From positions 230,355 to 294,354 of the forward strand of contig NZ_GG666297.1 in NCBI RefSeq assembly GCF_000159095.1: a DNA stretch of 64,000 nt, given 5' to 3'. The notes below the pieces were generated by a model. The model had not been told where the DNA came from, searched no databases, and saw only the letters and a list, made by a program, of their open reading frames with translations. The translations under genes were made by a program, and so were the position numbers. Shown piece after piece: positions 1 to 64,000 of the stretch (within the stretch, counting starts at the first letter, position 1; every line of letters starts with the position of its first letter). Source of the stretch: Anaerococcus tetradius ATCC 35098. Lineage in GTDB: Bacteria; Bacillota; Clostridia; Tissierellales; Peptoniphilaceae.

Positions 1-189
1 GGGTGTTAACAACTTCATAAAAGTCTTAAAGAGAATAGCATTTGGTTACAGTAATTTTGCTAATTTTAGAACAAGAATATTCATTACCAGAAATTTATTA
101 GCTAGTTAAAAAAATCAGGGATAGAAATTTCTACCCCTGATTAAGAATTTGGTTGATTTTTATTTACCAACACGATTTGACAAAGAGCC
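1..189 (+). mobile_element. 3' end of an ISL3-family insertion sequence
   Basis: The window opens inside an insertion sequence. It contains the last codons of a transposase (2-109), a near-perfect palindrome (113-142) that may terminate its transcript, and a terminal inverted repeat at 166-189. Read inward from 189 this repeat begins GGCTCTTTGTCAAATCGTG, which matches the style of ISL3-family ends (GG-TCTTTGTCAA). ISL3 elements usually make 8-bp target duplications, so 190-197 (aaaaattt) would be one copy. The left end lies outside the window, so whether the element is intact cannot be judged. Confidence 0.75.
2..109 (+). CDS. ISL3-family transposase, C-terminal fragment (starts before window)
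   Basis: An open frame runs from the window edge to a TAA at 107-109 and encodes about 35 residues: GVNNFIKVLKRIAFGYSNF, then FANFRTRIFITRN and LLAS. The pattern N-N-x-I-K-x-(I/L)-K-R-x-A-F-G-Y followed by F-x-N-F-R-x-R-I is the typical end of ISL3 transposases, after the last catalytic acidic residue. Only the tail is visible, so the DDE residues cannot be checked. Confidence 0.75.
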   Translation, partial: GVNNFIKVLKRIAFGYSNFANFRTRIFITRNLLAS

Positions 190-273
190 AAAAATTTTCT
201 AATAATCTTTACTTCTCTTGAAATTGTTAGGGATTAAAAAATAGGCAAATGAAAAACTAAAAAAATTTTCATT

Positions 274-289
274 TGTGACTTAGGTCACA
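274..289 (+). promoter_or_regulatory. CRP/FNR-type operator of pflB
   Basis: TGTGA (274-278), six bases, TCACA (285-289): a perfect consensus site for the CRP/FNR superfamily. Its centre (281.5) lies about 41 bp before the start expected from the -10 box TATAAT at 311-316. There is no good -35 hexamer, as in class II activated promoters. The operon's own third gene encodes a Crp/Fnr protein whose recognition helix carries R-E-T-L-S-R, the CRP-like residues that read TGTGA. Confidence 0.75.
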
Positions 290-348
290 TACACAAGGGT
301 GTTTTACTCTTATAATGAAGTCAAGATAGAAAATAAAAGGAGAATTTT

Positions 349-2595
349 ATGACACATAGAGCTTTTAAAGGTAGTAAATGGAAAGAAGAAATCAATGTTC
401 GTGATTTCATCCAAGCAAATTATAGTCCTTACGAGGGAGATGATTCTTTCTTAGAGGGAGTTTCTGAAAAAACTAAAAATCTATGGGGAGAAGTTGAGGG
501 ATTAATCAACAAGGAAATCATAGATAATTATAGAAATGCAGACACCTCAAGGTTTTCATCTATAGACGGCTATGATGCTGGCTACATTGATAAGGACAAT
601 GAAGTTATTTTTGGTCTACAAACTGATGAAGTTTTAAAAAGAATAGTTAATCCTTATGGTGGCTATAGGATGGTTGAGCAATCACTAGAAGCCTATGGTC
701 AAAAGATGGATCCTACTTTGGAGAAGACTTTCAAAGAATTTAGGAAAACTCATAACGAGGGAGTTTTTGATGCCTATACAAAGGATATGAGAACAGCCAG
801 AACTGTTGGTCTTCTTACAGGCTTACCTGATGCCTATGGACGTGGTAGGATAATCGGTGATTATAGGAGAATCCCTCTTTATGGTATTGATAGATTAGTT
901 GAGGAAAAGAAAAAAGACCTTGATAAAATCGAAATTGATGAAGAGAATCTTGAAAAAACAATTAGACTTAGGGAAGAAGTTAGTGAGCAAATAAGAGCCC
1001 TAGGTAAAATTAAAAATATGGCGGCTAAGTACGGAATAGATATTTCAAAGCCAGCTACTAATGCGACAGAGGCAGTTCAATTCTTATACCTAGGTTACCT
1101 TGCCGCAGTTAAGGAAAACAATGGTGCAGCTATGAGCTTTGGTAGGAACACAAGCTTTTTGGATATTTATATTCAAAGGGATTTGGATGAAGGAATACTT
1201 GATGAGCTAGGTGCTCAAGAGCTAATTGACCAACTTGTTATAAAGCTAAGATTGGTTAGACACTTGCGTACCCCAGAATATGATGAAGTATTTGGTGGCG
1301 ATCCTACTTGGGTAACAGAATCTATTGGTGGTATGGGACTAGATGGAAGGACCTTGGTTACAAAAACTGCCTTCAGATTCCTTCACACTTTAATAAATCT
1401 AGGTTCAGCTCCAGAACCAAATATGACAGTATTATGGGCTGACAAACTTCCAGAAGCTTGGAAGAAGTTCTGTTCTAAGGTATCAATCAAAACAGATTCT
1501 ATCCAATATGAAAATGATGACTTGATGAGAAATATGTATGGAGATGATTACGCAATAGCTTGTTGTGTTTCTGCTATGGAAGTTGGAAAAGAAATGCAAT
1601 TTTTCGGAGCTAGAACAAATCTTGCTAAATCACTTCTTTATGCAATAAACGGTGGAGTTGAAGAAAAGAAGAAGGCAAAGGATGGCTCATCTATCAAAGT
1701 CTTTGATGGAATAGAAAGAATTGAAGATGAAGTTTTAGATTATGATAAGGTAATGGCAAATTACAAAAAGGTCCTATCAAAAGTAGCTGACCTTTACATC
1801 AAAACCCTAAATGTTATCCACTTCATGCATGATAAGTATGCTTATGAAGCAGGTCAAATGGCCCTCCATGATACCTATGTAAAGAGAAATCTAGCAACAG
1901 GAGTTGCAGGACTTTCAATAGCAGCAGACTCCCTATCTGCAATCAAATATGCGAAAGTTAGACCAATTAGGAACGAAGAAGGAATTGCTGTTGATTTTGA
2001 AAGAGAAGGTGATTTCCCTAAATATGGAAATGATGATGATAGGGTTGATGAAATAGCAGTAGAAATTCTAAGCTACTTCTCAAATGAGCTTAAAAAACAC
2101 AAGACTTACAAGAATGCAAAGATTACCCTATCAGCCCTAACTATTACATCCAATGTAATGTATGGTAAAAAGACAGGTACAACACCTGACGGAAGAATGG
2201 CAGGAGAACCATTTGCACCAGGAGCTAACCCAATGCATGGTAGAGATGAAAATGGAGCCCTAGCTTCTCTTAACTCAGTAGCCAAACTTCCTTACGAATG
2301 TGTATGTGAAGATGGTATATCAAATACCTTTACAATAGTCCCAGACGCCTTAGGAAAAGAAAATGAAGTTAGAATAGACAATTTAGTAAATATTATGGAT
2401 GGATATTTCGGTCAAGATGCCTTCCACCTAAACGTAAATGTCCTCCAAAGGGAAAAACTATTAGATGCTTATCACAATCCTGACAAATATCCAAACCTAA
2501 CAATAAGAGTTTCTGGATATGCAGTTCACTTCAATAGATTAAGTGATGAGCAAAAGAGAGAGGTACTTCAAAGAACCTTCCACAGCTTTGCTTAG
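349..2595 (+). CDS. pflB: formate C-acetyltransferase (pyruvate formate-lyase)
   Basis: Glycyl-radical enzyme that cleaves pyruvate with CoA to acetyl-CoA and formate in the cytoplasm. The catalytic cysteine pair is present in IACCVSAME (Cys405-Cys406). The C-terminal radical loop reads RVSGYAVHF, with Gly723 as the radical site. The 748-residue length is close to the usual 750-760, and both PFL and glycyl-radical domains are intact. A strong ribosome-binding site (aaaggag) precedes the ATG. It is followed after 12 bp by its activase and then a Crp/Fnr gene, so the three form one operon. The upstream TGTGA-N6-TCACA site suggests anaerobic or effector-dependent activation. Confidence 0.97.
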
Positions 2596-2607
2596 ATAGG
2601 AGAAATT

Positions 2608-3327
2608 ATGGCGAAATTACACTCAATAGAAACTATGGGACTGGTAGATGGACCCGGCATTAGAACTGTGTTTTTTCTATCTGGTTGTCCTCTTAGATGT
2701 GTTTTTTGCCATAATCCTGATACTCAAAGCCCAAATTATGGAAGAGATATTACAATAGAAGAAATTGTAGATAGGGCAAAGAGAATGAAGCCCTATTACA
2801 AAAATACTGGTGGGGTTACCATCTCTGGTGGTGAACCGATGAATGATGGGAAGTTTTTAGTTGATCTAATAGATGCCCTTCATAAGGAAAACATTCATGT
2901 AACGGTTGACACATCTGGGATCGGTGATAGTAAATATTACGAGGAGATTGCCCAGAAGGCAGACCTTTTTCTCCTAGATATCAAACACTATGACCCCGAA
3001 AAATTTGAGCGGATAACAAAGGCTAAGCAAGACCTTCTAGTAAAATTCATGTATCAAATATCAAAAACCAATACTAGGGTTTGGATTAGACATGTTATGA
3101 TGCCACAAGTTACAGATACAAGGGAAGATATGGAAAGGCTTGTCGAATTTATTAAGCCCCTAAAGAAAAATATAGACAAGATAGAGATACTTCCATATCA
3201 CACCCTAGGGGTAGAAAAATACAAAAAACTAAATAGGGATTATCCCCTAAAAGATATGCCACAGATGAATAAACAAAAGGCCAAGGAGCTTGAAAACTAT
3301 GCCAACTTTATGCTAAAATCTAGCTAA
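2608..3327 (+). CDS. pflA: pyruvate formate-lyase-activating enzyme
   Basis: Radical SAM enzyme that installs the glycyl radical on PflB. The CX3CX2C cluster motif is in GCPLRCVFCHNP (Cys27, Cys31, Cys34), and the SAM-binding glycine stretch VTISGGEPM follows near residue 72. The 239-residue length is normal, and there is no extra ferredoxin insert of the kind found in activases of other glycyl-radical enzymes. That and the 12-bp gap to pflB support assignment as PflA. It reduces SAM with a 4Fe-4S cluster, so it works only without oxygen. Confidence 0.96.
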   Translation: MAKLHSIETMGLVDGPGIRTVFFLSGCPLRCVFCHNPDTQSPNYGRDITIEEIVDRAKRMKPYYKNTGGVTISGGEPMNDGKFLVDLIDALHKENIHVTVDTSGIGDSKYYEEIAQKADLFLLDIKHYDPEKFERITKAKQDLLVKFMYQISKTNTRVWIRHVMMPQVTDTREDMERLVEFIKPLKKNIDKIEILPYHTLGVEKYKKLNRDYPLKDMPQMNKQKAKELENYANFMLKSS

Positions 3328-3336
3328 GGAGAGGCT

Positions 3337-4011
3337 ATGAGAAAAGAATTTTACAATATAGATCTGTTAGAATATATCTCGGATGAGGACTTAGATAAGT
3401 TTACCCATAAGGTTGAAATAAAAGAAGTCAAGAAGGGAACTATAATATTCAGATACAACGATTTGGCTGAATATATGTATATAATTGTAGATGGTTTCAT
3501 AAAGATATCCATGTTTCTGACAGATGGTAGAGAGCAAGTTCTCTATACCTACTCCAAGGGAGAATTTGTAGGTGCTCATAATCTCTTAACCAACGAAAAC
3601 TACCAATATGAGGCCAAGGCTCTTACAAAAAGTAAACTTATTTACATTCATAGATTAGATTTCTTTAATGTCATGATAAAAAATAACAAGATTCTAATCA
3701 AGATTTTGGCTCAGTCTTTTAAAAGAATTAGAAGAAGTGAGGAGCTTATAGATAGGCTAGTTGGTCTAAATGCGGATATGAAGGTAGCAAAACTCCTCCT
3801 CGACCTTGCAGAAGATGATGGGAAAAGTTGTAAGGAAAAAATAATCACCTGCTATCTAAATAGGGAAGAGCTTGGATCATATTCAGGCGTTGTAAGAGAA
3901 ACTCTTTCAAGAAAATTATCCTACTTCGAGGACTTGGGTCTTATCAAGTTACTAGCAAAGGGAGAAATTCTTATAAAAAATATTGAAGCTTTGAGAAAAA
4001 TTGTCAACTAA
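3337..4011 (+). CDS. Crp/Fnr-family transcriptional regulator, probable regulator of the pfl operon
   Basis: 224 residues: an N-terminal cyclic-nucleotide-binding-like beta barrel (about 15-120), a long dimer helix (about 112-145) and a C-terminal winged helix (about 150-224). The recognition helix contains R187-E188-T189-L-S-R192, like the RETVGR of E. coli CRP, which reads TGTGA/TCACA; that exact site lies in front of pflB. The only cysteines (C165 and C172) lie before the DNA-binding helix, so there is no FNR-type N-terminal iron-sulfur motif. The cue may be a small molecule or redox through another route. It lies 9 bp after pflA, which suggests autoregulation of the operon. Confidence 0.9.
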   Translation: MRKEFYNIDLLEYISDEDLDKFTHKVEIKEVKKGTIIFRYNDLAEYMYIIVDGFIKISMFLTDGREQVLYTYSKGEFVGAHNLLTNENYQYEAKALTKSKLIYIHRLDFFNVMIKNNKILIKILAQSFKRIRRSEELIDRLVGLNADMKVAKLLLDLAEDDGKSCKEKIITCYLNREELGSYSGVVRETLSRKLSYFEDLGLIKLLAKGEILIKNIEALRKIVN

Positions 4012-4105
4012 GAGGCTATTGAACTTATGGATTAGCATTTCATTCTTAGAAAATTTTCTAGGGACGATGAAAAATCATCCATAGACAATAGCTTCTTTTT
4101 TTATA
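4010..4105 (+). terminator. long-stem terminator of the pfl operon
   Basis: AGAGGCTATTG beginning at the stop codon of the regulator pairs with CAATAGCTTCT at about 4085-4096 (one G-U pair), followed by seven Ts. Inside the loop, CTTATGGAT can pair with ATCCATAG, and a second small hairpin (tagaaaattttcta) is nested. It is larger than a usual intrinsic terminator. Confidence 0.75.
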
Positions 4106-4189
4106 TGTTATTAAAAATAAATAAATCTATAAGAATAGTTATGTTTGAAAATAAATTTGAAACAAGTATTATGGTAAAACGGAGGAATT

Positions 4190-5428
4190 ATGAATAAAAA
4201 AATAATTACTATAATGCTTGCCTATGTGGGCGTACTTACGGGAGCCGGTCTTGCATCAGGTCAAGAACTTATGCAATATTTTGTCTGTCTTGGCATATCA
4301 GGAATAGTTGGCATAACAATTGTCGCTATCCTTCATATGTTGATAGGAGGTATACTTTTACAACTAGGTAGCCACTATCTAGCGGGCGACCACTCGGAAG
4401 TATTTGATGAAATAACTAATAAATTTATAAGTAAATTTATGGACATATCTTTGATATTAACTTGCTTTATCATAGGCTTTGTAATGATAGCAGGAGCAGG
4501 TTCTAATCTTAATCAAGCCTTTGGTGCTCCTAGGTGGTTGGGGGCTGTGATTTGTACAGGCCTAATCATCGGAGTCGGCATGCTTGATTTTAACAAGGTT
4601 AGTAAGGTGATAGGATCTTTTACACCCCTTATTGTTATTTTTACCTTGCTTGCAAGTATTTATACCTTTACCAATTACAAGGTCGATTGGCAGAGTCTAA
4701 ATCAAATAGCTAAATCCTTGCCCAGCAATTTCGATAGCCTAAGTTTGACTGTAATCAACTATTTTGGTATGTGTATCATGACAGCTGTATCCATGGCCCT
4801 AGTTTTGGGTGGCGATGAACTTAACACTGCCATGGCAGGTATCGGAGGCCTCCTTGGTGGTCTTTTGGTAGGAATTTTGGGAATCCTAATAGTTCTTACA
4901 CTTTTTATAAGGGTTGATGAAGTAAAATCTTTGGATATACCTATGCTTTATATAATAGAAGATCTTAGTCCAGTCCTTGGATTTCTTATGGCTCTTGTGA
5001 TTTTCGGCATGATTTTTAAAACAGGAATTTCACTCTTCTATGCCTTGGCACGCAGATTTGCTGGAGGAGATGAGAAGAAGTTTAAGGTTTTACTTATAGG
5101 AATTAGCTTGTCTGGCTATATTTTAAGCTTTGGAGGCTTTAAAAAGCTTGTTTCTATATATTATCCTCTGATAGGCTATGCAGGAATGATTATGTTAATT
5201 GTACTTGTCTATGCCTATTATAGGGAGAGGACTTCTATTAAATATGAGAATGTAAGAAGATTTGCCATAAATCATTATATGAGAAAAAAACTAGATGATT
5301 CTATGGAATATAGTAGGGAAGATAAGGATAAATTAAAAAAATTAATTGAAAAATCGCACATAGATAACAAAGATTTGATAGAAAAATCCAAAGAAGCTGT
5401 TATGGAAAAAATAGAAGAAGAAAATTAG
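4190..5428 (+). CDS. YkvI-type integral membrane protein, putative amino-acid or organic-solute carrier
   Basis: 412 residues with about ten hydrophobic segments spread over residues 1-345 and a charged, helical cytoplasmic tail (about 346-412, rich in K/E/D). The opening GVLTGAGLASGQELMQYF, with its small-residue break in the first helix, is characteristic of the COG3949/YkvI group, distantly related to LeuT-fold carriers. The substrate is unknown. It stands alone with its own promoter (TTGAAA 4145-4150, 16 bp, TATTAT 4167-4172) and a good Shine-Dalgarno (cggagg). Confidence 0.75.
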   Translation: MNKKIITIMLAYVGVLTGAGLASGQELMQYFVCLGISGIVGITIVAILHMLIGGILLQLGSHYLAGDHSEVFDEITNKFISKFMDISLILTCFIIGFVMIAGAGSNLNQAFGAPRWLGAVICTGLIIGVGMLDFNKVSKVIGSFTPLIVIFTLLASIYTFTNYKVDWQSLNQIAKSLPSNFDSLSLTVINYFGMCIMTAVSMALVLGGDELNTAMAGIGGLLGGLLVGILGILIVLTLFIRVDEVKSLDIPMLYIIEDLSPVLGFLMALVIFGMIFKTGISLFYALARRFAGGDEKKFKVLLIGISLSGYILSFGGFKKLVSIYYPLIGYAGMIMLIVLVYAYYRERTSIKYENVRRFAINHYMRKKLDDSMEYSREDKDKLKKLIEKSHIDNKDLIEKSKEAVMEKIEEEN

Positions 5429-5541
5429 CTAGGTATTGTCTTATTCTATCTTATGGATTTTTACTATGATAAAGAAAATTCGGCTAAATTAAGACCTAGC
5501 CTATAGAAAGCCTAGCTTTTATAAGAATAAGTTAAAAATAA

Positions 5542-5577
5542 TAGCCCCTCTTAGCATGGATTTTGCTAGAGGGGCTA
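5542..5577. terminator. bidirectional terminator between convergent genes
   Basis: TAGCCCCTCTTAGCA pairs with TGCTAGAGGGGCTA (one-base bulge). A/T-rich runs flank both sides, so it can serve the carrier gene from the left and the surface-protein gene from the right. Confidence 0.75.
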
Positions 5578-5583
5578 AATTTA

Positions 5584-5718
5584 TTATTTAAGGGGAGAGC
5601 CACAAAATTGACAGATGTATTTATCATCCTTAACTTCATTTACCCCACCACAAGATTTACATTCTATAATTTCTGAGCTTTGATTTAGGTCACAATTCTT
5701 ATAGATTGATTTATCAAT
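5584..5718 (-). CDS. possible small zinc-ribbon protein (start uncertain)
   Basis: On the minus strand an open frame ends at 5584 and encodes two CxxC knuckles, ECKSCGG and ICQFCGSPLK, about 16 residues apart, the pattern of a stand-alone zinc ribbon. No ATG, GTG or TTG is in frame close to a ribosome-binding site. The nearest candidate is an ATT at 5716-5718, just downstream of the surface-protein stop. It may be a very short gene read through from 5733-6830, or the remnant of a longer one. Confidence 0.35.
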   Translation of the reverse strand: MDKSIYKNCDLNQSSEIIECKSCGGVNEVKDDKYICQFCGSPLK

Positions 5719-5732
5719 TAAAGGAGTGTGAA

Positions 5733-6830
5733 TTATTTTTTTCTTTTTGTAGCAAGGAAGGCTAAAGAGCTTGCTAAGAAAGTGGAAACAAGTCCTAGTG
5801 AAGATTCGACACCTGTTTTAGAATTAGGAGCTGCTTTCTTATCTTCCTTCTTTTGTTCCTTCTTTTGTTCTTTCTTTTCTTCTTTTTTATCCTTAGCAGT
5901 TGACTTATCCTTATTTTCAGCCTTTTCATCTTGCTTTGGACTCTCATTTATAGCAAAAACTAGATCACCATTTTCAAAAAATGTTCCATCAGCAAGTTTT
6001 TTGAGGACTATAGGCTTAATAAACTTAGTATTTTCAGGCATATGTAGGATTTCTACTACATATCCACCATCAACTTCTGTAAGCTTATAATCAGCTTCAG
6101 GAAGTTCTTGTTTATTGTATTTTGGTGTAGAAGAGCTAACTCCATCTACCTTGACAGCCTTGTAATCTTCATCAGTAACATAATTTAGTTTGATAAATTG
6201 ATTTTTATTTTCACTAGCTTTCTTTAGTCCCTTTAGGCTAGATTTAATAAATATTTTATTATCATTAAGTGATGAATAATTCTTATTGTTGTGTGGATTT
6301 GTCTTTGTTCTTTGACCGAGAACTTCAAAGTCAACCAAGGCCTTGTGGGCAAATTTTCTGAGAAGTCCTTGTTTCTTTCCATTTACTTTCTTGAAAGGAA
6401 TTTTTTCCATTTCACTAAGCTTTGCTTGATCAATATTTTTATCTTCAAGCAAGTCCCTTGCTCTCTTAACAGCGTCTTTAAGCTCTTGTCTGCTATCTCC
6501 TTCAAACTTTATAGAAGGATTGTCAATAGCAGTCTCATCCAAACCATCAAGGTAGGCCTTGAGTTCTTCTTTGGCCTTTTTTACTTTTTCATCAGCCACA
6601 GGATCCTTTGCTGAAGAAGTCTTTTCGGTACTTTCGCTTGGGTCAGCTTGAGGAGCTTTATTCTCATCGACCTTGCTTTCTACCTTATCTTTATCAATTT
6701 CATCTAGGACTTTTTCTATTTCATCTATATTAATAGATTCATCTGCCTTACTTGTTGGAGCACTTAAACTCATGAAATTAACAGCCAACAATAAGGCTAG
6801 GGATAAGCTAACTTTTTTACTTATTTTCAT
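5733..6830 (-). CDS. secreted surface protein with KTGVES wall-sorting-like tail, probably iron-regulated
   Basis: The start is set at 6830 because AAAGGAGGAAAT immediately precedes that ATG; the frame is open upstream but has no other such site. Of 365 residues, 1-30 form a signal peptide (MKISKKVSLSLALLLAVNF, then a small-residue cleavage region). An acidic/lysine-rich helical stretch (about 31-150) follows, then a beta-rich region (about 165-290) that I do not recognise with certainty. A K/E-rich spacer leads to the tail NSKTGVES, a hydrophobic helix and TKRKK. The tail resembles a sortase signal with NSKTG in place of LPXTG. A Fur-like site at its promoter makes a haem/iron-binding (NEAT-like) role possible but unproven. 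Confidence 0.75.
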   Translation of the reverse strand: MKISKKVSLSLALLLAVNFMSLSAPTSKADESINIDEIEKVLDEIDKDKVESKVDENKAPQADPSESTEKTSSAKDPVADEKVKKAKEELKAYLDGLDETAIDNPSIKFEGDSRQELKDAVKRARDLLEDKNIDQAKLSEMEKIPFKKVNGKKQGLLRKFAHKALVDFEVLGQRTKTNPHNNKNYSSLNDNKIFIKSSLKGLKKASENKNQFIKLNYVTDEDYKAVKVDGVSSSTPKYNKQELPEADYKLTEVDGGYVVEILHMPENTKFIKPIVLKKLADGTFFENGDLVFAINESPKQDEKAENKDKSTAKDKKEEKKEQKKEQKKEDKKAAPNSKTGVESSLGLVSTFLASSLAFLATKRKK

Positions 6831-6939
6831 ATTTCCTCCTTTACTAAGTAGGCTTGGGACAAAAGTTTTTATATTTATTTTAAGAAAACTAAAAATAAAA
6901 TGACACATATTGCCCACTAGCCCTACATAAGTTAAGTTT

Positions 6940-6986
6940 AGTATAATAAAAAATCAAGACTTTGTCAATAATGATAATCTTTTTCA
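6940..6986 (-). promoter_or_regulatory. promoter and Fur-like box of the surface-protein gene
   Basis: Read on the minus strand: TTGACA (6968-6963), 17 bp, TATACT (6945-6940), a near-consensus sigma-A promoter. On the plus strand TGATAAT-C-TTTTTCA at 6972-6986 matches 12 of 14 defined bases of the Firmicute Fur 7-1-7 box (TGATAAT-N-ATTATCA) and nearly touches the -35. The transcript would have a leader of about 100 nt. Confidence 0.6.
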
Positions 6987-7100
6987 GCCTACTTTTTTTA
7001 AGATAGTTTATATAGAAAAATATAAATCTATAATATTTAAAAATAAAAATTACTTCTATAAAGCTAAAAGCTTTAAGCCAGTCTTCTTAACTCCATTATA

Positions 7101-7128
7101 TTGTAAAAATCCATTATAATTGTAGAAT
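7101..7128 (+). promoter_or_regulatory. likely promoter of the barrel protein/P1 peptidase pair
   Basis: TTGTAA (7101-7106), 16 bp, TAGAAT (7123-7128). An overlapping TATAAT at 7115-7120 is an alternative -10 with a poor -35. The rest of 6990-7100 is AT-rich and shows nothing recognisable. Confidence 0.4.
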
Positions 7129-7171
7129 ATTATTTGAAAGATTTATATTTTAAAATAGAAAGAAGGGAAAG

Positions 7172-7858
7172 ATGAGCGAGAAGAAGGAAAAATATATACC
7201 TCAAGTCCATTCCAAACTTAGAAAATCATTTATAACAGTTCCCAAGGAAATATATAAGGCAAGTGGCATCATGATTTTTGAAAAAAGAATCAAGTCCTTA
7301 CTATTTACGACAGATTTGGCTATAATTAGAAATTCTAATGCAGATTCTATTATGGCTGTCTACCCATACACACCTCAAAATTCAATTTCTCAAGCAATCC
7401 TTGACGTTTCTAACGTTCCATGTTTTATTGGTGTCGGTGGTGGAACAACCAAGGGCCTAAGATCAAAATACATAGCAATTGAAGCAGAGCTTGCAGGAGC
7501 CTACGGGGTTGTAGTTAATTCACCAATCCCTAATGAGGATATCAAATCTATTTCGGATTTTATAGACATTCCAGTTATCGCATCAGTAGTTAGCTTTGAG
7601 AATGACTATATGGGAAAAATTGAAGCTGGTGCAGAAATTTTAAATGTATCTGGTGGCAAATACACAGCTGACTTGGTTAGAGAAATCAGAAGAAATATAG
7701 GCGATGAATTTCCAATTATTGCAACAGGTGGAAAGAATGGCGAACAAATACTTAAAACAATCGAAGCCGGAGCCAATGCAATTTCCTATACACCACCATC
7801 AAGTGCAGAAGTATTTGCTTCTATGATGGATGCTTACAGAAATGAGGATATCCACTGA
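7172..7858 (+). CDS. beta/alpha-barrel protein of unknown function (often annotated 'hydrolase')
   Basis: 228 residues. Successive strands end in the order expected of a TIM-like barrel: DLAIIRN, PCFIGVGGGTTKG, GVVVNSP, PVIASVV, AEILNVSGG, FPIIATGGKNG, AISYTPPSSAE. The late glycine turn (IIATGGKNGEQIL, about 183-195) resembles a phosphate-binding loop. I know the family only as conserved in anaerobic Firmicutes without an assigned reaction. The gene ends at 7858 and the P1 peptidase ATG shares its last base (TGATG), so the two are translationally coupled and probably act together. Confidence 0.6.
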   Translation: MSEKKEKYIPQVHSKLRKSFITVPKEIYKASGIMIFEKRIKSLLFTTDLAIIRNSNADSIMAVYPYTPQNSISQAILDVSNVPCFIGVGGGTTKGLRSKYIAIEAELAGAYGVVVNSPIPNEDIKSISDFIDIPVIASVVSFENDYMGKIEAGAEILNVSGGKYTADLVREIRRNIGDEFPIIATGGKNGEQILKTIEAGANAISYTPPSSAEVFASMMDAYRNEDIH

Positions 7859-8781
7859 TGTATGACGGATATTTGACAGATGTAGGAGGGCTTAGGCTAG
7901 GTCATGCCCAGGATATGGAAGGGGGATGTGGTCTATCCATAGTTCTTCCTGATAAGGGCAATACTTGTGGGGTCGATGTAAGGGGTGGAGCACCTGGAAG
8001 TCGTGAAATTGCCCTACTAAATCCCCTAAATCAAGTTTCAGAAGTAAATGGCCTTATCCTTTCTGGTGGGTCTGCTTATGGCCTTGAAGCAGGATCAGTT
8101 CTCATGAAACTCTTAGAAAAAGATGGTCTAGGCTTTGATGTCGGAGTTGGCATAGTTCCTATAGTTTGCCAGGCGGTCTTATTCGACCTTGCCTACAAGA
8201 ACCCTCATGCTAGACCTAATGAAGCTATGACAGAAAAAGCCTACAAAAATGCAAGTTATGAAGATAAAAGCCAGGGCATTATAGGAGCAGGAACAGGAGC
8301 GACAGTTGCTAAGGGCCTAGGTGCAGATCATTTAGTAAAGTCAGGTCTAGGTCAAGCATCAATAAGAAGGGGAGACTTAGTAGTATCTGCCATGGTCGCA
8401 GTAAATGCCCTAGGAGATGTTTTCGACTACGGCAAACAAATTCAGCTGGCAGGTCCAATGGTAGATGGAAAAATGCTAAGGACTATGGATTTTATAGATA
8501 AAATTCTAGCTTCCTTTAAGGATGTCAAGCCAACCAATACTACAATAGGTATAGTTGCAACAAATGCAAGCTTTAATAAGACAGAGCTAACCAAAATAGC
8601 AGGCATGGCCCACGATGGTTATGCTAGAAGTATTAATCCTGTCCACACCCTAATGGATGGCGATACTATCTTTAGTCTAGCCACCAACAAAATCAAAGCA
8701 GATATAAATTTAGTAGGAGCTATGGCTGCGGAGGTCATGAGCATGGCTATAGCTAATGCAATTTATTTTTCTAAAAAATAA
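7858..8781 (+). CDS. P1 (DmpA/NylC-like) family aminopeptidase/amidohydrolase
   Basis: 307 residues of the N-terminal-nucleophile P1 family. The SGGSAYGLEA segment (about 69-78) is typical of DmpA-like proteins. Autocleavage and nucleophile formation in NylC occur at an Asn-Thr bond; the matching place is P-T-N227-T228-T-I-G-I-V-A-T-N, followed by FNKTELTKIAGMAHDG, a hallmark of the family. The mature enzyme would consist of two chains from one precursor. The substrate (D-amino-acid amide, beta-peptide or cyclic amide) cannot be predicted. Coupled to the upstream barrel gene by a one-base overlap. Confidence 0.88.
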   Translation: MYDGYLTDVGGLRLGHAQDMEGGCGLSIVLPDKGNTCGVDVRGGAPGSREIALLNPLNQVSEVNGLILSGGSAYGLEAGSVLMKLLEKDGLGFDVGVGIVPIVCQAVLFDLAYKNPHARPNEAMTEKAYKNASYEDKSQGIIGAGTGATVAKGLGADHLVKSGLGQASIRRGDLVVSAMVAVNALGDVFDYGKQIQLAGPMVDGKMLRTMDFIDKILASFKDVKPTNTTIGIVATNASFNKTELTKIAGMAHDGYARSINPVHTLMDGDTIFSLATNKIKADINLVGAMAAEVMSMAIANAIYFSKK

Positions 8782-8810
8782 TTTTTCATAAAATTGAGCA
8801 AAACTACCAT

Positions 8811-8847
8811 AAAAGCCTTATCTTAATTAAATAAGATAGGCTTTTTT
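8811..8847 (+). terminator. terminator after the P1 peptidase gene
   Basis: AAAAGCC-T-TATCTTA pairs with TAAGATAGGCTTTT across a four-base loop, followed by a T run. Confidence 0.75.
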
Positions 8848-8857
8848 ATTACAAAAA

Positions 8858-8886
8858 TTGTCAAATACTTTATCAAAACTTATAAT
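8858..8886 (+). promoter_or_regulatory. promoter of the lrg-ars-lut-men-fix operon leader
   Basis: TTGTCA (8858-8863), exactly 17 bp, TATAAT (8881-8886). A second TATAAT with a poor -35 lies at 8948-8953. From the first promoter the untranslated leader is about 385 nt, from the second about 320 nt. Confidence 0.55.
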
Positions 8887-8892
8887 TTATGA

Positions 8893-9279
8893 CAAAAACA
8901 AACTTAGATTTTCACAAAAAAACCTTTTCTTTTATTTTCAAACATGCTATAATAAACCCAATAAATCTCTTAGCTTAATGTAGGAAATAATTAGTGATAA
9001 AAGTAAATGATTAAAGTCGATACTTTGGCGTATTAGCAAGGATTATGAAGGAAGAATAGAAAGGTTATAGCTTGTATCAATTTCATCTTTTGTATTGTTT
9101 TCTTGTTAGGGCTTTGAGTTCTGACTTCAATTGATAAACGTTATCACTAGACTTGCGGCTGATTCTTTAGAGTAAACTTTAAAGAAATATCGAAAGGAGG
9201 TAAGAAGGAAATAATTTATGTCGGCTGTTTATCAATAATTGAGCAAATTTGTTACTAATTAAATATAAGAGGAGTTTAT
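8893..9279 (+). promoter_or_regulatory. long structured leader with two competing stems, class unknown
   Basis: This stretch holds no sizeable gene. Bases 9132-9146 form a perfect local hairpin or palindrome TGATAA-ACG-TTATCA. The same left arm, as TTGATAAAC (9131-9139), pairs with GTTTATCAA (9227-9235) with three more pairs across a bulge. The two stems exclude each other. Between the arms of the long-range stem lie AAAGGAGG and a six-codon reading frame with start and stop (9218-9238, MSAVYQ). I find no T-box, glycine, lysine, TPP, FMN, SAM or c-di-GMP consensus. It could be a riboswitch or attenuator. The TGATAA-N3-TTATCA palindrome could instead be a protein operator. Confidence 0.4.
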
Positions 9280-9627
9280 ATGAAATATTTGAAAGAATTT
9301 TGTTACTTGTTGTTTTTCTTATTGCTAGGCTTTATAGCAAAAAAAGTTACTGGCCTTCCAATTCCTGAACCAGTTTTTGGTATGATTTTCTTATTCATAG
9401 CCCTAGTAAGTAAGCTTGTTAAATTGGATGATATTCAATCTACATCTAGCTTTTTGACATCAATCCTAGCCTTTACCTTCACCCCACTTGGAGTTGGTCT
9501 AATGGTTCAATTTGATGTTATAAAAGACAATGCTATAAAAATCTTGATAGTAATGACAATATCATGCCTAATAACAATGGCAGTAACAGCTAAGGTTGTT
9601 GAATTAGTACAAAAAGCGAGGAAATAA
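9280..9627 (+). CDS. lrgA: LrgA/CidA-family holin-like membrane protein
   Basis: 115 residues with four predicted membrane segments and the family sequence LGFIAKKVTGLPIPEPVFGM, matching the G-L-P-I-P-x-x-V-x-G-M signature of LrgA/CidA. Once viewed as holins, LrgAB-type pairs are now known in B. subtilis (PftAB) to be facilitated pyruvate transporters. Placed at the head of a lactate-oxidation operon, transport of pyruvate or lactate is the more attractive reading. One base separates it from lrgB. Confidence 0.88.
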   Translation: MKYLKEFCYLLFFLLLGFIAKKVTGLPIPEPVFGMIFLFIALVSKLVKLDDIQSTSSFLTSILAFTFTPLGVGLMVQFDVIKDNAIKILIVMTISCLITMAVTAKVVELVQKARK

Positions 9628-9628
9628 G

Positions 9629-10372
9629 ATGAGTGAGATTTTAAATACATATTTAGCGGACAATGATTTCTTTGGGATAATCCTCAGTATAGTAATGTTT
9701 AGAATCGGCATGATAATTAACAAAAAAACAAAAATTGCCATTCTAAATCCCCTTCTACTAGCCATAGTTTTTTCTATAGCATTTTTGAAATTGACAGGCA
9801 TAAGCTATGACAATTTCAACAAGGGTGGTAAATACATATCATTTTTAATAGCACCTACAACAGTTGCCTTGGTAGTAAGTTTATATAAAAATATAGACAG
9901 ATTAAAGGCTAATCTTCTACCAATCCTGATAGGAGTTATTGTAGGATCAATAGTAGCTATAATTTCAGCTTATCTCTTATCAAAAGTATTTAGTTTTGAT
10001 AAGGAGCTTACTCTTGCTATGATGCCACAATCAGTAACAACACCAATTGCCAAGTCTCTAACAGAAGAATATGTAGGTAAGTTTATAACAGATGATGTAA
10101 CAATCAAGACCTATGCGGCAATAACAACAATAACAGTTATCCTAAGAGGTACTGTTGGAGCAATCTTTGCACCTACCGTTATGAAAATAATGAAAGTAAA
10201 AGATGCTGTTGCTATGGGTGTTGGAATTGGTACATCAAGCCACGCTATGGGAACATCAAAAGCCATAGAGATGGGTGAAGTTCAAGGAGCTATGAGTGGT
10301 TTATCTATCGCTATAGCTGGTATTTGTACAGTAATCTTGATGCCTATCTTTGTAATGCTATTTATTGGATAA
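9629..10372 (+). CDS. lrgB: LrgB-family membrane protein, partner of LrgA
   Basis: 247 residues with about seven membrane segments. Typical LrgB elements are present: ISFLIAPTTVALVVSLYKN (about 70-88), MMPQSVTTPIAKSLTEE (about 131-147) and the glycine-rich GVGIGTSSHAMGTSKAIEMG near 190-215. Length and order match characterised LrgB/CidB/PftB proteins. Together with LrgA it would form the membrane transporter of the operon. The next gene begins 21 bp downstream on the same strand. Confidence 0.88.
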   Translation: MSEILNTYLADNDFFGIILSIVMFRIGMIINKKTKIAILNPLLLAIVFSIAFLKLTGISYDNFNKGGKYISFLIAPTTVALVVSLYKNIDRLKANLLPILIGVIVGSIVAIISAYLLSKVFSFDKELTLAMMPQSVTTPIAKSLTEEYVGKFITDDVTIKTYAAITTITVILRGTVGAIFAPTVMKIMKVKDAVAMGVGIGTSSHAMGTSKAIEMGEVQGAMSGLSIAIAGICTVILMPIFVMLFIG

Positions 10373-10393
10373 AACTGTAAGTAAGTGAATTAA

Positions 10394-11587
10394 ATGCCTA
10401 AAAAAATATTCATGTACACAGGAAAGGGGGGAGTTGGCAAGACTAGCATAGCTAGTGCCACTTCACTCATTTCCGCAGGAAGTAATATCAAAACTATTTT
10501 GATAAGTATAGATACAGCTCACAGTTTATCTGATGTATTCGATATCAAAATAGCTGGAGATTTTAGGGAGATTAAAGAAAATTTGACTGCCATAGAACTA
10601 GATAGTTCTAAAATTTTGAAGGAAAAGTTTCCTAAGATTAAGACTAACTTAGCAGATGGCTTTAATAGGGCTGATATAGCAGGCTTACAATATAGTTCGA
10701 GTTTCGATATGCCCTTTATTGTTAATATTTTAACCTTACTTGAGATTTTAGCCATCTATGAGAACTACGATTATGAAAATATTATAGTCGATTGTCCAGC
10801 TTCTGCTTCTACTTTTGCTTATTTGAAATTTCCTGAGATGCTTTCTTGGTATTTGGAGAAATTTTTTGGAGTTGGCAAGAAGGTCATAAGGGGCCTAAGG
10901 CCTATTTCAAAATATAAGTATAAGATTGATTTACCTAGTGAAGATTCTTTAGGCCAGTTAGAAGTTATTTATAAAAGATTGCTAAAGTTAGTTAATATCT
11001 TAAAGGATCCAAATATTTCGACCATTAGGCTAGTAGGTCTTGCCGAAAAAATGGTTATAGAAGAAAGCAAGAGAGATTTATCATATCTTAGGCTTTTTGA
11101 TTACAATGTAGATGGATTTTTCGTAAATAGACTCTATGAGGATGATGGAAGTGAATTTATTAAAAAAAGATTAGAGATTCAAAATAAAAATCTTAATCTC
11201 ATTGATAAAATTTTCTACGATGTTCCTATTTTCAAAATCAACTTGATGAAAGAGGATATGAGAAATCTTCATGATTTAGAAAAATTCGCTATGAAAATAG
11301 AAAATAATGATAAACTTATAGAAATTAAGTCTATGCCAGATACATATATTATTGAAAAGAAAAAAGGTACTTATCTAATCAACATATATGTCGGTGATGT
11401 GGATGATGTTGAAGTTTTAAAGAATGGTCTTGACTTAAATATTAGGATAAAGGATGTAAGAAGAATTATAAGTCTTCCTAATATCCTAAAAGATTCAACT
11501 CTATCTAATTATCATATAGAAGCTTCTAAGCTTATGATTTATTTGGATAAGGAGGATCCAGGGCAAAATGATGAGAATTATAATTAA
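10394..11587 (+). CDS. ArsA/Get3-like ATPase, first of a tandem pair
   Basis: 397 residues. The deviant Walker A motif with signature lysine is GKGGVGKTS (about 10-18), switch I is IDTAHSLSDVF, and the switch II position is VDCPASASTF. The last about 75 residues (ending in RRIISLPNILKDS and LMIYL) resemble the HSP20-like domain found at the end of bacterial ArsA proteins. It has a single cysteine (in VDCP), so the ArsA metalloid site and the Get3 CxxC are absent, and no ars gene is nearby. A role in arsenic export is therefore unlikely. Overlaps the second ATPase gene by 20 bp, which suggests a heterodimer. Confidence 0.85.
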   Translation: MPKKIFMYTGKGGVGKTSIASATSLISAGSNIKTILISIDTAHSLSDVFDIKIAGDFREIKENLTAIELDSSKILKEKFPKIKTNLADGFNRADIAGLQYSSSFDMPFIVNILTLLEILAIYENYDYENIIVDCPASASTFAYLKFPEMLSWYLEKFFGVGKKVIRGLRPISKYKYKIDLPSEDSLGQLEVIYKRLLKLVNILKDPNISTIRLVGLAEKMVIEESKRDLSYLRLFDYNVDGFFVNRLYEDDGSEFIKKRLEIQNKNLNLIDKIFYDVPIFKINLMKEDMRNLHDLEKFAMKIENNDKLIEIKSMPDTYIIEKKKGTYLINIYVGDVDDVEVLKNGLDLNIRIKDVRRIISLPNILKDSTLSNYHIEASKLMIYLDKEDPGQNDENYN

Positions 11588-12734
11588 TACGGGCAAAGGC
11601 GGTGTTGGTAAAACTACCCTATCTGCTCTTACAGCCATAAATATCTCAAAGAGATTAAAAACTCTTGTTGTTAGTAGTGATACAGCTCATAGCCTTAGTG
11701 ATTTATTTAGAAAACCTTTATCAAACGAAGCAAGACTAATAGATGAAAATTTGTATGCACTAGAAATAAATCCTTTAGTTGAGGGCAAGAAGGCTTGGGG
11801 TAAGTTAAATTCTTATTTAAGAGAAATTATTAAGAATAATGCAATGGATGATGTTCAGACTGATGAACTCTTACTTATGCCAGGTCTAGATGATATTTTT
11901 TGCCTGCTAAAGATTTTAGAAATTTATAAAGAAGGAAAATATGAAGCCCTAGTAGTTGATTGTGGACCCAGTGGAGAAACTATATCGTTTTTATCAACTG
12001 GTGAAAAGCTAAAGAACTTAGCTGATAATCTTCTACCGACCTTAAAGCGATTTAACAATATTTTTGGGGGCTTTATTGAGAAAAAAACAGAAGTTAAAAA
12101 ACCCAAGGACATAGTCTTTGATGAGTTTATAAAATTGTCTAAGGATTTATACGAGCTTGAAGAGATTCTTAGAGATAAGAAGATTACAAGTATAAGGCTT
12201 GTAAGTAAGGCGAATAGGGTTATAGCCAATGAAGCCTTTAGAACTTATAGCCTAGCTAATCTTTATGGTTTTACTACGGATTTAGTATTTATTAATATGA
12301 TTTTTCCTGACCAGCTCAAGAATACAAGCTATGCTAATTTGTTAGATGAAGAAAGAGAAAATATAAAGAGAATCGAAGATTATTTCTTTGATAAGGAAAT
12401 AATCAAACTTTCTTTACAAGATGATGAAGTGATTGGCATAAAAGCCTTAAATATTCTACACGATAAGGTATTTGCTAACTATAAGCTAGAAGATGTTTTT
12501 GTGGATTACGAGGTTTTCGAGATTATACAAGATAAAGCTAGCAAAATAGTTTCTATAGATATTAAAGAGGCTAGTGAAAAGGAGGTGAGTGTAGAAAAGA
12601 TAGGAAATGATTTGGAAATTTCATATCTAAATTTCAAAAGGAGATTTAAATTGCCAGATAGTGTGTCTTCCAGGAAAATAAGTTCATTTTCACTGAAAGA
12701 TAATAAGTTGAGAATTGTAATGGATTATGACTGA
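11568..12734 (+). CDS. ArsA/Get3-like ATPase, second of a tandem pair
   Basis: 388 residues, organised like its neighbour: GKGGVGKTTLSALTA, SSDTAHSLSDLF (switch I), VVDCGPSGETISFL (switch II) and a C-terminal HSP20-like segment (RRFKLPDSVSSRKISSF, LRIVMDY). Only two cysteines, both in core strands, so no metalloid-binding triad. In classic ArsA two such halves are one polypeptide; here they are separate, overlapping genes. The two copies are clearly diverged from each other, so a heterodimer is more likely than a recent duplication. AAGGAGG at 11550-11556 serves the ATG at 11568 or 11571. Confidence 0.85.
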   Translation: MMRIIINTGKGGVGKTTLSALTAINISKRLKTLVVSSDTAHSLSDLFRKPLSNEARLIDENLYALEINPLVEGKKAWGKLNSYLREIIKNNAMDDVQTDELLLMPGLDDIFCLLKILEIYKEGKYEALVVDCGPSGETISFLSTGEKLKNLADNLLPTLKRFNNIFGGFIEKKTEVKKPKDIVFDEFIKLSKDLYELEEILRDKKITSIRLVSKANRVIANEAFRTYSLANLYGFTTDLVFINMIFPDQLKNTSYANLLDEERENIKRIEDYFFDKEIIKLSLQDDEVIGIKALNILHDKVFANYKLEDVFVDYEVFEIIQDKASKIVSIDIKEASEKEVSVEKIGNDLEISYLNFKRRFKLPDSVSSRKISSFSLKDNKLRIVMDYD

Positions 12735-12773
12735 AATTGTAGAAAAAATTCTAATATTGAGAGGTTTTAAATA

Positions 12774-13322
12774 ATGGAGAGTAGATTGGAATTATTTGAT
12801 ACTTTTGCCAAAAACCTAGAGGCTGTCAATGGTACTTGCTATAAGACAGATAAAGCTAATTTGGCAGAAACCATTGTAAAGATTTATAAGGATAATGGCA
12901 TTGATTCAACTTGTATGCTTGAAACAGACCTAGCTAAAACAGCAGGTTTAAGTAAGGTGCTTATGGATAATGGTATCCAAGTACATAGTGATCATATCAG
13001 ATTAAATAGCGAAACCGATAAGGGTGGGATTACAGAAGTTGCCTATGGTATAGCTGAACTTGGTTCTTTAATTCAAGCCAGTGATGATATAGATAATAGA
13101 TTAATGGCTATTATGCCAGAATATTATATAGGCATAGTTAATGGATCAACAATTGTGGAAACATACGATGATATGTTTGACAAACTTGCTGAGCTTAAAC
13201 CATTTCCTAAATATGTCGGTTTTATAACAGGACCTTCTAGAACAGCAGATATTGAATGTGTTGGTACTGTTGGTGTTCATGGACCTTTACAAATGAGCGT
13301 AGTTATAGTTACAGACTTATAG
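12774..13322 (+). CDS. lutC: LutC-like LUD-domain protein (lactate utilisation)
   Basis: 182-residue single LUD domain. The C-terminal signature ITGPSRTADIECVGTVGVHG, followed by a beta strand ending in VIVTD, is diagnostic of LutC/YkgG. It is somewhat shorter than B. subtilis LutC (about 240). LutC is a required subunit of the LutABC iron-sulfur L-lactate dehydrogenase. It lies 31 bp before the LutB-LutA fusion, so all three lactate-utilisation modules are present but in the order C-(B-A). Confidence 0.9.
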   Translation: MESRLELFDTFAKNLEAVNGTCYKTDKANLAETIVKIYKDNGIDSTCMLETDLAKTAGLSKVLMDNGIQVHSDHIRLNSETDKGGITEVAYGIAELGSLIQASDDIDNRLMAIMPEYYIGIVNGSTIVETYDDMFDKLAELKPFPKYVGFITGPSRTADIECVGTVGVHGPLQMSVVIVTDL

Positions 13323-13353
13323 TTTAAAGATCTAAATTTATGAGGAGAAAAAT

Positions 13354-15513
13354 ATGGTTGATAGTGTAAGTTTAAAAGACGAGATAAAGGATGCGTTAGA
13401 TAATGCGACCTTGGGTAGAACTTTAGGAAATTTCTGTAAAACATATCCACAAAGAAGACTAAATTCTTATGCTGGAGTTGATTTTAAGAATACTCAACAA
13501 ACTATTAAGAAGGTAAAATCTTATGCTGCTGAACATGTTGATCAAATGATCGCAGAGTTTACTAAAAATTGCGAAAAAAGAGGCGGACATGTTGTTGTAG
13601 TTAAGAGCAAGGAAGAAGCAGCTGAATGGGTTAAAAACTTCATCAAAGAAAAAAATATTAAGTCAGCAGTAAAATCTAAATCAATGTGCTCAGAAGAGAT
13701 ACATTTTAATCATATTCTTGCTGAAAATGGAGTAGAGTGTCAAGAAACTGACCTTGGCGAATTTATCATTTCCCTAGAACATAATACACCAGTACATATG
13801 GTAATGCCTGCTCTTCACTTAAATAAGGAACAAGTAGCAGATTTATTTTCAGATTATACAAAGACCAACCACGAGCCAATAATATCTGAAGAAGTAAAGA
13901 CAGCAAGAAAGGTTATGAGAGATAAATTCATTAACGCCGACTTGGGTGTTTCAGGAGCAAATGTTGCTGTAGCTGAAACAGGAACAGTCTTTACAATGAC
14001 AAATGAAGGTAATGGTAGGATGGTTGGAACCCTACCTAAAAATCATCTATATATCTTTGGTATTGAAAAATTCGTAAATTCTATATCAGATGCTAGATGG
14101 ATTTTCAAGGCTTTGCCACGTAATGGTACTGCACAAAGAATAACTTCTTACTTATCTATGTACACAGGTGCTTGTGAAGTTGTTACAGATAAAGAAAATG
14201 ACACTAAAGAAGATAAGGGATTTTATTGTCTAATATTAGATGATCCAGGAAGAAGAGAAATTTTAGCTGAAGAAGAATATAGAGAAATCTTTAACTGCAT
14301 CAGATGTGGTGCTTGTCTAGACATTTGTCCAGCTTTTGCCCTAGTTGGTGGTCACGTTTATGGTTCTAATGTCTATACTGGAGGAATTGGTACCCTACTA
14401 ACCCACTTCCTAATAGATGAAAATAGAGCAAGTGAAATCGAAAGTGTATGTCTCCAATGCGGTAGATGTAATGAAGTTTGCGGTGGTGGTCTTCCAATTG
14501 CCCAAATGATAATGGGAATAAGAGAAGAAAATGTAAAGAATAATCCAAATCCTATCAAGAAATTCGCCCTAGATGCTGTTACAGATAGGAAACTCTTCCA
14601 CTCACTACTAAGAATTGCTTCAATAGCTCAAGAACCATTTAGCAAGGGTGGAACTATGATTAGGCACTTACCTGATTTTGTTTCAGGCATGACTGGAGGA
14701 AAGGTCCTACCAAGTATTGCAAAAGTTCCATTAAGAGATATCTTTGATCTTATCGAACAAGATGTCAAAAATCCTAAGGGAACAGTTGCCTTATTTGCAG
14801 GTTGTTTACTAGACTTTGTGTATGTCGATACTGCCAAATCACTAGTTAAGAATATGAACTCAATTGGCTATAAGGTTGAATTCCCACAAGGTCAAGCTTG
14901 CTGCGGTTGTCCTGCAAGCAATATGGGTGATGTGGAAAATGCTAGAAAAGAAGCCGAAATTAACATCAAGGCTATGGATGCAGAAAAATATGATTACATC
15001 CTTCTTGCTTGTCCATCATGTACCCACCAACTTCAATCTTACAAGACTTTCTTCGAAGAAGGTAGCGAGATGTACAAGAGAGCAGAAATCTTGGGATCTA
15101 AGTGTGTAGATTTCTGTAAGCTATTCCACGAAATAGACGATAGCGAAAATCATGGAGATGGCAAAAATATCAAGGTAACCTATCATGATTCTTGCCACTT
15201 AAAGAGAACCTTGGGAGTATTTGAACAACCAAGAGATCTACTAAAGAATACCGACGGTGTAGAATTTGTAGAAATGGAAGATAGCGACAACTGCTGTGGA
15301 TTCGCAGGATCTTACAATGTTTTATATCCAGATATTTCTTCAAAAATCCTAAAGAACAAAATTGAAAACATTAAAAAATCTGGAGCAGATGTTGTAGCTG
15401 TGGATTGTCCTGGTTGTATGATGCAAATTAGGGGCGGTCTTGAGGCAGAAGGCTTAGATATTAAGGTTAAACACACTTCAGAAATTATATCTGAAAAGAG
15501 AGGACTCATCTAA
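13354..15513 (+). CDS. LutB-LutA fusion: iron-sulfur lactate oxidation protein
   Basis: 719 residues in three parts. Residues 1-300 are a LUD domain (GVSGANVAVAETGTVF). Two 4Fe-4S motifs follow, CIRCGACLDICP (C315, C318, C321, C325) and CLQCGRCNEVC (C366, C369, C372, C376). Residues about 480-719 carry two LutA-type CCG repeats (CCGCPASNMGD with CPSC; DSCHLKRT with CCGFAGSYNVL and DCPGC). In B. subtilis LutA and LutB are separate. Electrons from lactate probably leave through the clusters to a carrier or quinone. Two bases separate it from the polyprenyl synthase gene. Confidence 0.9.
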   Translation: MVDSVSLKDEIKDALDNATLGRTLGNFCKTYPQRRLNSYAGVDFKNTQQTIKKVKSYAAEHVDQMIAEFTKNCEKRGGHVVVVKSKEEAAEWVKNFIKEKNIKSAVKSKSMCSEEIHFNHILAENGVECQETDLGEFIISLEHNTPVHMVMPALHLNKEQVADLFSDYTKTNHEPIISEEVKTARKVMRDKFINADLGVSGANVAVAETGTVFTMTNEGNGRMVGTLPKNHLYIFGIEKFVNSISDARWIFKALPRNGTAQRITSYLSMYTGACEVVTDKENDTKEDKGFYCLILDDPGRREILAEEEYREIFNCIRCGACLDICPAFALVGGHVYGSNVYTGGIGTLLTHFLIDENRASEIESVCLQCGRCNEVCGGGLPIAQMIMGIREENVKNNPNPIKKFALDAVTDRKLFHSLLRIASIAQEPFSKGGTMIRHLPDFVSGMTGGKVLPSIAKVPLRDIFDLIEQDVKNPKGTVALFAGCLLDFVYVDTAKSLVKNMNSIGYKVEFPQGQACCGCPASNMGDVENARKEAEINIKAMDAEKYDYILLACPSCTHQLQSYKTFFEEGSEMYKRAEILGSKCVDFCKLFHEIDDSENHGDGKNIKVTYHDSCHLKRTLGVFEQPRDLLKNTDGVEFVEMEDSDNCCGFAGSYNVLYPDISSKILKNKIENIKKSGADVVAVDCPGCMMQIRGGLEAEGLDIKVKHTSEIISEKRGLI

Positions 15514-15515
15514 AA

Positions 15516-16508
15516 ATGAACTTGCAAATAAGTGATGTTTTATCCAAAGAAAATCTTATAGAAGACCTAGTCATTGAAATCCATCAAGAAATAAAAAATA
15601 TTTTGGGAGATTATAAGTCTAGCCAAAATCTGTATGACATTATCAAAGATGCCTTGAGATCTTCTGGAAAGATGATTAGGACAAAGCTGCTTATTTGTAT
15701 AAGTCTTATGGGAGAAGAAGAAATAAGTGATAAGATTATTTCCCAATGTGCGGCAGTAGAGATAACTCATCTAGCATCGTTAATCCACGATGATATTATA
15801 GACGATTCTACATTAAGGAGATCTCACAAATCAACTCAAGCAAAATACGGCAAGGATGTAGCTGTATTTGCTGGAGATTATATGATAGCTAAAGTTTTTA
15901 GTTATCTAGCAAAAAAAGGCTATGTCGAAGAGATTTCCGTAATAGCCGACACTATTAGGGATATGTGCAACGGAGAAGTTGGACAAAATCTAAATAAGTA
16001 CAAGATAAATGTAAGTACTGATGAATATTTTGAAAATATTTCCGGTAAGACTGCTTCATTTTTTAAGACTGTTTGTTATTTTGGCTCCAAAAATTGTGGC
16101 TTTGATAGGAAAGATACAGAAAAAATGGTAAGATTCGGACAAAATCTCGGCCTAATGTTTCAGCTAAAAGATGATTTGCTGGATTTATTTTCTGAAAAAG
16201 CCCTAACAGGTAAGGAAGAATTTTCAGATCTTAGGGAGGGCATATATACCTATCCAATAATCCTTGCTCTACAAAATGAAGAATATGGCAAGGATATATA
16301 TGATATATTAGTGAAAAATAGACAAACTTCTCTAGATAAAAAAGACTTCCTTATCCTAAGGGACTTACTTAAAAAGGCTAGGGCGGATTTTCTAAGTTCA
16401 ATGATGATTAAAAAACTTGCAGATGAAAACAGATTCATCCTAAAAAGCTTAGATTCTGGTAGAAGCACCTACCTATATAAGATTTTAGAAAAAGTTGAGA
16501 AATTCTGA
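15516..16508 (+). CDS. polyprenyl diphosphate synthase, probable heptaprenyl/octaprenyl class
   Basis: 330 residues with both aspartate-rich motifs of long-chain trans-prenyltransferases: LIHDDIIDDSTLRR (first, about residues 90-103) and LKDDLLDLF (second, about 217-225). The GKMIRT basic motif lies near residue 52. It makes the isoprenoid tail of a quinone in the cytoplasm. Its stop overlaps the start of the UbiA-type prenyltransferase by one base (TGATG), tying its product to quinone assembly rather than to cell-wall undecaprenyl synthesis. Chain length cannot be read from sequence. Confidence 0.88.
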   Translation: MNLQISDVLSKENLIEDLVIEIHQEIKNILGDYKSSQNLYDIIKDALRSSGKMIRTKLLICISLMGEEEISDKIISQCAAVEITHLASLIHDDIIDDSTLRRSHKSTQAKYGKDVAVFAGDYMIAKVFSYLAKKGYVEEISVIADTIRDMCNGEVGQNLNKYKINVSTDEYFENISGKTASFFKTVCYFGSKNCGFDRKDTEKMVRFGQNLGLMFQLKDDLLDLFSEKALTGKEEFSDLREGIYTYPIILALQNEEYGKDIYDILVKNRQTSLDKKDFLILRDLLKKARADFLSSMMIKKLADENRFILKSLDSGRSTYLYKILEKVEKF

Positions 16509-17428
16509 TGCAAGCCTATCAAAGAATGACAGTAAAAAACATAATAAATTTTGCTAATCCTAGGACTTTTGTAGCTTCAATAATACCGGCAATCTTTGGC
16601 ATATTATTAAGCCTTAAACTAGGCTATAGCCTAAGTTTAGCTAGGGCCTTGGCTCTTATAATGGCTTGTGTATTTTTCCAGGCAGCTGTAAATACCATAA
16701 ATGACTATAGCGACTTTGTTAATGGGGTTGACAGCTTGGATGATAATTTAGAAGAAGACGATAATGTTATGTTTTACTCTAACATTAGACCTAAGAGTGT
16801 AGAAAATTTAGCAATAATTTTTCTACTAATAGGAATCGGACTTGGATTTTTGGGCCTTGATAGGATGAATTTCCCAAGCCTTGTCATAGCTTTTATAGGC
16901 TTACTTACAGTTTTTCTTTATTCCAAGGGGCCTTTACCAATTTCATACTTACCAATTGGAGAATTAGTAAGTGGCTTTGTAATGGGTGGTCTGATACCAC
17001 TTGGAGTATTCAGTGCAGTAAGCAATAGCTTTGATGGAAAGATTCTATTAGCTAGCCTTCCCTTTATGCTAGGTATTGCTCTTATCATGATGAGCAATAA
17101 TGCTAGTGATATAGAAAAAGACAGGAGAGCAAAAAGATACACCCTGGCAGTTGTGATGGGTAGGCAAAAGGTAAAAGTTTTGTATAAAATATCTATTCTT
17201 CTCTGGCTAATAAGTCAATTAAGTCTAACATATTATTTGGCAGGACTTCCAATACTTGCACTAAACAGTGTCTTCTTGATCTTGAGGCTAAGATTGATAA
17301 GAAATGTTTTTACAGCAAGTCTTCTTCCAGAAGTTAGGATTGGGCAGATGATAAGTATTGTTAAGGCTAATGTTTTGATAAATGGAGTCTATTTGACTGG
17401 TATATTAATAAGTTTATTCGGAGCTTAG
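16508..17428 (+). CDS. menA: UbiA-family prenyltransferase, MenA-like
   Basis: 306 residues with about eight membrane helices. The first substrate-binding motif is NTINDYSDFVNGVDSLDD (N-D-x-x-D-x-x-x-x-x-D); the second aspartate region is NNASDIEKDRRAKRYTLAV (about 198-216), as in MenA. It would attach the prenyl tail to 1,4-dihydroxy-2-naphthoate in the membrane. Genes for the early menaquinone steps (menF, D, H, C, E, B) do not occur in this window, so the acceptor may be imported. Flanked by the tail synthase and the methyltransferase. Confidence 0.85.
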   Translation: MQAYQRMTVKNIINFANPRTFVASIIPAIFGILLSLKLGYSLSLARALALIMACVFFQAAVNTINDYSDFVNGVDSLDDNLEEDDNVMFYSNIRPKSVENLAIIFLLIGIGLGFLGLDRMNFPSLVIAFIGLLTVFLYSKGPLPISYLPIGELVSGFVMGGLIPLGVFSAVSNSFDGKILLASLPFMLGIALIMMSNNASDIEKDRRAKRYTLAVVMGRQKVKVLYKISILLWLISQLSLTYYLAGLPILALNSVFLILRLRLIRNVFTASLLPEVRIGQMISIVKANVLINGVYLTGILISLFGA

Positions 17429-17429
17429 G

Positions 17430-18119
17430 ATGGATAAAAGCAAAAAGGTTTATGATATATTTCAAAGAATATCGCCATTTTATGACGATGCTAACGATAG
17501 GATTAGTTTAGGTTTACAGAAAAAGTGGAAAGAAGAACTGGTTAAACTGATACTAGAAAATCCCAAAGCAAACTTGAGTCTACTAGATATATGTTGTGGA
17601 ACTGGGGATATTTCTATAGGCCTTGCGAAAAATTCTCATGCAGAGATAGTCGGCTTAGACTTTTCGGAAAATATGTTAAAAATTGCCGAAAATAAAAAAG
17701 GCTCACTTACAAATCTTTCCTTTGTAAGGGGTGATGCCAAAAATCTAGCCTTTGCTGATGAATCTTTTGATGGGGTTTGTATATCTTTTGGCCTTAGAAA
17801 TACAGATGACTACAAAAAAGTAATAAGCGAGATGTTGAGGGTCCTTAAAAATAATTCTTATATATATATTATGGATTCCTTTCTCGTAGAAAATAAGTTG
17901 ATAAAGCCATTCTACAAGGTCTTTTTCAAATACCTAATGCCCATCTTAGGTGGGGGTATGCGACGATATAAAGATTATAGCTGGTTATATGAGTCAACCA
18001 AGAATTTTATTAGTCCTAGGGAGCTTATGGATATACTTGATAGTTTTGGTGTTAAAAATATAAGAACAAAAAAGATGTTATTTGGCGCTTGTGTTATAGT
18101 AAAAGGACAGAAATTATAG
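17430..18119 (+). CDS. menG: MenG/UbiE demethylmenaquinone methyltransferase
   Basis: 229 residues, class I SAM methyltransferase. Motif I is LLDICCGTGDISIGLA (about 48-63). The UbiE/MenG signatures are present: the opening VYDIFQRISPFYDDANDRIS, SFGLRNTDDY, and MPILGGGMRRYKDYSWLYES. This step methylates demethylmenaquinone to menaquinone. One base lies between it and the prenyltransferase stop. With the two preceding genes it forms a complete tail-prenylate-methylate block. Confidence 0.92.
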   Translation: MDKSKKVYDIFQRISPFYDDANDRISLGLQKKWKEELVKLILENPKANLSLLDICCGTGDISIGLAKNSHAEIVGLDFSENMLKIAENKKGSLTNLSFVRGDAKNLAFADESFDGVCISFGLRNTDDYKKVISEMLRVLKNNSYIYIMDSFLVENKLIKPFYKVFFKYLMPILGGGMRRYKDYSWLYESTKNFISPRELMDILDSFGVKNIRTKKMLFGACVIVKGQKL

Positions 18120-18134
18120 ACTAAAAATAAACAC

Positions 18135-19442
18135 ATGGGGGAAAAAATGAGTGAAGATAAGTTTGATGTCATAATAGTTGGAGGAGGAGTTGCAGGTCTT
18201 GCTGCATCCATAGTCCTAGCTGAAAATGATTTTGAAGTATTGTTAGTTGAAAGAGGAGACTACTGCGGAGCTAAAAATGTTACAGGCGGAAGGCTTTATG
18301 GTCATAGTCTAGAGAAAATCATCCCAAACTTTGCAGATGAAGCTCCTATTGAAAGAAAAGTTGTAAAAGAAAAAATTTCTATGATGAGTGCAAAATCATC
18401 CCTAGACATAGGCTACTCATCAAAAGAATTAGGAAAAGATAAAGATTCTTCATCATATGTAGTCTTACATAGTAAGTTTGATCAATATTTGGCAGAAAAA
18501 GCAGAAGAAGCTGGTGTTGCAATAATCACAGGAGTTCTCGTAGATGAAATCTTAGTAGAAGATGGCAAGGTTGTTGGTATCAATGCAACAGGCGAAGAAA
18601 TGTATGCTGATGCTGTAATAGTTGCTGATGGTGTAAACTCCCTCCTATCCCAACAATTAGGAGTTAAGAAAGAACTTGAACCTAACCAAGTGGCTGTAGG
18701 TGCTAAGGAAGTTATCGAATTATCAGAAGAAATAATTAACGAAAGATTTAACCTAGAAAGTGGAGAAGGAATGAGCTGGCTATCTTGTGGCGATCCAACT
18801 ATGGGAGGCTTCGGTGGTGGCTTTATTTACACTAACAAAGACTCTATATCAATCGGTGTAGTAGCTACTCTTTCTGATATAGGCTACGCAAATACAAGCA
18901 TTAATGACCTTCTAGAGAGATTTAAGGAACATGAAAGTGTTGCACCATTTATCAAGGGTGGAAAGACTATAGAATATTCAGCTCACTTGGTTCCAGAAGA
19001 AGGTTTACATATGATTCCAGAACTCTTCGGAGATGGCTTCCTAGTAGTTGGTGATGCAGCTGGCTTTTGTGTAAACCTCGGCTATACAGTTAGGGGTATG
19101 GACTTTGCTATAGAAAGTGGTAGACTTGCAGCCCTAAGCCTAATAGCAGCCAAAGAAAGAGGAGATTATAGCAAAGAAAGCCTAGCTATATACAAAACAC
19201 TAGTTGATCAATCTTTCATCATGAAAGATTTACAAACTTTCAAGGCCTTCCCAACAATTCTAAGTAGAAGAGAAATCTTCAAAGACTTCCCAGAAATACT
19301 AAATGATGTTGCAGCTAGGGCCTTCACAGTAAATGGTGGCGACACTAAAGGCTTTATCATGGGTACAGTAAATGATCTTGCTAGCAGAATGAGTGCAGGA
19401 CAAATTTCAGACTTTATTTCAACAGTAATGGAGGCAATGTAA
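18135..19442 (+). CDS. fixC: FixC-like ETF:quinone oxidoreductase flavoprotein
   Basis: 435 residues. The N-terminal FAD-binding Rossmann motif is VIIVGGGVAGLAASI with the acid VERGD, and the second FAD contact GDGFLVVGDAAGFCVN lies near residue 295-310. Length and order match FixC/EtfC. Such proteins pass electrons from ETF (FixAB) to quinone together with ferredoxin FixX, which follows with a one-base overlap. No fixA or fixB lies in the operon, so the donor is unknown: ETF encoded elsewhere, or LutBA itself. RBS ggggg is 5-6 nt before the ATG at 18147, an alternative start. Confidence 0.9.
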   Translation: MGEKMSEDKFDVIIVGGGVAGLAASIVLAENDFEVLLVERGDYCGAKNVTGGRLYGHSLEKIIPNFADEAPIERKVVKEKISMMSAKSSLDIGYSSKELGKDKDSSSYVVLHSKFDQYLAEKAEEAGVAIITGVLVDEILVEDGKVVGINATGEEMYADAVIVADGVNSLLSQQLGVKKELEPNQVAVGAKEVIELSEEIINERFNLESGEGMSWLSCGDPTMGGFGGGFIYTNKDSISIGVVATLSDIGYANTSINDLLERFKEHESVAPFIKGGKTIEYSAHLVPEEGLHMIPELFGDGFLVVGDAAGFCVNLGYTVRGMDFAIESGRLAALSLIAAKERGDYSKESLAIYKTLVDQSFIMKDLQTFKAFPTILSRREIFKDFPEILNDVAARAFTVNGGDTKGFIMGTVNDLASRMSAGQISDFISTVMEAM

Positions 19443-19726
19443 TGAAGAGAATGAGCGTTGAGGACAAGTTAGGTCTTGACATCTATCATACAGACGAACA
19501 CAACTCACATATAGATGTAGATACTGACTATAAGGACGAAGAAGAAATCCATAAATTATTGATGGCTTGCCCAGCAAGCTGTTATACTTATGTAGATGGA
19601 GTATTTGGATTTAGCCACCTAGGTTGCCTAGAATGTGGAACTTGTAGGGTACTATCCCATGGCAAAATCGTAAAAGATTGGCAACACCCTCAAGGAGAAG
19701 TAGGAGTAAGCTTCAGACAAGGTTAA
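19442..19726 (+). CDS. fixX: FixX-like ferredoxin
   Basis: 94 residues. Cysteines occur as CPASC (about 39-43) and CLECGTC (about 59-65), the FixX arrangement that binds one 4Fe-4S cluster. The C-terminal W-x-x-P-x-G-x-x-G-V-x-F-R matches the family. It shares the membrane side with FixC and completes an ETF:quinone oxidoreductase-like pair. It is the last gene of the eleven-gene block; a strong terminator follows at 19770-19843. Confidence 0.9.
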   Translation: MKRMSVEDKLGLDIYHTDEHNSHIDVDTDYKDEEEIHKLLMACPASCYTYVDGVFGFSHLGCLECGTCRVLSHGKIVKDWQHPQGEVGVSFRQG

Positions 19727-19769
19727 GTTAGACTCAATTAACTTAGAGATATAACTTGTATCAAATATC

Positions 19770-19843
19770 ATAGAAAAGGCTGTATAAGGCCAATCACCAT
19801 TTGCTTGTAGAATGATGATTGAAGACTAACAGCCTTTTTCTAT
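19770..19843 (+). terminator. terminator of the lrg-fix operon
   Basis: ATAGAAAAGGCTGT pairs with ACAGCCTTTTTCTAT (one-base bulge) across a loop that itself contains short complementary runs. The T run is within the descending arm. Confidence 0.8.
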
Positions 19844-19914
19844 GCTATATTAAGCAAAAATTTTATAAAAGAATAAAAATCTATAAAATGATATTTATAA
19901 TTTATAGGAAATTC

Positions 19915-19984
19915 TTGACAATAAAGCTTATATGAAGTATTATACACAGGTAATGATTCTCTACTCCGTTTATATAGACGGGGT
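19915..19984 (+). promoter_or_regulatory. promoter and S6-leader-like hairpin of rpsF
   Basis: TTGACA (19915-19920), 17 bp, TATTAT (19938-19943). Shortly after the expected start, ACTCCGT (19963-19969) pairs with ACGGGGT (19978-19984), followed by GGTC-AAA-GACC complementarity directly before the Shine-Dalgarno. Firmicutes often control rpsF through an S6:S18-binding leader. Position and CCG content fit, but I cannot verify the consensus. Confidence 0.5.
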
Positions 19985-20008
19985 CAAAGACCACAGGGAG
20001 GTGAAAAC

Positions 20009-20293
20009 ATGAATAAATACGAAGCAGTATTGATTTTCAAAGCTGATATGGCGGATAGTGATAGAATCGCTTTACTCGATAGATTTAAAGAAATCATCGG
20101 TCAAAACGGTGAAGTAACTAGCGTTGATGATTGGGGAAGAAGAAAACTTGCTTACGAAATTAATGACCTAAAAGAAGGTTATTATTATATCGTTGACTTT
20201 AACTCAAACCCAGACCATATCAGAGAATTTGAAAGAAGACTAAGACTTTCAGATTTTATAATCAGATACATGGTTATCAGAAAAGAGGACTAA
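20009..20293 (+). CDS. rpsF: 30S ribosomal protein S6
   Basis: 94 residues with the S6 fold order: MNKYEAVLIFKADM strand, WGRRKLAYEINDLKEGYYY centre, and the RRLRLSDFIIRYMVIRK end. It has the usual length and a perfect ribosome-binding site (gggaggtg). It leads the conserved rpsF-ssb-rpsR operon; S6 binds 16S rRNA as a heterodimer with S18. Confidence 0.98.
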   Translation: MNKYEAVLIFKADMADSDRIALLDRFKEIIGQNGEVTSVDDWGRRKLAYEINDLKEGYYYIVDFNSNPDHIREFERRLRLSDFIIRYMVIRKED

Positions 20294-20296
20294 TCA

Positions 20297-20827
20297 ATGA
20301 ACAGAGTTATCCTTATCGGAAGGTTAGTAAGAGATCCTGAGTTAAGATATACTCAATCTCAACAAGCTGTGTGTACTTTCACACTAGCTATAGATAAGAA
20401 ACTTAGCAGAGAGAGAAGAAGCGAATTGGAAGCTTCAAATCGTCCTACAGCTGATTTCCCAAGAATAACGGTTTGGGGAAGACAGGCGGAAACCGCAAGC
20501 ACATATCTCAAAAAAGGAAGTCAATGCGCTATAGAAGGTAGAATCCAAACAGGATCCTATCAAGACAAAGAAACAGGCAAGACTGTTTATACAACAGATG
20601 TTGTAGCTGATAATGTTGAATTTCTAGGTACTAGATCTGACAATATGGGAGGATCTAACTACAATTCTAGAAACAACTATGACAATCAAGACACCTATAG
20701 AAATGACTATTCACAAACAAATAACCACCAACAAAGTCAAGGCAATAATCAAGCTTTTGATGGTGGCGATGATTTTTTTGATGATGACTTTACCGAGATA
20801 GAAGACGATGGAAGAATTCCATTCTAA
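20297..20827 (+). CDS. ssb: single-stranded DNA-binding protein
   Basis: 176 residues. The OB-fold runs over 1-108, opening MNRVILIGRLVRDPELRYT, with W60-G-R-Q-A-E as the conserved central strand. A low-complexity N/Q/S-rich linker (about 115-155) follows, and the tip DDDFTEIEDDGRIPF is acidic. That tip ends the protein and recruits repair and replication partners. It sits 3 bp after rpsF, the standard position for the housekeeping SSB. Confidence 0.97.
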   Translation: MNRVILIGRLVRDPELRYTQSQQAVCTFTLAIDKKLSRERRSELEASNRPTADFPRITVWGRQAETASTYLKKGSQCAIEGRIQTGSYQDKETGKTVYTTDVVADNVEFLGTRSDNMGGSNYNSRNNYDNQDTYRNDYSQTNNHQQSQGNNQAFDGGDDFFDDDFTEIEDDGRIPF

Positions 20828-20845
20828 TATAAGAAAGGATTTATG

Positions 20846-21073
20846 ATGGCAGGAAGAAGATTCAGACCAAGAAAAAAGGTAGATCCATTTGTAAAAGATC
20901 CATCAAAAGTTATCGATTATAAAGATATTGAAACTTTAAAAAGATTCGTTACAGATAGAGGTAAGATCTTACCAAGAAGAGTAACAGGTCTAAATGCAAA
21001 ACACCAAAGAGAAATCACACGTGCTATTAAACGTGCTCGTCAAGTTGCATTATTACCATACGAAGAAAACTAA
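20846..21073 (+). CDS. rpsR: 30S ribosomal protein S18
   Basis: 75 residues from the second of two adjacent ATGs; AAAGGA is six bases before 20846 but only three before 20843, so the second is preferred. The sequence has the basic start and the diagnostic stretch [19 protein letters not shown] followed by [20 protein letters not shown]. It completes the rpsF-ssb-rpsR operon. Confidence 0.97.
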
Positions 21074-21326
21074 GATAAGAAGAGATAATATATAAACAAA
21101 TTTCAATAAGCAATATTAAGGGAGCTATCTTGTTATGAAAAAGCGTATTAATTTATTGAGCTTCCTAGAACATTTTCTGTTAAGGATTTGTTGTTAGGAA
21201 GTCCAAGAGAAAATAGCATTTCATGAGAAGACTTGCTTCTTTTTTATTATAATCATGAAAAAATGAACTTTATTTGTATATTTCTATGATTTATATTAAA
21301 ATTGTATAAAAGAAAAGGAGGAAATT
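21074..21326 (+). terminator. structured 3' region and terminator of rpsF-ssb-rpsR; promoter region of hppA
   Basis: AGAAG-acttg-CTTCT at 21226-21240 followed by Ts is a simple terminator. Upstream, CTTCCTA (about 21159) can pair with TTAGGAAG (about 21194), giving an extra stem-loop of unknown meaning. The remainder up to 21326 is AT-rich and contains the hppA Shine-Dalgarno (aaaaggagg). Confidence 0.55.
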
Positions 21327-23291
21327 ATGTTCGTAGAAATTTTAGCCTTGCTTGTAGCTATCCTTGCGATTTTATTTATGGGATTTACAATCAAGACAAA
21401 GATCATGCCTGTATCATCAGGTAACAAGAGAATGACAGAAATTGCTGGACATATCAAAGACGGTGCTATGACTTTCATTAGCCGTGAGTATAAGTATATA
21501 GCAATGTTTGTCGTAATCGTATCCATACTTATAGCAATATTTTTAGGTGTTAAGATTATGCTTTGCTATATTTTAGGATCTGTATTTTCAATGCTAGCAG
21601 GTTATATTGGTATGAGAGTATCAACTGCAGCTAACGCAAGATGTGCTAATATGGCTCTTGAAGAAGGTACAAGTGGTGCACTTAAAGTTGCATTTTCAGG
21701 TGGTTCTGTTATGGGCTTTGCCGTAACTGGACTAGGATTTTTAGGTATTATGATCACTTATCTCGTATTCAGAGACCCAGCAATCCTTATGGGTTATTCC
21801 CTAGGTGCTTCATCTGTTGCACTTTTTGCAAGAGTTGGTGGTGGTATCTATACAAAGGCAGCTGACCTTGGTGCAGACCTTGTAGGTAAGGTTGAAGCAG
21901 GTATTCCAGAAGATGACCCAAGAAACCCAGCAGTTATCGCTGATAACGTTGGTGATAACGTAGGTGACGTTGCAGGAATGGGTGCTGACTTATTTGAGTC
22001 TTACTCAGGTGCAATTATCTCAGCTGTTGCTCTAGGAGTTGTGGCTAGTGGAGACGCTGGAATGAAGTTTACCTTCTTCCTTGTAGCTATAGGAATCCTT
22101 GCAAGTATTTTTGCAAGTGTAATGTTCTTGACAACCAAGCACAATAACCCACAAAAATCTTTGATGAACACAATATATGTTTCAGGTGCAATAGTTCTTG
22201 TTGCATCATTGATACTATCATTTGTTTACTTCAAGAACCTAAATGCAGCTTTGGCGATTATAGTTGGTATAGTAGTAGGTATTTTAATCGGTCTTCTTAC
22301 AGAGTATTACACTTCTGATAAGTATAAATATGTTAGAGCGATTGCAGAAGAATCAAAAACTGGTGTTGCTACAAACATCATCGCTGGTCTATCAGCAGGT
22401 ATGCTTTCAACAGTATTCCCAATCATCCTAATAGCTATAGGTATAATGGTTGCTTACTGGGCAAATGGCGTATTTGGTATAGCCCTATCAGCTGTAGGTA
22501 TGCTTTCAACAACAGCTACAACAGTTACAGTTGATGCTTATGGTCCAATCACAGACAATGCTGGTGGTATTGCTGAAATGAGCTACCTACCAAGCAATGT
22601 TAGAGATATCACAGATGAGCTTGACTCAATAGGTAATACAACAGCAGCTATTGGTAAGGGATTTGCTATTGGTTCAGCAGCCCTAACAGCCTTATCTTTA
22701 TTCGTAACTTACTCAGAAACCCTAAAACTTGGTGCAATTTCAATTCTTGATGCCAAGGTAGTAGCAGGAATGTTTATAGGAGCTATGCTTCCATTCCTAT
22801 TTACAGCCCTTACAATGAACTCAGTTGGTAAGGCTGCAACAGAAATGATTGAAGAAGTTAGAAAACAATTTAGATCAGACGATAGAATCCTAAAGGGAGA
22901 AGTTGAACCTAACTATGCAAGATGTATCGACATCTCAACAACAGCTTCCTTAAAAGAAATGATTCTTCCAGGAGTTCTTGCTATAATCGTTCCAATATTT
23001 GTTGGTAAAATCTTAGGCCCATATGCCCTAGGTGGATTATTGGCAGGTGCCCTAGTAACAGGCGTACTATTGGCTATCTTTATGTCAAACGCTGGTGGAG
23101 CTTGGGATAATGCGAAAAAATACATCGAAACTCTAGGAGGAGAAGATGGAAAAGGATCAGAAGCTCATAAGGCTTCAGTAGTAGGAGATACCGTAGGAGA
23201 TCCATTCAAGGATACATCAGGTCCATCTCTAAACATCCTTATCAAACTTATGACTGTAGTATCAGTTGTATGCGCTAGCCTATTTATTTAA
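21327..23291 (+). CDS. hppA: membrane-bound ion-translocating pyrophosphatase
   Basis: 654 residues with about sixteen membrane helices. Substrate-site signatures are present: [20 protein letters not shown] and [20 protein letters not shown] (about 185-225), and [17 protein letters not shown] near 615-632. The [12 protein letters not shown] segment has alanine where K+-independent enzymes have lysine, so it belongs to the K+-dependent class. It couples pyrophosphate hydrolysis to H+ or Na+ export; the ion is not decided here. It is monocistronic. In an organism that relies on fermentation it recovers energy from biosynthetic PPi. Confidence 0.95.
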
Positions 23292-23304
23292 TAAAAAAAA
23301 TAAT

Positions 23305-23333
23305 TTGACAAATCATCCATTAGATTGTAGAAT
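23305..23333 (+). promoter_or_regulatory. promoter of the argGH operon
   Basis: TTGACA (23305-23310), 17 bp, TAGAAT (23328-23333), upstream of the T-box leader. Confidence 0.75.
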
Positions 23334-23354
23334 ATAATCAATCAAAGAATTTAG

Positions 23355-23607
23355 TTAAGAGATGTGTTGAAGAGAAGAGTAGTTGGCTTAAAGCTTAAAG
23401 CGAGTCCCGATTGGTGGAAGGGGATAAGTAGACGGTCGATGAAAAGAACCTTGGAGCATATAGGTCGATACAAGGAGACTTATACGGGAACTCCCGTTAC
23501 AGAGTTAGAGTATGTTAGTACTTGATGAGGTCTATTTTGTGAGAGATAGATGAAAATGGGTGGTATCACGAGCTTTCGTCCCTGATGGGATGAGGGCTCT
23601 TTTTTTA
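23355..23607 (+). ncRNA. T-box leader, probably arginine-specific
   Basis: Stem I features are present: GAAGAGTAG near 23374, the distal-loop motif AGTCCCGATTGGTGGAAGG near 23403-23421, and the CCTTGGAGC that follows the specifier. The triplet before it is AGA (Arg) at 23445-23447, with a purine after it as usual. The T-box proper, TGGTATCACGAG, begins at 23561. Its TGGT bulge would pair with an ACCA tRNA end, and so fits a tRNA with discriminator A. The competing terminator is GAGCTTTCGTCCC/GGGATGAGGGCTC (23570-23599) with T run to 23607. Downstream genes make and import arginine, which agrees. Confidence 0.85.
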
Positions 23608-23679
23608 TTACTTTGAGATTCTTGGGCACTTATAACTAATTTTTAACTAAGCTTGATTAATAAATTTAAAGGAGACAAT

Positions 23680-24903
23680 ATGTTAGAGAAAGAAATAATT
23701 AAAGAAGCTAAGAAAGTTATACTTGCCTACTCAGGAGGACTAGATACTTCAGTTCTTACAACATGGCTTAAAGAAAATGGGGCAAAAGAAGTGATTTGTG
23801 TATCAGTTGACTTAGGTCAGGTCAAAGATCCTAAAAAGCTAGAAGAAAAAGCCCTAACATCTGGAGCGAGTAAATTTTATAATATCAATGTTGAAGAAGA
23901 ATTTATAGAAGAATATGCTTACAAAACTTTGATGGCAGGAGCTAAATATGAGAACTTATATCTTTTGGGAACAGCTATAGCAAGGCCATTAATCGCCAAG
24001 GTCTTGGTTGATGTAGCTAAAAAAGAGGGAGCCGACCTTATAGTTCATGGTTGTACTGGCAAGGGAAATGATCAGATTAGGTTTGAGCTTTCTATAGGTT
24101 CTCTTGCACCAGAAATAAAGGTGCTGGCACCATGGAGGTTCTGGGAAATCAAGGGACGTAGTGAGGAAGAAGCTTATGCTCTAGCACATGGAATTAAGCT
24201 TGACTTTACAAAAGAAGAAGATTACTCAATGGATGAAAATATTTGGCATCTTTCCCATGAGGGACTAGATTTGGAAAATCCAGAAAATGAAGCTAAGCTA
24301 GAAAAAGTTCTTAAATGGATAGTCCCACCAGAAAAGGCCTGTGATGAAGCTGAAATTGTAGAGATTGCTTTTGACAAAGGAAAACCCCTAAGCATTAATG
24401 GAAAAAAGATGTCAGCAGCAAATCTTGTTAAAGAATTAAATAAGATTGGTGGCAAACATGGAGTTGGCATTGATGATATGGTAGAAAGCAGGGTAGTAGG
24501 TATGAAGTCAAGGGGTCTTTATGAAAATCCTGCTGCAAGTATTCTCTACTTTGCCATTGAAAAACTTGGCTCTGTAACTATCCATCCCGACGCCCTAGCC
24601 TATAAACAAAAGATGGGGCTTGATTATGCGAAACTAGTCTATGAAGGAAAATGGATGACTCCATTAAAAGAAGCTATGGATATGTTTATGGAAAAGGTCA
24701 ATGAAAATTTAAGCGGAAGTGTAAAAATTAAACTATACAAAGGAAATATGTACCCAGCTGGAATATTTGCTGATAAGCCTTTATACGATGAAAACTTAGC
24801 GACCTTTGAGGATTCGTCTTATAAGCATTCAGATGCGACAGGCTTCATTAACTTGTTTGCTTTAAGCACAATAACTTACTCTAAAGCAGTAAAGAAAAAT
24901 TAG
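23680..24903 (+). CDS. argG: argininosuccinate synthase
   Basis: The start is at 23680, where AAAGGAG (23668-23674) is ideally spaced; the frame is open for nine more codons upstream without a site. About 407 residues. The PP-loop ATP motif is LAYSGGLDTSV near the N-terminus. Typical ArgG segments are VHGCTGKGNDQIRFE, LAPWRFWEI and SRGLYENPAASIL. It joins citrulline and aspartate with ATP hydrolysis to AMP. First gene of the T-box-regulated operon with argH and an amino-acid transporter. Confidence 0.97.
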   Translation: MLEKEIIKEAKKVILAYSGGLDTSVLTTWLKENGAKEVICVSVDLGQVKDPKKLEEKALTSGASKFYNINVEEEFIEEYAYKTLMAGAKYENLYLLGTAIARPLIAKVLVDVAKKEGADLIVHGCTGKGNDQIRFELSIGSLAPEIKVLAPWRFWEIKGRSEEEAYALAHGIKLDFTKEEDYSMDENIWHLSHEGLDLENPENEAKLEKVLKWIVPPEKACDEAEIVEIAFDKGKPLSINGKKMSAANLVKELNKIGGKHGVGIDDMVESRVVGMKSRGLYENPAASILYFAIEKLGSVTIHPDALAYKQKMGLDYAKLVYEGKWMTPLKEAMDMFMEKVNENLSGSVKIKLYKGNMYPAGIFADKPLYDENLATFEDSSYKHSDATGFINLFALSTITYSKAVKKN

Positions 24904-24911
24904 GAGATGGA

Positions 24912-26291
24912 ATGAAATTATGGAGTGGAATGCTTACAGGGGACCTGGATAAGCTAGCAGAAGAATTTAATGATTCGATAAAAATAGATAAAAGACTAGT
25001 CTTTGTTGATATAAAAGCCTCCATAGGCCATGTGAAAATGCTGGGAGCGAAAAATATCATTAGTTATGAGCAGTCCAGTCTAATAATCAAGGGTCTAGAA
25101 AATATTTACAAAAAATTAAAAGAAAAAAGCCTAGTAGTAGATGAGTCTTATGAAGACATCCACACCTATGTGGAAGCAAAGTTAATCGAAGAGATTGGCC
25201 CGGTTGCCAAGAAAATGCACACAGCAAGGTCAAGAAACGATCAGGTTACAACCGACTTTAGGCTCTATATTAGGGAAGAATGTGAAAATATAAAAAATGA
25301 TCTTATTTATCTAATCAAAAGTTTACTAGACCTTGCCCAAAAAAACACAGACACAATAATGCCGGGTTATACCCACCTTCAAGCAGCTCAACCGGTAAGC
25401 TTTGCCCACCATCTTTGTGCTTATCAAATGATGGGTCTGAGGGACTTATCAAGACTTCAAGATTACAAGAAAAGACTTAACCAACTTCCCCTTGGGGCAT
25501 GTGCTTTGGCAGGAACGACTTATGACATTGATAGAAATATGGTAAAAGATGAACTTGGCTTTGATTCTATAATGGAAAACTCGATAGATGCAGTAAGCGA
25601 TAGAGATTATGTAATTGAGCTATCCTCAATAATTTCGATAATCGCTATCCATCTATCAAGACTCGCTGAAGAGCTTATCATTTGGTCATCTCAACCCTAC
25701 TCATTTATAAGAATATCTGACAAATATTCAACAGGTTCTTCAATAATGCCCCAGAAAAAAAACCCAGACATGGCAGAACTTATCAGAGCAAAGGCAGCAA
25801 GGCTTATAGGAAACACCAACCAAGCCTTTATAATGATGAAGGCCTTAGCCCTTAGCTACTCAAAAGATATGCAAGAAGACAAAGAAAGCCTGTTCGATAG
25901 TATTGATACAATAAAGATATGTCTAAAAATTATGGCAGGTCAAATAGAAAGTCTTGAAGTCAATGAAGAAAATATGTTCGAAGCTTGCAAGAAGGGCTAT
26001 CTAAATGCCACAGATGTGGCTGATTATTTGGCAAATAAGGGAGTTTACTTTAGGGATGCCCATCATATTTCAGCAAGACTAGTCAAATACGCAAGCTCCA
26101 AAGCTTTAAGTTTAGACGAACTTGACCTTGAAACTTATAAAAATGAATCGGACTTATTCGAAGAAGATATCTATAAGAAAATAGAACTTAAAACATGCGT
26201 AAACAAAAGAAAATCCTTGGGAGGACCAAACAAAACCGAAGTCCTAAGGCAGATAAATATAGTTAAAGAAAAAATTAAGGAGTATATATGA
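24912..26291 (+). CDS. argH: argininosuccinate lyase
   Basis: 459 residues of the fumarase/aspartase superfamily. The signature GSSIMPQKKNPDMAELIR (about 276-293) holds the catalytic serine loop; other conserved parts are MHTARSRNDQV and PGYTHLQAAQPVSF. It splits argininosuccinate into arginine and fumarate. Eight bases follow argG, and its stop overlaps the transporter gene start (ATGA), so the operon is tightly coupled. Confidence 0.97.
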   Translation: MKLWSGMLTGDLDKLAEEFNDSIKIDKRLVFVDIKASIGHVKMLGAKNIISYEQSSLIIKGLENIYKKLKEKSLVVDESYEDIHTYVEAKLIEEIGPVAKKMHTARSRNDQVTTDFRLYIREECENIKNDLIYLIKSLLDLAQKNTDTIMPGYTHLQAAQPVSFAHHLCAYQMMGLRDLSRLQDYKKRLNQLPLGACALAGTTYDIDRNMVKDELGFDSIMENSIDAVSDRDYVIELSSIISIIAIHLSRLAEELIIWSSQPYSFIRISDKYSTGSSIMPQKKNPDMAELIRAKAARLIGNTNQAFIMMKALALSYSKDMQEDKESLFDSIDTIKICLKIMAGQIESLEVNEENMFEACKKGYLNATDVADYLANKGVYFRDAHHISARLVKYASSKALSLDELDLETYKNESDLFEEDIYKKIELKTCVNKRKSLGGPNKTEVLRQINIVKEKIKEYI

Positions 26292-27763
26292 AAAAGAAAC
26301 AATTTGGAATCTTGGCAATATTCTTGGCCTTTTTATTACTAGTACCAGGCAAAATATTTGCTGATGAAAAAATAGTAGATGACAATGTGATTGACCTTGG
26401 AACTAGTGCAGACTTTCCACCATATGAATACTATGAAGGAAAAAATATAGTAGGAATCGACCCAGATATAGTAAAAGCTATCGGAAAAGAATTAGGCATA
26501 GAAGTTAAGCTTCACGATATGGATTTTAACAATATCATAGCAAGTATCCAATCAGGCAAGCTTGACGGAGGAGCTTCTGGTTTTACTGTAACTGAAGAAA
26601 GAAAAAAATCAGTAAACTTTACAGAGCCTTTTGCAAAGACCAGCCAAATTATAATCAAGAGAAAGGCTGACGATATTAAATCAGTAGACGACCTTAAAAA
26701 GGGCAAAAAAATAGGTACCCAATTAGGAACTATAGGAGATACCCTAGCCAAAGGCGATTTTGGTGAGGAAAATGTCAACTCCTTTAACAAATTCCCTGAT
26801 GCTATAATCTCTCTTCAAACTAAGAAGATAGACGCAATTATAATTGATAAGGAAAGTGCAAAAAGGTTTATAGCTGCTAACAAGGATCTTGAAATTGTCA
26901 ATACCCCATACATGGAAGAAGAATACGCCATAGCAATAAGCAAGAACAATCCACTTCTACTTAAAAAAATGAACGAAGCGATAGAAAAACTTAAAGCCAA
27001 TGGAGAAATTGATAAAATCATGGCAAAATACCAAGGAAAAGACGATGCAGAAGAATCCAAGGGTCTTGTAGGAAGGTTTAAATCAACAATAATTGACAAT
27101 GGATCCTACAAATACCTCCTAGATGGACTAAAGACAACAGTTATTGTAACCGTATCATCCCTTATAATCTCATTTATCCTAGGACTTATCATAGCCCTAG
27201 TAAGGTCAGCAAAAATAGATATGGCAGACGAGCTAAGTGGATTGCCAAAATTCATTCTCCTAGCCCTTGATAAAATTCTTGGACTATTTGTAACAATAAT
27301 ACGTGGAACCCCTACAACTATCCAACTTTTGATAATGTTTAACGTAATACTTGCAAACCTCGATAACCTAGTCCTAGTTGCAATCATCTCCTTCGCCCTA
27401 AACTCATCAGCCTACATGGCAGAGCTCTTTAGGGGTGGAATCAACTCAGTAAACAAGGGTGAAAAAGAAGCTGCAAGAAGCTTAGGCCTATCAAACTTCC
27501 AAACTATGAAAAAAGTAGTAATGCCACAAGCTATCAAAAACTCCCTCCCAGCCCTAGGTAACGAAGTAATAACCCTCTTTAAGGAAACATCAATATCAGG
27601 CTTTATAGGCCTTGCAGACCTAACAAGGGGAGCATCAATAGTAATAAGTCAAACCTTCGATGCCGCAACTGCATACTTTTCAGCAGCTATAATTTACTTA
27701 ATAATAGTAATGTTAATGGAAAAGATTTTTAAACAACTAGAGAAAGGATACCTATATGCTTAA
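26288..27763 (+). CDS. amino-acid ABC transporter: substrate-binding protein fused to permease
   Basis: 491 residues. A signal peptide or anchor (1-25) is followed by a periplasmic-type binding domain (about 36-250, [40 protein letters not shown]). A permease with about five helices follows (about 265-488), carrying the ATPase-contact EAA loop [19 protein letters not shown]. Fusion of binding protein and permease is common in Firmicute polar amino-acid transporters. The T-box operon context suggests arginine or another basic amino acid. Overlaps argH by four bases and the ATPase gene by eight. Confidence 0.92.
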
Positions 27764-28481
27764 AGTAAAAAATGTAAAAAAATCATTTGACAATCTCAAA
27801 GTCCTAAACGGCATCGACCTTGATGTCGAAAAAAAGGACGTAATCTCAATAATAGGCCCATCAGGATCTGGTAAATCTACCTTCCTTCGTTGCCTAAACC
27901 TCTTAGAAAAACCTGACTCAGGAGATATCATATTCGAAGATAAAAAAATCAACGATGAAAATGTAGATATCAACAAACTAAGAGAAGAAATAGGCATGGT
28001 ATTTCAAAACTTTAACCTCTTTTCTAATATGTCTATCATTGACAACCTAACCCTCGCTCCTGTAATGAGAGGGAAAATGAACAAAAAAGAAGCAGAAGAT
28101 GAGGCTTTGAAATTACTAGAAAGAATAGGCCTTGCCAGCAAAAAAGACGTCTATCCAGTAAGCCTATCAGGTGGACAAAAACAAAGGGTTGCAATAGCAA
28201 GGTCCCTTATGATGAAACCAAAACTAATGCTTTTCGATGAACCAACCAGCGCCCTCGACCCAGAAATGGTAGGAGGAGTATTGGAACTTATGAAAGAGTT
28301 AGCCAATGACGGAATGACCATGGTAGTAGTAAGCCACGAAATGGGCTTTGCAAGAGAAGTATCCAACAAGGTAATCTTTATGGATAAGGGAGAAGTAGTC
28401 GAAAGGTCAACAAACCCTGAAGAATTCTTCAAAAATCCAAAAGAAGAAAGAAGCAAACAATTTTTGTCCATGGTTTTATAA
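27756..28481 (+). CDS. amino-acid ABC transporter ATP-binding protein
   Basis: 241 residues. Walker [10 protein letters not shown] (about 33-41), signature [15 protein letters not shown], Walker [15 protein letters not shown] and switch histidine VVSHEMGF. It belongs to the GlnQ/ArtP subgroup that powers polar amino-acid uptake. Last gene of the arginine T-box operon, overlapping the fused binding protein/permease; its gene ends directly before the tRNA-Leu promoter. Confidence 0.95.
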
Positions 28482-28487
28482 AAAAAT

Positions 28488-28516
28488 TTGACAAAGATAA
28501 AAAATAAGTGTATTAT
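28488..28516 (+). promoter_or_regulatory. promoter of tRNA-Leu
   Basis: TTGACA (28488-28493), 17 bp, TATTAT (28511-28516), 17 bp before the mature tRNA 5' end. Confidence 0.8.
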
Positions 28517-28533
28517 GTAAAGGTAATACACGA

Positions 28534-28624
28534 GCGGGATTGGCGGAATTGGCAGACGCGCAAGACTAAGGATCTTGTGACCGATTTTAAGGTCGTGGAA
28601 GTTCAAGTCTTCTATCCCGCACCA
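28534..28624 (+). tRNA. tRNA-Leu, anticodon AAG
   Basis: Acceptor stem GCGGGAT/ATCCCGC, long variable arm typical of leucine tRNA (tgaccgattttaaggtcgt), T arm with GTTCAAGTC, and an encoded CCA (28622-28624). The anticodon stem CAAGA/TCTTG encloses the loop CTAAGGA, so the anticodon is AAG (reads CUU). An unmodified or inosine A34 in a leucine tRNA is uncommon in bacteria, where GAG is usual. Confidence 0.92.
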
Positions 28625-28631
28625 AGATTTT

Positions 28632-28668
28632 AAAAGAAACGTCGAGAAATTAGCGTTTCTTTTTTTTA
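28632..28668 (+). terminator. terminator of tRNA-Leu
   Basis: AAAAGAAACG (28632-28641) pairs with CGTTTCTTTT (28654-28663), followed by Ts. Confidence 0.85.
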
Positions 28669-28768
28669 GGAAATTGTGCTGGGAAAGTATCATTTACTTT
28701 AACCAGTGCTATTTATTATACAGAAATTTTTAGCACTGAGATTATTTAGTTTCCCAGTGCTTTATTTA

Positions 28769-29401
28769 CTAGTTATTAGCTGATGGATGAACGTAGTATT
28801 CATCTGATATTTCTTTGAGGTTTTCTTCTTGAAATTTTTCAAAATTAATTTTATCTGCTTCTTCTTGACTAATATAAATATGCATCATTTCTGATTTTGA
28901 ATCTTTGCCATATTTATCAGTAAATGTTGAAGTTGCATTTAAGACAAAGTAATTGAATTTAATATTGTTTTCTTTCATGAGTTTTAACGCGTTTATTGTT
29001 TTTATGTTTTGTTGTTTGATTGCTGAGTTTATGTCCCATACGGTATTTGGATCAACATAAGTATTGAGTGTTACTTGCCTTATGCTACCATCTTCAGATT
29101 TGTCAATTTTTTGAGATTCAAATTGTTCTCCACCCACTCTTTTTAGGATATTTTCAATTTTTTGCTCATCAGTCATATCGCTCGTTATAGCATATTCTTC
29201 TTTTTTTTCTTCTTTCTCTTCTTTCTTTGGTTCTTCTTTCTTTACCTCTTCTTGCTTTTCTTCTACCTTCGCTGGTTGTGAATTATTTTTTTTATCCTTG
29301 TCCTTTGGACCGAATATCGCTCCTATTACGATTAGTGCGGCTATAACTATAAACCATTTTCTTTTGTAGATAGGTTTCTTCTCTACATTACTATTTTTCA
29401 T
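28769..29401 (-). CDS. membrane-anchored protein with K/E-rich stalk, unknown function
   Basis: 210 residues. A short basic N-terminus, one membrane helix (WFIVIAALIVIGAIFG, about 16-31), a low-complexity K/E stalk (about 35-70) and a compact C-terminal domain (about 71-210) predicted to lie outside the cell. There is no lipobox. I do not recognise the C-terminal domain. Shine-Dalgarno AAGGAGGAA precedes the ATG. It lies alone between tRNA-Leu and a toxin-antitoxin pair, a small accessory-looking patch. Confidence 0.6.
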   Translation of the reverse strand: MKNSNVEKKPIYKRKWFIVIAALIVIGAIFGPKDKDKKNNSQPAKVEEKQEEVKKEEPKKEEKEEKKEEYAITSDMTDEQKIENILKRVGGEQFESQKIDKSEDGSIRQVTLNTYVDPNTVWDINSAIKQQNIKTINALKLMKENNIKFNYFVLNATSTFTDKYGKDSKSEMMHIYISQEEADKINFEKFQEENLKEISDEYYVHPSANN

Positions 29402-29919
29402 AAATTCCTCCTTAATTTTTATATAAAGCCTCTCGGCTATATATCGATATTTTTTATCTCTCTGATTATTTCTTAAATATTTACAGAAAATTTTCTTTTA
29501 TATAGGTTATTGGTAAAAATATTATCAAAAGCTTGATAATTATGGTGTTTTTATCTCGTTTTGCCTTGCTAATATATATTTTAACTAAAGATAAAAGAAT
29601 TTCGCCTATATTTATAATAGGTAAATATTCTAATAGAAGTTATATAATTCATTTAACTTCATCTTCAAATATAAAACGATTCCTACAGTTTTCGTAAATA
29701 TCCAAAAGAAAACAATAGTAATAACTTCACTAAATTTATTATAACACATTTTCTAAGAATAAAAAAAGGATTTCACTTCCCTTTATTTACTTCCCTAATA
29801 CTACGAGCATGTAATTTAGTATTATAGTAAAAGAAAATTTCAAATATACTTATAACTAATACTATTCTCTAGATTTATCACATACATGTAGTACAATGTA
29901 AACAAACGAGGAGGGTTTT
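29402..29919. other. gene-free AT-rich region before a toxin-antitoxin operon
   Basis: No credible ORF on either strand. Near the right end an inverted repeat TACAT-N8-ATGTA (about 29882-29899) overlaps a probable -10 (TACAAT), a plausible operator for the antitoxin. Nothing else recognisable. Confidence 0.5.
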
Positions 29920-30147
29920 ATGAGTGTAGTTTCATTAAGATTAAATGAAGAAGAGAATAAGCTTTTTAGAACTTATTCCAAGCATACTGGGAAAAGTCTA
30001 TCTGAATTATTCAAAACTGCTTTAACTCAACAAATTGAAGATGAACTAGATTATTCAAGTGGAATAAAGGCCTTGGAGGAGTTTAATAAAAATCCTAAGA
30101 CTTACAGTATTGATGATTTAATTTCGGAACTTGAAAATGACTTATAG
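29920..30147 (+). CDS. RelB-like antitoxin (DUF6290-type ribbon-helix-helix)
   Basis: 75 residues. The N-terminal VVSLRLNEEENKLFRTYSK ribbon followed by SLSELFKTALTQQIEDELD helices is the ribbon-helix-helix pattern of RelB/DinJ-like antitoxins. The acidic C-terminus (SIDDLISELENDL) would wrap the toxin. Strong RBS (gaggaggg). Overlaps the toxin start, the usual coupling in type II modules. Confidence 0.85.
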   Translation: MSVVSLRLNEEENKLFRTYSKHTGKSLSELFKTALTQQIEDELDYSSGIKALEEFNKNPKTYSIDDLISELENDL

Positions 30148-30403
30148 GCTTTTGATTTCTGATGATGTAAGAAAAAAAATTAAGAAGATGGATAAGTATT
30201 TAGGCCTTATTTTAGCTAAAGATATGAAGGCTAAATTAGACGGACTTGAAAATCCCAGAAGTATAGGCAAGGCTCTTCTTGGTCAATATAAGGGACTTTG
30301 GAGATATAGAATAGGTAATTATAGGGTGATTTGCGACATAAGGGATGATGAACTTATTGTTTTAGCGATTGATATTGGACACAGAAAAGAGATTTACAAG
30401 TAG
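30137..30403 (+). CDS. RelE/ParE-family toxin
   Basis: About 88 residues from the ATG at 30137, chosen over an in-frame TTG at 30131. The RelE fold order is visible: YRLLISDDVRKKIKKMDKY, helices, then GLWRYRIGNYRVICDIRDDE, LIVLAIDIGHRKEIY. The R-x-G-x-Y-R-V motif and H-R-x-x-I-Y end fit ribosome-dependent mRNA interferases. Paired with the upstream antitoxin. Confidence 0.87.
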   Translation: MTYRLLISDDVRKKIKKMDKYLGLILAKDMKAKLDGLENPRSIGKALLGQYKGLWRYRIGNYRVICDIRDDELIVLAIDIGHRKEIYK

Positions 30404-30479
30404 GGCAATATGCAGTTTTTTTTATAGAGTAAAAAGTAATTCTTTTAAAAAATAAGGGGAGATATAAATATTAACAGAC

Positions 30480-30508
30480 AATCGTACTTTTTTGGTGCGA
30501 TTTTTTTT
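30480..30508 (+). terminator. terminator after the toxin-antitoxin operon
   Basis: AATCGTAC (30480-30487) pairs with GTGCGATT (30495-30502), one G-U pair, followed by a T run. Confidence 0.75.
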
Positions 30509-30600
30509 GATATTTTATATTTACATTTTGTTTTTTATAATATTTATAATTTCTCAATACTAATAAGCCTTACTTATGATATAATTAATTAGAGGTATAT

Positions 30601-31437
30601 ATGGAAAGAAAATGTTATGCTAAGGTTAATCTTAGTCTGGATTCTCTTTACAAAAGAGAAGACGGTTATCACGAGATTGATAGCCTCATGACTAGGATTA
30701 GTCTTTATGATAAGTTAATAATAAATAAGAATAAGGAAAAGAAGTTTTCCTACAAGTCGAATATCGAAGGAATTTGTCCCTTGGAGGAGAATTTAATCTA
30801 CAAGGCTTGGGCTCTCCTAAAGGATAGGGTTGATGATAATGGAGTTGATGTAACTCTAATTAAAAATATTCCCCTTGCAGCAGGTCTTGCAGGGGGCTCT
30901 ACTGATGCGGCTGAGATGATCAAGGCCTTAAATGAGCTTTGGGATTTGGGCCTATCACAAAAGGAAATGATGGCTTATGGCAAGAGTCTTGGAGCCGACC
31001 TTCCCTTCTTTTTTATAGAAGAAAACGCTAGGGCTCAGGGCATTGGCGAGATTCTTACTCCCTTTACGAATAAGCTTAATATGAAGCTTCTTTTAGTAAA
31101 TGATGGTACAGAAATATCTTCTGCCTTTGTCTATAAAAGGATGGCAGATTATGGAGTTATCGATAACGATAGGCTTGTATCCAAGCTTAGTAAGGGCGAT
31201 GCTTCTGCTATTAAAGATTTTAGAAATGTGATGGAAGATGTTATTTTTGATGCCTTCCCACATTTGAAGGAGATTTGTGGAAAGTTAAGAGAACTTGGGG
31301 CGGAAAATGCCTTGGTAAGTGGGTCTGGGGCTAGTATTTTTGGAGTATTTACTGACGATGACCTCCTTGATAGGGCCTATGAAGAAATAAAAGATGACTA
31401 CAAGACCGTCCTTAAAGTGGAGCTAGTAGATGACTAG
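30601..31437 (+). CDS. ispE: 4-diphosphocytidyl-2-C-methyl-D-erythritol kinase
   Basis: 278 residues, GHMP kinase. The ATP loop is PLAAGLAGGSTDAAEMIKAL (about 91-110); the N-terminus CYAKVNLSLDSLYKREDGYH and GADLPFF match IspE. It phosphorylates CDP-methylerythritol in the MEP isoprenoid pathway, which feeds quinone tails such as the one built by the HepT-like enzyme at 15516. The 3' end overlaps murI by eight bases. Confidence 0.95.
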   Translation: MERKCYAKVNLSLDSLYKREDGYHEIDSLMTRISLYDKLIINKNKEKKFSYKSNIEGICPLEENLIYKAWALLKDRVDDNGVDVTLIKNIPLAAGLAGGSTDAAEMIKALNELWDLGLSQKEMMAYGKSLGADLPFFFIEENARAQGIGEILTPFTNKLNMKLLLVNDGTEISSAFVYKRMADYGVIDNDRLVSKLSKGDASAIKDFRNVMEDVIFDAFPHLKEICGKLRELGAENALVSGSGASIFGVFTDDDLLDRAYEEIKDDYKTVLKVELVDD

Positions 31438-32182
31438 GATTGGAGTGTTTGACTCAGGCCTAGGTGGCTTAACCGTCCTAAGAGAGCTTTCTAAGACTAA
31501 CAAGGCCCAATATTTTTACTTTGGCGATACTTTAAGAGTTCCTTATGGGGGAAGGAGTAGAGAAGAGCTTATTGGCTTTGCTTGTGATATAGTGGATTTT
31601 TTGGAAAAATTTGATATCGACTATTATGTCATAGCCTGCAATACTCTTTCTGTTACTGCTAAGGATTTTCTGGTTGATAAGTACAAGAAGAAATTTATTC
31701 CCATCACCCAAATGGGACTTAGGGCAAGCGAGACTTATGGGGGGTCTTTCCTAGTTCTAGGGACAAAGACAACTATAAATAGTCATTTTTATAAAAATAA
31801 TTTGGAAAAGATTCCTGGAAATATTGTCTATGAGAAGGCAGCTACTAAGCTTGTAGATTTCATAGAAAGTGGGAATATGGCTTCAAGTGAATTAGAGACT
31901 TACATAGATTCATATATTTCTCTTGCTAATGAGAAAGAAATTGCCAACATAATCCTTGCCTGCACTCATTATCCAATAATAAAATCCAAAATTGAAAATA
32001 GATTGACTTACAAGGCAAATATCATTGATCCAGCGATTTTTGCTGCTGACTATCTTAGAAGCGATGAGGATAATTTGGATATAAATATTTTTATGACCAA
32101 GAAGACCTTGGCGACAGAGACTTTGATTCCACAACTTATAGATGGATCCTATAAGCTAACTTATCTTGAGGAGTTTTTATGA
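31430..32182 (+). CDS. murI: glutamate racemase
   Basis: 250 residues. Both catalytic cysteines are visible: ACNTLSVTA (about 68-76) and LACTHYPI (about 181-188); the start GVFDSGLGGLTVLREL is diagnostic. It supplies D-glutamate for peptidoglycan. Overlaps ispE and ppx, so the four genes ispE-murI-ppx-ppk form one operon. Confidence 0.96.
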   Translation: MTRIGVFDSGLGGLTVLRELSKTNKAQYFYFGDTLRVPYGGRSREELIGFACDIVDFLEKFDIDYYVIACNTLSVTAKDFLVDKYKKKFIPITQMGLRASETYGGSFLVLGTKTTINSHFYKNNLEKIPGNIVYEKAATKLVDFIESGNMASSELETYIDSYISLANEKEIANIILACTHYPIIKSKIENRLTYKANIIDPAIFAADYLRSDEDNLDINIFMTKKTLATETLIPQLIDGSYKLTYLEEFL

Positions 32183-33084
32183 TTTTTGCAATAATGGATA
32201 TAGGAAGTAACACAATTAGGTTGTCAGTTTACAAGCAAGTAGTAGATAAGGCTATTCATCTTTTCAGTGAAAAGGAGCAAGCTTCTCTGAGAAATTATGT
32301 AAAAAAGGGTCAATTAACAGAAAAAGGCATAGATAGGCTTATTTCTACCTTGAGGAAGTTTAAGTCTATTATTACGAATTTCGATGATATTGATAGCATC
32401 CATCCTTTTGCGACAGCTACCATAAGAGATGTCGCCAATAGATCAGAAATTCTTAGGAGGGTAAAGGATGAACTAGACCTTGATATAGAAATTCTTTCAG
32501 GAGAAGATGAGGCGAGGTTGTCTTTTCTTGGAGCTAGTAAGTCCGTCGATGTAAGCGAAGGAGTCCTAACAGATATAGGAGGTGGCTCATCCGAGGTCGT
32601 TATTATTGATCAAGCTAAGGTCATCAAGACTGTATCCTTGGCCATAGGCTCTCTTTCTGCCTTTAATGATTTCGTAAATGGCTTATTTACCAATAAAAAA
32701 GAAAAAAAGGCTATTGATAGGGAAGTTAAGCTTTTGCTTGGAGAAAACAAGATGTATAGGGAGGAGCAATCAGTCCTTTGCGCTGTTGGAGGTTCTGCGA
32801 GGGCTTCTCTAATTTTTTATAATGAGTTTTATAATCTATCTGCCTATAATTCAACCATGAATGCCAAGAAATTTGATAAGATGCTAAAGGAGATTCTCCT
32901 CATGCCTGAAAGAGAAATCCTAGATAAGATTCTTGAAGTTAAGGCGGACAGGGTTCATACCTTGATTCCGGGTATGGTAATACTAAATAGACTAGCAAAA
33001 TATTTTTATGTAAGTGAAATAAATATCAGCCAAACAGGCGTTAGGGAAGGGTACGTATATAGCAAGTTATTAGAAAGGAAATAA
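32179..33084 (+). CDS. ppx: Ppx/GppA-family exopolyphosphatase
   Basis: 301 residues, actin-like ATPase fold. The phosphate loops are IMDIGSNTIRLSVYK (about 4-18) and LTDIGGGSSEVVII (about 130-143). The length is that of short single-module Ppx proteins without the C-terminal HD part. It hydrolyses polyphosphate (or pppGpp) from the end. The neighbour ppk, one base downstream, makes the polymer, so this is a polyphosphate-turnover pair. Confidence 0.9.
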   Translation: MIFAIMDIGSNTIRLSVYKQVVDKAIHLFSEKEQASLRNYVKKGQLTEKGIDRLISTLRKFKSIITNFDDIDSIHPFATATIRDVANRSEILRRVKDELDLDIEILSGEDEARLSFLGASKSVDVSEGVLTDIGGGSSEVVIIDQAKVIKTVSLAIGSLSAFNDFVNGLFTNKKEKKAIDREVKLLLGENKMYREEQSVLCAVGGSARASLIFYNEFYNLSAYNSTMNAKKFDKMLKEILLMPEREILDKILEVKADRVHTLIPGMVILNRLAKYFYVSEINISQTGVREGYVYSKLLERK

Positions 33085-33085
33085 T

Positions 33086-35284
33086 ATGAACGACGTATCT
33101 TTTACACAAAATAGGGAATTGTCCTGGCTTAAATTTAACGACAGAGTTCTTGAAGAGGCGGCGGATAAGTCTGTGCCCCTCCTAGAAAGATTGAAGTTTC
33201 TGTCAATTTTCGATACTAATCTTGAAGAGTTTTTCATGGTTAGGGTTGGCTCTCTTACAGACTTATCCAAACTTTCCAAAAAGGCCATTGACTCTAAGTC
33301 AAACCTTACACCAAAAGAGCAGCTAGATAAAATTCTAGCCTATTTGCCAAAATCTTACTCTAGAAAAGATGAAGTGTATTTCGATATCCTAGAGGATATG
33401 AAAAAAGCAGGTCTTTTTATATCGAAGCTTTCGGATCTAGATGAGAAAGATAGATTGGCTTGCAAGAATTATTTCGATACTAAAATCGAACCAATCCTAA
33501 ATTTCCAACTAATTGATAGGACCCATCCTTTCCCTAGACTCCCCAACTTGTCCATAGTTATAATCTTTGACTTAGTTTCTCAAGAAAAAAAGAAAAAAGA
33601 AAAAATTGGCATAATCTACTTGCCAGATAGGATAGACAGGTATTTAAAGCTAGCTGACAATCATTTTGTCTTGATTGAAGATATAATAGAAGTATTTGCC
33701 TATAATTTATTTTACAAGTACCAAATAGAAAGGTCCTATGCTATATCCCTCACAAGAAATGCGGATATCAACTACAATGACGATGATTATGAAGTTGACC
33801 AAGACTTTAGGGACTATATGAAAGGAAAACTAAAGAAGAGAAAGAGGCTTCAACCTGTTAGGGTCGAAGTCGATAGACCCCTTTCTGAAACCTCCCTAAA
33901 ATTCTTGACCAAGCAATTTAATTTAAGCAAGGAATCAATCTTTGTAACCAAGTCCTTGATTCAGTCTGATTTTATATATGATTTGATAAAGGACCTCCCG
34001 GAAAGCTTTAGAAGGGAAAACTCCTACGAGGAATTTTCTCCTCAAGAATCTATCTATATTGACGAAAAAGAATCCATTATTAAACAAATAGAAAAATCCG
34101 ACAAGCTCCTATCCTTTCCTTATGAGTCCATGGATCCACTTATTAGACTCCTAGATGAAGCAAGTAATGATCCTGATGTTATATCTATTAAGATTACCCT
34201 TTATAGGATAGCCAAGGAAAGCGAAATCGCCAAGGCCTTGATTAGGGCAAGTGAAAATGGGAAGGATGTCATAGTCTTAATGGAGCTTAGGGCAAGATTT
34301 GATGAAGATAATAATATCCTTTGGTCTTCAAGGCTTGAAAAAGCTGGATGTAATGTTGTATATGGTTTCGAAAACCACAAGACCCACTCTAAGGTCTGTC
34401 TAATAACAAGGGTTGATAAGAATGAGGAAATTTCCTATATCAGCCAAATAGCCACAGGCAACTACAACGAAAAAACTGCCAAGCTTTATACAGACTTCTC
34501 CTTAATGACCTCCAACAGGCAAATAGGAACTGACGCCAAGGAAATTTTCGATAATATCCTAATAGGCAATCTAGATGGAGATTACAAACATCTCTTGGTA
34601 AGCCCGAAATCTATGCAAGAAGGTCTTGATAAGCTTATAGATGAGCAAATAAAGGCCCAAAAGAAGGATGGAAATGGTTATATAAGGCTAAAGATGAATT
34701 CGATTTCTGATAGGAAGTTGATAGATAAATTATCTCATGCGAGCAAGAAAAATGTCAAAATTGATATGATGGTTAGGGGGATCACTTGCCTTCTTCCTGG
34801 TATAAAGGAAAGAACTGAAAATATAGAAATTTATCAGATAGTAGGAAGATTTCTAGAACATCACAGGATTTATCAATTTGGCAAGGGGGAAGATGCCAAA
34901 GTCTACATCTCATCTGCTGATTTTATGACTAGAAATATTAGAAACAGGATGGAAGTAGCTGTTCCTATCTACGCCCCAGCCATAAAAAAACGCATAATCG
35001 ACTTTCTAGACCTTATGTTTGCCGATGATGTAAAAATCAGAAGGCTTAGACCTGATGGTGACTATGAGAGAGTAGAAAATAAGAAAAAGCTCATAGCCCA
35101 AGAAAGGCTAATAGAACTAGCTAAGCAAAGAAGCAAAAAAAAGGCTTTACTCCTTGAAAAACAAATAGAAGAAAGACCTAGACCTAAGGCTATCAGTCAA
35201 AAGAAAGATATAGAAAGTCATACAAACAAAGAAAAAACCAAGGGCCAAAAGCTTAAAGATTTTTTCAAAAATTTATTCAAATAA
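33086..35284 (+). CDS. ppk1: polyphosphate kinase 1
   Basis: 732 residues with the four PPK1 domains. The N-terminal helical domain opens NRELSWLKFNDRVLEEA. The catalytic phospholipase-D-like domains have the phosphohistidine in HKTHSKVCL (about 431-440) and the second histidine in LEHHRIYQFGKG (about 590-600). The K/R-rich tail (about 665-732) is longer than in E. coli. Membrane-associated, it makes polyphosphate from ATP reversibly. Followed by a terminator. Confidence 0.95.
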   Translation: MNDVSFTQNRELSWLKFNDRVLEEAADKSVPLLERLKFLSIFDTNLEEFFMVRVGSLTDLSKLSKKAIDSKSNLTPKEQLDKILAYLPKSYSRKDEVYFDILEDMKKAGLFISKLSDLDEKDRLACKNYFDTKIEPILNFQLIDRTHPFPRLPNLSIVIIFDLVSQEKKKKEKIGIIYLPDRIDRYLKLADNHFVLIEDIIEVFAYNLFYKYQIERSYAISLTRNADINYNDDDYEVDQDFRDYMKGKLKKRKRLQPVRVEVDRPLSETSLKFLTKQFNLSKESIFVTKSLIQSDFIYDLIKDLPESFRRENSYEEFSPQESIYIDEKESIIKQIEKSDKLLSFPYESMDPLIRLLDEASNDPDVISIKITLYRIAKESEIAKALIRASENGKDVIVLMELRARFDEDNNILWSSRLEKAGCNVVYGFENHKTHSKVCLITRVDKNEEISYISQIATGNYNEKTAKLYTDFSLMTSNRQIGTDAKEIFDNILIGNLDGDYKHLLVSPKSMQEGLDKLIDEQIKAQKKDGNGYIRLKMNSISDRKLIDKLSHASKKNVKIDMMVRGITCLLPGIKERTENIEIYQIVGRFLEHHRIYQFGKGEDAKVYISSADFMTRNIRNRMEVAVPIYAPAIKKRIIDFLDLMFADDVKIRRLRPDGDYERVENKKKLIAQERLIELAKQRSKKKALLLEKQIEERPRPKAISQKKDIESHTNKEKTKGQKLKDFFKNLFK

Positions 35285-35287
35285 GAT

Positions 35288-35326
35288 AAAAAGTTAGTAG
35301 GGTAAGTTTGCTTTACTAACTTTTTT
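35288..35326 (+). terminator. terminator of ispE-murI-ppx-ppk
   Basis: AAAAAGTTAGTA pairs with TACTAACTTTTT, ending in a T run. The rest of 35327-35609 is AT-rich with an extended -10 (TGTTATAAT near 35474-35482) that likely drives the carboxypeptidase gene. Confidence 0.8.
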
Positions 35327-35609
35327 AGTGAAAACTATTTGCTGGTTGTTTAGCGAGAAATCCCTCCTATCTAATAAAATAAGTCGTTTATTAATTGAAA
35401 GAAAAAATTTTGGTGAAAACTTATCAAAATCTTTGAAAATACTTAAAATTGCCCTATTATTTTTTTCATATCCGTGTTATAATAAATATAAGAATTTAGT
35501 AATCTAAAGTAAACTTGATAGATTGAAATATATCTGTTAATTTTGCAAAGGATTGCTTATCCCAGTAGATTTTACAAGACAAATATATTGAAATAAATAG
35601 AGGAAGGTT

Positions 35610-36608
35610 ATGTCTAACAGAGGTATCAGAGAGCTAAAGAGAAAGAAGAGAAGGCTACAGAAAAATAGAAGAAGAAAAATCCTAGTTACCGGTCTAGCTA
35701 GTCTAGCCCTAATCATAGGTTTGAAGGTTTTTACAAGCAAAGATGACGATTTCACTATCCAAAGACCAGCCGAATATAGACAAGCAGAGGCGGCAGATGG
35801 AGATGAAGAAAAAGAAGAAAAAAACATCAATGGAGATACTATCCACATAGCTACCAAGCATGGTTTTAAGGATGTCAAAATTGATGATGATAAAAGAATA
35901 GATGACGATAAGTATGAAGATACTTTGATAAAGTACGTCCAATGTGCAAAAACTCAATATGCCTACCAATATCCAAATGATTACTCCAAGACAGAAAAGT
36001 TTGTCAAGGAAGGTGATTATTTGCCTTATTATGGAACTGAAAATGGTTTTTCTAAAATTAAATTAGATGACTCTTTTTACTATGTAAACAAATATGGCCT
36101 AAGAGAGCTTGATGATGACAAAGAAATCAAGGTCGTAAATGGTATAGCCTATGTTAGCGCTGAGTATCCTCTACCGAGTGATTTCAATCCAGGAGTAGAT
36201 AAAACTGCCAAGCGTGCCTTCGAGACCATGCGTCAAGATATGGAAAGAGAAGGACTAAGCCTAAAGATTGCATCTGACTACAGGGACTATGAACTAGAAA
36301 AGAAAATGAAAGATGCTGGTGAAGTCGATAGCGAAGAAGCAGGATGTAGCGAGCACCAACTAGGTCAAGCCTTCGACTTTTTCACAGAAGGAACTAAGTA
36401 CAATGATAAGTTTGTAACAACAAAAGAGTACAAGTGGCTTTGTGAAAGTGCTTACAAGTATGGTTTCATAGAAAGATATCCTGCCGATAAGCAAAAGATT
36501 ACAAAGCATGCTCCTATGCCATGGCACTTCAGATTTGTTGGTGTGGAAAATGCCAAGGAAATCTATGAAAATGATTTAACCCTTGAAGATTATTTAAAGA
36601 TAAAATAA
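35610..36608 (+). CDS. VanY/LdcB-type D-Ala-D-Ala (or LD-) carboxypeptidase, membrane-anchored
   Basis: 332 residues. A very basic N-terminus (about 1-30) precedes one membrane helix (ILVTGLASLALIIGLKVF), then an acidic spacer and a possible SH3-like region (about 105-165). The M15B peptidase domain (about 180-332) has zinc ligands in SEHQLGQAFDFF and PWHFRFVG. It trims peptidoglycan stem peptides outside the cell. The SH3-like insert may bind wall. Monocistronic. Confidence 0.88.
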   Translation: MSNRGIRELKRKKRRLQKNRRRKILVTGLASLALIIGLKVFTSKDDDFTIQRPAEYRQAEAADGDEEKEEKNINGDTIHIATKHGFKDVKIDDDKRIDDDKYEDTLIKYVQCAKTQYAYQYPNDYSKTEKFVKEGDYLPYYGTENGFSKIKLDDSFYYVNKYGLRELDDDKEIKVVNGIAYVSAEYPLPSDFNPGVDKTAKRAFETMRQDMEREGLSLKIASDYRDYELEKKMKDAGEVDSEEAGCSEHQLGQAFDFFTEGTKYNDKFVTTKEYKWLCESAYKYGFIERYPADKQKITKHAPMPWHFRFVGVENAKEIYENDLTLEDYLKIK

Positions 36609-36673
36609 TTGTAATTTGCGAATATTTCGATATAATATATATGTCAAAATGAAAATTAAATAAGGAGAATTAT

Positions 36674-37045
36674 ATGAAAGCAATTAATACAAATGATGCT
36701 CCAAAAGCAGTGGGAGCTTACGTTCAAGCAATCGCAACAGATAATCTAGTATTCACTTCAGGACAACTTCCAATTGATCCAAAAACAGGTGAATTGGTTA
36801 CAGAAATTAAGGCTGCTACAAAACAAGCCCTAACAAATGTTGAAAACATCTTAAAAGAAGCTGGATCAGGAAAAGATAAAGTTATCAAATGCGTTGTTTA
36901 TCTAAACGATATCAATGACTTTGCTGCTTTCAACGAAGTTTATGCAGAATTCTTTGGTGATCACAAACCAGCTAGATCAGCTTTTGAAGTAGCTAATCTT
37001 CCACTCAATGGATTACTAGAAGTCGAAGCTATAGCTAGTCTATAA
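36674..37045 (+). CDS. ridA: RidA-family enamine/imine deaminase
   Basis: 123 residues, full-length Rid protein. Conserved GAYVQAIATDNLVFTSGQLP, the catalytic arginine region KPARSAFEVANLPLNG, and the terminal E-A-I-A-S. It removes reactive 2-aminoacrylate-type intermediates formed by PLP enzymes. Has its own promoter region and a terminator at 37055-37080. Confidence 0.95.
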   Translation: MKAINTNDAPKAVGAYVQAIATDNLVFTSGQLPIDPKTGELVTEIKAATKQALTNVENILKEAGSGKDKVIKCVVYLNDINDFAAFNEVYAEFFGDHKPARSAFEVANLPLNGLLEVEAIASL

Positions 37046-37054
37046 GTAATAACG

Positions 37055-37080
37055 AACGGCAGTTTGACTGTCGTTTTTTT
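37055..37080 (+). terminator. terminator of ridA
   Basis: AACGGCAG-TTTGA-CTGTCGTT with one G-U pair and a T run. Confidence 0.8.
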
Positions 37081-37101
37081 AATATAAATAAGGAGAAGCT
37101 A

Positions 37102-38289
37102 ATGGAAGATAAATTAATAATTGATCAGATAAATAATCAAAAGCCTAAGATAATTGAAGAAAGAAGGCACTTGCATAAGCTTGCTGAAGTCTCAGCTAAG
37201 GAATTTAAGACTTCTGCCTACCTAAAAGAAGAAGTAAGAAAATTAGGTCTTCCTATAGTAGAGGTAGAGGGTACAGGCTTTTTTGCTATATTAGATACAG
37301 GCAAAGCTGGAAAGAGCCTTGGCCTTAGGACAGATATTGATGCCCTTCCGATTTGTGAAAGCAAAAATAATCTCAAAAATCCTAGATTAGTCCTATCAGA
37401 TGATCCTAATGTTTTTCATGCTTGTGGCCATGATGGTCATATGGCAACCCTACTTGCTTCAATGAGAATCCTAGTCAAAAATAAGGATAAGCTAAATGGT
37501 AAGATTTATTTTATCTTTGAAGAAGGTGAAGAAAGTGGAAGTGGAATCTTTCCTATGATAGATGGCCTAAAAAACGAAAATATCGACGCCTTCTATGGCA
37601 ATCACCTAGCAAGTTTTCTAAAAACTGGTGAGATTTCCTTCCATCCCGGTCCAATAATGGCTGGCTTTATTATGGTAGATTTCACAGTTAAGGGTGTAGG
37701 TGGTCATTCATCAAGACCTGATAAGGCAATTAGTCCAATTTTTGCCCAAGCTGCTATCATCCAATCCCTAGCTTCAGCATGGGTTAATAGACTTGACCCA
37801 ACCAAAACTGTAACCCTTGGTCTTAGCACCATCCATGGGGGTAGTGCCCACAACGTTATAGCTAGTGAAGTAAGGGTAGATGGAACCCTAAGATACTTTG
37901 ATAAGGATGAAGTAGAAAGAGCCATAGACCAAATCCAAATCATTGGAGAAAATGTCGCTAGGGCCCATGGCTGTGAATTTATAAATAGAACTGGCAGTGA
38001 AGACTTTAGCCCAGTTGTTAATGACGAAAAGCTTGCCCTCTTAATGAAAGAAGCGGTTGGTCCTTACTTTGGAGAAAATATCAAAGAAGATACAACTTGG
38101 TTTGCTTCAGAATCCTTTGAGGCCTATGGCAAGCTTGCTCCAAGCCTTTTTGCCCTAGTGGGTAGTGCCAATGAAGAAAAAGGAACAGGGGCAGAACACC
38201 ATACACCAGAATTTGACATAGACGAAGATAGTCTTAATCATGCTATCTTTGCCATGGTCAAATTTGCAACAAGCTTTCTAGAAAGTTAA
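37102..38289 (+). CDS. M20 family amidohydrolase (hippurate/IAA-amino-acid hydrolase type)
   Basis: 395 residues. Metal-site motifs of the M20D group: LRTDIDALPI, HACGHDGHMATLLASM (about 110-125) and FEEGEESGSGIFPM. A lid/dimerisation domain lies in the middle (about 185-300). It removes an acyl group from an amino acid or short peptide; the substrate cannot be told from sequence. RBS aaggag, own transcription unit. Confidence 0.9.
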   Translation: MEDKLIIDQINNQKPKIIEERRHLHKLAEVSAKEFKTSAYLKEEVRKLGLPIVEVEGTGFFAILDTGKAGKSLGLRTDIDALPICESKNNLKNPRLVLSDDPNVFHACGHDGHMATLLASMRILVKNKDKLNGKIYFIFEEGEESGSGIFPMIDGLKNENIDAFYGNHLASFLKTGEISFHPGPIMAGFIMVDFTVKGVGGHSSRPDKAISPIFAQAAIIQSLASAWVNRLDPTKTVTLGLSTIHGGSAHNVIASEVRVDGTLRYFDKDEVERAIDQIQIIGENVARAHGCEFINRTGSEDFSPVVNDEKLALLMKEAVGPYFGENIKEDTTWFASESFEAYGKLAPSLFALVGSANEEKGTGAEHHTPEFDIDEDSLNHAIFAMVKFATSFLES

Positions 38290-38302
38290 TCAATAAGAAA
38301 AT

Positions 38303-38345
38303 TAATCGTGTCATAGACTAGCTAAAGTTGTTTATGACACGATTA
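38303..38345. terminator. perfect 13-bp inverted repeat after the amidohydrolase gene
   Basis: TAATCGTGTCATA and TATGACACGATTA are perfect complements with a 17-base loop. No T run follows, so it may be a terminator with weak tail or a protein site. From 38346 to 38520 I see nothing recognisable. Confidence 0.5.
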
Positions 38346-38520
38346 TATGCTATCATTATTTTACCAGCTAATACTAGTAGCTATTTTTAGTGAATTATTA
38401 TCATAGTTTTTCAAAAACACTAGGACAAATTTTATTTAATCAGTTTTTCTTTTTCAAACTAAGTAAAAGACATTTGCCTAAAAGCCCCAAGGCCAAGTAA
38501 ATAAAATAGCCAAGCTTCAT

Positions 38521-38548
38521 TTGACTATGCTTAATAAGTTAATATAAT
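38521..38548 (+). promoter_or_regulatory. promoter of the SAM hydrolase-ECF operon
   Basis: TTGACT (38521-38526), 16 bp, TATAAT (38543-38548); the gene starts 51 bases downstream with GGAGGA. Confidence 0.7.
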
Positions 38549-38598
38549 TAAAGAGTAAATTTTTTAATATTTGCAATTTTTTTATTTTAGGAGGAAAA

Positions 38599-39435
38599 AT
38601 GAGCACACTTGTTTTTCAGTCAGACTTCGGTCTAGGTGATGGTGCAGTTTCAGCTATGCACGGGGTAAGCTTCATGGTAAATCCAGACCTTACTATTGAT
38701 GATTTAACCCATGAAATTGAACCATATAATATTTTTGAAGCTTCCTATAGGATATTACAAACAATCAAGTATTGGCCTAAGGGAACAGTTTTTGTATCTG
38801 TTGTTGATCCTGGTGTAGGTTCTGCTAGAAAATCCATAGTTGTTAAAACAAAATCTGGTCATTATCTCGTTACTCCAGACAATGGAACTATCTCCCACAT
38901 AGCTAAGTATATTGGTCTTGAGTCAGCAAAGATAATAGATGAAGTCAAGGATAGACTTCCTTTTTCAGAAAACTCTCATACTTTTCATGGAAGAGATGTT
39001 TACGCCTATAATGGTGCAAAACTAGCAAGCAATCCTCTTTATTATGATAGTTTGATGGAAACTGATCTAGATAGCCTTGTCTACAATGAAATAAAAGATG
39101 CTAAGATTAATGGAGATGTTATTGAAGGAACAATTGACATCCTTGATATTAGATTTGGTTCTCTATGGACTAATATTAGCCTTGATCTTTTGAAGAAAAT
39201 GGATATTAAGCAAGGAGATACTATCAAGGTAACTATCTTTAATAAAACAATCAAAAAATACGAAAATCAAATGACCTTTGGTCACTCTTTCGCCGATGTT
39301 GGACTTGGAGAAACTATTGCCTATATCAATTCACTAATCAATTTGGGTATAGCTATCAATCAGGCATCGTTCTCTGATACTTATCAAATAGCTACTGGTA
39401 ATGATTGGACTATTTTTATAAGAAAGGAATACTAA
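38599..39435 (+). CDS. SAM hydroxide adenosyltransferase (DUF62 family)
   Basis: 278 residues. Family signatures are [17 protein letters not shown] near the N-terminus, [19 protein letters not shown] (about 72-90) and TPDNGTIS. Members of this fold hydrolyse S-adenosylmethionine to adenosine and methionine with a D-R-H-type site; related enzymes are fluorinases and chlorinases. The next three genes encode an ECF transporter, so it may process SAM in step with uptake of a nucleoside, vitamin or methionine-like solute. Its last base is the A of the next start codon. Confidence 0.88.
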
Positions 39436-39986
39436 TGAAAAAAAATAATTCTATAACAAGCATTGTAGCCATAGGTATTGGCGCAGCTGTATTTTTTATT
39501 TTGGGAAGATTTTTGTCTATTCCAATAGGCTTTATACCAAACACTTCCCTAGAAACAACCTATCCCTTCCTAGCCCTAATGTCAGTTCTCTTTGGACCTT
39601 TTGCTGGTGCCTTGATAGGTCTTATTGGTCATGCTATTAAAGACCTTTTGACTTATGGTTTGTGGTGGTCATGGGTGATTTCATCAAGTGTTACTGGCTT
39701 TGGCTATGGCCTTGTAGGCAAGAGCTTGAATGTAAATAAGGGAGAATTTTCCCTAAAAGACCTTGTTAAATTTAATCTTGGTCAAATCATAACAAATATT
39801 GTTGCTTGGGCCCTAGTAGCTCCATGTCTTGATATTTTAATTTACTCAGAACCAGCCAATAAGGTATTTACCCAAGGTATTGTATCGGCAGGACTTAATT
39901 CTATTGCAGTAGCTATACTTGGATCTATCTTGTTGACAGCATACGCTAAGAGCAAAACAGCAGACAATTCCCTAAGCAAGGACTGA
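39435..39986 (+). CDS. ECF transporter substrate-binding (S) component, UPF0397-like
   Basis: The start is at 39435 (AGAAAGGAATACTA precedes it) rather than the longer frame beginning inside the preceding gene. About 183 residues with five to six membrane helices. [18 protein letters not shown] and [20 protein letters not shown], then [12 protein letters not shown], follow the UPF0397 pattern. The ligand is not established by sequence. It works with the fused ATPases and T protein that follow. Confidence 0.8.
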
Positions 39987-39987
39987 T

Positions 39988-41706
39988 ATGCAGACAGGCA
40001 AAGCACCTATAGTAGACTTTAATTCTTACAATTTCAAATACAAATCCCAAAAGGACTTTTCTCTCTTTGATATCAATTTGTCTATAAAGAAGGGAGAGAA
40101 GATTGTAATTGTAGGACCATCAGGTTCCGGAAAGTCAACCCTTGCCAAGAGCCTAAATGGACAGATACCTAATAGTTTTGATGGCGATATCTTAGGTCAA
40201 ATATCAATTGATGGCAAGGACCTAAAAAGCTCGTCGATTTTTGATTTATCCTTATCAGTAGGAACAGTCCTACAAGATACAGATGGACAATTTGTTGGAC
40301 TTACAGTAGCAGAAGATATAGCTTTTTCCCTCGAAAACGACTGTATAAACAAGGAAGAGATGGAAAAAATTGTCCACAAGTGGGCTAAGGAGCTTAATAT
40401 TTCAAAACTGCTTGAAAGAAAACCAAAGGATTTGTCTGGTGGGCAAAAACAAGCAGTTTCTATAGCAGGAGTTTTGGTATCAGATGTGCCAATTTTACTC
40501 CTAGATGAACCTCTAGCAAATCTAGACCCAAAGTCTGGCAGGGCAACCATGAAGCTTGTAAGAGACCTTGCGGAAAGACTAGGCTATACAGTTGTTGTAA
40601 TCGAGCATAGGCTGGAAGAGGCACTCCTGTTAAATCCTGATAGGATAATAGCAGTTAGTGATGGTAGGATTGTTTTTGACGGATGTGTTGAAGATATTTT
40701 GAAGTCTGATAAGCTTGATCAAATTGGCATCAGAAAACCCCTATATATTGATGCCTTATCTTATGCAGGCCTCGACCTTAAAAAATATGAACGAATCTCA
40801 AAAGTCGATGACCTTGACCTATCAAAAGATGATTTGGAAATCTTAACGACTTGGGCAAGCAAGGTCAAGAAGGAAAAAATCGTAAAGTCTAGGGAAAAAA
40901 TCATCGAGATAAAAAATCTAGACTTTGCCTACTCTAATGAAAATATTCTAGAAAATATTAATTTGACTATAAACAAGGGCGAGATTGTTTCAATTGTCGG
41001 ACCAAATGGGGCTGGTAAGTCCACCCTAGCTAAGCTTATGTGTGGTTTTATCCGACCAAACAGGGGCGAGATTTTAATAGATGGCATAGATAGTAAAAAT
41101 CTTTCCATAAAAGAAATAGCCGATAAAATTGCCTTTGTCCTTCAAAATCCGAATTCTATGATTTCCAAGACTATGATTTATGATGAAGTAGCCTTTGGTC
41201 TTAGGATAAGGGGGCTTGAAGAAGAGGAAATTCAAAAGAGAGTAGAAGAAGTCCTTAAAATTTGTGGACTTTATCCTTTTAGGAACTGGCCTATTTCAGC
41301 CCTATCTTATGGGCAGAAACGTAGGGTAACCATAGCCTCTATCTTGATTTTAAATCCTGACCTTATAATCTTGGATGAGCCTACGGCAGGTCAAGACTTT
41401 AGTCATTATACAGCTATGATGGAATTTATAAGAAGGCTAAATAGGGATTTGTCCTTGACAATCCTAATGATTAGCCATGATATGCACTTAATCCAAGAAT
41501 ATACGGATAGGGCCTTGGTAGTTTGTGATAAGAAAATCCTAGCTGATCTAAGCCCTGCAGAACTTTTTTCTAGGGAAAAGCTAATTGATCAGTCAAACCT
41601 AGCCCCAACTTCCCTATACAAACTAGGCAAAAAACTTGAAGCTCTTAGTGCCTTGGACTTCATAGAAAGCTTCATAGCTTATGAGAGGAGAAAAAAGAAT
41701 GGATAA
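39988..41706 (+). CDS. ECF transporter ATPase, two ABC domains fused
   Basis: 572 residues, two complete ATPase halves. First: Walker [15 protein letters not shown] (about 43), signature LSGGQKQAVSIAG, Walker B LLLDEPLANLDP. Second: GPNGAGKSTLAKLM (about 338), ALSYGQKRRVTIAS (note SYGQ in place of SGGQ) and LIILDEPTAGQD. In group II ECF systems A and A' are usually separate; here one polypeptide supplies both. Overlaps the T-component gene by 26 bases. Confidence 0.93.
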   Translation: MQTGKAPIVDFNSYNFKYKSQKDFSLFDINLSIKKGEKIVIVGPSGSGKSTLAKSLNGQIPNSFDGDILGQISIDGKDLKSSSIFDLSLSVGTVLQDTDGQFVGLTVAEDIAFSLENDCINKEEMEKIVHKWAKELNISKLLERKPKDLSGGQKQAVSIAGVLVSDVPILLLDEPLANLDPKSGRATMKLVRDLAERLGYTVVVIEHRLEEALLLNPDRIIAVSDGRIVFDGCVEDILKSDKLDQIGIRKPLYIDALSYAGLDLKKYERISKVDDLDLSKDDLEILTTWASKVKKEKIVKSREKIIEIKNLDFAYSNENILENINLTINKGEIVSIVGPNGAGKSTLAKLMCGFIRPNRGEILIDGIDSKNLSIKEIADKIAFVLQNPNSMISKTMIYDEVAFGLRIRGLEEEEIQKRVEEVLKICGLYPFRNWPISALSYGQKRRVTIASILILNPDLIILDEPTAGQDFSHYTAMMEFIRRLNRDLSLTILMISHDMHLIQEYTDRALVVCDKKILADLSPAELFSREKLIDQSNLAPTSLYKLGKKLEALSALDFIESFIAYERRKKNG

Positions 41707-42526
41707 CACACTTGGTTTTATAGACAACGATACTTGGGTACACAGACTTTCTGGTACAACCAAGCTCCTTTCCTTCCTTCTCCTATCAATCATAGTAATG
41801 ACTTCCTATGATACGAGATTTCTAATACTCGTCATGGTCATATCCTTGTTTATAATGAAACAAGCCAAGATAAAATGGGACAATATCTCCATCCTGGTAA
41901 AAATTGTAGCTATATTTTCTGTGATTAATCTTTTAGCTATTTACATCTTCGAGCCAGAATTTGGAGTTAAGTTGTACTCATCAAGAACAATTATATTTAG
42001 GGGAATTGGCAGATATAGCATAAGTTTGGAACAGTTGTTTTATGAGTTCAATGTATTTTTAAAATATTTTTCAACCATACCCCTTGCTCTAATCTTTGTC
42101 CTTGCTACCAATCCCTCTGAGTTTTCGTCAAGCCTTAACAAAATTGGCCTATCCTACAAAATATCCTATGCCGTAGCCCTCGCCCTAAGATATATACCTG
42201 ATATACAAAATTCCTATATGGAAATTCGACAAGCAAGCCAGGCTAGGGGGATAGAGATGAGTAAGAAAGTTAGCCTAGCTAAAAGATTAAAGGCTAGTGC
42301 TGATATAGTCATGCCCTTAATTTTTGATAGTTTGGAGAGGATAGAAACAGTTTCTCAGGCTATGGAGCTAAGACGCTTTGGCAAAAACAAAACTAGAACG
42401 TGGTATAGGCAACGAGCCTTTGGGAAAAATGATTATCTAGTCCTCTTAGGAGTACTTATTCTAATAGCAATAGGGATTTTATTATTTATTGCCAATAATG
42501 GCAGATTCTATAATCCTTTCATCTAA
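41681..42526 (+). CDS. ECF transporter transmembrane (T) component
   Basis: 281 residues with about five to six helices. The cytoplasmic coupling motif ASQARGIEMS (A-R-G motif, about 187-196) and second motif AMELRRFG (about 228-235) are those of EcfT. Starts inside the ATPase gene; ATG codons at 41681 and 41699 are both possible, and GAGAGGAGAAAA favours 41699. Completes the SAM-hydrolase/S/AA'/T operon. Confidence 0.9.
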   Translation: MRGEKRMDNTLGFIDNDTWVHRLSGTTKLLSFLLLSIIVMTSYDTRFLILVMVISLFIMKQAKIKWDNISILVKIVAIFSVINLLAIYIFEPEFGVKLYSSRTIIFRGIGRYSISLEQLFYEFNVFLKYFSTIPLALIFVLATNPSEFSSSLNKIGLSYKISYAVALALRYIPDIQNSYMEIRQASQARGIEMSKKVSLAKRLKASADIVMPLIFDSLERIETVSQAMELRRFGKNKTRTWYRQRAFGKNDYLVLLGVLILIAIGILLFIANNGRFYNPFI

Positions 42527-42529
42527 GCA

Positions 42530-42561
42530 AAGATCCTTGCTAATATAGCGAGGGTCTTTTT
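42530..42561 (+). terminator. terminator of the ECF operon
   Basis: AAGATCCTTGCT pairs with AGCGAGGGTCTT through G-U pairs, then Ts. Confidence 0.75.
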
Positions 42562-42671
42562 CTAAGCCTTAAAAGCAAAACTTGGGGGCTTATATATTAT
42601 TTGGTATAATTTTTTATAAGATGATAAGGAAAAAACTTTAAGTAGCTAGGATAATCACTAAAGGAGGCTAT

Positions 42672-44039
42672 ATGAATGAATTAAAAGAAATTATAGAAGG
42701 ACAAAGAGCTTTCTTCTATGGAGGAGCAAGCAAAATAGAAGCTTTTAGGAGAAAAAGTCTTGAGAAATTGGAAAGCTTACTTGAAATCTATGAGGATGAC
42801 ATCCTTTTGGCCTTAAACAAAGACTTGGGCAAGTCAAATTTTGAAGCCTATATAGCAGAAATTTCCTTCCTAAAACAAGAAATACCCTTTGCCTTAGCCA
42901 AGCTAAATAAATGGATGAAGCCTATTAGGGAGAAGACTCCCCTCCAAGCCATGCCCGCCACATCCTACACCCTCTATGAACCCTTGGGAGTAACTCTAAT
43001 AATAGCTCCATGGAACTATCCCTTCCAGCTAGCTATAGATCCTCTTATAGCAGCAATAGCATCTGGCAATACTGCAATTATAAAGACCTCATCCAAGACT
43101 AGGGAAACTTCAAGGCTCATAAGAGCAATGATAAATGATAATTTTAGCAAAGATTATATCTATGTTGTCGATAATGACAAAACAAGTCATGAAGAACTCT
43201 TAAATGGCAAATATGACCACATTTTCTACACTGGAGGCAAAAAAATCGGCAAAGAAATAATGAAAAAGGCTAGTGAAAACTTGACCAAGGTAAGCCTAGA
43301 ACTTGGAGGCAAAAGTCCATGTATAGTTGATAGTTCGGCGAATCTTGACAATGCAGCAAGGTCAATAATCTGGGCTAAAACTCTAAATGCAGGTCAGACC
43401 TGTGTTGCAGCAGACTATATCCTAGTCGATTATTCTATAAAGGATAAATTTATAGGCAAATTAATAGAAGTTATTGACGAATTTTATGGGCCTTGTCCAA
43501 TAGAGTCAAAAGATTATAGCAAAATAATAAACGAAGAAAATTTGGATAGGCTCCTCGGGCTCTTAGAGGATCAAAATATAGTAGCTGGTGGCAGCTATGA
43601 TAGAAAAAACCTAAAACTCGCACCTACCATAGTAGATGATGTCGATTTTTCCAACAAGCTAATGGAAGATGAAATCTTTGGACCAATACTTCCAATAATA
43701 ACTTACGACAATATTAATCCCATCCTCTATAAGATAAAGACCCTGCCTAAGCCACTCGCCTTTTACCTCTTCTCAGAAGATAAGAGGCTAATAGAAAAGG
43801 TCATGTATAATATGGAATTTGGCAATGGCTGTGTCAATGATTGCATCATGCAAATAGTAAGTCCCTACCTAGAATTTGGAGGAGTTGGGGCAAGTGGCAT
43901 GGGAGGCTATCATGGCTATAATGGTTTTGTAAATTTTTCTAACAAAAAAAGCATCATGCATGCCTCATCCTTCTTTAGACCAAAAATAAAATATCCTCCT
44001 TATGATGAAGGAAGGTTAAATTTAATAAAGAAATTCTAA
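42672..44039 (+). CDS. aldehyde dehydrogenase (NAD(P)-dependent)
   Basis: 455 residues. Catalytic cysteine in NAGQTCVAADY (about 235-245), the glutamate motif LELGGKSPC (about 208-216) and cofactor loop IIAPWNYPFQLAIDPL near residue 105-120. The short length and the catalytic region resemble the class 3/YwdH-type fatty-aldehyde or coniferyl-aldehyde enzymes rather than CoA-acylating ones. Substrate unknown. Own transcription unit with AAAGGAGG before the ATG and a strong terminator behind. Confidence 0.93.
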   Translation: MNELKEIIEGQRAFFYGGASKIEAFRRKSLEKLESLLEIYEDDILLALNKDLGKSNFEAYIAEISFLKQEIPFALAKLNKWMKPIREKTPLQAMPATSYTLYEPLGVTLIIAPWNYPFQLAIDPLIAAIASGNTAIIKTSSKTRETSRLIRAMINDNFSKDYIYVVDNDKTSHEELLNGKYDHIFYTGGKKIGKEIMKKASENLTKVSLELGGKSPCIVDSSANLDNAARSIIWAKTLNAGQTCVAADYILVDYSIKDKFIGKLIEVIDEFYGPCPIESKDYSKIINEENLDRLLGLLEDQNIVAGGSYDRKNLKLAPTIVDDVDFSNKLMEDEIFGPILPIITYDNINPILYKIKTLPKPLAFYLFSEDKRLIEKVMYNMEFGNGCVNDCIMQIVSPYLEFGGVGASGMGGYHGYNGFVNFSNKKSIMHASSFFRPKIKYPPYDEGRLNLIKKF

Positions 44040-44046
44040 AAAAAAC

Positions 44047-44111
44047 AAAGCTTTCTTAAAATTTTATTTAGCAAACTATGTGTGGTAGATAAAATTTCAG
44101 GAGAGCTTTTT
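44047..44111 (+). terminator. long-stem terminator of the aldehyde dehydrogenase gene
   Basis: A 21-bp arm (44047-44067) pairs with 44089-44109 with two G-U pairs and one mismatch, and ends in Ts. Farther on, a perfect 13-bp inverted repeat (44121-44133 with 44156-44168) follows without T run. The remainder up to 44383 has no gene. Confidence 0.7.
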
Positions 44112-44383
44112 GCGTGGAGAAATAAAGGATTAAAGAAAATGATTGGCATTATCGATTAATCCTTTATTAATATATATACATTGAATATTAAATGTTTTTT
44201 TAAATCAAAGTCATTTCTATCATAAATATTTTATGTAAATACATAGAAAATTTGTTATAAAATATAAAGAAATCTGTATGTTGATTGTTAATTATTTGCA
44301 AACTACAAAATAAACGGCTATATAAGCTAAGCTTATCGGATGGTTCAAATCCCCGAAAAGTGTTAAAATATTTGATAATTATA

Positions 44384-44412
44384 TTGACAATCCTATATAA
44401 AAGTTTTATAAT
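44384..44412 (+). promoter_or_regulatory. promoter of the subtilase gene
   Basis: TTGACA (44384-44389), 17 bp, TATAAT (44407-44412): consensus, with a leader of about 100 nt. Confidence 0.8.
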
Positions 44413-44520
44413 GGTTTTCGTGATACTGAAAATTGCTATCACATTTTTATATTTTGTACATTCATATGAATTAATATTTAACATGTTAAAAAAATAATTA
44501 GTAGAGGATATGGGGAATAA

Positions 44521-47500
44521 ATGAATAATAAAAGAATTATTAAGGCGACATTAATTGCCGCCTTGTCTATTTCATTCTTATTTAACGAGCCTTCCTTTGC
44601 CAGTAGCGAAGAAGATAAACCGCTAGAGGCAAATAGCCAAGGTCTTTTTGAAGAAAATGAATTAACTACAGAAAAAAAAGAAGAAGCAAAAGAAGAAGGA
44701 GCTTCTGATAAAGAAAGTGAACAAAATAAAGAAGATGCAAACAAAGACAAAGCTCCTAATATAGAAACTTCCCTCAAAGAAGATAAGTCTGTTGAAAAAG
44801 AAGGGAAAGCAACAGAAGATACACATAAAGCTGACCTTACTAAGGATTCATCTATTGAAGAAAAGAAAGATGATAAAGCTGTAGAAAAGAAAGATGAGGG
44901 AAGGCTCATATACATAGCCGAATTTAAAGATAAAGAGGCTGGGGAAAGGGCAATGAAGGAAATATCAAAACTTTCTTCTACAAAAGTTTTGTATGCCTAT
45001 AACACAATTTTTAATGGTTGTGCAATTGAAACAAAACAAGATAATCTTGATTTGATTAAACATATCGAAGGAATCTCATCTGTAGAAAGATCCCAAAAAG
45101 TTGAACCAATGATGAATCATGCAAGGGAAGAAATCGGTGTCAACGAAGCTATCGACTACCTAAAAGCCATCAACAAAGACATGGTAATGAAGTTTGATGG
45201 TAGGGGCATGGTAATTGCAAATATCGATACAGGAACTGATTATAGACACAAGGCTATGAGAATTGATGATGATGCTAAGCCTTATATGAGATTTAAAAAA
45301 GAGGACATGCAGGGAACTGACAAGGACTTTTGGTTGAGTGATAAGATTCCTCATGCCTTTAACTATTACAATGGTGGCAAAATCACTGTCGAAAAATATG
45401 ACGATGGTTCTGACTACCATGATCCACATGGTATGCATATAGCAGGAATCCTTGCCGGAAATGATACTGATGAAGATATAGCTAAGTACAATGGTATAGA
45501 CGGAATAGCACCAAATGCTCAAATCTTTTCTTACAAGATGTACTCAGATTCAGGCGATGGTTTTGCTGGTGATGAGACAATGTTTCATGCTATCGAAGAT
45601 GCAATCAAGCATAAGGTTGATGTAGTATCCGTATCTTCTGGATTTACAGGAACAGGTCTTATAGGTGAAAAATATTGGCAAGCAGTTAGGGCTTTAAGAA
45701 AAGCAGGTATCCCTATGGTAGTTGCTACTGGTAACTACGCAACATCAGCTTCAAGCTCCTCATGGGACTTGGCTGTTAATAACCAACTAAGGATGACCGA
45801 TACAGGAAATGTAACAAGGACTGCTGCCCATGAAGATGCCATAGCTGTAGCATCAGCCAAAAACCAAATAGTAGAGTTTGATAAGGTAAATATTGGTGGC
45901 GAAAGCTTCAAGTATAGAAATATCGGAACCTTCTTCGATAAGGATAAGATTATTACAAATGAAGACGGAAGTAAGCTAGGCGACAAAGTAAAATTTGTTT
46001 ATATAGGCAAGGGCCAAGATGATGATCTAGTTGGTCTTAATCTTAAAGGCAAAATTGCCGTTATGGATAGAATCTATACCAAGGATTTAAAATATGCCTT
46101 CAAAAGAGCTGCCGATAAGGGTGCTCGTGCAATCATGGTTGTAAATACAGTTAACTACTACAACAGGGATAACTGGACAGAGCTTCCAGCCATGGGCTAC
46201 GAAGAAGATGAAGGAACAACTTGCCAAGTATTCTCAGTATCAGGTGATGATGGACTTAAAATTTGGAATATGATTGATCCAGCCAATAAAACAGAAGTTA
46301 AGAGAAACAAGAAAGAAGACTTCAAAGATAAGCTTGACCAATACTATCCAATTGATATGGAAAGCTTCAACAAAAACCGTCCAAAACTTGGCGATGAGAA
46401 AGAGCTTGACTTTAACTTTGCTCCTGATACAGACAAGGAACTTTACAAGGAAGAAGTAATCGTGCCAGCAGCTTCTACATCTTGGGGCCCAAGGGTTGAC
46501 CTCCTCCTAAAACCAGATGTATCTGCACCAGGAAAAAACATCAAATCAACCCTAAATGTAATTGATGGCAAATCAACCTACGGCTATATGTCAGGAACAA
46601 GTATGGCAACACCAGTAGTTGCAGCATCAACAGTATTGATTAGACCAAAACTAAAAGAGATGCTCGAAAAACCTGTCTTAAAAAACCTAGAGGGTGACGA
46701 TAAAATCGACTTAACTACTCTTACAAAGATTGCCCTACAAAACACAGCAAGACCTATGATGGATCCAACAGCTTGGAAGGAAAAATCACTATATTATGCT
46801 TCACCAAGACAACAAGGTGCAGGTCTAATTAACGTTGCCAATGCACTAAGGAGTGACGTTATAGCAAGCTTTAAAAATGTTGATTCTGAAGGTCTAGTAA
46901 ACTCATATGGTTCTATCTCACTTAGAGAAATTAAGGGTGATAAGAGATATTTCACAATCAAGTTGATTAATACATCAGATAGGCCTCTAACATTTAAGGC
47001 TTCATCATCTGCAATCACAACAGATTCCCTAACCGATAGGCTAAAACTTGATGAAACTTACAAGGATGAAAAATCAGCAGACGGTAAACAAATTGTTCCA
47101 GAAATTCATCCAGAAAAGATCAAGGGTGCAAATATTACATTTGACCATGATGTATTTACAATTGCTCCAAACTCTTCATATGATTTGAAAGCAGTATTAA
47201 ATGTAGGAGATGCCAAAGATAAGGACCAATTTGTAGAATCCTTCATCAGACTTGAATCCAAAGAAGAACTTGAGGCGATGTGTGGCGATAAAAACAAGAC
47301 AGTATTCCAACCATCTCTATCTATGCCACTTATGGGCTTTGCTGGAAATTGGAACAAGGAGCCAATCCTTGACAAGTGGGCTTGGGAAGAAGGCTCTAAA
47401 TCAAAAACCATGGAAGGTTATGATGATGATGGTAAACCAAAAATACCTGGAACCTTGAACAAGGGTATAGGTGGAGAACACGACATTGATAAATTCAATC

Positions 47501-50500
47501 CAGCTGCCGTTATCCAAAACAGAAAAGATGGAGATACTAAATCACTCGACCAAGATCCTGATCTATTTGCACTAAATAACAACCAAGGCTTATTTGATCC
47601 ATCACAAAGTGAATCAAAAGTCGCAAGAGTTTATCCGCTCGACTCTAAGGGACAAACCCAAGAAGTTCAAATAGAAAGAGCATTAACCCCATCTCCACTT
47701 GTTCTAAGAAGTGCAGAAGAAGGCCAAATCTCAATAGTAAATACTGACAAAGAGGGCGAAGGTCAAAAAGACCTCAAGGTCGTAACAAGAGAGCACTTCA
47801 TCAGAGGAATCCTAAACTCAAAGAGAAATGACGCTAAGGGTATTAAGTCATCCAAGCTAAAAGTATTAGGAGATTTGAGATGGGATGGTCTTATCTACAA
47901 TCCTAGAGGTAGAGAAGAAGGCGCTAATGATAATAATAATAACCAAGACTTGGAAACAAAACTTAGGGGTCAATTTGAACCAATAGCTGAGGGCCAATAC
48001 TTCTACAAGTTCAAATATAGACTAACCAAGAATTATCCATGGCAAGTTTCTTATATACCAGTAAAAATTGATAACACAGCTCCAAAAATTGTCGACGTTG
48101 ATTTCTCTAATCCGGACAAAATCAAACTAATAGCAAAAGATACCTACCACAAGGTAAAGGATAAATACAAAAACGAAACCTTGTTTGTAAGAGATCAAAA
48201 AGACCATCCAGATAAATTCGACGAAGTAGCCAACGAAGTATGGTATGCAGGAGCAGCTATAGTTGACGAATATGGTGATGTTGAAAGAAACCTTGATGTT
48301 AAATATGCTGGAGAAGGCGAAGGAAGACACAGAAAGCTTGATAAAAATGGAAATACCATCTACGAAATTACAGGAGCTGGAGATTTAAGAGGAAAAATCA
48401 TAGAAGTAATAGCCCTAGATGGTGCAAGCAACTTCACCAAAATCCATAGGATTAAATTTGCTGATAAGGCTGACAAAAATGGAATGATTTCTTATTACCT
48501 AGTAGATCCTGATAAAGATTTTTCTTCTTACAAAAAACTAGGTGAAATTTCTGAAGAAAAACTTAAAAAAGCCCAAAGTCCAGAAGCCTCAAATAAAGTA
48601 GAAGAAAAGAAAGATACTGTTGAGGAAAATCCTATAGAGGGACCTTCAAAGCTAGATTTAGACAAAGAAATCTCTACTGTAAGAGGCTTTGAAGATAAAG
48701 ACCTAAAGAAACTAGTTAAAAAGAAATATAAAGAAGTAGTCGATTATGTAAATGGCGGAAAAATAAAAGTAGAGCTTGAATATCGATATGATGAAAATGG
48801 AAATATAAAAGCCTATGAAGATGGAAGTCCTATAGAATATGAAACTGAGAAACTTGATGATGTTAAATCAAGGCTTGGTGGAGTATTAAACCCATCAAAG
48901 AATGGTCATTTTGAAATTCTTGGAAAAGTAAGCAATGTATCCAAAGATGCCAAGGCTTACTATGGCAATGACTTTAAATTAATAGAAATTAAAGCAAGTA
49001 AATACGACCCACAAACAAAAACTCTAACCTTTGACTTGTTTAAAAACACCAATGATGTAGTAGATGGTCTATCCTTTACTGGAGATATGAATATTATAGT
49101 AAAAGATAAGGATAAAACAAAAGCTAAAACTATAATAAGGATGCCAGAAAAGAAGGATGAAGCCGAGGAAGCTTCACCATATGCTTCAAGTTATCCAAAT
49201 ATTATCGAACTAGGTGAAGGCGAACTTACCAAAGAAAAACCAAAAGATCCAAGTGCAATGGATACAAACAAGATGTACTTCGATAAGGATTCTGGTCACT
49301 ATGTATTAAATGATAATATGATTGTAAGAAAAGGCTATGCCCTAAGAGTTACTACATTGAACCCAGGAAAAACTGACATGATTGATAGCAATGGTCTTTA
49401 TAGTAAGGAAGATATAGAAAAAATCCAAAAGACTGCCCCTAACATCAAGGCCCTATCACAAAAAACAATCTACTGCGATAGTAGGAATGTTGAAGATGGA
49501 AGAAGCAGTCAATCAGTCCTAATGTCTGCCTTGGACGGCTTTAATATAGTTAGATATCAAGTCTTCAAATTCAAGACTAATGATAAGGGAGAAGCTATAG
49601 ATAAGGATGGCAAGCTTGTTACAGATCCTTCTAAACTAGTTCTTCTTGGAAAAGATGGCAAGGAATATCTTGGAGATGATAAATCCAATGTAGAAGCCAT
49701 CAAAGAAGATGGAGCTATGCTATTTATAGATGCAAAACCAGTAGATTTGACTATGGATAGAAACTATTTCAATCCAACAAAGGACAATAAAATCTATGTA
49801 AGAAAACCAGAATTCTATCTAAGAGGAAAGATAGGAGATAAGGGTGGTTTCAACTGGGAAATGAGAGTTAACGAGTCAGTTGTTGACAACTACCTAATCT
49901 ATGGTGATTTACACATTGATAATACAAGAGACTTTAACATTAAGCTTGATGTAAAAGATGGAGACATCATGGACTGGGGAATGAAGGACTACAAGGCTAA
50001 TGGCTTCCCAGACAAGGTCAAAGATATGGATGGAAATGTCTATCTACAAACTGGTTATAGTAATCTCAATGCCAAGGCTGTAGGTGTTCACTATCAATTC
50101 CTTTATGATAATATAAAACCAGAAATCGAACAAAAAGAAGATGGCAACACAGCTATTGAATATGAAAAAGATAAATTCATCAAATTCAATGTTACAGACA
50201 AGAGAAATGAGGATAAGGCTGGAGAAATCCAAGATAAACAAATCTTTGTAAATGGGAAAGAATACAAGTCCTTAGCTGATATCAAAGATATAAAGGATGA
50301 TAAGCTAACAATTAAGTTTGTAGTAAAAGACTTTGCAAATAATACTAGGGTAAAGGAATTTAGCTTTGACAAAAAAACTGGCTCATTAACTCCTGTAGAT
50401 CCACAAAAAGTCAAGATTACAATAGCTAATAAGGAAAATGAACTTGTAAAGGGAGAGGACTTCCAATTACCAGAATACAAGGGAGAAATTCCAGAAGGTA

Positions 50501-51144
50501 AAGGCTTTAAGGGTTGGAAAGTCAAAGGCAAAGACGGAAAAGAAGAAATCAAAGCACAAGGTTCCTTCCTATTTGCAGAGGCTGATCTAAGTGTTGAACC
50601 AGACTTCTACGAGCTTCCTAAAGAAGTTAAAGAAGAAAATAAACAAACTTTTGATGAAACAAAGAAAAAGGATGAGGATTATTCAAAGATTTGGAATATA
50701 ACTTGCCCAAGTAACACAGAAGAACCATCAGTCAATCCTTGCGAAGTACCATCAGAAGAACATTCAGTAAATCCTTCAGTAATTTCTTCAGAAAATCCAC
50801 AAATTCCTGAAATAAGTGTAGGTCATAAGAGTGAAAATATTTCAGATCAAAAAGGATTACTAGCGGAAGTAAGCTCTAAGACTAAAGAGCTTAAAGGAGA
50901 GCCTTCAACAGACAATGGTCAAAGTCCAAGGGAAGATAAGGATAAAGAAGAAGCTCCATCAAAAGCCCAAAAAGAAGAAGCAAGGGAAAATAAGACCCAA
51001 AGAAGTGAGGGAAAATCACAAGCAAACAATGAGAAAGCTCCAACAAGTACAAATGTTAAAACAGGAGTAGAGAGCCTATCATCAGTAGTTATGGGACTAT
51101 TTGCAGCAAGCCTTGCCTTATTCAAGACTAAAAAAAGAAAATAA
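44521..51144 (+). CDS. very large cell-wall-linked subtilisin-like protease (S8 family, lactocepin/C5a-peptidase type)
   Basis: 2207 residues. Signal peptide (1-27) and acidic/lysine-rich propeptide (about 28-130, with an inhibitor-like domain after it). The S8 domain holds the triad D236 (IDTGTD), H303 (DPHGMHIAG) and S694 (SGTSMATPV). A protease-associated insert lies between H and S (about 450-600). Long Fn3-like and beta-rich stalk domains follow (about 780-1950), then a P/S/E-rich spacer and the tail NVKTGVES, hydrophobic helix and KTKKRK. The same KTGVES tail ends the protein at 5733-6830. It likely degrades host proteins at the surface. Confidence 0.93.
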   Translation: MNNKRIIKATLIAALSISFLFNEPSFASSEEDKPLEANSQGLFEENELTTEKKEEAKEEGASDKESEQNKEDANKDKAPNIETSLKEDKSVEKEGKATEDTHKADLTKDSSIEEKKDDKAVEKKDEGRLIYIAEFKDKEAGERAMKEISKLSSTKVLYAYNTIFNGCAIETKQDNLDLIKHIEGISSVERSQKVEPMMNHAREEIGVNEAIDYLKAINKDMVMKFDGRGMVIANIDTGTDYRHKAMRIDDDAKPYMRFKKEDMQGTDKDFWLSDKIPHAFNYYNGGKITVEKYDDGSDYHDPHGMHIAGILAGNDTDEDIAKYNGIDGIAPNAQIFSYKMYSDSGDGFAGDETMFHAIEDAIKHKVDVVSVSSGFTGTGLIGEKYWQAVRALRKAGIPMVVATGNYATSASSSSWDLAVNNQLRMTDTGNVTRTAAHEDAIAVASAKNQIVEFDKVNIGGESFKYRNIGTFFDKDKIITNEDGSKLGDKVKFVYIGKGQDDDLVGLNLKGKIAVMDRIYTKDLKYAFKRAADKGARAIMVVNTVNYYNRDNWTELPAMGYEEDEGTTCQVFSVSGDDGLKIWNMIDPANKTEVKRNKKEDFKDKLDQYYPIDMESFNKNRPKLGDEKELDFNFAPDTDKELYKEEVIVPAASTSWGPRVDLLLKPDVSAPGKNIKSTLNVIDGKSTYGYMSGTSMATPVVAASTVLIRPKLKEMLEKPVLKNLEGDDKIDLTTLTKIALQNTARPMMDPTAWKEKSLYYASPRQQGAGLINVANALRSDVIASFKNVDSEGLVNSYGSISLREIKGDKRYFTIKLINTSDRPLTFKASSSAITTDSLTDRLKLDETYKDEKSADGKQIVPEIHPEKIKGANITFDHDVFTIAPNSSYDLKAVLNVGDAKDKDQFVESFIRLESKEELEAMCGDKNKTVFQPSLSMPLMGFAGNWNKEPILDKWAWEEGSKSKTMEGYDDDGKPKIPGTLNKGIGGEHDIDKFNPAAVIQNRKDGDTKSLDQDPDLFALNNNQGLFDPSQSESKVARVYPLDSKGQTQEVQIERALTPSPLVLRSAEEGQISIVNTDKEGEGQKDLKVVTREHFIRGILNSKRNDAKGIKSSKLKVLGDLRWDGLIYNPRGREEGANDNNNNQDLETKLRGQFEPIAEGQYFYKFKYRLTKNYPWQVSYIPVKIDNTAPKIVDVDFSNPDKIKLIAKDTYHKVKDKYKNETLFVRDQKDHPDKFDEVANEVWYAGAAIVDEYGDVERNLDVKYAGEGEGRHRKLDKNGNTIYEITGAGDLRGKIIEVIALDGASNFTKIHRIKFADKADKNGMISYYLVDPDKDFSSYKKLGEISEEKLKKAQSPEASNKVEEKKDTVEENPIEGPSKLDLDKEISTVRGFEDKDLKKLVKKKYKEVVDYVNGGKIKVELEYRYDENGNIKAYEDGSPIEYETEKLDDVKSRLGGVLNPSKNGHFEILGKVSNVSKDAKAYYGNDFKLIEIKASKYDPQTKTLTFDLFKNTNDVVDGLSFTGDMNIIVKDKDKTKAKTIIRMPEKKDEAEEASPYASSYPNIIELGEGELTKEKPKDPSAMDTNKMYFDKDSGHYVLNDNMIVRKGYALRVTTLNPGKTDMIDSNGLYSKEDIEKIQKTAPNIKALSQKTIYCDSRNVEDGRSSQSVLMSALDGFNIVRYQVFKFKTNDKGEAIDKDGKLVTDPSKLVLLGKDGKEYLGDDKSNVEAIKEDGAMLFIDAKPVDLTMDRNYFNPTKDNKIYVRKPEFYLRGKIGDKGGFNWEMRVNESVVDNYLIYGDLHIDNTRDFNIKLDVKDGDIMDWGMKDYKANGFPDKVKDMDGNVYLQTGYSNLNAKAVGVHYQFLYDNIKPEIEQKEDGNTAIEYEKDKFIKFNVTDKRNEDKAGEIQDKQIFVNGKEYKSLADIKDIKDDKLTIKFVVKDFANNTRVKEFSFDKKTGSLTPVDPQKVKITIANKENELVKGEDFQLPEYKGEIPEGKGFKGWKVKGKDGKEEIKAQGSFLFAEADLSVEPDFYELPKEVKEENKQTFDETKKKDEDYSKIWNITCPSNTEEPSVNPCEVPSEEHSVNPSVISSENPQIPEISVGHKSENISDQKGLLAEVSSKTKELKGEPSTDNGQSPREDKDKEEAPSKAQKEEARENKTQRSEGKSQANNEKAPTSTNVKTGVESLSSVVMGLFAASLALFKTKKRK

Positions 51145-51182
51145 AAAAGACCTAATATAAGCTAAGCGAATATTAGACCTTA

Positions 51183-51220
51183 TGCCAGAGTTAGCTTTAG
51201 GCTTGCTCTGGTATTTTTTT
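51183..51220 (+). terminator. terminator of the subtilase gene
   Basis: TGCCAGAG pairs with CTCTGGTA around a loop that can extend the stem; followed by seven Ts. Confidence 0.75.
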
Positions 51221-51325
51221 GGCTTAGGATTTTATATTAGAAAATCATCTCTAGGATTCTTATAAAATCATCCTAAGAAAGATTTACAAATTAAAAGCCC
51301 TCAACAAATTTGAGGACTTTCGACT

Positions 51326-52540
51326 CTATTTTTTGCTATCCATATCAGCCTTGATAGCCTTAGCGAGGGCTTCGATTTCTTCTACTTGTTCCATCTTCAC
51401 ACCAGAATTGATTTTAACATCTTCACCTACATAATCAAGCTTAGCTTGAGATAGGATTTCCTTAGAAATCTCGAGACTTCTTCCGCCCCAAGACCAGTTG
51501 TTTAGGAAAGAAACAGTCTTATTGCTAAAGCCTGTTCCAACAAGCTCTCTTAGGAAGGCATCCATCTTGTAGTAAAGGCCTGAGTTGTAGTTGATTGGTG
51601 CAAATACTGAGTGAGAGAATCTGTGGCAGTCACTAATTGGATGAGAAACATCCCAAGCAGCAACATCATAAATCTTGATATTTTCAACCCCTAGCTCAGC
51701 TAGCTTTGTTGCAAGAATATCGGCTGCTTCTTCGGTATCTCCGTACATTGATGCGTAAACTATAACCACACCTTCTTCTTCTGCTGTGAAGGTTGACCAC
51801 TTGTTATACTTATCCATTATGAAGTTGATAGATTCTTCATCCTTATAAACAGGACCATGGAGAGGAAGGATGGCATTAATAGCAAGTCCGTCGATTTTCT
51901 TGAAGGCATTTTGTACCATCTTGCCAAACTTACCAACGATGTTTATATAATATCTTCTAGCTTGATCTAGCCAATCACCCTTGTGGATAACATTCTTAGC
52001 ATCTACATGACCTTCTATAACATTAAAGGCACCAAAAGCATCTGCTGAGAAGAGGAGACCTTCAGTTGTTTCGTAAGTCATCATAACTTCTGGCCAGTGA
52101 ACCATTGGAGTGAATACAAACTTGAGATTTCTCTTGCCAATATTTAGTTCATCCCCATCTTTTACTTCTACATATCTATCCTTAAATTCATCATTGTAGA
52201 ACTGTTCATATAACTTGAAGGTCTTGGCATTGCCGACAAACTTAGCATTTGGCCATTCTCTCAAACAAAAATCAATATTTCTGCAGTGGTCTGGTTCCAT
52301 ATGCTCAACAATTAAATAATCCAAGTCTTCTCCGTTAAGAGCTGCCTTGACATTATCTATATATCTTCTAGTAAAGGCTGCATCTACTGAATCAAACAAA
52401 ACGTTCTTTTCGTCCTTAATAAGGTAAGAGTTGTAGGAAACTCCATTTGTCAATTCGAACATATTTTCGAATCTGTCAATCCTTCTGTCGTTAACTCCAA
52501 CCCAATAGATATTATCTAATATTTCTACTATATTGTGCAT
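51326..52540 (-). CDS. flavodiiron protein (FprA-type oxygen/NO reductase)
   Basis: 404 residues. The metallo-beta-lactamase-like diiron domain has EHMEPDHCRN (H-x-E-x-D-H, about 79-86) and later histidines in MVHWPEVM and LPLHGPVY. The C-terminal flavodoxin domain begins VIVYASMYGDTEEAADI (about 253-269). The protein reduces oxygen or nitric oxide to protect anaerobes. Divergent from the acyl-CoA dehydrogenase gene. A palindrome covers its likely promoter. Confidence 0.95.
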   Translation of the reverse strand: MHNIVEILDNIYWVGVNDRRIDRFENMFELTNGVSYNSYLIKDEKNVLFDSVDAAFTRRYIDNVKAALNGEDLDYLIVEHMEPDHCRNIDFCLREWPNAKFVGNAKTFKLYEQFYNDEFKDRYVEVKDGDELNIGKRNLKFVFTPMVHWPEVMMTYETTEGLLFSADAFGAFNVIEGHVDAKNVIHKGDWLDQARRYYINIVGKFGKMVQNAFKKIDGLAINAILPLHGPVYKDEESINFIMDKYNKWSTFTAEEEGVVIVYASMYGDTEEAADILATKLAELGVENIKIYDVAAWDVSHPISDCHRFSHSVFAPINYNSGLYYKMDAFLRELVGTGFSNKTVSFLNNWSWGGRSLEISKEILSQAKLDYVGEDVKINSGVKMEQVEEIEALAKAIKADMDSKK

Positions 52541-52612
52541 CTTATCTCCTTTGAAACTCCTTTTATCTGTTTTGTTACATTATTAACTATACCAGCTATT
52601 TAGGAAAATTAA

Positions 52613-52647
52613 ATTATATATTAATGATTATTATTATCGGTAATAAT
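52613..52647 (-). promoter_or_regulatory. probable promoter and palindromic operator of the flavodiiron gene
   Basis: On the minus strand a TATAAT (-10) lies at 52618-52613. The perfect palindrome ATTATTA-TCGG-TAATAAT (52630-52647) covers the spacer and the -35 position. It could bind a repressor of the Fur/PerR or another redox family; the exact box is not a known consensus. Confidence 0.4.
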
Positions 52648-52796
52648 CTAAAAAAAATTAAATTTTATAATTTAACAAAAAATTATGTTAGAAATAATTT
52701 GTTTGGGTATAAATAGGGTGAAAACAATTACAAAAACTTGCCAAACATATACAATTCGGCTGATATAATTTATAAATTTTAAATTAAGGAGAAATA

Positions 52797-54482
52797 ATGT
52801 CATATAATTTACCAAGAGATTTAGAAGAATTTAGAAAAGTAGTTAGGGATTTTGCTGAGGAAAAAATTAGACCCATAGCATTTCACTTAGACCAAAGCAA
52901 GGAATTTCCAAAAGAAATAGTGAGACTTATGGGCGAGATGGGCCTAATGGGAATTCCATTTCCAGAAGAATATGGGGGAGCAGGTTTAACAAATGAGCAT
53001 TACGCCATAGCTGTTGAAGAATTATCAAGAGTAGATGGTGGAGTCGGTGTAATTTGTTCAGCCCACACCTCACTGGGTACTTGGGGAATTAACGAATTTG
53101 CGAATGAAGAACAAAAAGAAAAATATCTAAGACCCCTTCTTACAGGTAAGTCAATAGGTGGTTTCGGTCTAACAGAAGAAAACGCTGGTTCAGACTCTGC
53201 AGGAACTCAAACTACAGCAGTCCTAAAAGGAGATCACTACATCCTAAATGGTAAGAAAATCTTTATAACCAACGCCCCAGAAGCTCAAACTTATCTAGTA
53301 ACAGCAGTTACTACTCCGGGCAAGGGCAACCATGGCATATCCATGTTCATAGTAGACAAGGACTTTGAAGGTTTTACCTTTTCCGAGCCTTACGACAAGC
53401 TAGGTATCAGATCATCAGTTACAGCAGAGCTTCACTTTAACAATGTTAAAGTTCCAAAAGAAAATCTTCTTGGTGAAGAAGGTAAGGGCTTCAAATACGC
53501 TATGATGATTCTTGATGGTGGTAGGATTGGTATAGCTTCCCAAGCCCTAGGTATAGCCCAAGGAGCTTACGAATCTGCCAAAGATTACGGACTAAATCGT
53601 GAACAATTCGGACAAGCTATTGCAAGGATGCAACACAATGCCTTCATCCTAGCAGATATGGCAACTGAATTAAAGGCTGCAAGATTGTTAATTTATGATG
53701 CAGCAAGGAAGAAAGACAAACATGAACCATATGGTAAGGATGCTGCTATGGCTAAGCTTTTTGCATCAGATATGGCAGAAAAACTTACCAGCAAGGCCCT
53801 CCAACTCTACGGTGGCTCAGGCTTCATCAAGGGAGTAGATGTAGAAAGATATTACAGAGACTCAAAGATAACTCAAATCTATGAAGGAACAAATGAGATT
53901 ATGAGATTAGTTATCTCATCCTATATCCTACCTAGAGAAGAAAAGAAGGAAGTTAAGAAAGAAACTGTAAAGAAAAACAAATCTCAAGTTGGCGAAAGAA
54001 AACTTCAAATCTTTAAGGGTGATGAAAAACAAGCAGCTAAGAAATTAGTAGAAGCCCTAAAGGCTCAAGGATTTATTTTTGATAAAAAAGACATAGACCT
54101 TGAAGGTGATATAGACACTGCCCAATCAGCTGTAGGAGCAGGTATGGGAATTGGCGAAGAGCAAAACCTAGAGATGATTAAAGAATTGGCAAAGGAAACT
54201 GGCTCAGTTCTAGTATCATCAAGACCAGCTGCCCAAGTTAGAGGATATGTTTCTAGCGATAGATTTATCGGCCTATCTGGCAAGAAATTTAAGGGTAAAC
54301 TCTACATCGCTGTTGGTATATCTGGAGCTATGCAACACCTAAGAGGAATAACAGATGCTGGAACAATAGTAGCTATAAATAATGACGAAAGCGCAAACAT
54401 CTTTAACAACTGTGACTTTGGAATAGTAGGCGACTTCCACAAAGTAGTACCTGCCCTAATAGAAGAAATCAAAAATGCATAG
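52797..54482 (+). CDS. acyl-CoA dehydrogenase fused to an EtfA-type FAD domain
   Basis: 561 residues. Residues 1-385 form a short-chain acyl-CoA dehydrogenase; the catalytic glutamate is E363 in QIYEGTNEIM, and FGLTEENAGSD is the flavin/substrate loop. A lysine-rich linker (about 384-400) joins the C-terminal FAD-binding domain of ETF alpha (about 400-561): SSRPAAQVRG, LYIAVGISGAMQHLRGI, IVAINNDESANIF, FGIVGDFHKVVPALIEEI. The EtfA N-terminal domain and EtfB are absent. Electrons could pass within one chain from the dehydrogenase flavin to the ETF flavin. The acceptor is not evident; FixCX at 18135-19726 is one candidate. Confidence 0.92.
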   Translation: MSYNLPRDLEEFRKVVRDFAEEKIRPIAFHLDQSKEFPKEIVRLMGEMGLMGIPFPEEYGGAGLTNEHYAIAVEELSRVDGGVGVICSAHTSLGTWGINEFANEEQKEKYLRPLLTGKSIGGFGLTEENAGSDSAGTQTTAVLKGDHYILNGKKIFITNAPEAQTYLVTAVTTPGKGNHGISMFIVDKDFEGFTFSEPYDKLGIRSSVTAELHFNNVKVPKENLLGEEGKGFKYAMMILDGGRIGIASQALGIAQGAYESAKDYGLNREQFGQAIARMQHNAFILADMATELKAARLLIYDAARKKDKHEPYGKDAAMAKLFASDMAEKLTSKALQLYGGSGFIKGVDVERYYRDSKITQIYEGTNEIMRLVISSYILPREEKKEVKKETVKKNKSQVGERKLQIFKGDEKQAAKKLVEALKAQGFIFDKKDIDLEGDIDTAQSAVGAGMGIGEEQNLEMIKELAKETGSVLVSSRPAAQVRGYVSSDRFIGLSGKKFKGKLYIAVGISGAMQHLRGITDAGTIVAINNDESANIFNNCDFGIVGDFHKVVPALIEEIKNA

Positions 54483-54500
54483 ATAGAAGATCCATAAGAA

Positions 54501-54694
54501 GGGGCTGTTGCAGAATGAATAAATCGTCCCAATATCATTAGAAGAACCTCCACGGAAAGTCTCATAACGCCGACGAGCTAACCGCCTCCATCAGTCGGCA
54601 GGCACTAATCTGCCCACCGGCAAGGAGAGGCAAAATTTCCTAAGAGAACCTTCTAATGATGGGACGATGATTATTCATAATTTTGCAACAGCCC
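54501..54694 (+). repeat. MITE-like 194-bp repeat, copy 1
   Basis: Begins GGGGCTGTTGCAGAATGAAT and ends with the near-complement ATTCATAATTTTGCAACAGCC; the imperfect terminal inverted repeats extend about 45 bases inward, to CATTAGAAG/CTTCTAATG. The core has a stem GCCGAC/GTCGGC and several other short stems, but no ORF. An opposite-orientation copy lies at 62487-62680 and is visibly almost identical. GGGCTGTTGCAAA-type ends occur in several IS families; no transposase with these ends is in the window. The insertion sits between the dehydrogenase stop and the riboswitch promoter. Target duplication not clear. Confidence 0.8.
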
Positions 54695-54808
54695 ATTAAC
54701 TTGTAAAAAATTCAGGGATTGGCTTTTATAGATTAGAGTTAGTAAATAGATATTGCTAGTAAGGCAATATATGCAAATGATTATTATAAGAAAACTCTTC
54801 GCTATTAT

Positions 54809-54837
54809 TGACAAAGAAAATACTTGAGTTTATAATG
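54809..54837 (+). promoter_or_regulatory. promoter of the guanine regulon
   Basis: TTGACA (54809-54814), 17 bp, TATAAT (54832-54837); transcription would begin about 40 nt before the aptamer. The gap 54695-54808 shows nothing recognisable. Confidence 0.85.
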
Positions 54838-54883
54838 GAGAAAACATTATCATAAATTTTGCCGGCAATGATATGTTTTTACT

Positions 54884-54952
54884 AAAGTTATATAATCTCA
54901 TAATCTGGATGAGAGTTTCTACGACTTACCGTAAATAAGTGGCTATGGCTTT
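54884..54952 (+). ncRNA. purine riboswitch, guanine class
   Basis: P1 arms AAAGTTATA (54884-54892) and TATGGCTTT (54944-54952). The core holds TATAATCTCATAATCTGGAT, GAGTTTCTACGACTTACCG and TAAATAAGTGG, matching the purine aptamer. The specificity base just before TATGG is C (54943), as in guanine/hypoxanthine sensors, not the U of adenine sensors. A hairpin GAATCGAT/ATCGATTC (54958-54981) follows without a T run, so the expression platform is not clear. Downstream genes are a guanine permease and guanine deaminase. Confidence 0.9.
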
Positions 54953-55026
54953 TAGTTGAATCGATAATAAGAAATCGATTCTATGTACTTAATTACAATT
55001 TAGAAAAATTATGAAGGAGGATCCTT

Positions 55027-56442
55027 ATGGACTCAAAAACAAATGGTTTTCTAAGTAGGTTTTTTCATCTTGATAAAAACAATACTAACGTAAAAACAGA
55101 AATAATCGCTGGAATCACAACTTTTATCACTATCGCTTATGTTTTGATAATTAACCCTCAAGTTCTCGCAACCCCTTTTAATATAATGGGTGATGCAAGT
55201 ATGGCTGAAAAAGTATCTAATGGGGTCTTTATTGGAACATGTCTCGGTGCCTTTATCGGTACAATTCTCGTAGCTCTTTATGCAAAACTACCTTTCGCCC
55301 AAGCTCCAGGCATGGGACTAAGTGCATTTTTCGCCTACACTACTATGCTTGGAATGGGATATACATATCCTCAAGCTCTCGTTATAGTTTTCATTTCTGG
55401 TCTACTTTTCATAGTAATAACTGCCCTCGGTATTAGGGAGGCTATTATCCGTGCCATTCCTGATGCTATAAAACTCGCCATGACTCCAGGTATAGGCTTG
55501 TTTATTACCATAATCGGCCTAAAAAACGCAGGTCTTGTCGTTAAAAACGAAGCAACCCTTGTCGCTCTAGTCGATTTTGCCAAATGGACAGGTCAGGAAA
55601 AAGAGTTGATTTTTGGGGCTGTTTTATCTCTAATCGGCTTATGTCTGATTACAGTCCTAAGTCATAAGAAGGTAAAGGGAGCGATTTTAATTTCAATAAT
55701 CTTAACTACTCTCATAGGAATCCCTATGGGCATAACCCACATTTCCAATTTTAGTCTTGATATAGCTTCAAAGCTTAACGATTTTTACGAAATATCCTTC
55801 TTTAATTTAGACTTTGCAGGTCTCTTTAAGGGCTCTGATATGTGGACAAATATTTTTACAGTAACTATGCTTGTTCTAAGCTTTTCTCTTGTAAATATGT
55901 TTGACTCCCTTGGTACCCTCCTTGCAGCTGCCAAACAATCAGGTTTAGTTGATAAAGATGGAGAAGTCATTAATTTAAAGCAAGCACTTATGAGTGATGC
56001 GATTTCAACTGCAGCTGGTGCCTTGGTTGGAACATCAACCGTAACAACAGTTGTAGAATCATCAGCAGGCATAGCAGAGGGTGGAAGGACAGGACTTACC
56101 TCGCTTACAACAGCGACCCTATTCTTGTTATCTATAATCTTCGTTCCACTAATTGCTATAATCCCAGCCCAAGCGACAGCTCCAGCTCTAATTTTTGTTG
56201 GCGTATTGATGTTATCAGGTGTTAAGGATATAGACTTTGATGATTTGACAAATGCCCTTCCAGCTTTTTGCACTATCGTCTTTATGCCTTTTACCTATTC
56301 CATAGCAAATGGTATAGCCCTCGGTCTGATAACTTTCTGTATAGTAAAGGCATGCACAGGTCAAAGCAAGGAAATAAAACCACTAACCTTAATTATAGCT
56401 CTAACTTTTGTCTTTAGATATGCCTTTATAACCTTAGGATAG
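55027..56442 (+). CDS. NCS2-family guanine/hypoxanthine permease (AzgA/PbuG type)
   Basis: 471 residues with about twelve to thirteen helices. AzgA-type signatures: GITTFITIAYVLIINPQVLA (about 29-48), PFAQAPGMGLSAFFAYT (about 91-107) and LVGTSTVTTVVESSAGIAEG (about 335-354). It imports guanine or hypoxanthine with protons. Controlled by the guanine riboswitch upstream and 8 bp before guaD. Confidence 0.93.
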   Translation: MDSKTNGFLSRFFHLDKNNTNVKTEIIAGITTFITIAYVLIINPQVLATPFNIMGDASMAEKVSNGVFIGTCLGAFIGTILVALYAKLPFAQAPGMGLSAFFAYTTMLGMGYTYPQALVIVFISGLLFIVITALGIREAIIRAIPDAIKLAMTPGIGLFITIIGLKNAGLVVKNEATLVALVDFAKWTGQEKELIFGAVLSLIGLCLITVLSHKKVKGAILISIILTTLIGIPMGITHISNFSLDIASKLNDFYEISFFNLDFAGLFKGSDMWTNIFTVTMLVLSFSLVNMFDSLGTLLAAAKQSGLVDKDGEVINLKQALMSDAISTAAGALVGTSTVTTVVESSAGIAEGGRTGLTSLTTATLFLLSIIFVPLIAIIPAQATAPALIFVGVLMLSGVKDIDFDDLTNALPAFCTIVFMPFTYSIANGIALGLITFCIVKACTGQSKEIKPLTLIIALTFVFRYAFITLG

Positions 56443-56450
56443 GAGAATAA

Positions 56451-57722
56451 ATGACAAATTTTGTTTTAAAGGGAAATATTTTATATAGTAGAAATAAGGA
56501 TGAGATTAACTTTTTTGAAAATTCATATCTAGTTTGCCAAGAAGGCCTAAGTAAGGGAGTTTATGAAAACTTACCTGACGAATACAAAGACTATGAGCTT
56601 ATTGATTATTCAGGAAAAATCATCATGCCTGGTCTAGTCGACCTTCACATCCACGCCCCTCAGTACAATTTTAGAGGCTGTGGTATGGACTTAGAGCTAC
56701 TAGACTGGCTAAATACTTACACCTTTGTAAGTGAGGCTAAGTTTAAGGATACAAACTATGCTAGAAAATCCTACGAGAGATTTGTTGATTATATAAGGAA
56801 GGGACCAAATACTAGATCAGTTATCTTTGCAAGCCTTCATGTCGAATCGACCATAATTCTAATGGATCTTTTGGAAAAATCAGGCCTAGTTAGTTTCGTA
56901 GGCAAGGTTAATATGGACAGGAATGGAGGGGTAGACCTCGAAGAAGCCGATGCTGATTTTTCAGCGAAGGCTACCCTTGACTGGCTTAACGCTACAAAAA
57001 ATAAGTACGAAAACACTTATCCGATACTCACTCCAAGATTTATCCCATCATGCACAGATGAGCTTCTTAAAAAGCTACAAAAAATCAAGGATGACTACAA
57101 GCTTCCTATCCAATCCCACCTATCAGAGAATTTAGGGGAAATCCAATGGGTAAAGGAACTTATCCCAGAGTCCAAATTTTACGGGGATGCCTATGATATG
57201 TTCGACTTGTTTGGAAAGACCAACAAGACTGTCATGGCCCACTGCGTTTATTCTAAGGAAGATGAACAAAAACTTATAAAAGACAACGGAGTTTTCATAG
57301 CCCATTGTCCAGACTCAAATACCAACCTCACATCAGGTATAGCTCCAGCAGGAAAATACCTAAGGGATGGTCAAAAAATAGGCCTTGGCTCTGATGTAGC
57401 TGGAGGAAGCCACGCTTCAATCTTTAAGGCCATGGCAGATGCAATCAAGGTTTCAAAATTAAGATACAGACTTCTTGATGATTCAATTAAGGCCCTTAGC
57501 CTAGAAGAAGCCTTCTATATGGGGACACTAGGAGGGGGAGAATTTTTCGGAAAAGTCGGCTCCTTTGATAAGGATTACGAATTTGATGCAATAGTAATTG
57601 ATGATCGAAGATTTCTAGAAGAAGACTATTTTAGCCTAATTCAAAGGCTAGAAAGAATAATCTATCTATCAGAAGATAGGGATGTTATTGGAAAATTTGT
57701 AAGAGGAAAAAAATTATTCTAA
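56451..57722 (+). CDS. guaD: guanine deaminase
   Basis: 423 residues, amidohydrolase fold. Metal ligands in GLVDLHIHAPQYNF (about 62-75), the QSHLSEN loop, MAHCVYS and LGSDVAGGS (about 309-317). It deaminates guanine to xanthine. Being cotranscribed with the permease behind a guanine-class riboswitch gives a consistent catabolic or salvage unit; the riboswitch would lower expression when guanine is plentiful, so a salvage role is the simpler reading. Confidence 0.95.
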   Translation: MTNFVLKGNILYSRNKDEINFFENSYLVCQEGLSKGVYENLPDEYKDYELIDYSGKIIMPGLVDLHIHAPQYNFRGCGMDLELLDWLNTYTFVSEAKFKDTNYARKSYERFVDYIRKGPNTRSVIFASLHVESTIILMDLLEKSGLVSFVGKVNMDRNGGVDLEEADADFSAKATLDWLNATKNKYENTYPILTPRFIPSCTDELLKKLQKIKDDYKLPIQSHLSENLGEIQWVKELIPESKFYGDAYDMFDLFGKTNKTVMAHCVYSKEDEQKLIKDNGVFIAHCPDSNTNLTSGIAPAGKYLRDGQKIGLGSDVAGGSHASIFKAMADAIKVSKLRYRLLDDSIKALSLEEAFYMGTLGGGEFFGKVGSFDKDYEFDAIVIDDRRFLEEDYFSLIQRLERIIYLSEDRDVIGKFVRGKKLF

Positions 57723-57726
57723 AAAG

Positions 57727-57746
57727 GGGCTAGCCTAGGCTAGCCC
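57727..57746. terminator. bidirectional terminator, perfect palindrome
   Basis: GGGCTAGCCTAGGCTAGCCC is its own reverse complement, between guaD and the convergent deoxyribosyltransferase gene, whose stop codon it overlaps. On the minus side A-rich sequence supplies a T run. Confidence 0.75.
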
Positions 57747-58258
57747 TTGATATTTTCTCTAATAAATTCGATTAGGCCTTCTATCAAGTCATCAGAAGTC
57801 TTGTAGATTCTTGGCTTATCGAAAACATTGCCGTCCTTATCCATATAGGAAAGACCAGTTATTAGCTTGTTTATATACAAAAAGTCGTTTTGGAAGACGT
57901 CTTTTTTTATTTCGCATATCTTATCTTCTCTATCATTACCGTTAAGTCTTATATCTGTATATAGTTGAAAAATAGGGATGCCTCTTTCAAAGGCTATGCC
58001 CATCTCTCCAGCAAGGCCCAAATCTTCTGTATCCATAAGGCCAATCAAAAGGTCAGCTTCCTTGAGCCTCTTGTAGTCAGCCCAAAGAATATCATAACCA
58101 TTAGCAAAACCTGCCGCCTTATCATTTATACTTAGATTATCGGCTGGATTATATAGGTCGATTTTATCGCCAAATTCTTTTTCTAGGGCATCTTGCACCT
58201 TTTTGGCTTGATATCTTTGTCCTTCTATAAATAAGTCACATCCTAAATATATTTTCAT
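57740..58258 (-). CDS. nucleoside 2-deoxyribosyltransferase
   Basis: The start is at 58258, where GGGAGGTGAAAATT precedes an ATG; the longer frame upstream has no ribosome site. 172 residues. The fold opens MKIYLGCDLFIEGQRYQAKK. D-x-x-x-L-x-E-A-D-L-L-I-G-L-M-D and GLAGEMGIAFERGIPIFQLY (about 96-115, with E-M-G as the catalytic acid region) are typical. It swaps bases between deoxynucleosides, part of base salvage, in keeping with the neighbouring guanine genes. Confidence 0.88.
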   Translation of the reverse strand: MKIYLGCDLFIEGQRYQAKKVQDALEKEFGDKIDLYNPADNLSINDKAAGFANGYDILWADYKRLKEADLLIGLMDTEDLGLAGEMGIAFERGIPIFQLYTDIRLNGNDREDKICEIKKDVFQNDFLYINKLITGLSYMDKDGNVFDKPRIYKTSDDLIEGLIEFIRENIKG

Positions 58259-58343
58259 AATTTTCACCTCCCATCTATTATAACAAATAAAAAAATTTAC
58301 TAAAACTATTTTATAAAATATAATAAGAATAAGAGAGGTGCTT

Positions 58344-60146
58344 ATGAAAAAAAATATAAAAATTCTATCAACAAATTTCGATATAAGCCTAGGTAATGTA
58401 AGCGAAAACCTTGCTTCTATCAAAGATATAATAAAAAAAGCTGACAAATGCGGGGTAAACATCCTATCCCTTCCAGAATTGTGCCTAACAGGAGCTTCCC
58501 TTTATGATTTATATAAGGAAGATGTATTAATAGAAAGGGTCAAAGAAGCAATCATTGACCTAAAAGCTTTCTCCAAGGACTATGATCTTCTCATAAGTCT
58601 AGGTGCTCCCCTAAGAGAAAATGGAAAGCTCTACAATACCATACTTTTTATTAAGAAGGGTGAGCTTATAACAAGCTTTGTCAAAGAAAATCTCAAAGCC
58701 TACGAAAAAAACATCTTTTGTAGCGAAACTCCAAACTATTTTAGCCTAGGATCTAGTGAAGTTCCTGTAAATATGATTTATCCAGCAGAAATTTCAGGTA
58801 TCAGGATTGGAGTAGTTATAGGAGAAGATGAAAGAGATGCCATAGCAACTTCCTTGGTCTTTAAGGAAATGGGGGTCGATTTAATCTTAAATCCTAACGC
58901 CTATGAGAAAACAGTCCAATCAAACAGACAAAGCCTTAGCGATATAAGCTACTTATCCAAGGGGCTTGTCTATGTATCATCAGGAGCTGGCAGGGGAGAA
59001 TCTAGCACAGATTCAGTCTATCAGGGCTTAAATGTAATAGCCTATGATGGGGAAATAATTGAAAGTCGTGTAAATGACTCAGTAAGCTTTATCAAAAATT
59101 TTGAAATTGATGAAAATAGCCCTACAGCCTTTAAGAAATTTACTGACGAGAAAAATAAAGTAGCTAAGTTTCCTTATCTTCCAAAAGAAGCAAATAAAAA
59201 AGAATTTGTAGGAGATATAATGGAAATAGGAAGCTCTGCCCTCCTAAGTAGGATGAAAAAAATCGGAGTCGAGGATGTATTCTTGGGAGTATCAGGTGGG
59301 CTTGATTCTACCATGACCCTACTTTTCATAAACGAAGCCTACAAGAAAGCTGGCCTTCCAAAAGAAAAAATCCACGCCTACACCATGCCTGCCTTTGCTA
59401 CAAGTAAGAGGACTAAGTCAAATGCCTTTTATTTATGCCAAGCCTTGGGAATTGACCTAAAAGAGATAAACATATCCGAAGCAGTAAAAATCCACCTAGC
59501 AAATATTGGCCATGACCTTAAAAGTCAAGATGTGGCTTACGAAAATGCCCAAGCAAGGGAAAGAACCCAAGTCCTCCTTGACCTAGCCAATATGTACGGG
59601 GGAATAGTAATAGGAACTGGCGATTTATCAGAATGTATGCAGGGCTTTGCAACCTTCAATGGAGATCATATAAGTAACTACTCCCTAAACTCAAGTCTAA
59701 CTAAGACCCACTTGCGTTTCATAGTAACTTACCTTGCCGAAAACACAGACAATGACAAACTAGCTAAAGTTCTAAAAGATATAGTAGAAACTCCAATCTC
59801 TCCAGAACTAAAAAATGAAACTGATGATAAAATAAGCCAAAAAACTGAAGACATCATAGGCCCTTACGAGCTAATAGATTTCTTTATCTACCATCACCTC
59901 AAAGACAAAAAAAGTCCAAGAGAAATCCTAGCCTTGGCAAAATCTGCCTTTGGGGATGACTATAAAGAAGAAGTCATAAAAAAATGGCTAACCTCCTACT
60001 TCAAGAGATTTGCAGCCTCCCAATTCAAGAGAGCAACTGCAGTAGATGGGCCAAACATCACAGGACTTTCAACATCACCTAGACTAGGCTATAAAATTGC
60101 CTCCGATATGGCTTCTACTTTGTACTTGGAAGATATAGATGAATAA
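58344..60146 (+). CDS. nadE: NAD+ synthase with a degenerate glutaminase domain
   Basis: 600 residues from the ATG at 58344 (AGAGAGG six bases before; GTG at 58338 is an alternative). The N-terminal nitrilase-like domain has E45 (LPELCLTG) and K114 (KENLKAY). The position of the catalytic cysteine reads V-V-I-G160-E-D, so the nucleophile is replaced by glycine. The C-terminal synthetase (about 290-600) is intact with FLGVSGGLDSTMTL. It should therefore use free ammonia. Overlaps the phosphoesterase gene by eight bases. Confidence 0.9.
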   Translation: MKKNIKILSTNFDISLGNVSENLASIKDIIKKADKCGVNILSLPELCLTGASLYDLYKEDVLIERVKEAIIDLKAFSKDYDLLISLGAPLRENGKLYNTILFIKKGELITSFVKENLKAYEKNIFCSETPNYFSLGSSEVPVNMIYPAEISGIRIGVVIGEDERDAIATSLVFKEMGVDLILNPNAYEKTVQSNRQSLSDISYLSKGLVYVSSGAGRGESSTDSVYQGLNVIAYDGEIIESRVNDSVSFIKNFEIDENSPTAFKKFTDEKNKVAKFPYLPKEANKKEFVGDIMEIGSSALLSRMKKIGVEDVFLGVSGGLDSTMTLLFINEAYKKAGLPKEKIHAYTMPAFATSKRTKSNAFYLCQALGIDLKEINISEAVKIHLANIGHDLKSQDVAYENAQARERTQVLLDLANMYGGIVIGTGDLSECMQGFATFNGDHISNYSLNSSLTKTHLRFIVTYLAENTDNDKLAKVLKDIVETPISPELKNETDDKISQKTEDIIGPYELIDFFIYHHLKDKKSPREILALAKSAFGDDYKEEVIKKWLTSYFKRFAASQFKRATAVDGPNITGLSTSPRLGYKIASDMASTLYLEDIDE

Positions 60147-60942
60147 GAAAAAAATCGCCACAGGCCTAGGACTCCTTGCCCTAGGTCTAGGCTTTTATAT
60201 CAACAGGCAATGCTTCTACGCCAAGGAAAAAAGAATTGATCTTAGAAATCCCAAGGTCAAAGGAGAAATAAGGATTACCCAAATATCCGACCTCCACTCC
60301 AATGTCATAGCCAATCTAGATGACATGCTAAGAAAAATCAGACAATTCAATCCCCACTTTATAATCCTAACTGGCGATATCATCGATTATGGAACAGAAA
60401 GAAAAATAGAAAGAAGCCTATTTTTTCTTAAAAATCTAAGAAAACTTGAAATTCCTACTTTTTTCATATCAGGTAACCACGAAGAAAAAGGCCCCAATCT
60501 CGACTATTTTGTAAGTCAGATGGAAAAACTTGGCATAGTCTATCTATTTAATGATGGGGTAAAATTTTCTGTAGGAGACAATATAATAAATCTCTATGGC
60601 ACAGGCCACTATGCTAGATTCTACGAAAAATATAAGCCAAAAGACGATAACATAAACATCATCCTAAGCCATCTATCAAAATCAATAAGAGATGATGATA
60701 GAGATGACTTCGACTTTATCTTCTCAGGTCATACCCATGGCGGTCAAGTAAGACTACCAATAATTGGTGCCCTCCTAAGCCCAGCCGAGGGAATCTTGCC
60801 AGATTACGATATGGGAGTATTCCCTTACAAAAAAGGTATAATATATGTCGATAGCGGACTAGGAAACACCTTCCTACCACTGAGATTTCTAGATCCTGTG
60901 GGCTATTCCAACATAAGTATAAGAAATGGGTCTGTAGTTTAG
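60139..60942 (+). CDS. YkuE/YaeI-type metallophosphoesterase, membrane-anchored
   Basis: 267 residues. One N-terminal membrane helix (ATGLGLLALGLGFYI) and then a calcineurin-like fold: TQISDLHSNV (about 50-59), LTGDIIDYG, SGNHEEKG and SGHTHGGQVRLPIIGAL (about 195-211). Relatives cleave UDP-sugar-linked lipids or pyrophosphates at the membrane. The last 15 bases lie inside the tRNA-like sequence at 60928-61001, so its C-terminus (NGSVV) may be a late alteration. Confidence 0.85.
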   Translation: MNKKKIATGLGLLALGLGFYINRQCFYAKEKRIDLRNPKVKGEIRITQISDLHSNVIANLDDMLRKIRQFNPHFIILTGDIIDYGTERKIERSLFFLKNLRKLEIPTFFISGNHEEKGPNLDYFVSQMEKLGIVYLFNDGVKFSVGDNIINLYGTGHYARFYEKYKPKDDNINIILSHLSKSIRDDDRDDFDFIFSGHTHGGQVRLPIIGALLSPAEGILPDYDMGVFPYKKGIIYVDSGLGNTFLPLRFLDPVGYSNISIRNGSVV

Positions 60943-61001
60943 TGGCAAAACAAGGGTGTCCGAAGCCAAAGATGGGGGTTCGATTCCCTCCAGACCTGCC
61001 A
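60928..61001 (+). tRNA. tRNA-like sequence, damaged anticodon stem, predicted anticodon CCG
   Basis: Acceptor arms GGGTCTG/CAGACCT (one G-U), D arm GTTT/AAAC, T arm GGGGG-TTCGATT-CCCTC, discriminator G and encoded CCA are all present. The anticodon arm reads AGGGT-GTCCGAA-GCCAA: only three of five pairs form, with A-A and G-A at the base. The loop would give CCG (Arg, CGG). The acceptor and D arms resemble tRNA-Trp/Gly types rather than Arg. It overlaps the preceding coding sequence by 15 bases and borders prophage remnants. It may be a decayed tRNA or recombined attachment site. Confidence 0.55.
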
Positions 61002-61106
61002 AAATATCAGTTCTATATCAGAGCTGATTTTTATTTGCGAATTTGCCTTCATATAGCAAAGTTTAAAGCTAAATTTATAAAAATAGTTTTATGTTACAGA
61101 AATTGA

Positions 61107-61468
61107 GACAAAACAATTAATAGTAAGCTTGAACAAGTTGAATCCATCAACGTTCCAGCGACTAAAGCTACATCCACCTTATCCGATATACCAAAGAGTC
61201 CTAATAGAGGATCATCAAAACTTGAAGATACTATCGTAAAGATCATAGACCTTCAAGGAGAAATCAATAGGGATATAGATAAGTTGTTAGATTTGAAAAA
61301 GAAATCGTAAGAACAATAAAAAAGATAGAAGATAAAGAACTTCAAGTAGTTTTAGAAAAAAGATATCTTTGTTTTGAATCTTGGGAGAGAATAGCGGTTG
61401 AGATGAATTACTCAATTCAGCATATCTTCAGACTCCATAGTAAGGCTTTGAAAAATATAGAAGTATAA
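61107..61468 (+). pseudogene. prophage ArpU/RinA-like regulator (DUF1492 type), frameshifted remnant
   Basis: Two frames together encode a DUF1492-like protein. The first, from 61107 to a TAA near 61310, reads ...DIPKSPNRGSSKLED, IVKIIDLQGEINRDIDKLLD, LKKKS. The second continues EIVRTIKKIEDKELQVVLEK and RYLCFESWERIAVEMNYS, to the stop at 61466-61468. A one-base loss in the A run near 61298-61305 explains the break, and no start codon is found at the front. The helix-turn-helix of sigma-70 region 4 type (SWERIAVEMNYS) marks late phage transcription activators. Confidence 0.75.
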
Positions 61469-61499
61469 AAAATCGGGTGACGCATAAATGCATCACCCG
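61466..61499 (-). terminator. terminator of the AbrB/RelE operon
   Basis: On the minus strand CGGGTGATGCAT pairs with ATGCGTCACCCG (one mismatch), followed by a T run (61473-61467). Confidence 0.75.
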
Positions 61500-61543
61500 C
61501 AAAACTTTTGTCTTCAATTCGTACTATTATTATAGTAGCAATT

Positions 61544-61810
61544 TTAAAACTTGTCTATGATATCATGGTGTCCAATATCTAAAAGGAATATCAACTCATT
61601 ATTTTCATAGAACCAAATAATGCGAATATCCATATTCACAGAAGATTCCCATAGTCCATCTGCACCTTGTATCTTCTTGGTTCTTAAAGATGGATGGGTA
61701 GGATTTTCTACGAAAAATTTAAGTTTCTTTTTCATTTGTTTCTTTTCAGTATCAGATAGTTTTTTATAATGTTTTTTAAAGGCTTTCGAATAAGTAAGTT
61801 TATAGGACAT
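61544..61810 (-). CDS. RelE/YafQ-like toxin
   Basis: 88 residues. LTYSKAFKKHYKKLSDTEKK start, then HPSLRTKKIQGADGLWESSV, NMDIRIIWFYENNELIFLLD and IGHHDIID. The order and the terminal H-H-D match YafQ/RelE mRNA interferases. Its ATG shares its A with the antitoxin stop codon. It lies within a decayed prophage but is itself intact. Confidence 0.87.
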   Translation of the reverse strand: MSYKLTYSKAFKKHYKKLSDTEKKQMKKKLKFFVENPTHPSLRTKKIQGADGLWESSVNMDIRIIWFYENNELIFLLDIGHHDIIDKF

Positions 61811-62067
61811 TACTTATCTAATTCCTCAAATAGAGAATCAATGGAATCAAAGATTGGCCTTTCTCCATTTTTTATAGATTCTTTAATTTCTTTTACTTCA
61901 GCTTTCAAGTTTTTTATGACGTGTTCTGGATAGATTGCAACTGGAACAAGTACAATTTTTCCCTTATCTTCTATGACTTCAAATTGATCGCCTTGATTTA
62001 ATTCCATAGATTTTACTATGTCTTTTGGGATAGTAACTTGTGATTTAGCTTTTAGTTCAACCAACAT
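61810..62067 (-). CDS. AbrB/SpoVT-type antitoxin
   Basis: 85 residues. The N-terminal swapped-hairpin DNA-binding domain reads VELKAKSQVTIPKDIVKSME, GDQFEVIEDKGKIVLVPV. The C-terminal half (IKNLKAEVKEIKESIKNGER and an acidic end) would bind the toxin. Combining an AbrB-like antitoxin with a RelE-like toxin differs from the RHH/RelE pair at 29920-30403. AAGGAGG before the ATG. Confidence 0.88.
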   Translation of the reverse strand: MLVELKAKSQVTIPKDIVKSMELNQGDQFEVIEDKGKIVLVPVAIYPEHVIKNLKAEVKEIKESIKNGERPIFDSIDSLFEELDK

Positions 62068-62079
62068 AAGAAAACCTCC

Positions 62080-62137
62080 TTAGTTAGAAATTCATACTTT
62101 CTAACTAAATTATATTTTCTTCTAATGAAAAAGTCAA
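62080..62137 (-). promoter_or_regulatory. promoter and perfect operator of the AbrB/RelE module
   Basis: Minus strand: TTGACT (62137-62132), 17 bp, TATAAT (62114-62109). Immediately downstream lies TTAGTTAGAAA-N7-TTTCTAACTAA (62080-62108), an 11-bp perfect inverted repeat over the transcription start, an expected binding site for the antitoxin complex. Confidence 0.8.
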
Positions 62138-62256
62138 GTGGAGAGTAAAGTTGATAGAATGAGAGTAAGTAGTTGTAGTATAGTTAAAATAGCAAAAGAA
62201 TAATAAAACTAGCCTTGGAGATTAAATCTTCAGGGCTTTCTTTATGGAGTGATAAA
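62138..62256. other. gene-free stretch with a terminator-like hairpin
   Basis: AGCC-TTG-GAGAT pairs loosely with ATCTTC-AGGGCT near 62202-62238, followed by TTTCTTT. Possibly left from the phage's early operon. Nothing else seen. Confidence 0.35.
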
Positions 62257-62486
62257 GTGCCGAGAAAACCTAAGAGACATGTTCTAATCCAGCTTGTCCT
62301 GAATTAGTTGATGGACGATTCTGTAAGAAACATGAGAAAGAATACAACAAAAACTATGAAAAATATAAAAGAGATCCAAAAACCCATAAGTGTTATGGAA
62401 AAGCGTGGAGACTTATTAGAAAAAGATATGTAGCAGAGCATCCGATTTGTGAGATGTGTTTAAAAGAAAATAGAATGACAAAGGTA
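62257..62486 (+). pseudogene. phage HNH endonuclease, frameshifted and interrupted by a MITE
   Basis: From GTG at 62257 the frame reads VPRKPKR, then a one-base loss near 62278. The next frame continues CSNPACPELVDGRFCKKHEK, followed by DPKTHKCYGKAWRLIRKRYV and EHPICEMCLKENRMTKV, where the repeat at 62487 cuts it. This is the usual N-terminal zinc-finger-like half of phage HNH endonucleases that sit next to terminase genes. The catalytic H-N-H part is missing after the insertion. Confidence 0.8.
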
Positions 62487-62680
62487 GGGGTTGTTGCAAA
62501 ACTATGAATAATCATCGTCCCATCATTAGAAAGTTCTCTTAGGAAATTTTACCTCTCCTTGCCAGTGGGCATATTAGTGCCTGCCGGATGATGGAGGCAT
62601 TAGCCCGTCGGCAAGGTGAGACTTTCCGTGGAGGTTCTTCTAACTATAATGGTACGATTTATTCATTCTGCAACAGCCCC
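62487..62680 (-). repeat. MITE-like 194-bp repeat, copy 2
   Basis: Same length and sequence as 54501-54694 but inverted. Ends GGGGTTGTTGCAAAACTATG and CATTCTGCAACAGCCCC. Differences from copy 1 are scattered single bases, including compensating-looking changes in the inner stem GCCGAC/GCCGG. It interrupts the HNH gene, so it moved in after or during decay of the prophage. Left flank ends ggta, right flank begins ttata; a TA duplication is possible but not certain. Confidence 0.85.
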
Positions 62681-62696
62681 TTATATTTAAGTATTA

Positions 62697-62820
62697 GGAG
62701 GTGATACTATCGCTAAAAACGGAACATACAGAGGTGGAAGAAGAGTAAAAGCAGGAGGGAAACCACAGCCTGTTGCTGAAAAAATAGAAAAAGGTAAAAA
62801 ATTAGAGATACTAATCTAGA
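62697..62820 (+). pseudogene. phage terminase small subunit (P27-like), N-terminal remnant
   Basis: After AGGAGGTGATACT the frame reads IAKNGTYRGGRRVKAGGKPQ, PVAEKIEKGKKLEILI and stops at 62818-62820. The K-N-G-T-x-R-G-G-x-R pattern and K-P-x-x-x-x-x-K-I-x-x-G-K are how P27-family small terminase subunits begin (usually over 120 residues). Its place just after HNH matches phage gene order. Truncated. Confidence 0.6.
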
Positions 62821-63055
62821 TAATAAAACAAACTATCAGGCCTATGTTGAGGCAAAGGGATTCCATCTATTAGATAAGTCTGAAAAAACATGGAAAAAAT
62901 CATTTTTACTAGAGATAGCAGAAAAATTTCAAGTGAAAAATCCGATAATTACTGCAAATAATGACTATTTTATTCTAGGTTTGCCTTTTTATAATGATGA
63001 TATAAGTAAAGGAAATTTTGATAAAGCTATTGATAATTGGGTTAATGAGATTTGA
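62819..63055 (+). pseudogene. C-terminal fragment of an unrecognised gene
   Basis: An open frame of 78 codons with no start: DNKTNYQAYVEAKGFHLLDK, SEKTWKKSFLLEIAEKFQVK, NPIITANNDYFILGLPFYND, then a helix to the TGA at 63053-63055. It overlaps the terminase stop by two bases. It reads like a real protein end, but I do not recognise the family. The junction may be a deletion scar of the prophage right end. Confidence 0.45.
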
Positions 63056-63110
63056 TTAAAGCTTAAAATTAGAATAAGTATATAAAAAAGACGCTTTAAA
63101 TATAAATTGA

Positions 63111-63158
63111 AAACATAGCCCCATCATTAGAATGATTTCTATTGATGGGGCTATGTTT
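63111..63158. terminator. perfect 16-bp inverted repeat, bidirectional terminator
   Basis: AAACATAGCCCCATCA (63111-63126) and TGATGGGGCTATGTTT (63143-63158) are exact complements. It follows the Fur-family gene on the minus strand, with T/A-rich flanks on both sides. Confidence 0.8.
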
Positions 63159-63186
63159 ATTTTAGTTTTTAAATAGCTTATATTTA

Positions 63187-63606
63187 TCATTTATGTTCTA
63201 TCTTCTGACAGTCAGGGCAAATTCCTGTAAATTCGAAGTTGTGGCCTGTTATTAGGAAGCCTGTTTCTTTTTGTATTTGCTCTTCTAATGGATGGACAGG
63301 GCAGTTTTCTAGGATTATTTTTTTGTTGCATATGGTGCAAGTCATAAAGTGCTTGTGCTTTTCATTGTTTAGTTGGTAGTAGCTTATGCCATCTATATTT
63401 GTGTTTTTTAGAAGGATTTCATTTTCTTCAAGAGTGTTAAGGTTTCTATAAATAGTGGACAAATCAACCCTGATGTCTTCTTTGATAAGTTCATAAATTT
63501 CGTCTGCTGATATAGGATTGTTGCATCCTAATAGGGTTTCTAGTATAAGCTTTCTTTGCTTAGTTATTCTCAAATTTTTTTTCTTTAGTAAATCTTCTAT
63601 ATTCAA
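63187..63606 (-). CDS. Fur-family metal-responsive regulator (Zur- or PerR-like)
   Basis: 139 residues from a TTG start at 63606 (AAGGAGGG eight bases before). Winged helix with LRITKQRKLILETLLGCNNP and DLSTIYRNLNTLEEN (recognition helix, about 54-62). C-terminal metal domain: HKHFMTCTIC (structural C-x-x-C), CPVHPLEEQ, second CxxC in GICPDC. Divergent from a ZnuA-like lipoprotein gene, which favours a Zur role; PerR or Mn control is the alternative. Confidence 0.9.
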   Translation of the reverse strand: MNIEDLLKKKNLRITKQRKLILETLLGCNNPISADEIYELIKEDIRVDLSTIYRNLNTLEENEILLKNTNIDGISYYQLNNEKHKHFMTCTICNKKIILENCPVHPLEEQIQKETGFLITGHNFEFTGICPDCQKIEHK

Positions 63607-63639
63607 AATCTTATCCCTCCTTATATATTATACAATTAT

Positions 63640-63690
63640 TTGACAGATTGGAAAATAATAATATAATCATATTTGCAAATAGATTGCAAA
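63640..63690 (+). promoter_or_regulatory. promoter and operator-like palindrome of the zinc/manganese transport gene
   Basis: TTGACA (63640-63645), 16 bp, TATAAT (63662-63667). At the expected start, TTTGCAA-ATAGA-TTGCAAA (63672-63690) is a perfect 7-5-7 palindrome. It is not the Bacillus Zur box, so the recognised sequence in this lineage may differ. Confidence 0.65.
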
Positions 63691-63706
63691 AAGAAAAGGA
63701 GATAAT

Positions 63707-64000
63707 ATGAAGGTAAAAAATATAGTAGCAGTATTGGCCCTAAGTTTTGTTTTAGGAGCTTGCGGCAACAATTCCGATAAAGAAAAGAGCCCAGATAAAC
63801 AAGAGGCTAAACAAGAAACTAGCGTCAATGAAGAAAAGAAGGATGACAAAAAGGCTGAAGATGCTAAGGAAGAAAGAGTTATTTATACATCATTTTTCCC
63901 AATCTATAATCTAGCTAAACAAATAGCAGGAGATAAGTTTGAAGTTAAATCTTTTGTGAATTTAAAGACAGAAAGCCATGATTTTGAGCCATCTGCAAAA
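63707..64000 (+). CDS. ZnuA/AdcA-like metal ABC transporter binding lipoprotein (cut by window end)
   Basis: The first 98 codons only. Signal with lipobox FVLGAC (lipidated C19), then a K/E-rich spacer (about 24-55) and the start of the binding fold: VIYTSFFPIYNLAKQIAG, then HDFEPSAK, where His is the first metal ligand of cluster A-I solute-binding proteins. RBS AAAAGGAG. Binds Zn2+ or Mn2+ for a permease likely encoded downstream. Divergent Fur-family regulator. Confidence 0.88.
   Translation, partial: MKVKNIVAVLALSFVLGACGNNSDKEKSPDKQEAKQETSVNEEKKDDKKAEDAKEERVIYTSFFPIYNLAKQIAGDKFEVKSFVNLKTESHDFEPSAK

Follow-up and report, generated by a model that had tools for sequence, protein, structure and literature searches.

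Our comparative analysis of an eleven-gene block in Anaerococcus tetradius points to a quinone-bridged, self-equipping module for lactate oxidation, in which electrons would pass from lactate through LdhGH, menaquinol, FixCX and EtfBA to crotonyl-CoA. We give this reading a probability of about one half. The block spans positions 9280-19726 of the window, which denotes the whole stretch of 64,000 nucleotides analysed. Its genes all lie on the + strand at recomputed intergenic distances of -20 to +39 bp and follow one another in this order, with a predicted hairpin on either side:

8811..8845, + strand: hairpin followed by a U-rich tail, which probably terminates the preceding gene (folding energy -13.8 kcal/mol; z -4.5)
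9280..9627, + strand: lrgA-like, putative pyruvate-type transporter subunit (PF03788, 88.3 bits)
9629..10372, + strand: lrgB-like, putative pyruvate-type transporter subunit (PF04172, 221.9 bits)
10394..11587, + strand: arsA1, ArsA/Get3-like ATPase 1 with C-terminal alpha-crystallin-like domain (PF02374, 212.4 bits; PF17886, 37.2 bits)
11568..12734, + strand: arsA2, ArsA/Get3-like ATPase 2, architecture as in ATPase 1
12774..13322, + strand: ldhG, LUD-domain small subunit of quinone-type L-lactate dehydrogenase (PF02589, 95.3 bits)
13354..15513, + strand: ldhH, fused LutB-LutA-type large subunit, 719 aa (NF045670, 992.7 bits; cut-off 800)
15516..16508, + strand: long-chain polyprenyl diphosphate synthase for the quinone tail (PF00348, 189.8 bits)
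16508..17428, + strand: menA-like DHNA polyprenyltransferase (PF01040, 99.5 bits; motifs NDYSDFVNGVD and DIEKD)
17430..18119, + strand: menG/ubiE demethylmenaquinone methyltransferase (TIGR01934, 226 bits; cut-off 158.35)
18135..19442, + strand: fixC, ETF-quinone oxidoreductase-like flavoprotein (FixC 7koe_C, 265.5 bits; next ETF-QO 2gmh, 92.5)
19442..19726, + strand: fixX, ferredoxin-like FixC partner (NF011993, 72.3 bits, under the cut-off of 166; no Pfam match)
19765..19848, + strand: hairpin whose 3' arm is U-rich, which probably terminates the block (folding energy -28.6 kcal/mol; z -4.6)

The core cassette ldhG-ldhH-prenyl synthase-menA-menG-fixC-fixX was found in Anaerococcus, [Eubacterium] yurii, Lachnospiraceae and Megasphaera, and its genes are neighbours in at least four families. 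The combination, with which the earlier note was unfamiliar, is thus shared with other organisms. Among the 16 tabulated loci (window included), all selected for ldhH and fixC together, the seven genes are complete in 15, so their arrangement is not due to chance. Locus L014 has its prenyl synthase 2 kb farther downstream, and in L008 a contig end cuts ldhG. Locus L012 (genome G040) lacks menA and menG in its cassette, which counts against a self-equipping module. Sequence identities between pairs of loci (15 loci compared) are correlated among the seven core proteins (r 0.73-0.97), and this correlation together with the conserved neighbourhood supports the proposed lactate-quinone-EtfBA route. 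Genome-wide searches covered 15 cassette-bearing genomes, namely the genome that holds the window plus the genomes of 14 further loci, with G040 included and G424 (L157) left out; MAGs without completeness figures are among them. In the open-access full-text literature, as far as its texts were accessible, searches aimed at the cassette or its organisms gave no recognisable description of the cassette among the matches listed, an absence that is not proof.

We infer that the eleven genes form a single transcript. The earlier note had placed them on one strand between one promoter region and one terminator; co-directionality, short gaps and the flanking hairpins agree with this, although neither hairpin was among the matches of a consensus terminator scan. 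A sigma-70-like site at 8858-8886 agrees with 11 of 12 consensus positions, but such sites are no commoner over positions 7000-22500 (59 observed) than in shuffles (mean 59.5); we therefore give no weight to promoters proposed ahead of the block or inside it. An Rfam scan of 8700-20100 gave no match, and the region leading up to lrgA shows little conservation across Anaerococcus species except for the ribosome-binding site and start.

Lactate oxidation is assigned to LdhGH by family, and the predicted activity is that of an L-lactate:quinone oxidoreductase. Quinone-linked L-lactate dehydrogenases of this type are described from Desulfovibrio. The fused LdhH carries two CxxCxxCxxxC and two CCG motifs, and the LUD-only ldhG lies 31 bp upstream, an adjacency seen in 16 of 16 loci. 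An earlier designation as LutC plus LutB-LutA is therefore replaced by LdhG and a single fused LdhH; LutABC was rejected because one fused protein stands in place of separate LutA, LutB and LutC and because TIGR00273 reached 343.3 bits (cut-off 444.8). The cassette of L014 encloses an L-lactate permease (347.4 bits), which supports the lactate-based reading. In a phylum sample (32 loci read, out of 55 non-own LdhGH matches above 500 bits), one locus had the cassette, 17 had LctD-type genes and three had etfBA; at these three (L174, L183 and L186) an LctD-type gene also lies nearby, which counts in favour of the proposed route.

The block contains the tail synthase, MenA and MenG of the menaquinone route. 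The prenyl synthase stays under the cut-offs of all NCBIfam equivalogs and shows the motifs DDIID and DDLLD, with Ala at -5 of the first. MenA models are the top NCBIfam models for menA, every one under its cut-off, and we call the protein MenA-like on the basis of best family and motifs. The search for the head-group route covered MenD, MenB and MqnA/D. None of 31 genus genomes has a MenD over cut-off (weak matches in seven), none of the 15 cassette-bearing genomes a MenB over cut-off (weaker crotonase-type matches in 13, best 171.5 vs 342.7 bits), and MqnA/D gave no match in these 15. A complete local synthesis, with a chorismate or futalosine route to the head group, was accordingly rejected. 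The head group must come from an external source or some unfamiliar route, and since neither MenB nor MqnA/D was detected over cut-off in the cassette-bearing genomes, it is probably scavenged as DHNA, which the cells would take up. The proposal that the quinone is made in place thus survives for tail, joining and methylation, and fails for the head group. Retention of the three finishing genes despite the missing head-group enzymes also favours the proposed route.

FixC reached 463.3 and 457.4 bits with FixC-type NCBIfam models, under their respective cut-offs of 466 and 610, and carries the ETF-QO quinone-binding domain PF21162 (32 bits, cut-off 27.7); fixX is present in all 16 loci. In a tree, the cassette FixC proteins cluster together (support 99/96) with one other row within. 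We classed the fixC loci of the best 80 of 127 relatives by the presence of ldhH within 6 kb. None of the 14 cassette loci has etfA/B within 4 kb of fixC (in five of them the sequence breaks off less than 4 kb 3' of fixC), and at least one of these genes lies near fixC in 32 of 66 other loci; the counts are lower bounds, since some loci of either class end near fixC. Yet ETF and acyl-CoA dehydrogenase were each found in 13 of 15 cassette-bearing genomes, which argues for a separate EtfBA as partner of FixCX. The MAGs without an ETF match (G035, G041) or without acyl-CoA dehydrogenase (G035, G036) count against this partner; their absences are perhaps due to incompleteness. In A. tetradius itself, the sole etfBA pair found lies on another contig than the block, in a cluster read as bcd-etfBA-crt-hbd-thl (butyrate-type), which likewise favours EtfBA. 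Oxygen respiration via cytochrome bd was rejected, since the enzyme is absent from 15 of 15 cassette-bearing genomes, and the A. tetradius genome, the only one searched for FrdA, has neither a full-length fumarate reductase (FrdA)-type match nor a molybdopterin oxidoreductase. These absences favour the proposed route and also bear out the earlier view that a fermenting organism has here a compact unit leading from lactate to quinone.

According to the proposed mechanism, LdhGH would oxidise L-lactate to pyruvate and reduce membrane menaquinone, itself completed on site from scavenged DHNA by the prenyl synthase (tail), MenA (joining) and MenG (methylation). FixCX would withdraw electrons from menaquinol and pass them to the single EtfBA, and EtfBA to butyryl-CoA dehydrogenase, which would reduce crotonyl-CoA to butyryl-CoA. 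Excerpts of one study give potentials of -190 mV for lactate and -70 mV for menaquinone and describe for M. elsdenii a route from lactate dehydrogenase through EtfAB to crotonyl-CoA (PMC5861303), both in support of the lactate-to-crotonyl-CoA reading; lactate (~-190 mV) could thus fund acyl-CoA reduction downhill via menaquinone (~-70 mV), with NADH and ferredoxin spared.

In this mechanism electrons would run through FixCX in reverse. Textbook FixABCX reduces quinone, and the characterised direction of FixCX, from ETF to quinone, counts against such a flow. So do the FixC relatives L013, L018 and L033, which have a molybdopterin enzyme in the neighbourhood in place of LdhGH and in which FixCX would more likely feed the quinone. 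In L018, which has menA and a prenyl synthase, this enzyme lies ~5 kb upstream with a ferredoxin and an NrfD subunit, an arrangement that would suit menaquinone as a hub fed by LdhGH and by FixCX (from EtfBA) and drained to another acceptor; in Anaerococcus this would be extracellular electron transfer, with EetA/EetB-like proteins and multi-FMN proteins at the surface. The A. tetradius genome has NusG_II (102.7 bits) and Hpre_diP_synt_I (150 bits) genes, which we take to be EetA and EetB, adjoining an rnf operon (by reading). It also has a 1216-aa frame in which FMN_bind occurs four times; the EetA/EetB-type domains and the multi-FMN_bind proteins lie apart from each other. Two membrane-type frames of 235 and 228 aa beside the FMN_bind proteins have no Pfam match. 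FLEET loci likewise carry DMK genes and use of added DHNA is described, according to the accessible part of PMC9888254. These possible quinol sinks, and some molybdopterin oxidoreductase in 7 of the 15 cassette-bearing genomes, weigh against EtfBA as the sink. However, Frisingicoccus caecimuris (G038) and Megasphaera G043 and G044 have one FMN_bind match each, in RnfG-sized frames of 190-207 aa (that of G038, by reading, inside an rnf operon), and no match was found in G036, so that an extracellular sink is not general. We find the hub unlikely.

An equally doubtful variant keeps the module and lets FixCX and EtfBA confurcate electrons from menaquinol and reduced ferredoxin to form two NADH, as a quinone-linked, modular counterpart of LctBCD. 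In its favour, bifurcating ETFs are the closest relatives of the only EtfBA, an orthologue of LctD (460 bits to 7qh2_C) lies outside the block and divergent to bcd-etfBA, FixC comes nearest to 7koe, a bifurcating EtfABCX complex, and the rnf operon is present; yet it would look redundant beside LctD on the same EtfBA, unless the two were split between L- and D-lactate, and the cassettes lack adjoining ETF genes. Far less probable is that FixCX acts on the polyprenyl tail like MenJ or geranylgeranyl reductase, without ETF exchange, leaving a block for lactate dehydrogenation and quinone synthesis only. FixC is a member of the geranylgeranyl reductase superfamily and adjoins tail-building genes, but the ETF-QO domain, the constant presence of fixX and the higher scores with FixC-type models speak against this; a plain geranylgeranyl reductase was rejected (TIGR02032 108.6 bits, cut-off 158.8; MenJ 53.6).

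The two gene pairs ahead of the core are less constant. LrgAB relatives (PftAB/LrgAB) are described, in the portions of the literature available, as pyruvate transporters of B. subtilis and S. mutans, and by analogy the pair of the block is more likely a pyruvate transporter, which would even out pyruvate across the membrane. Of the 16 loci, five have it, each from Anaerococcus, and transport at the front, as the earlier note put it, is not upheld in that form. The ATPases belong to the ArsA/Get3 family, as had been noted; their architecture is that of Get3d. ATPase 1 matches NosGet3d 8egk over 403 columns (Foldseek, TMq 0.65), and models of middling confidence (pLDDT 73.5 and 76.7) suggest full-length similarity of both to 8egk/3igf, with the least confident stretches (87-105 and 159-180 in ATPase 1, 144-177 in ATPase 2) falling in the helical region that separates the ATPase motifs. 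PF17886 is over cut-off in both, and both lack CxxC (Cys at 134 only in ATPase 1, at 112 and 132 in ATPase 2). An arsenite pump for arsenic detoxification was rejected (TIGR04291 56.2 and 70.1 bits, cut-off 650), and NosAFP (NF050088) gave 73.7 and 66.2 bits, far under its cut-off of 325. The pair might use ATP to carry a hydrophobic client of the module. Its position relative to the core varies. Megasphaera cassettes lack an adjoining pair, so that it is not essential to the core, a point against the module as proposed.

Overall, we tentatively propose, at somewhat less than even odds, a quinone-dependent fermentation that would combine a scavenged naphthoate head group, a menaquinone bridge, reverse FixCX to ETF and butyryl-CoA dehydrogenase, and a dedicated Get3d-like hydrophobic carrier, with no usual respiratory chain. 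If true, butyrate producers would have a further way of oxidising lactate, tied to cross-feeding of a vitamin K precursor: in Anaerococcus, Megasphaera, Frisingicoccus and relatives the route would work only with neighbour-supplied DHNA. Menaquinone would gain a role in organisms usually called plain fermenters, FixCX a possible reverse role, and the Get3d-like pair of non-photosynthetic bacteria a defined functional setting.

Several known systems share parts of this design. As in Desulfovibrio, where the lactate dehydrogenase is menaquinone-linked according to an excerpt of PMC11406415, LdhH is over the equivalog cut-off with a LUD-only LdhG alongside; Desulfovibrio respires, whereas the Anaerococcus pair is accompanied by quinone finishing genes and FixCX. 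As in LctBCD of Acetobacterium woodii, lactate electrons would end up at an EtfAB, but LctD and EtfAB form a soluble complex, whereas here a membrane quinone and FixCX would intervene; membership in LctBCD was rejected, since LctD does not share one operon with a dedicated EtfAB: its orthologue is encoded outside the block, on the strand opposite bcd-etfBA. The LrgA and LrgB families stand in tandem as in the PftAB/LrgAB pyruvate transporters, in contrast linked to lactate oxidation and under NCBIfam cut-offs, with transport predicted. The ATPases share with Get3d of Nostoc and Arabidopsis the Get3 fold, the C-terminal alpha-crystallin-like domain and the absence of CxxC, and differ as tandem paralogues (~28% identical) with intact GKGGVGKT in a non-photosynthetic host. 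FLEET with DmkA/DmkB in Listeria and Lactiplantibacillus is likewise a redox locus bringing its own DMK synthesis genes, with L. plantarum reliant on added DHNA, but it runs from Ndh2 to the cell exterior, and the accessible part of that source (PMC9888254) mentions neither a lactate dehydrogenase nor FixCX. Finally, the block shares paired FixC and FixX, both under NCBIfam cut-offs, with FixABCX/EtfABCX of Azotobacter and Thermotoga maritima (7koe), whereas LdhGH and quinone tail genes stand where no ETF genes are seen alongside, and electrons possibly flow in the opposite direction.

Gene calls and recomputed gaps confirmed the eleven genes and the spacing that the earlier note had claimed for the block at 9280–19726 on the forward strand (lrgA-lrgB, a pair of ArsA-type ATPase genes, and a seven-gene core ldhG-ldhH-prenyl synthase-menA-menG-fixC-fixX). 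Folding placed a stable hairpin on either side of the block (n=2), and a single transcript covering all eleven genes is likely. The identity of the module is firm. LdhH scores 992.7 bits against a cut-off of 800 for the large subunit of quinone-type L-lactate dehydrogenase, and its gene is preceded by ldhG, which encodes a LUD protein. The prenyl synthase has two DDxxD motifs, the first of them preceded at a distance of five residues by an alanine; since an alanine at this place goes with a long-chain product by textbook rule, the product should be long-chain. MenG lies above its subfamily cut-off; MenA does not reach the cut-off of any MenA model and has two motifs which we take to be UbiA-type. 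FixC best matches its counterpart in the EtfABCX complex of Thermotoga (265.5 bits, versus 92.5 for mammalian-type ETF-QO) and remains below both FixC-type NCBIfam cut-offs, just under one (463.3 versus 466) and further from the other (457.4 versus 610).

The conservation of this module is equally firm. Scanning one genome per species retrieved 127 FixC relatives, and among the best 80, which we analysed, the closest named ones come from Anaerococcus degeneri, lactolyticus, obesiensis and vaginalis (88–89% identity). Within the same best 80 of 127, ldhH stands beside fixC in 14 loci; together with the window and L157, a locus from a sample of the phylum, these made 16 tabulated loci. The complete seven-gene core is present in 15 of them and occurs in Peptoniphilaceae, Filifactoraceae ([Eubacterium] yurii), Lachnospiraceae and Megasphaera. 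The cassette of locus L012 is without menA and menG, and its ldhH is split into two overlapping frames, a LutB-like and a LutA-like half (6807–8992 of that locus), while in L014 the prenyl synthase gene is placed downstream, after an L-lactate permease gene (PF02652, 347.4 bits). When 81 FixC proteins were placed in a tree, a branch supported at 99/96 set apart the 15 rows from cassettes together with just one other, the Lachnospiraceae locus L013. Moreover, the seven core proteins show correlated pairwise identities across 15 loci (r 0.73–0.97, raw values without control for the species tree), as expected if these proteins travel together.

In a sample of 398 genomes of the phylum, 96 matched LdhH with an E-value of 1e-60 or below; weaker matches were partial and LutB-type. 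When 32 of 55 LdhH matches above 500 bits from other genomes were taken for neighbourhood analysis, the cassette was found at one locus, the closest match (genome G424), and the other 31 had ldhG and ldhH with no match for prenyl synthase, menA, fixC or fixX. The cassette is the mark of one LdhH/FixC lineage and no general trait of LdhGH. An LctD-type FAD oxidase gene lies near LdhGH at 17 of the 32 loci, three of which (L174, L183 and L186) have etfBA in addition, so that LdhGH elsewhere accompanies the D-lactate and ETF enzyme type. Genes for L- and D-lactate enzymes are often clustered at these loci.

All five occurrences of lrgAB among the 16 loci are in Anaerococcus. An ArsA-type gene accompanies 11 loci: Anaerococcus has it upstream, E. 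yurii in divergent orientation and Lachnospiraceae downstream. At the remaining five loci, which are L012, L014, L157 and the two from Megasphaera, none was found beside the cassette. Genome-wide, PF02374 gave weak matches only in the Megasphaera MAG (best 1.7e-5), a single good match, at the end of a contig, in the genome carrying L014, and strong matches off the cassette contig in Megasphaera cerevisiae, in frames of arsenite-pump size (597 and 424 aa).

External supply of the quinone head group is well supported. MenD exceeded its cut-off in none of 31 genus genomes, with weak matches in seven (50.9 bits versus 244.2 in the window's own genome). Among the 15 cassette-bearing genomes, MAGs included, none had MenB above cut-off or any match for MqnA/D; weaker MenB-model matches in 13 (best 171.5 versus 342.7) are taken to be other crotonases. 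Genes for the tail, its joining and methylation are retained. This pattern resembles that of organisms importing DHNA or another precursor, and suggests uptake. In the passages cited, L. plantarum with DmkA is an example of precursor uptake (PMC9888254), and gut isolates were induced by DHNA or MK-4 (PMC5738691).

The own genome (2.15 Mb in 100 contigs, completeness 97.95%) holds one EtfBA pair, in the order bcd-etfBA-crotonase-hbd-thiolase-CoA transferase; bcd, etf and crotonase were also matched in searches, the remaining genes being assigned by reading. Both EtfB and EtfA are closest to bifurcating ETFs, and this pair is the sole candidate ETF found for FixCX, if FixCX uses one. An LctD orthologue (contig C99, L149 3375–4799; 460 bits to 7qh2_C) is divergent from bcd-etfBA, which suggests that one and the same EtfBA could work for lactate and for crotonyl-CoA, and perhaps for FixCX as well. 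ETF and acyl-CoA dehydrogenase are each present in 13 of the 15 cassette-bearing genomes, and those without one or the other (G035, G036 and G041) are MAGs. Neither etfA nor etfB was found within 4 kb of fixC at the 14 cassette loci of the FixC scan, in five of which the sequence stops short of 4 kb 3′ of fixC, whereas at least one of them was at 32 of 66 other fixC loci. Domain search also found, beside a flavodiiron-type protein, a fusion of acyl-CoA dehydrogenase with the FAD domain of EtfA; this is present in two copies in the own genome, and by reading [Eubacterium] yurii has a similar arrangement:
51326–54482 of the window, fusion and flavodiiron-type protein
L150 1973–5158, fusion and flavodiiron-type protein
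L152 8749–11970, fusion and flavodiiron-type protein
The second Anaerococcus fusion copy ends in a rubredoxin domain without its cysteines, which the E. yurii copy keeps. Such pairs possibly remove oxygen at the expense of acyl-CoA. A separate 2207-aa open frame at 44521–51144 of the window resembles, by eye, a cell-wall subtilisin-type protease.

With menaquinol at −70 mV and pyruvate, in the lactate couple, at −190 mV (values from the cited part of PMC5861303), menaquinol cannot reduce pyruvate under standard conditions, and LdhGH should therefore solely fill the quinone pool. A second input through FixCX would call for a quinol sink, and none common to the cassette genomes was found among those searched: cytochrome bd was found in none of the 15, and molybdopterin oxidoreductase, present in seven, was not found in the own genome, where PF00890 matches span just 30–36 of 414 positions, so that no fumarate reductase-type flavoprotein was seen. 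A possible extracellular-type sink in Anaerococcus counts against electron delivery to crotonyl-CoA. Genes with NusG_II and Hpre_diP_synt_I domains, presumably EetA/EetB-type, adjoin the rnf operon of the own genome (contig C100, L200 3868–4844), and Anaerococcus has multi-FMN_bind proteins; these proteins are not general among the cassette genomes. Against delivery to crotonyl-CoA speak also three Lachnospiraceae loci with related fixCX and a prenyl synthase with menA or menG, where feeding of the pool by FixCX is the more likely direction: a molybdopterin enzyme lies within the same-strand run ending in fixCX (L013), about 5 kb upstream together with ferredoxin and NrfD subunits (L018), or in the fixC neighbourhood (L033). 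Modules of fixCX and quinone genes thus seem to exchange partners.

For the cassette itself, the most economical reading, to which we give about even odds, is that FixCX would withdraw electrons from menaquinol and pass them through EtfBA to crotonyl-CoA, which would be energetically downhill; confurcation to NADH is a possible alternative. Withdrawal through FixCX would agree with an old observation, cited in the part of the review drawn on here (PMC5861303), that the lactate dehydrogenase of Megasphaera elsdenii passes electrons to EtfAB and, when butyryl-CoA dehydrogenase is present, to crotonyl-CoA.
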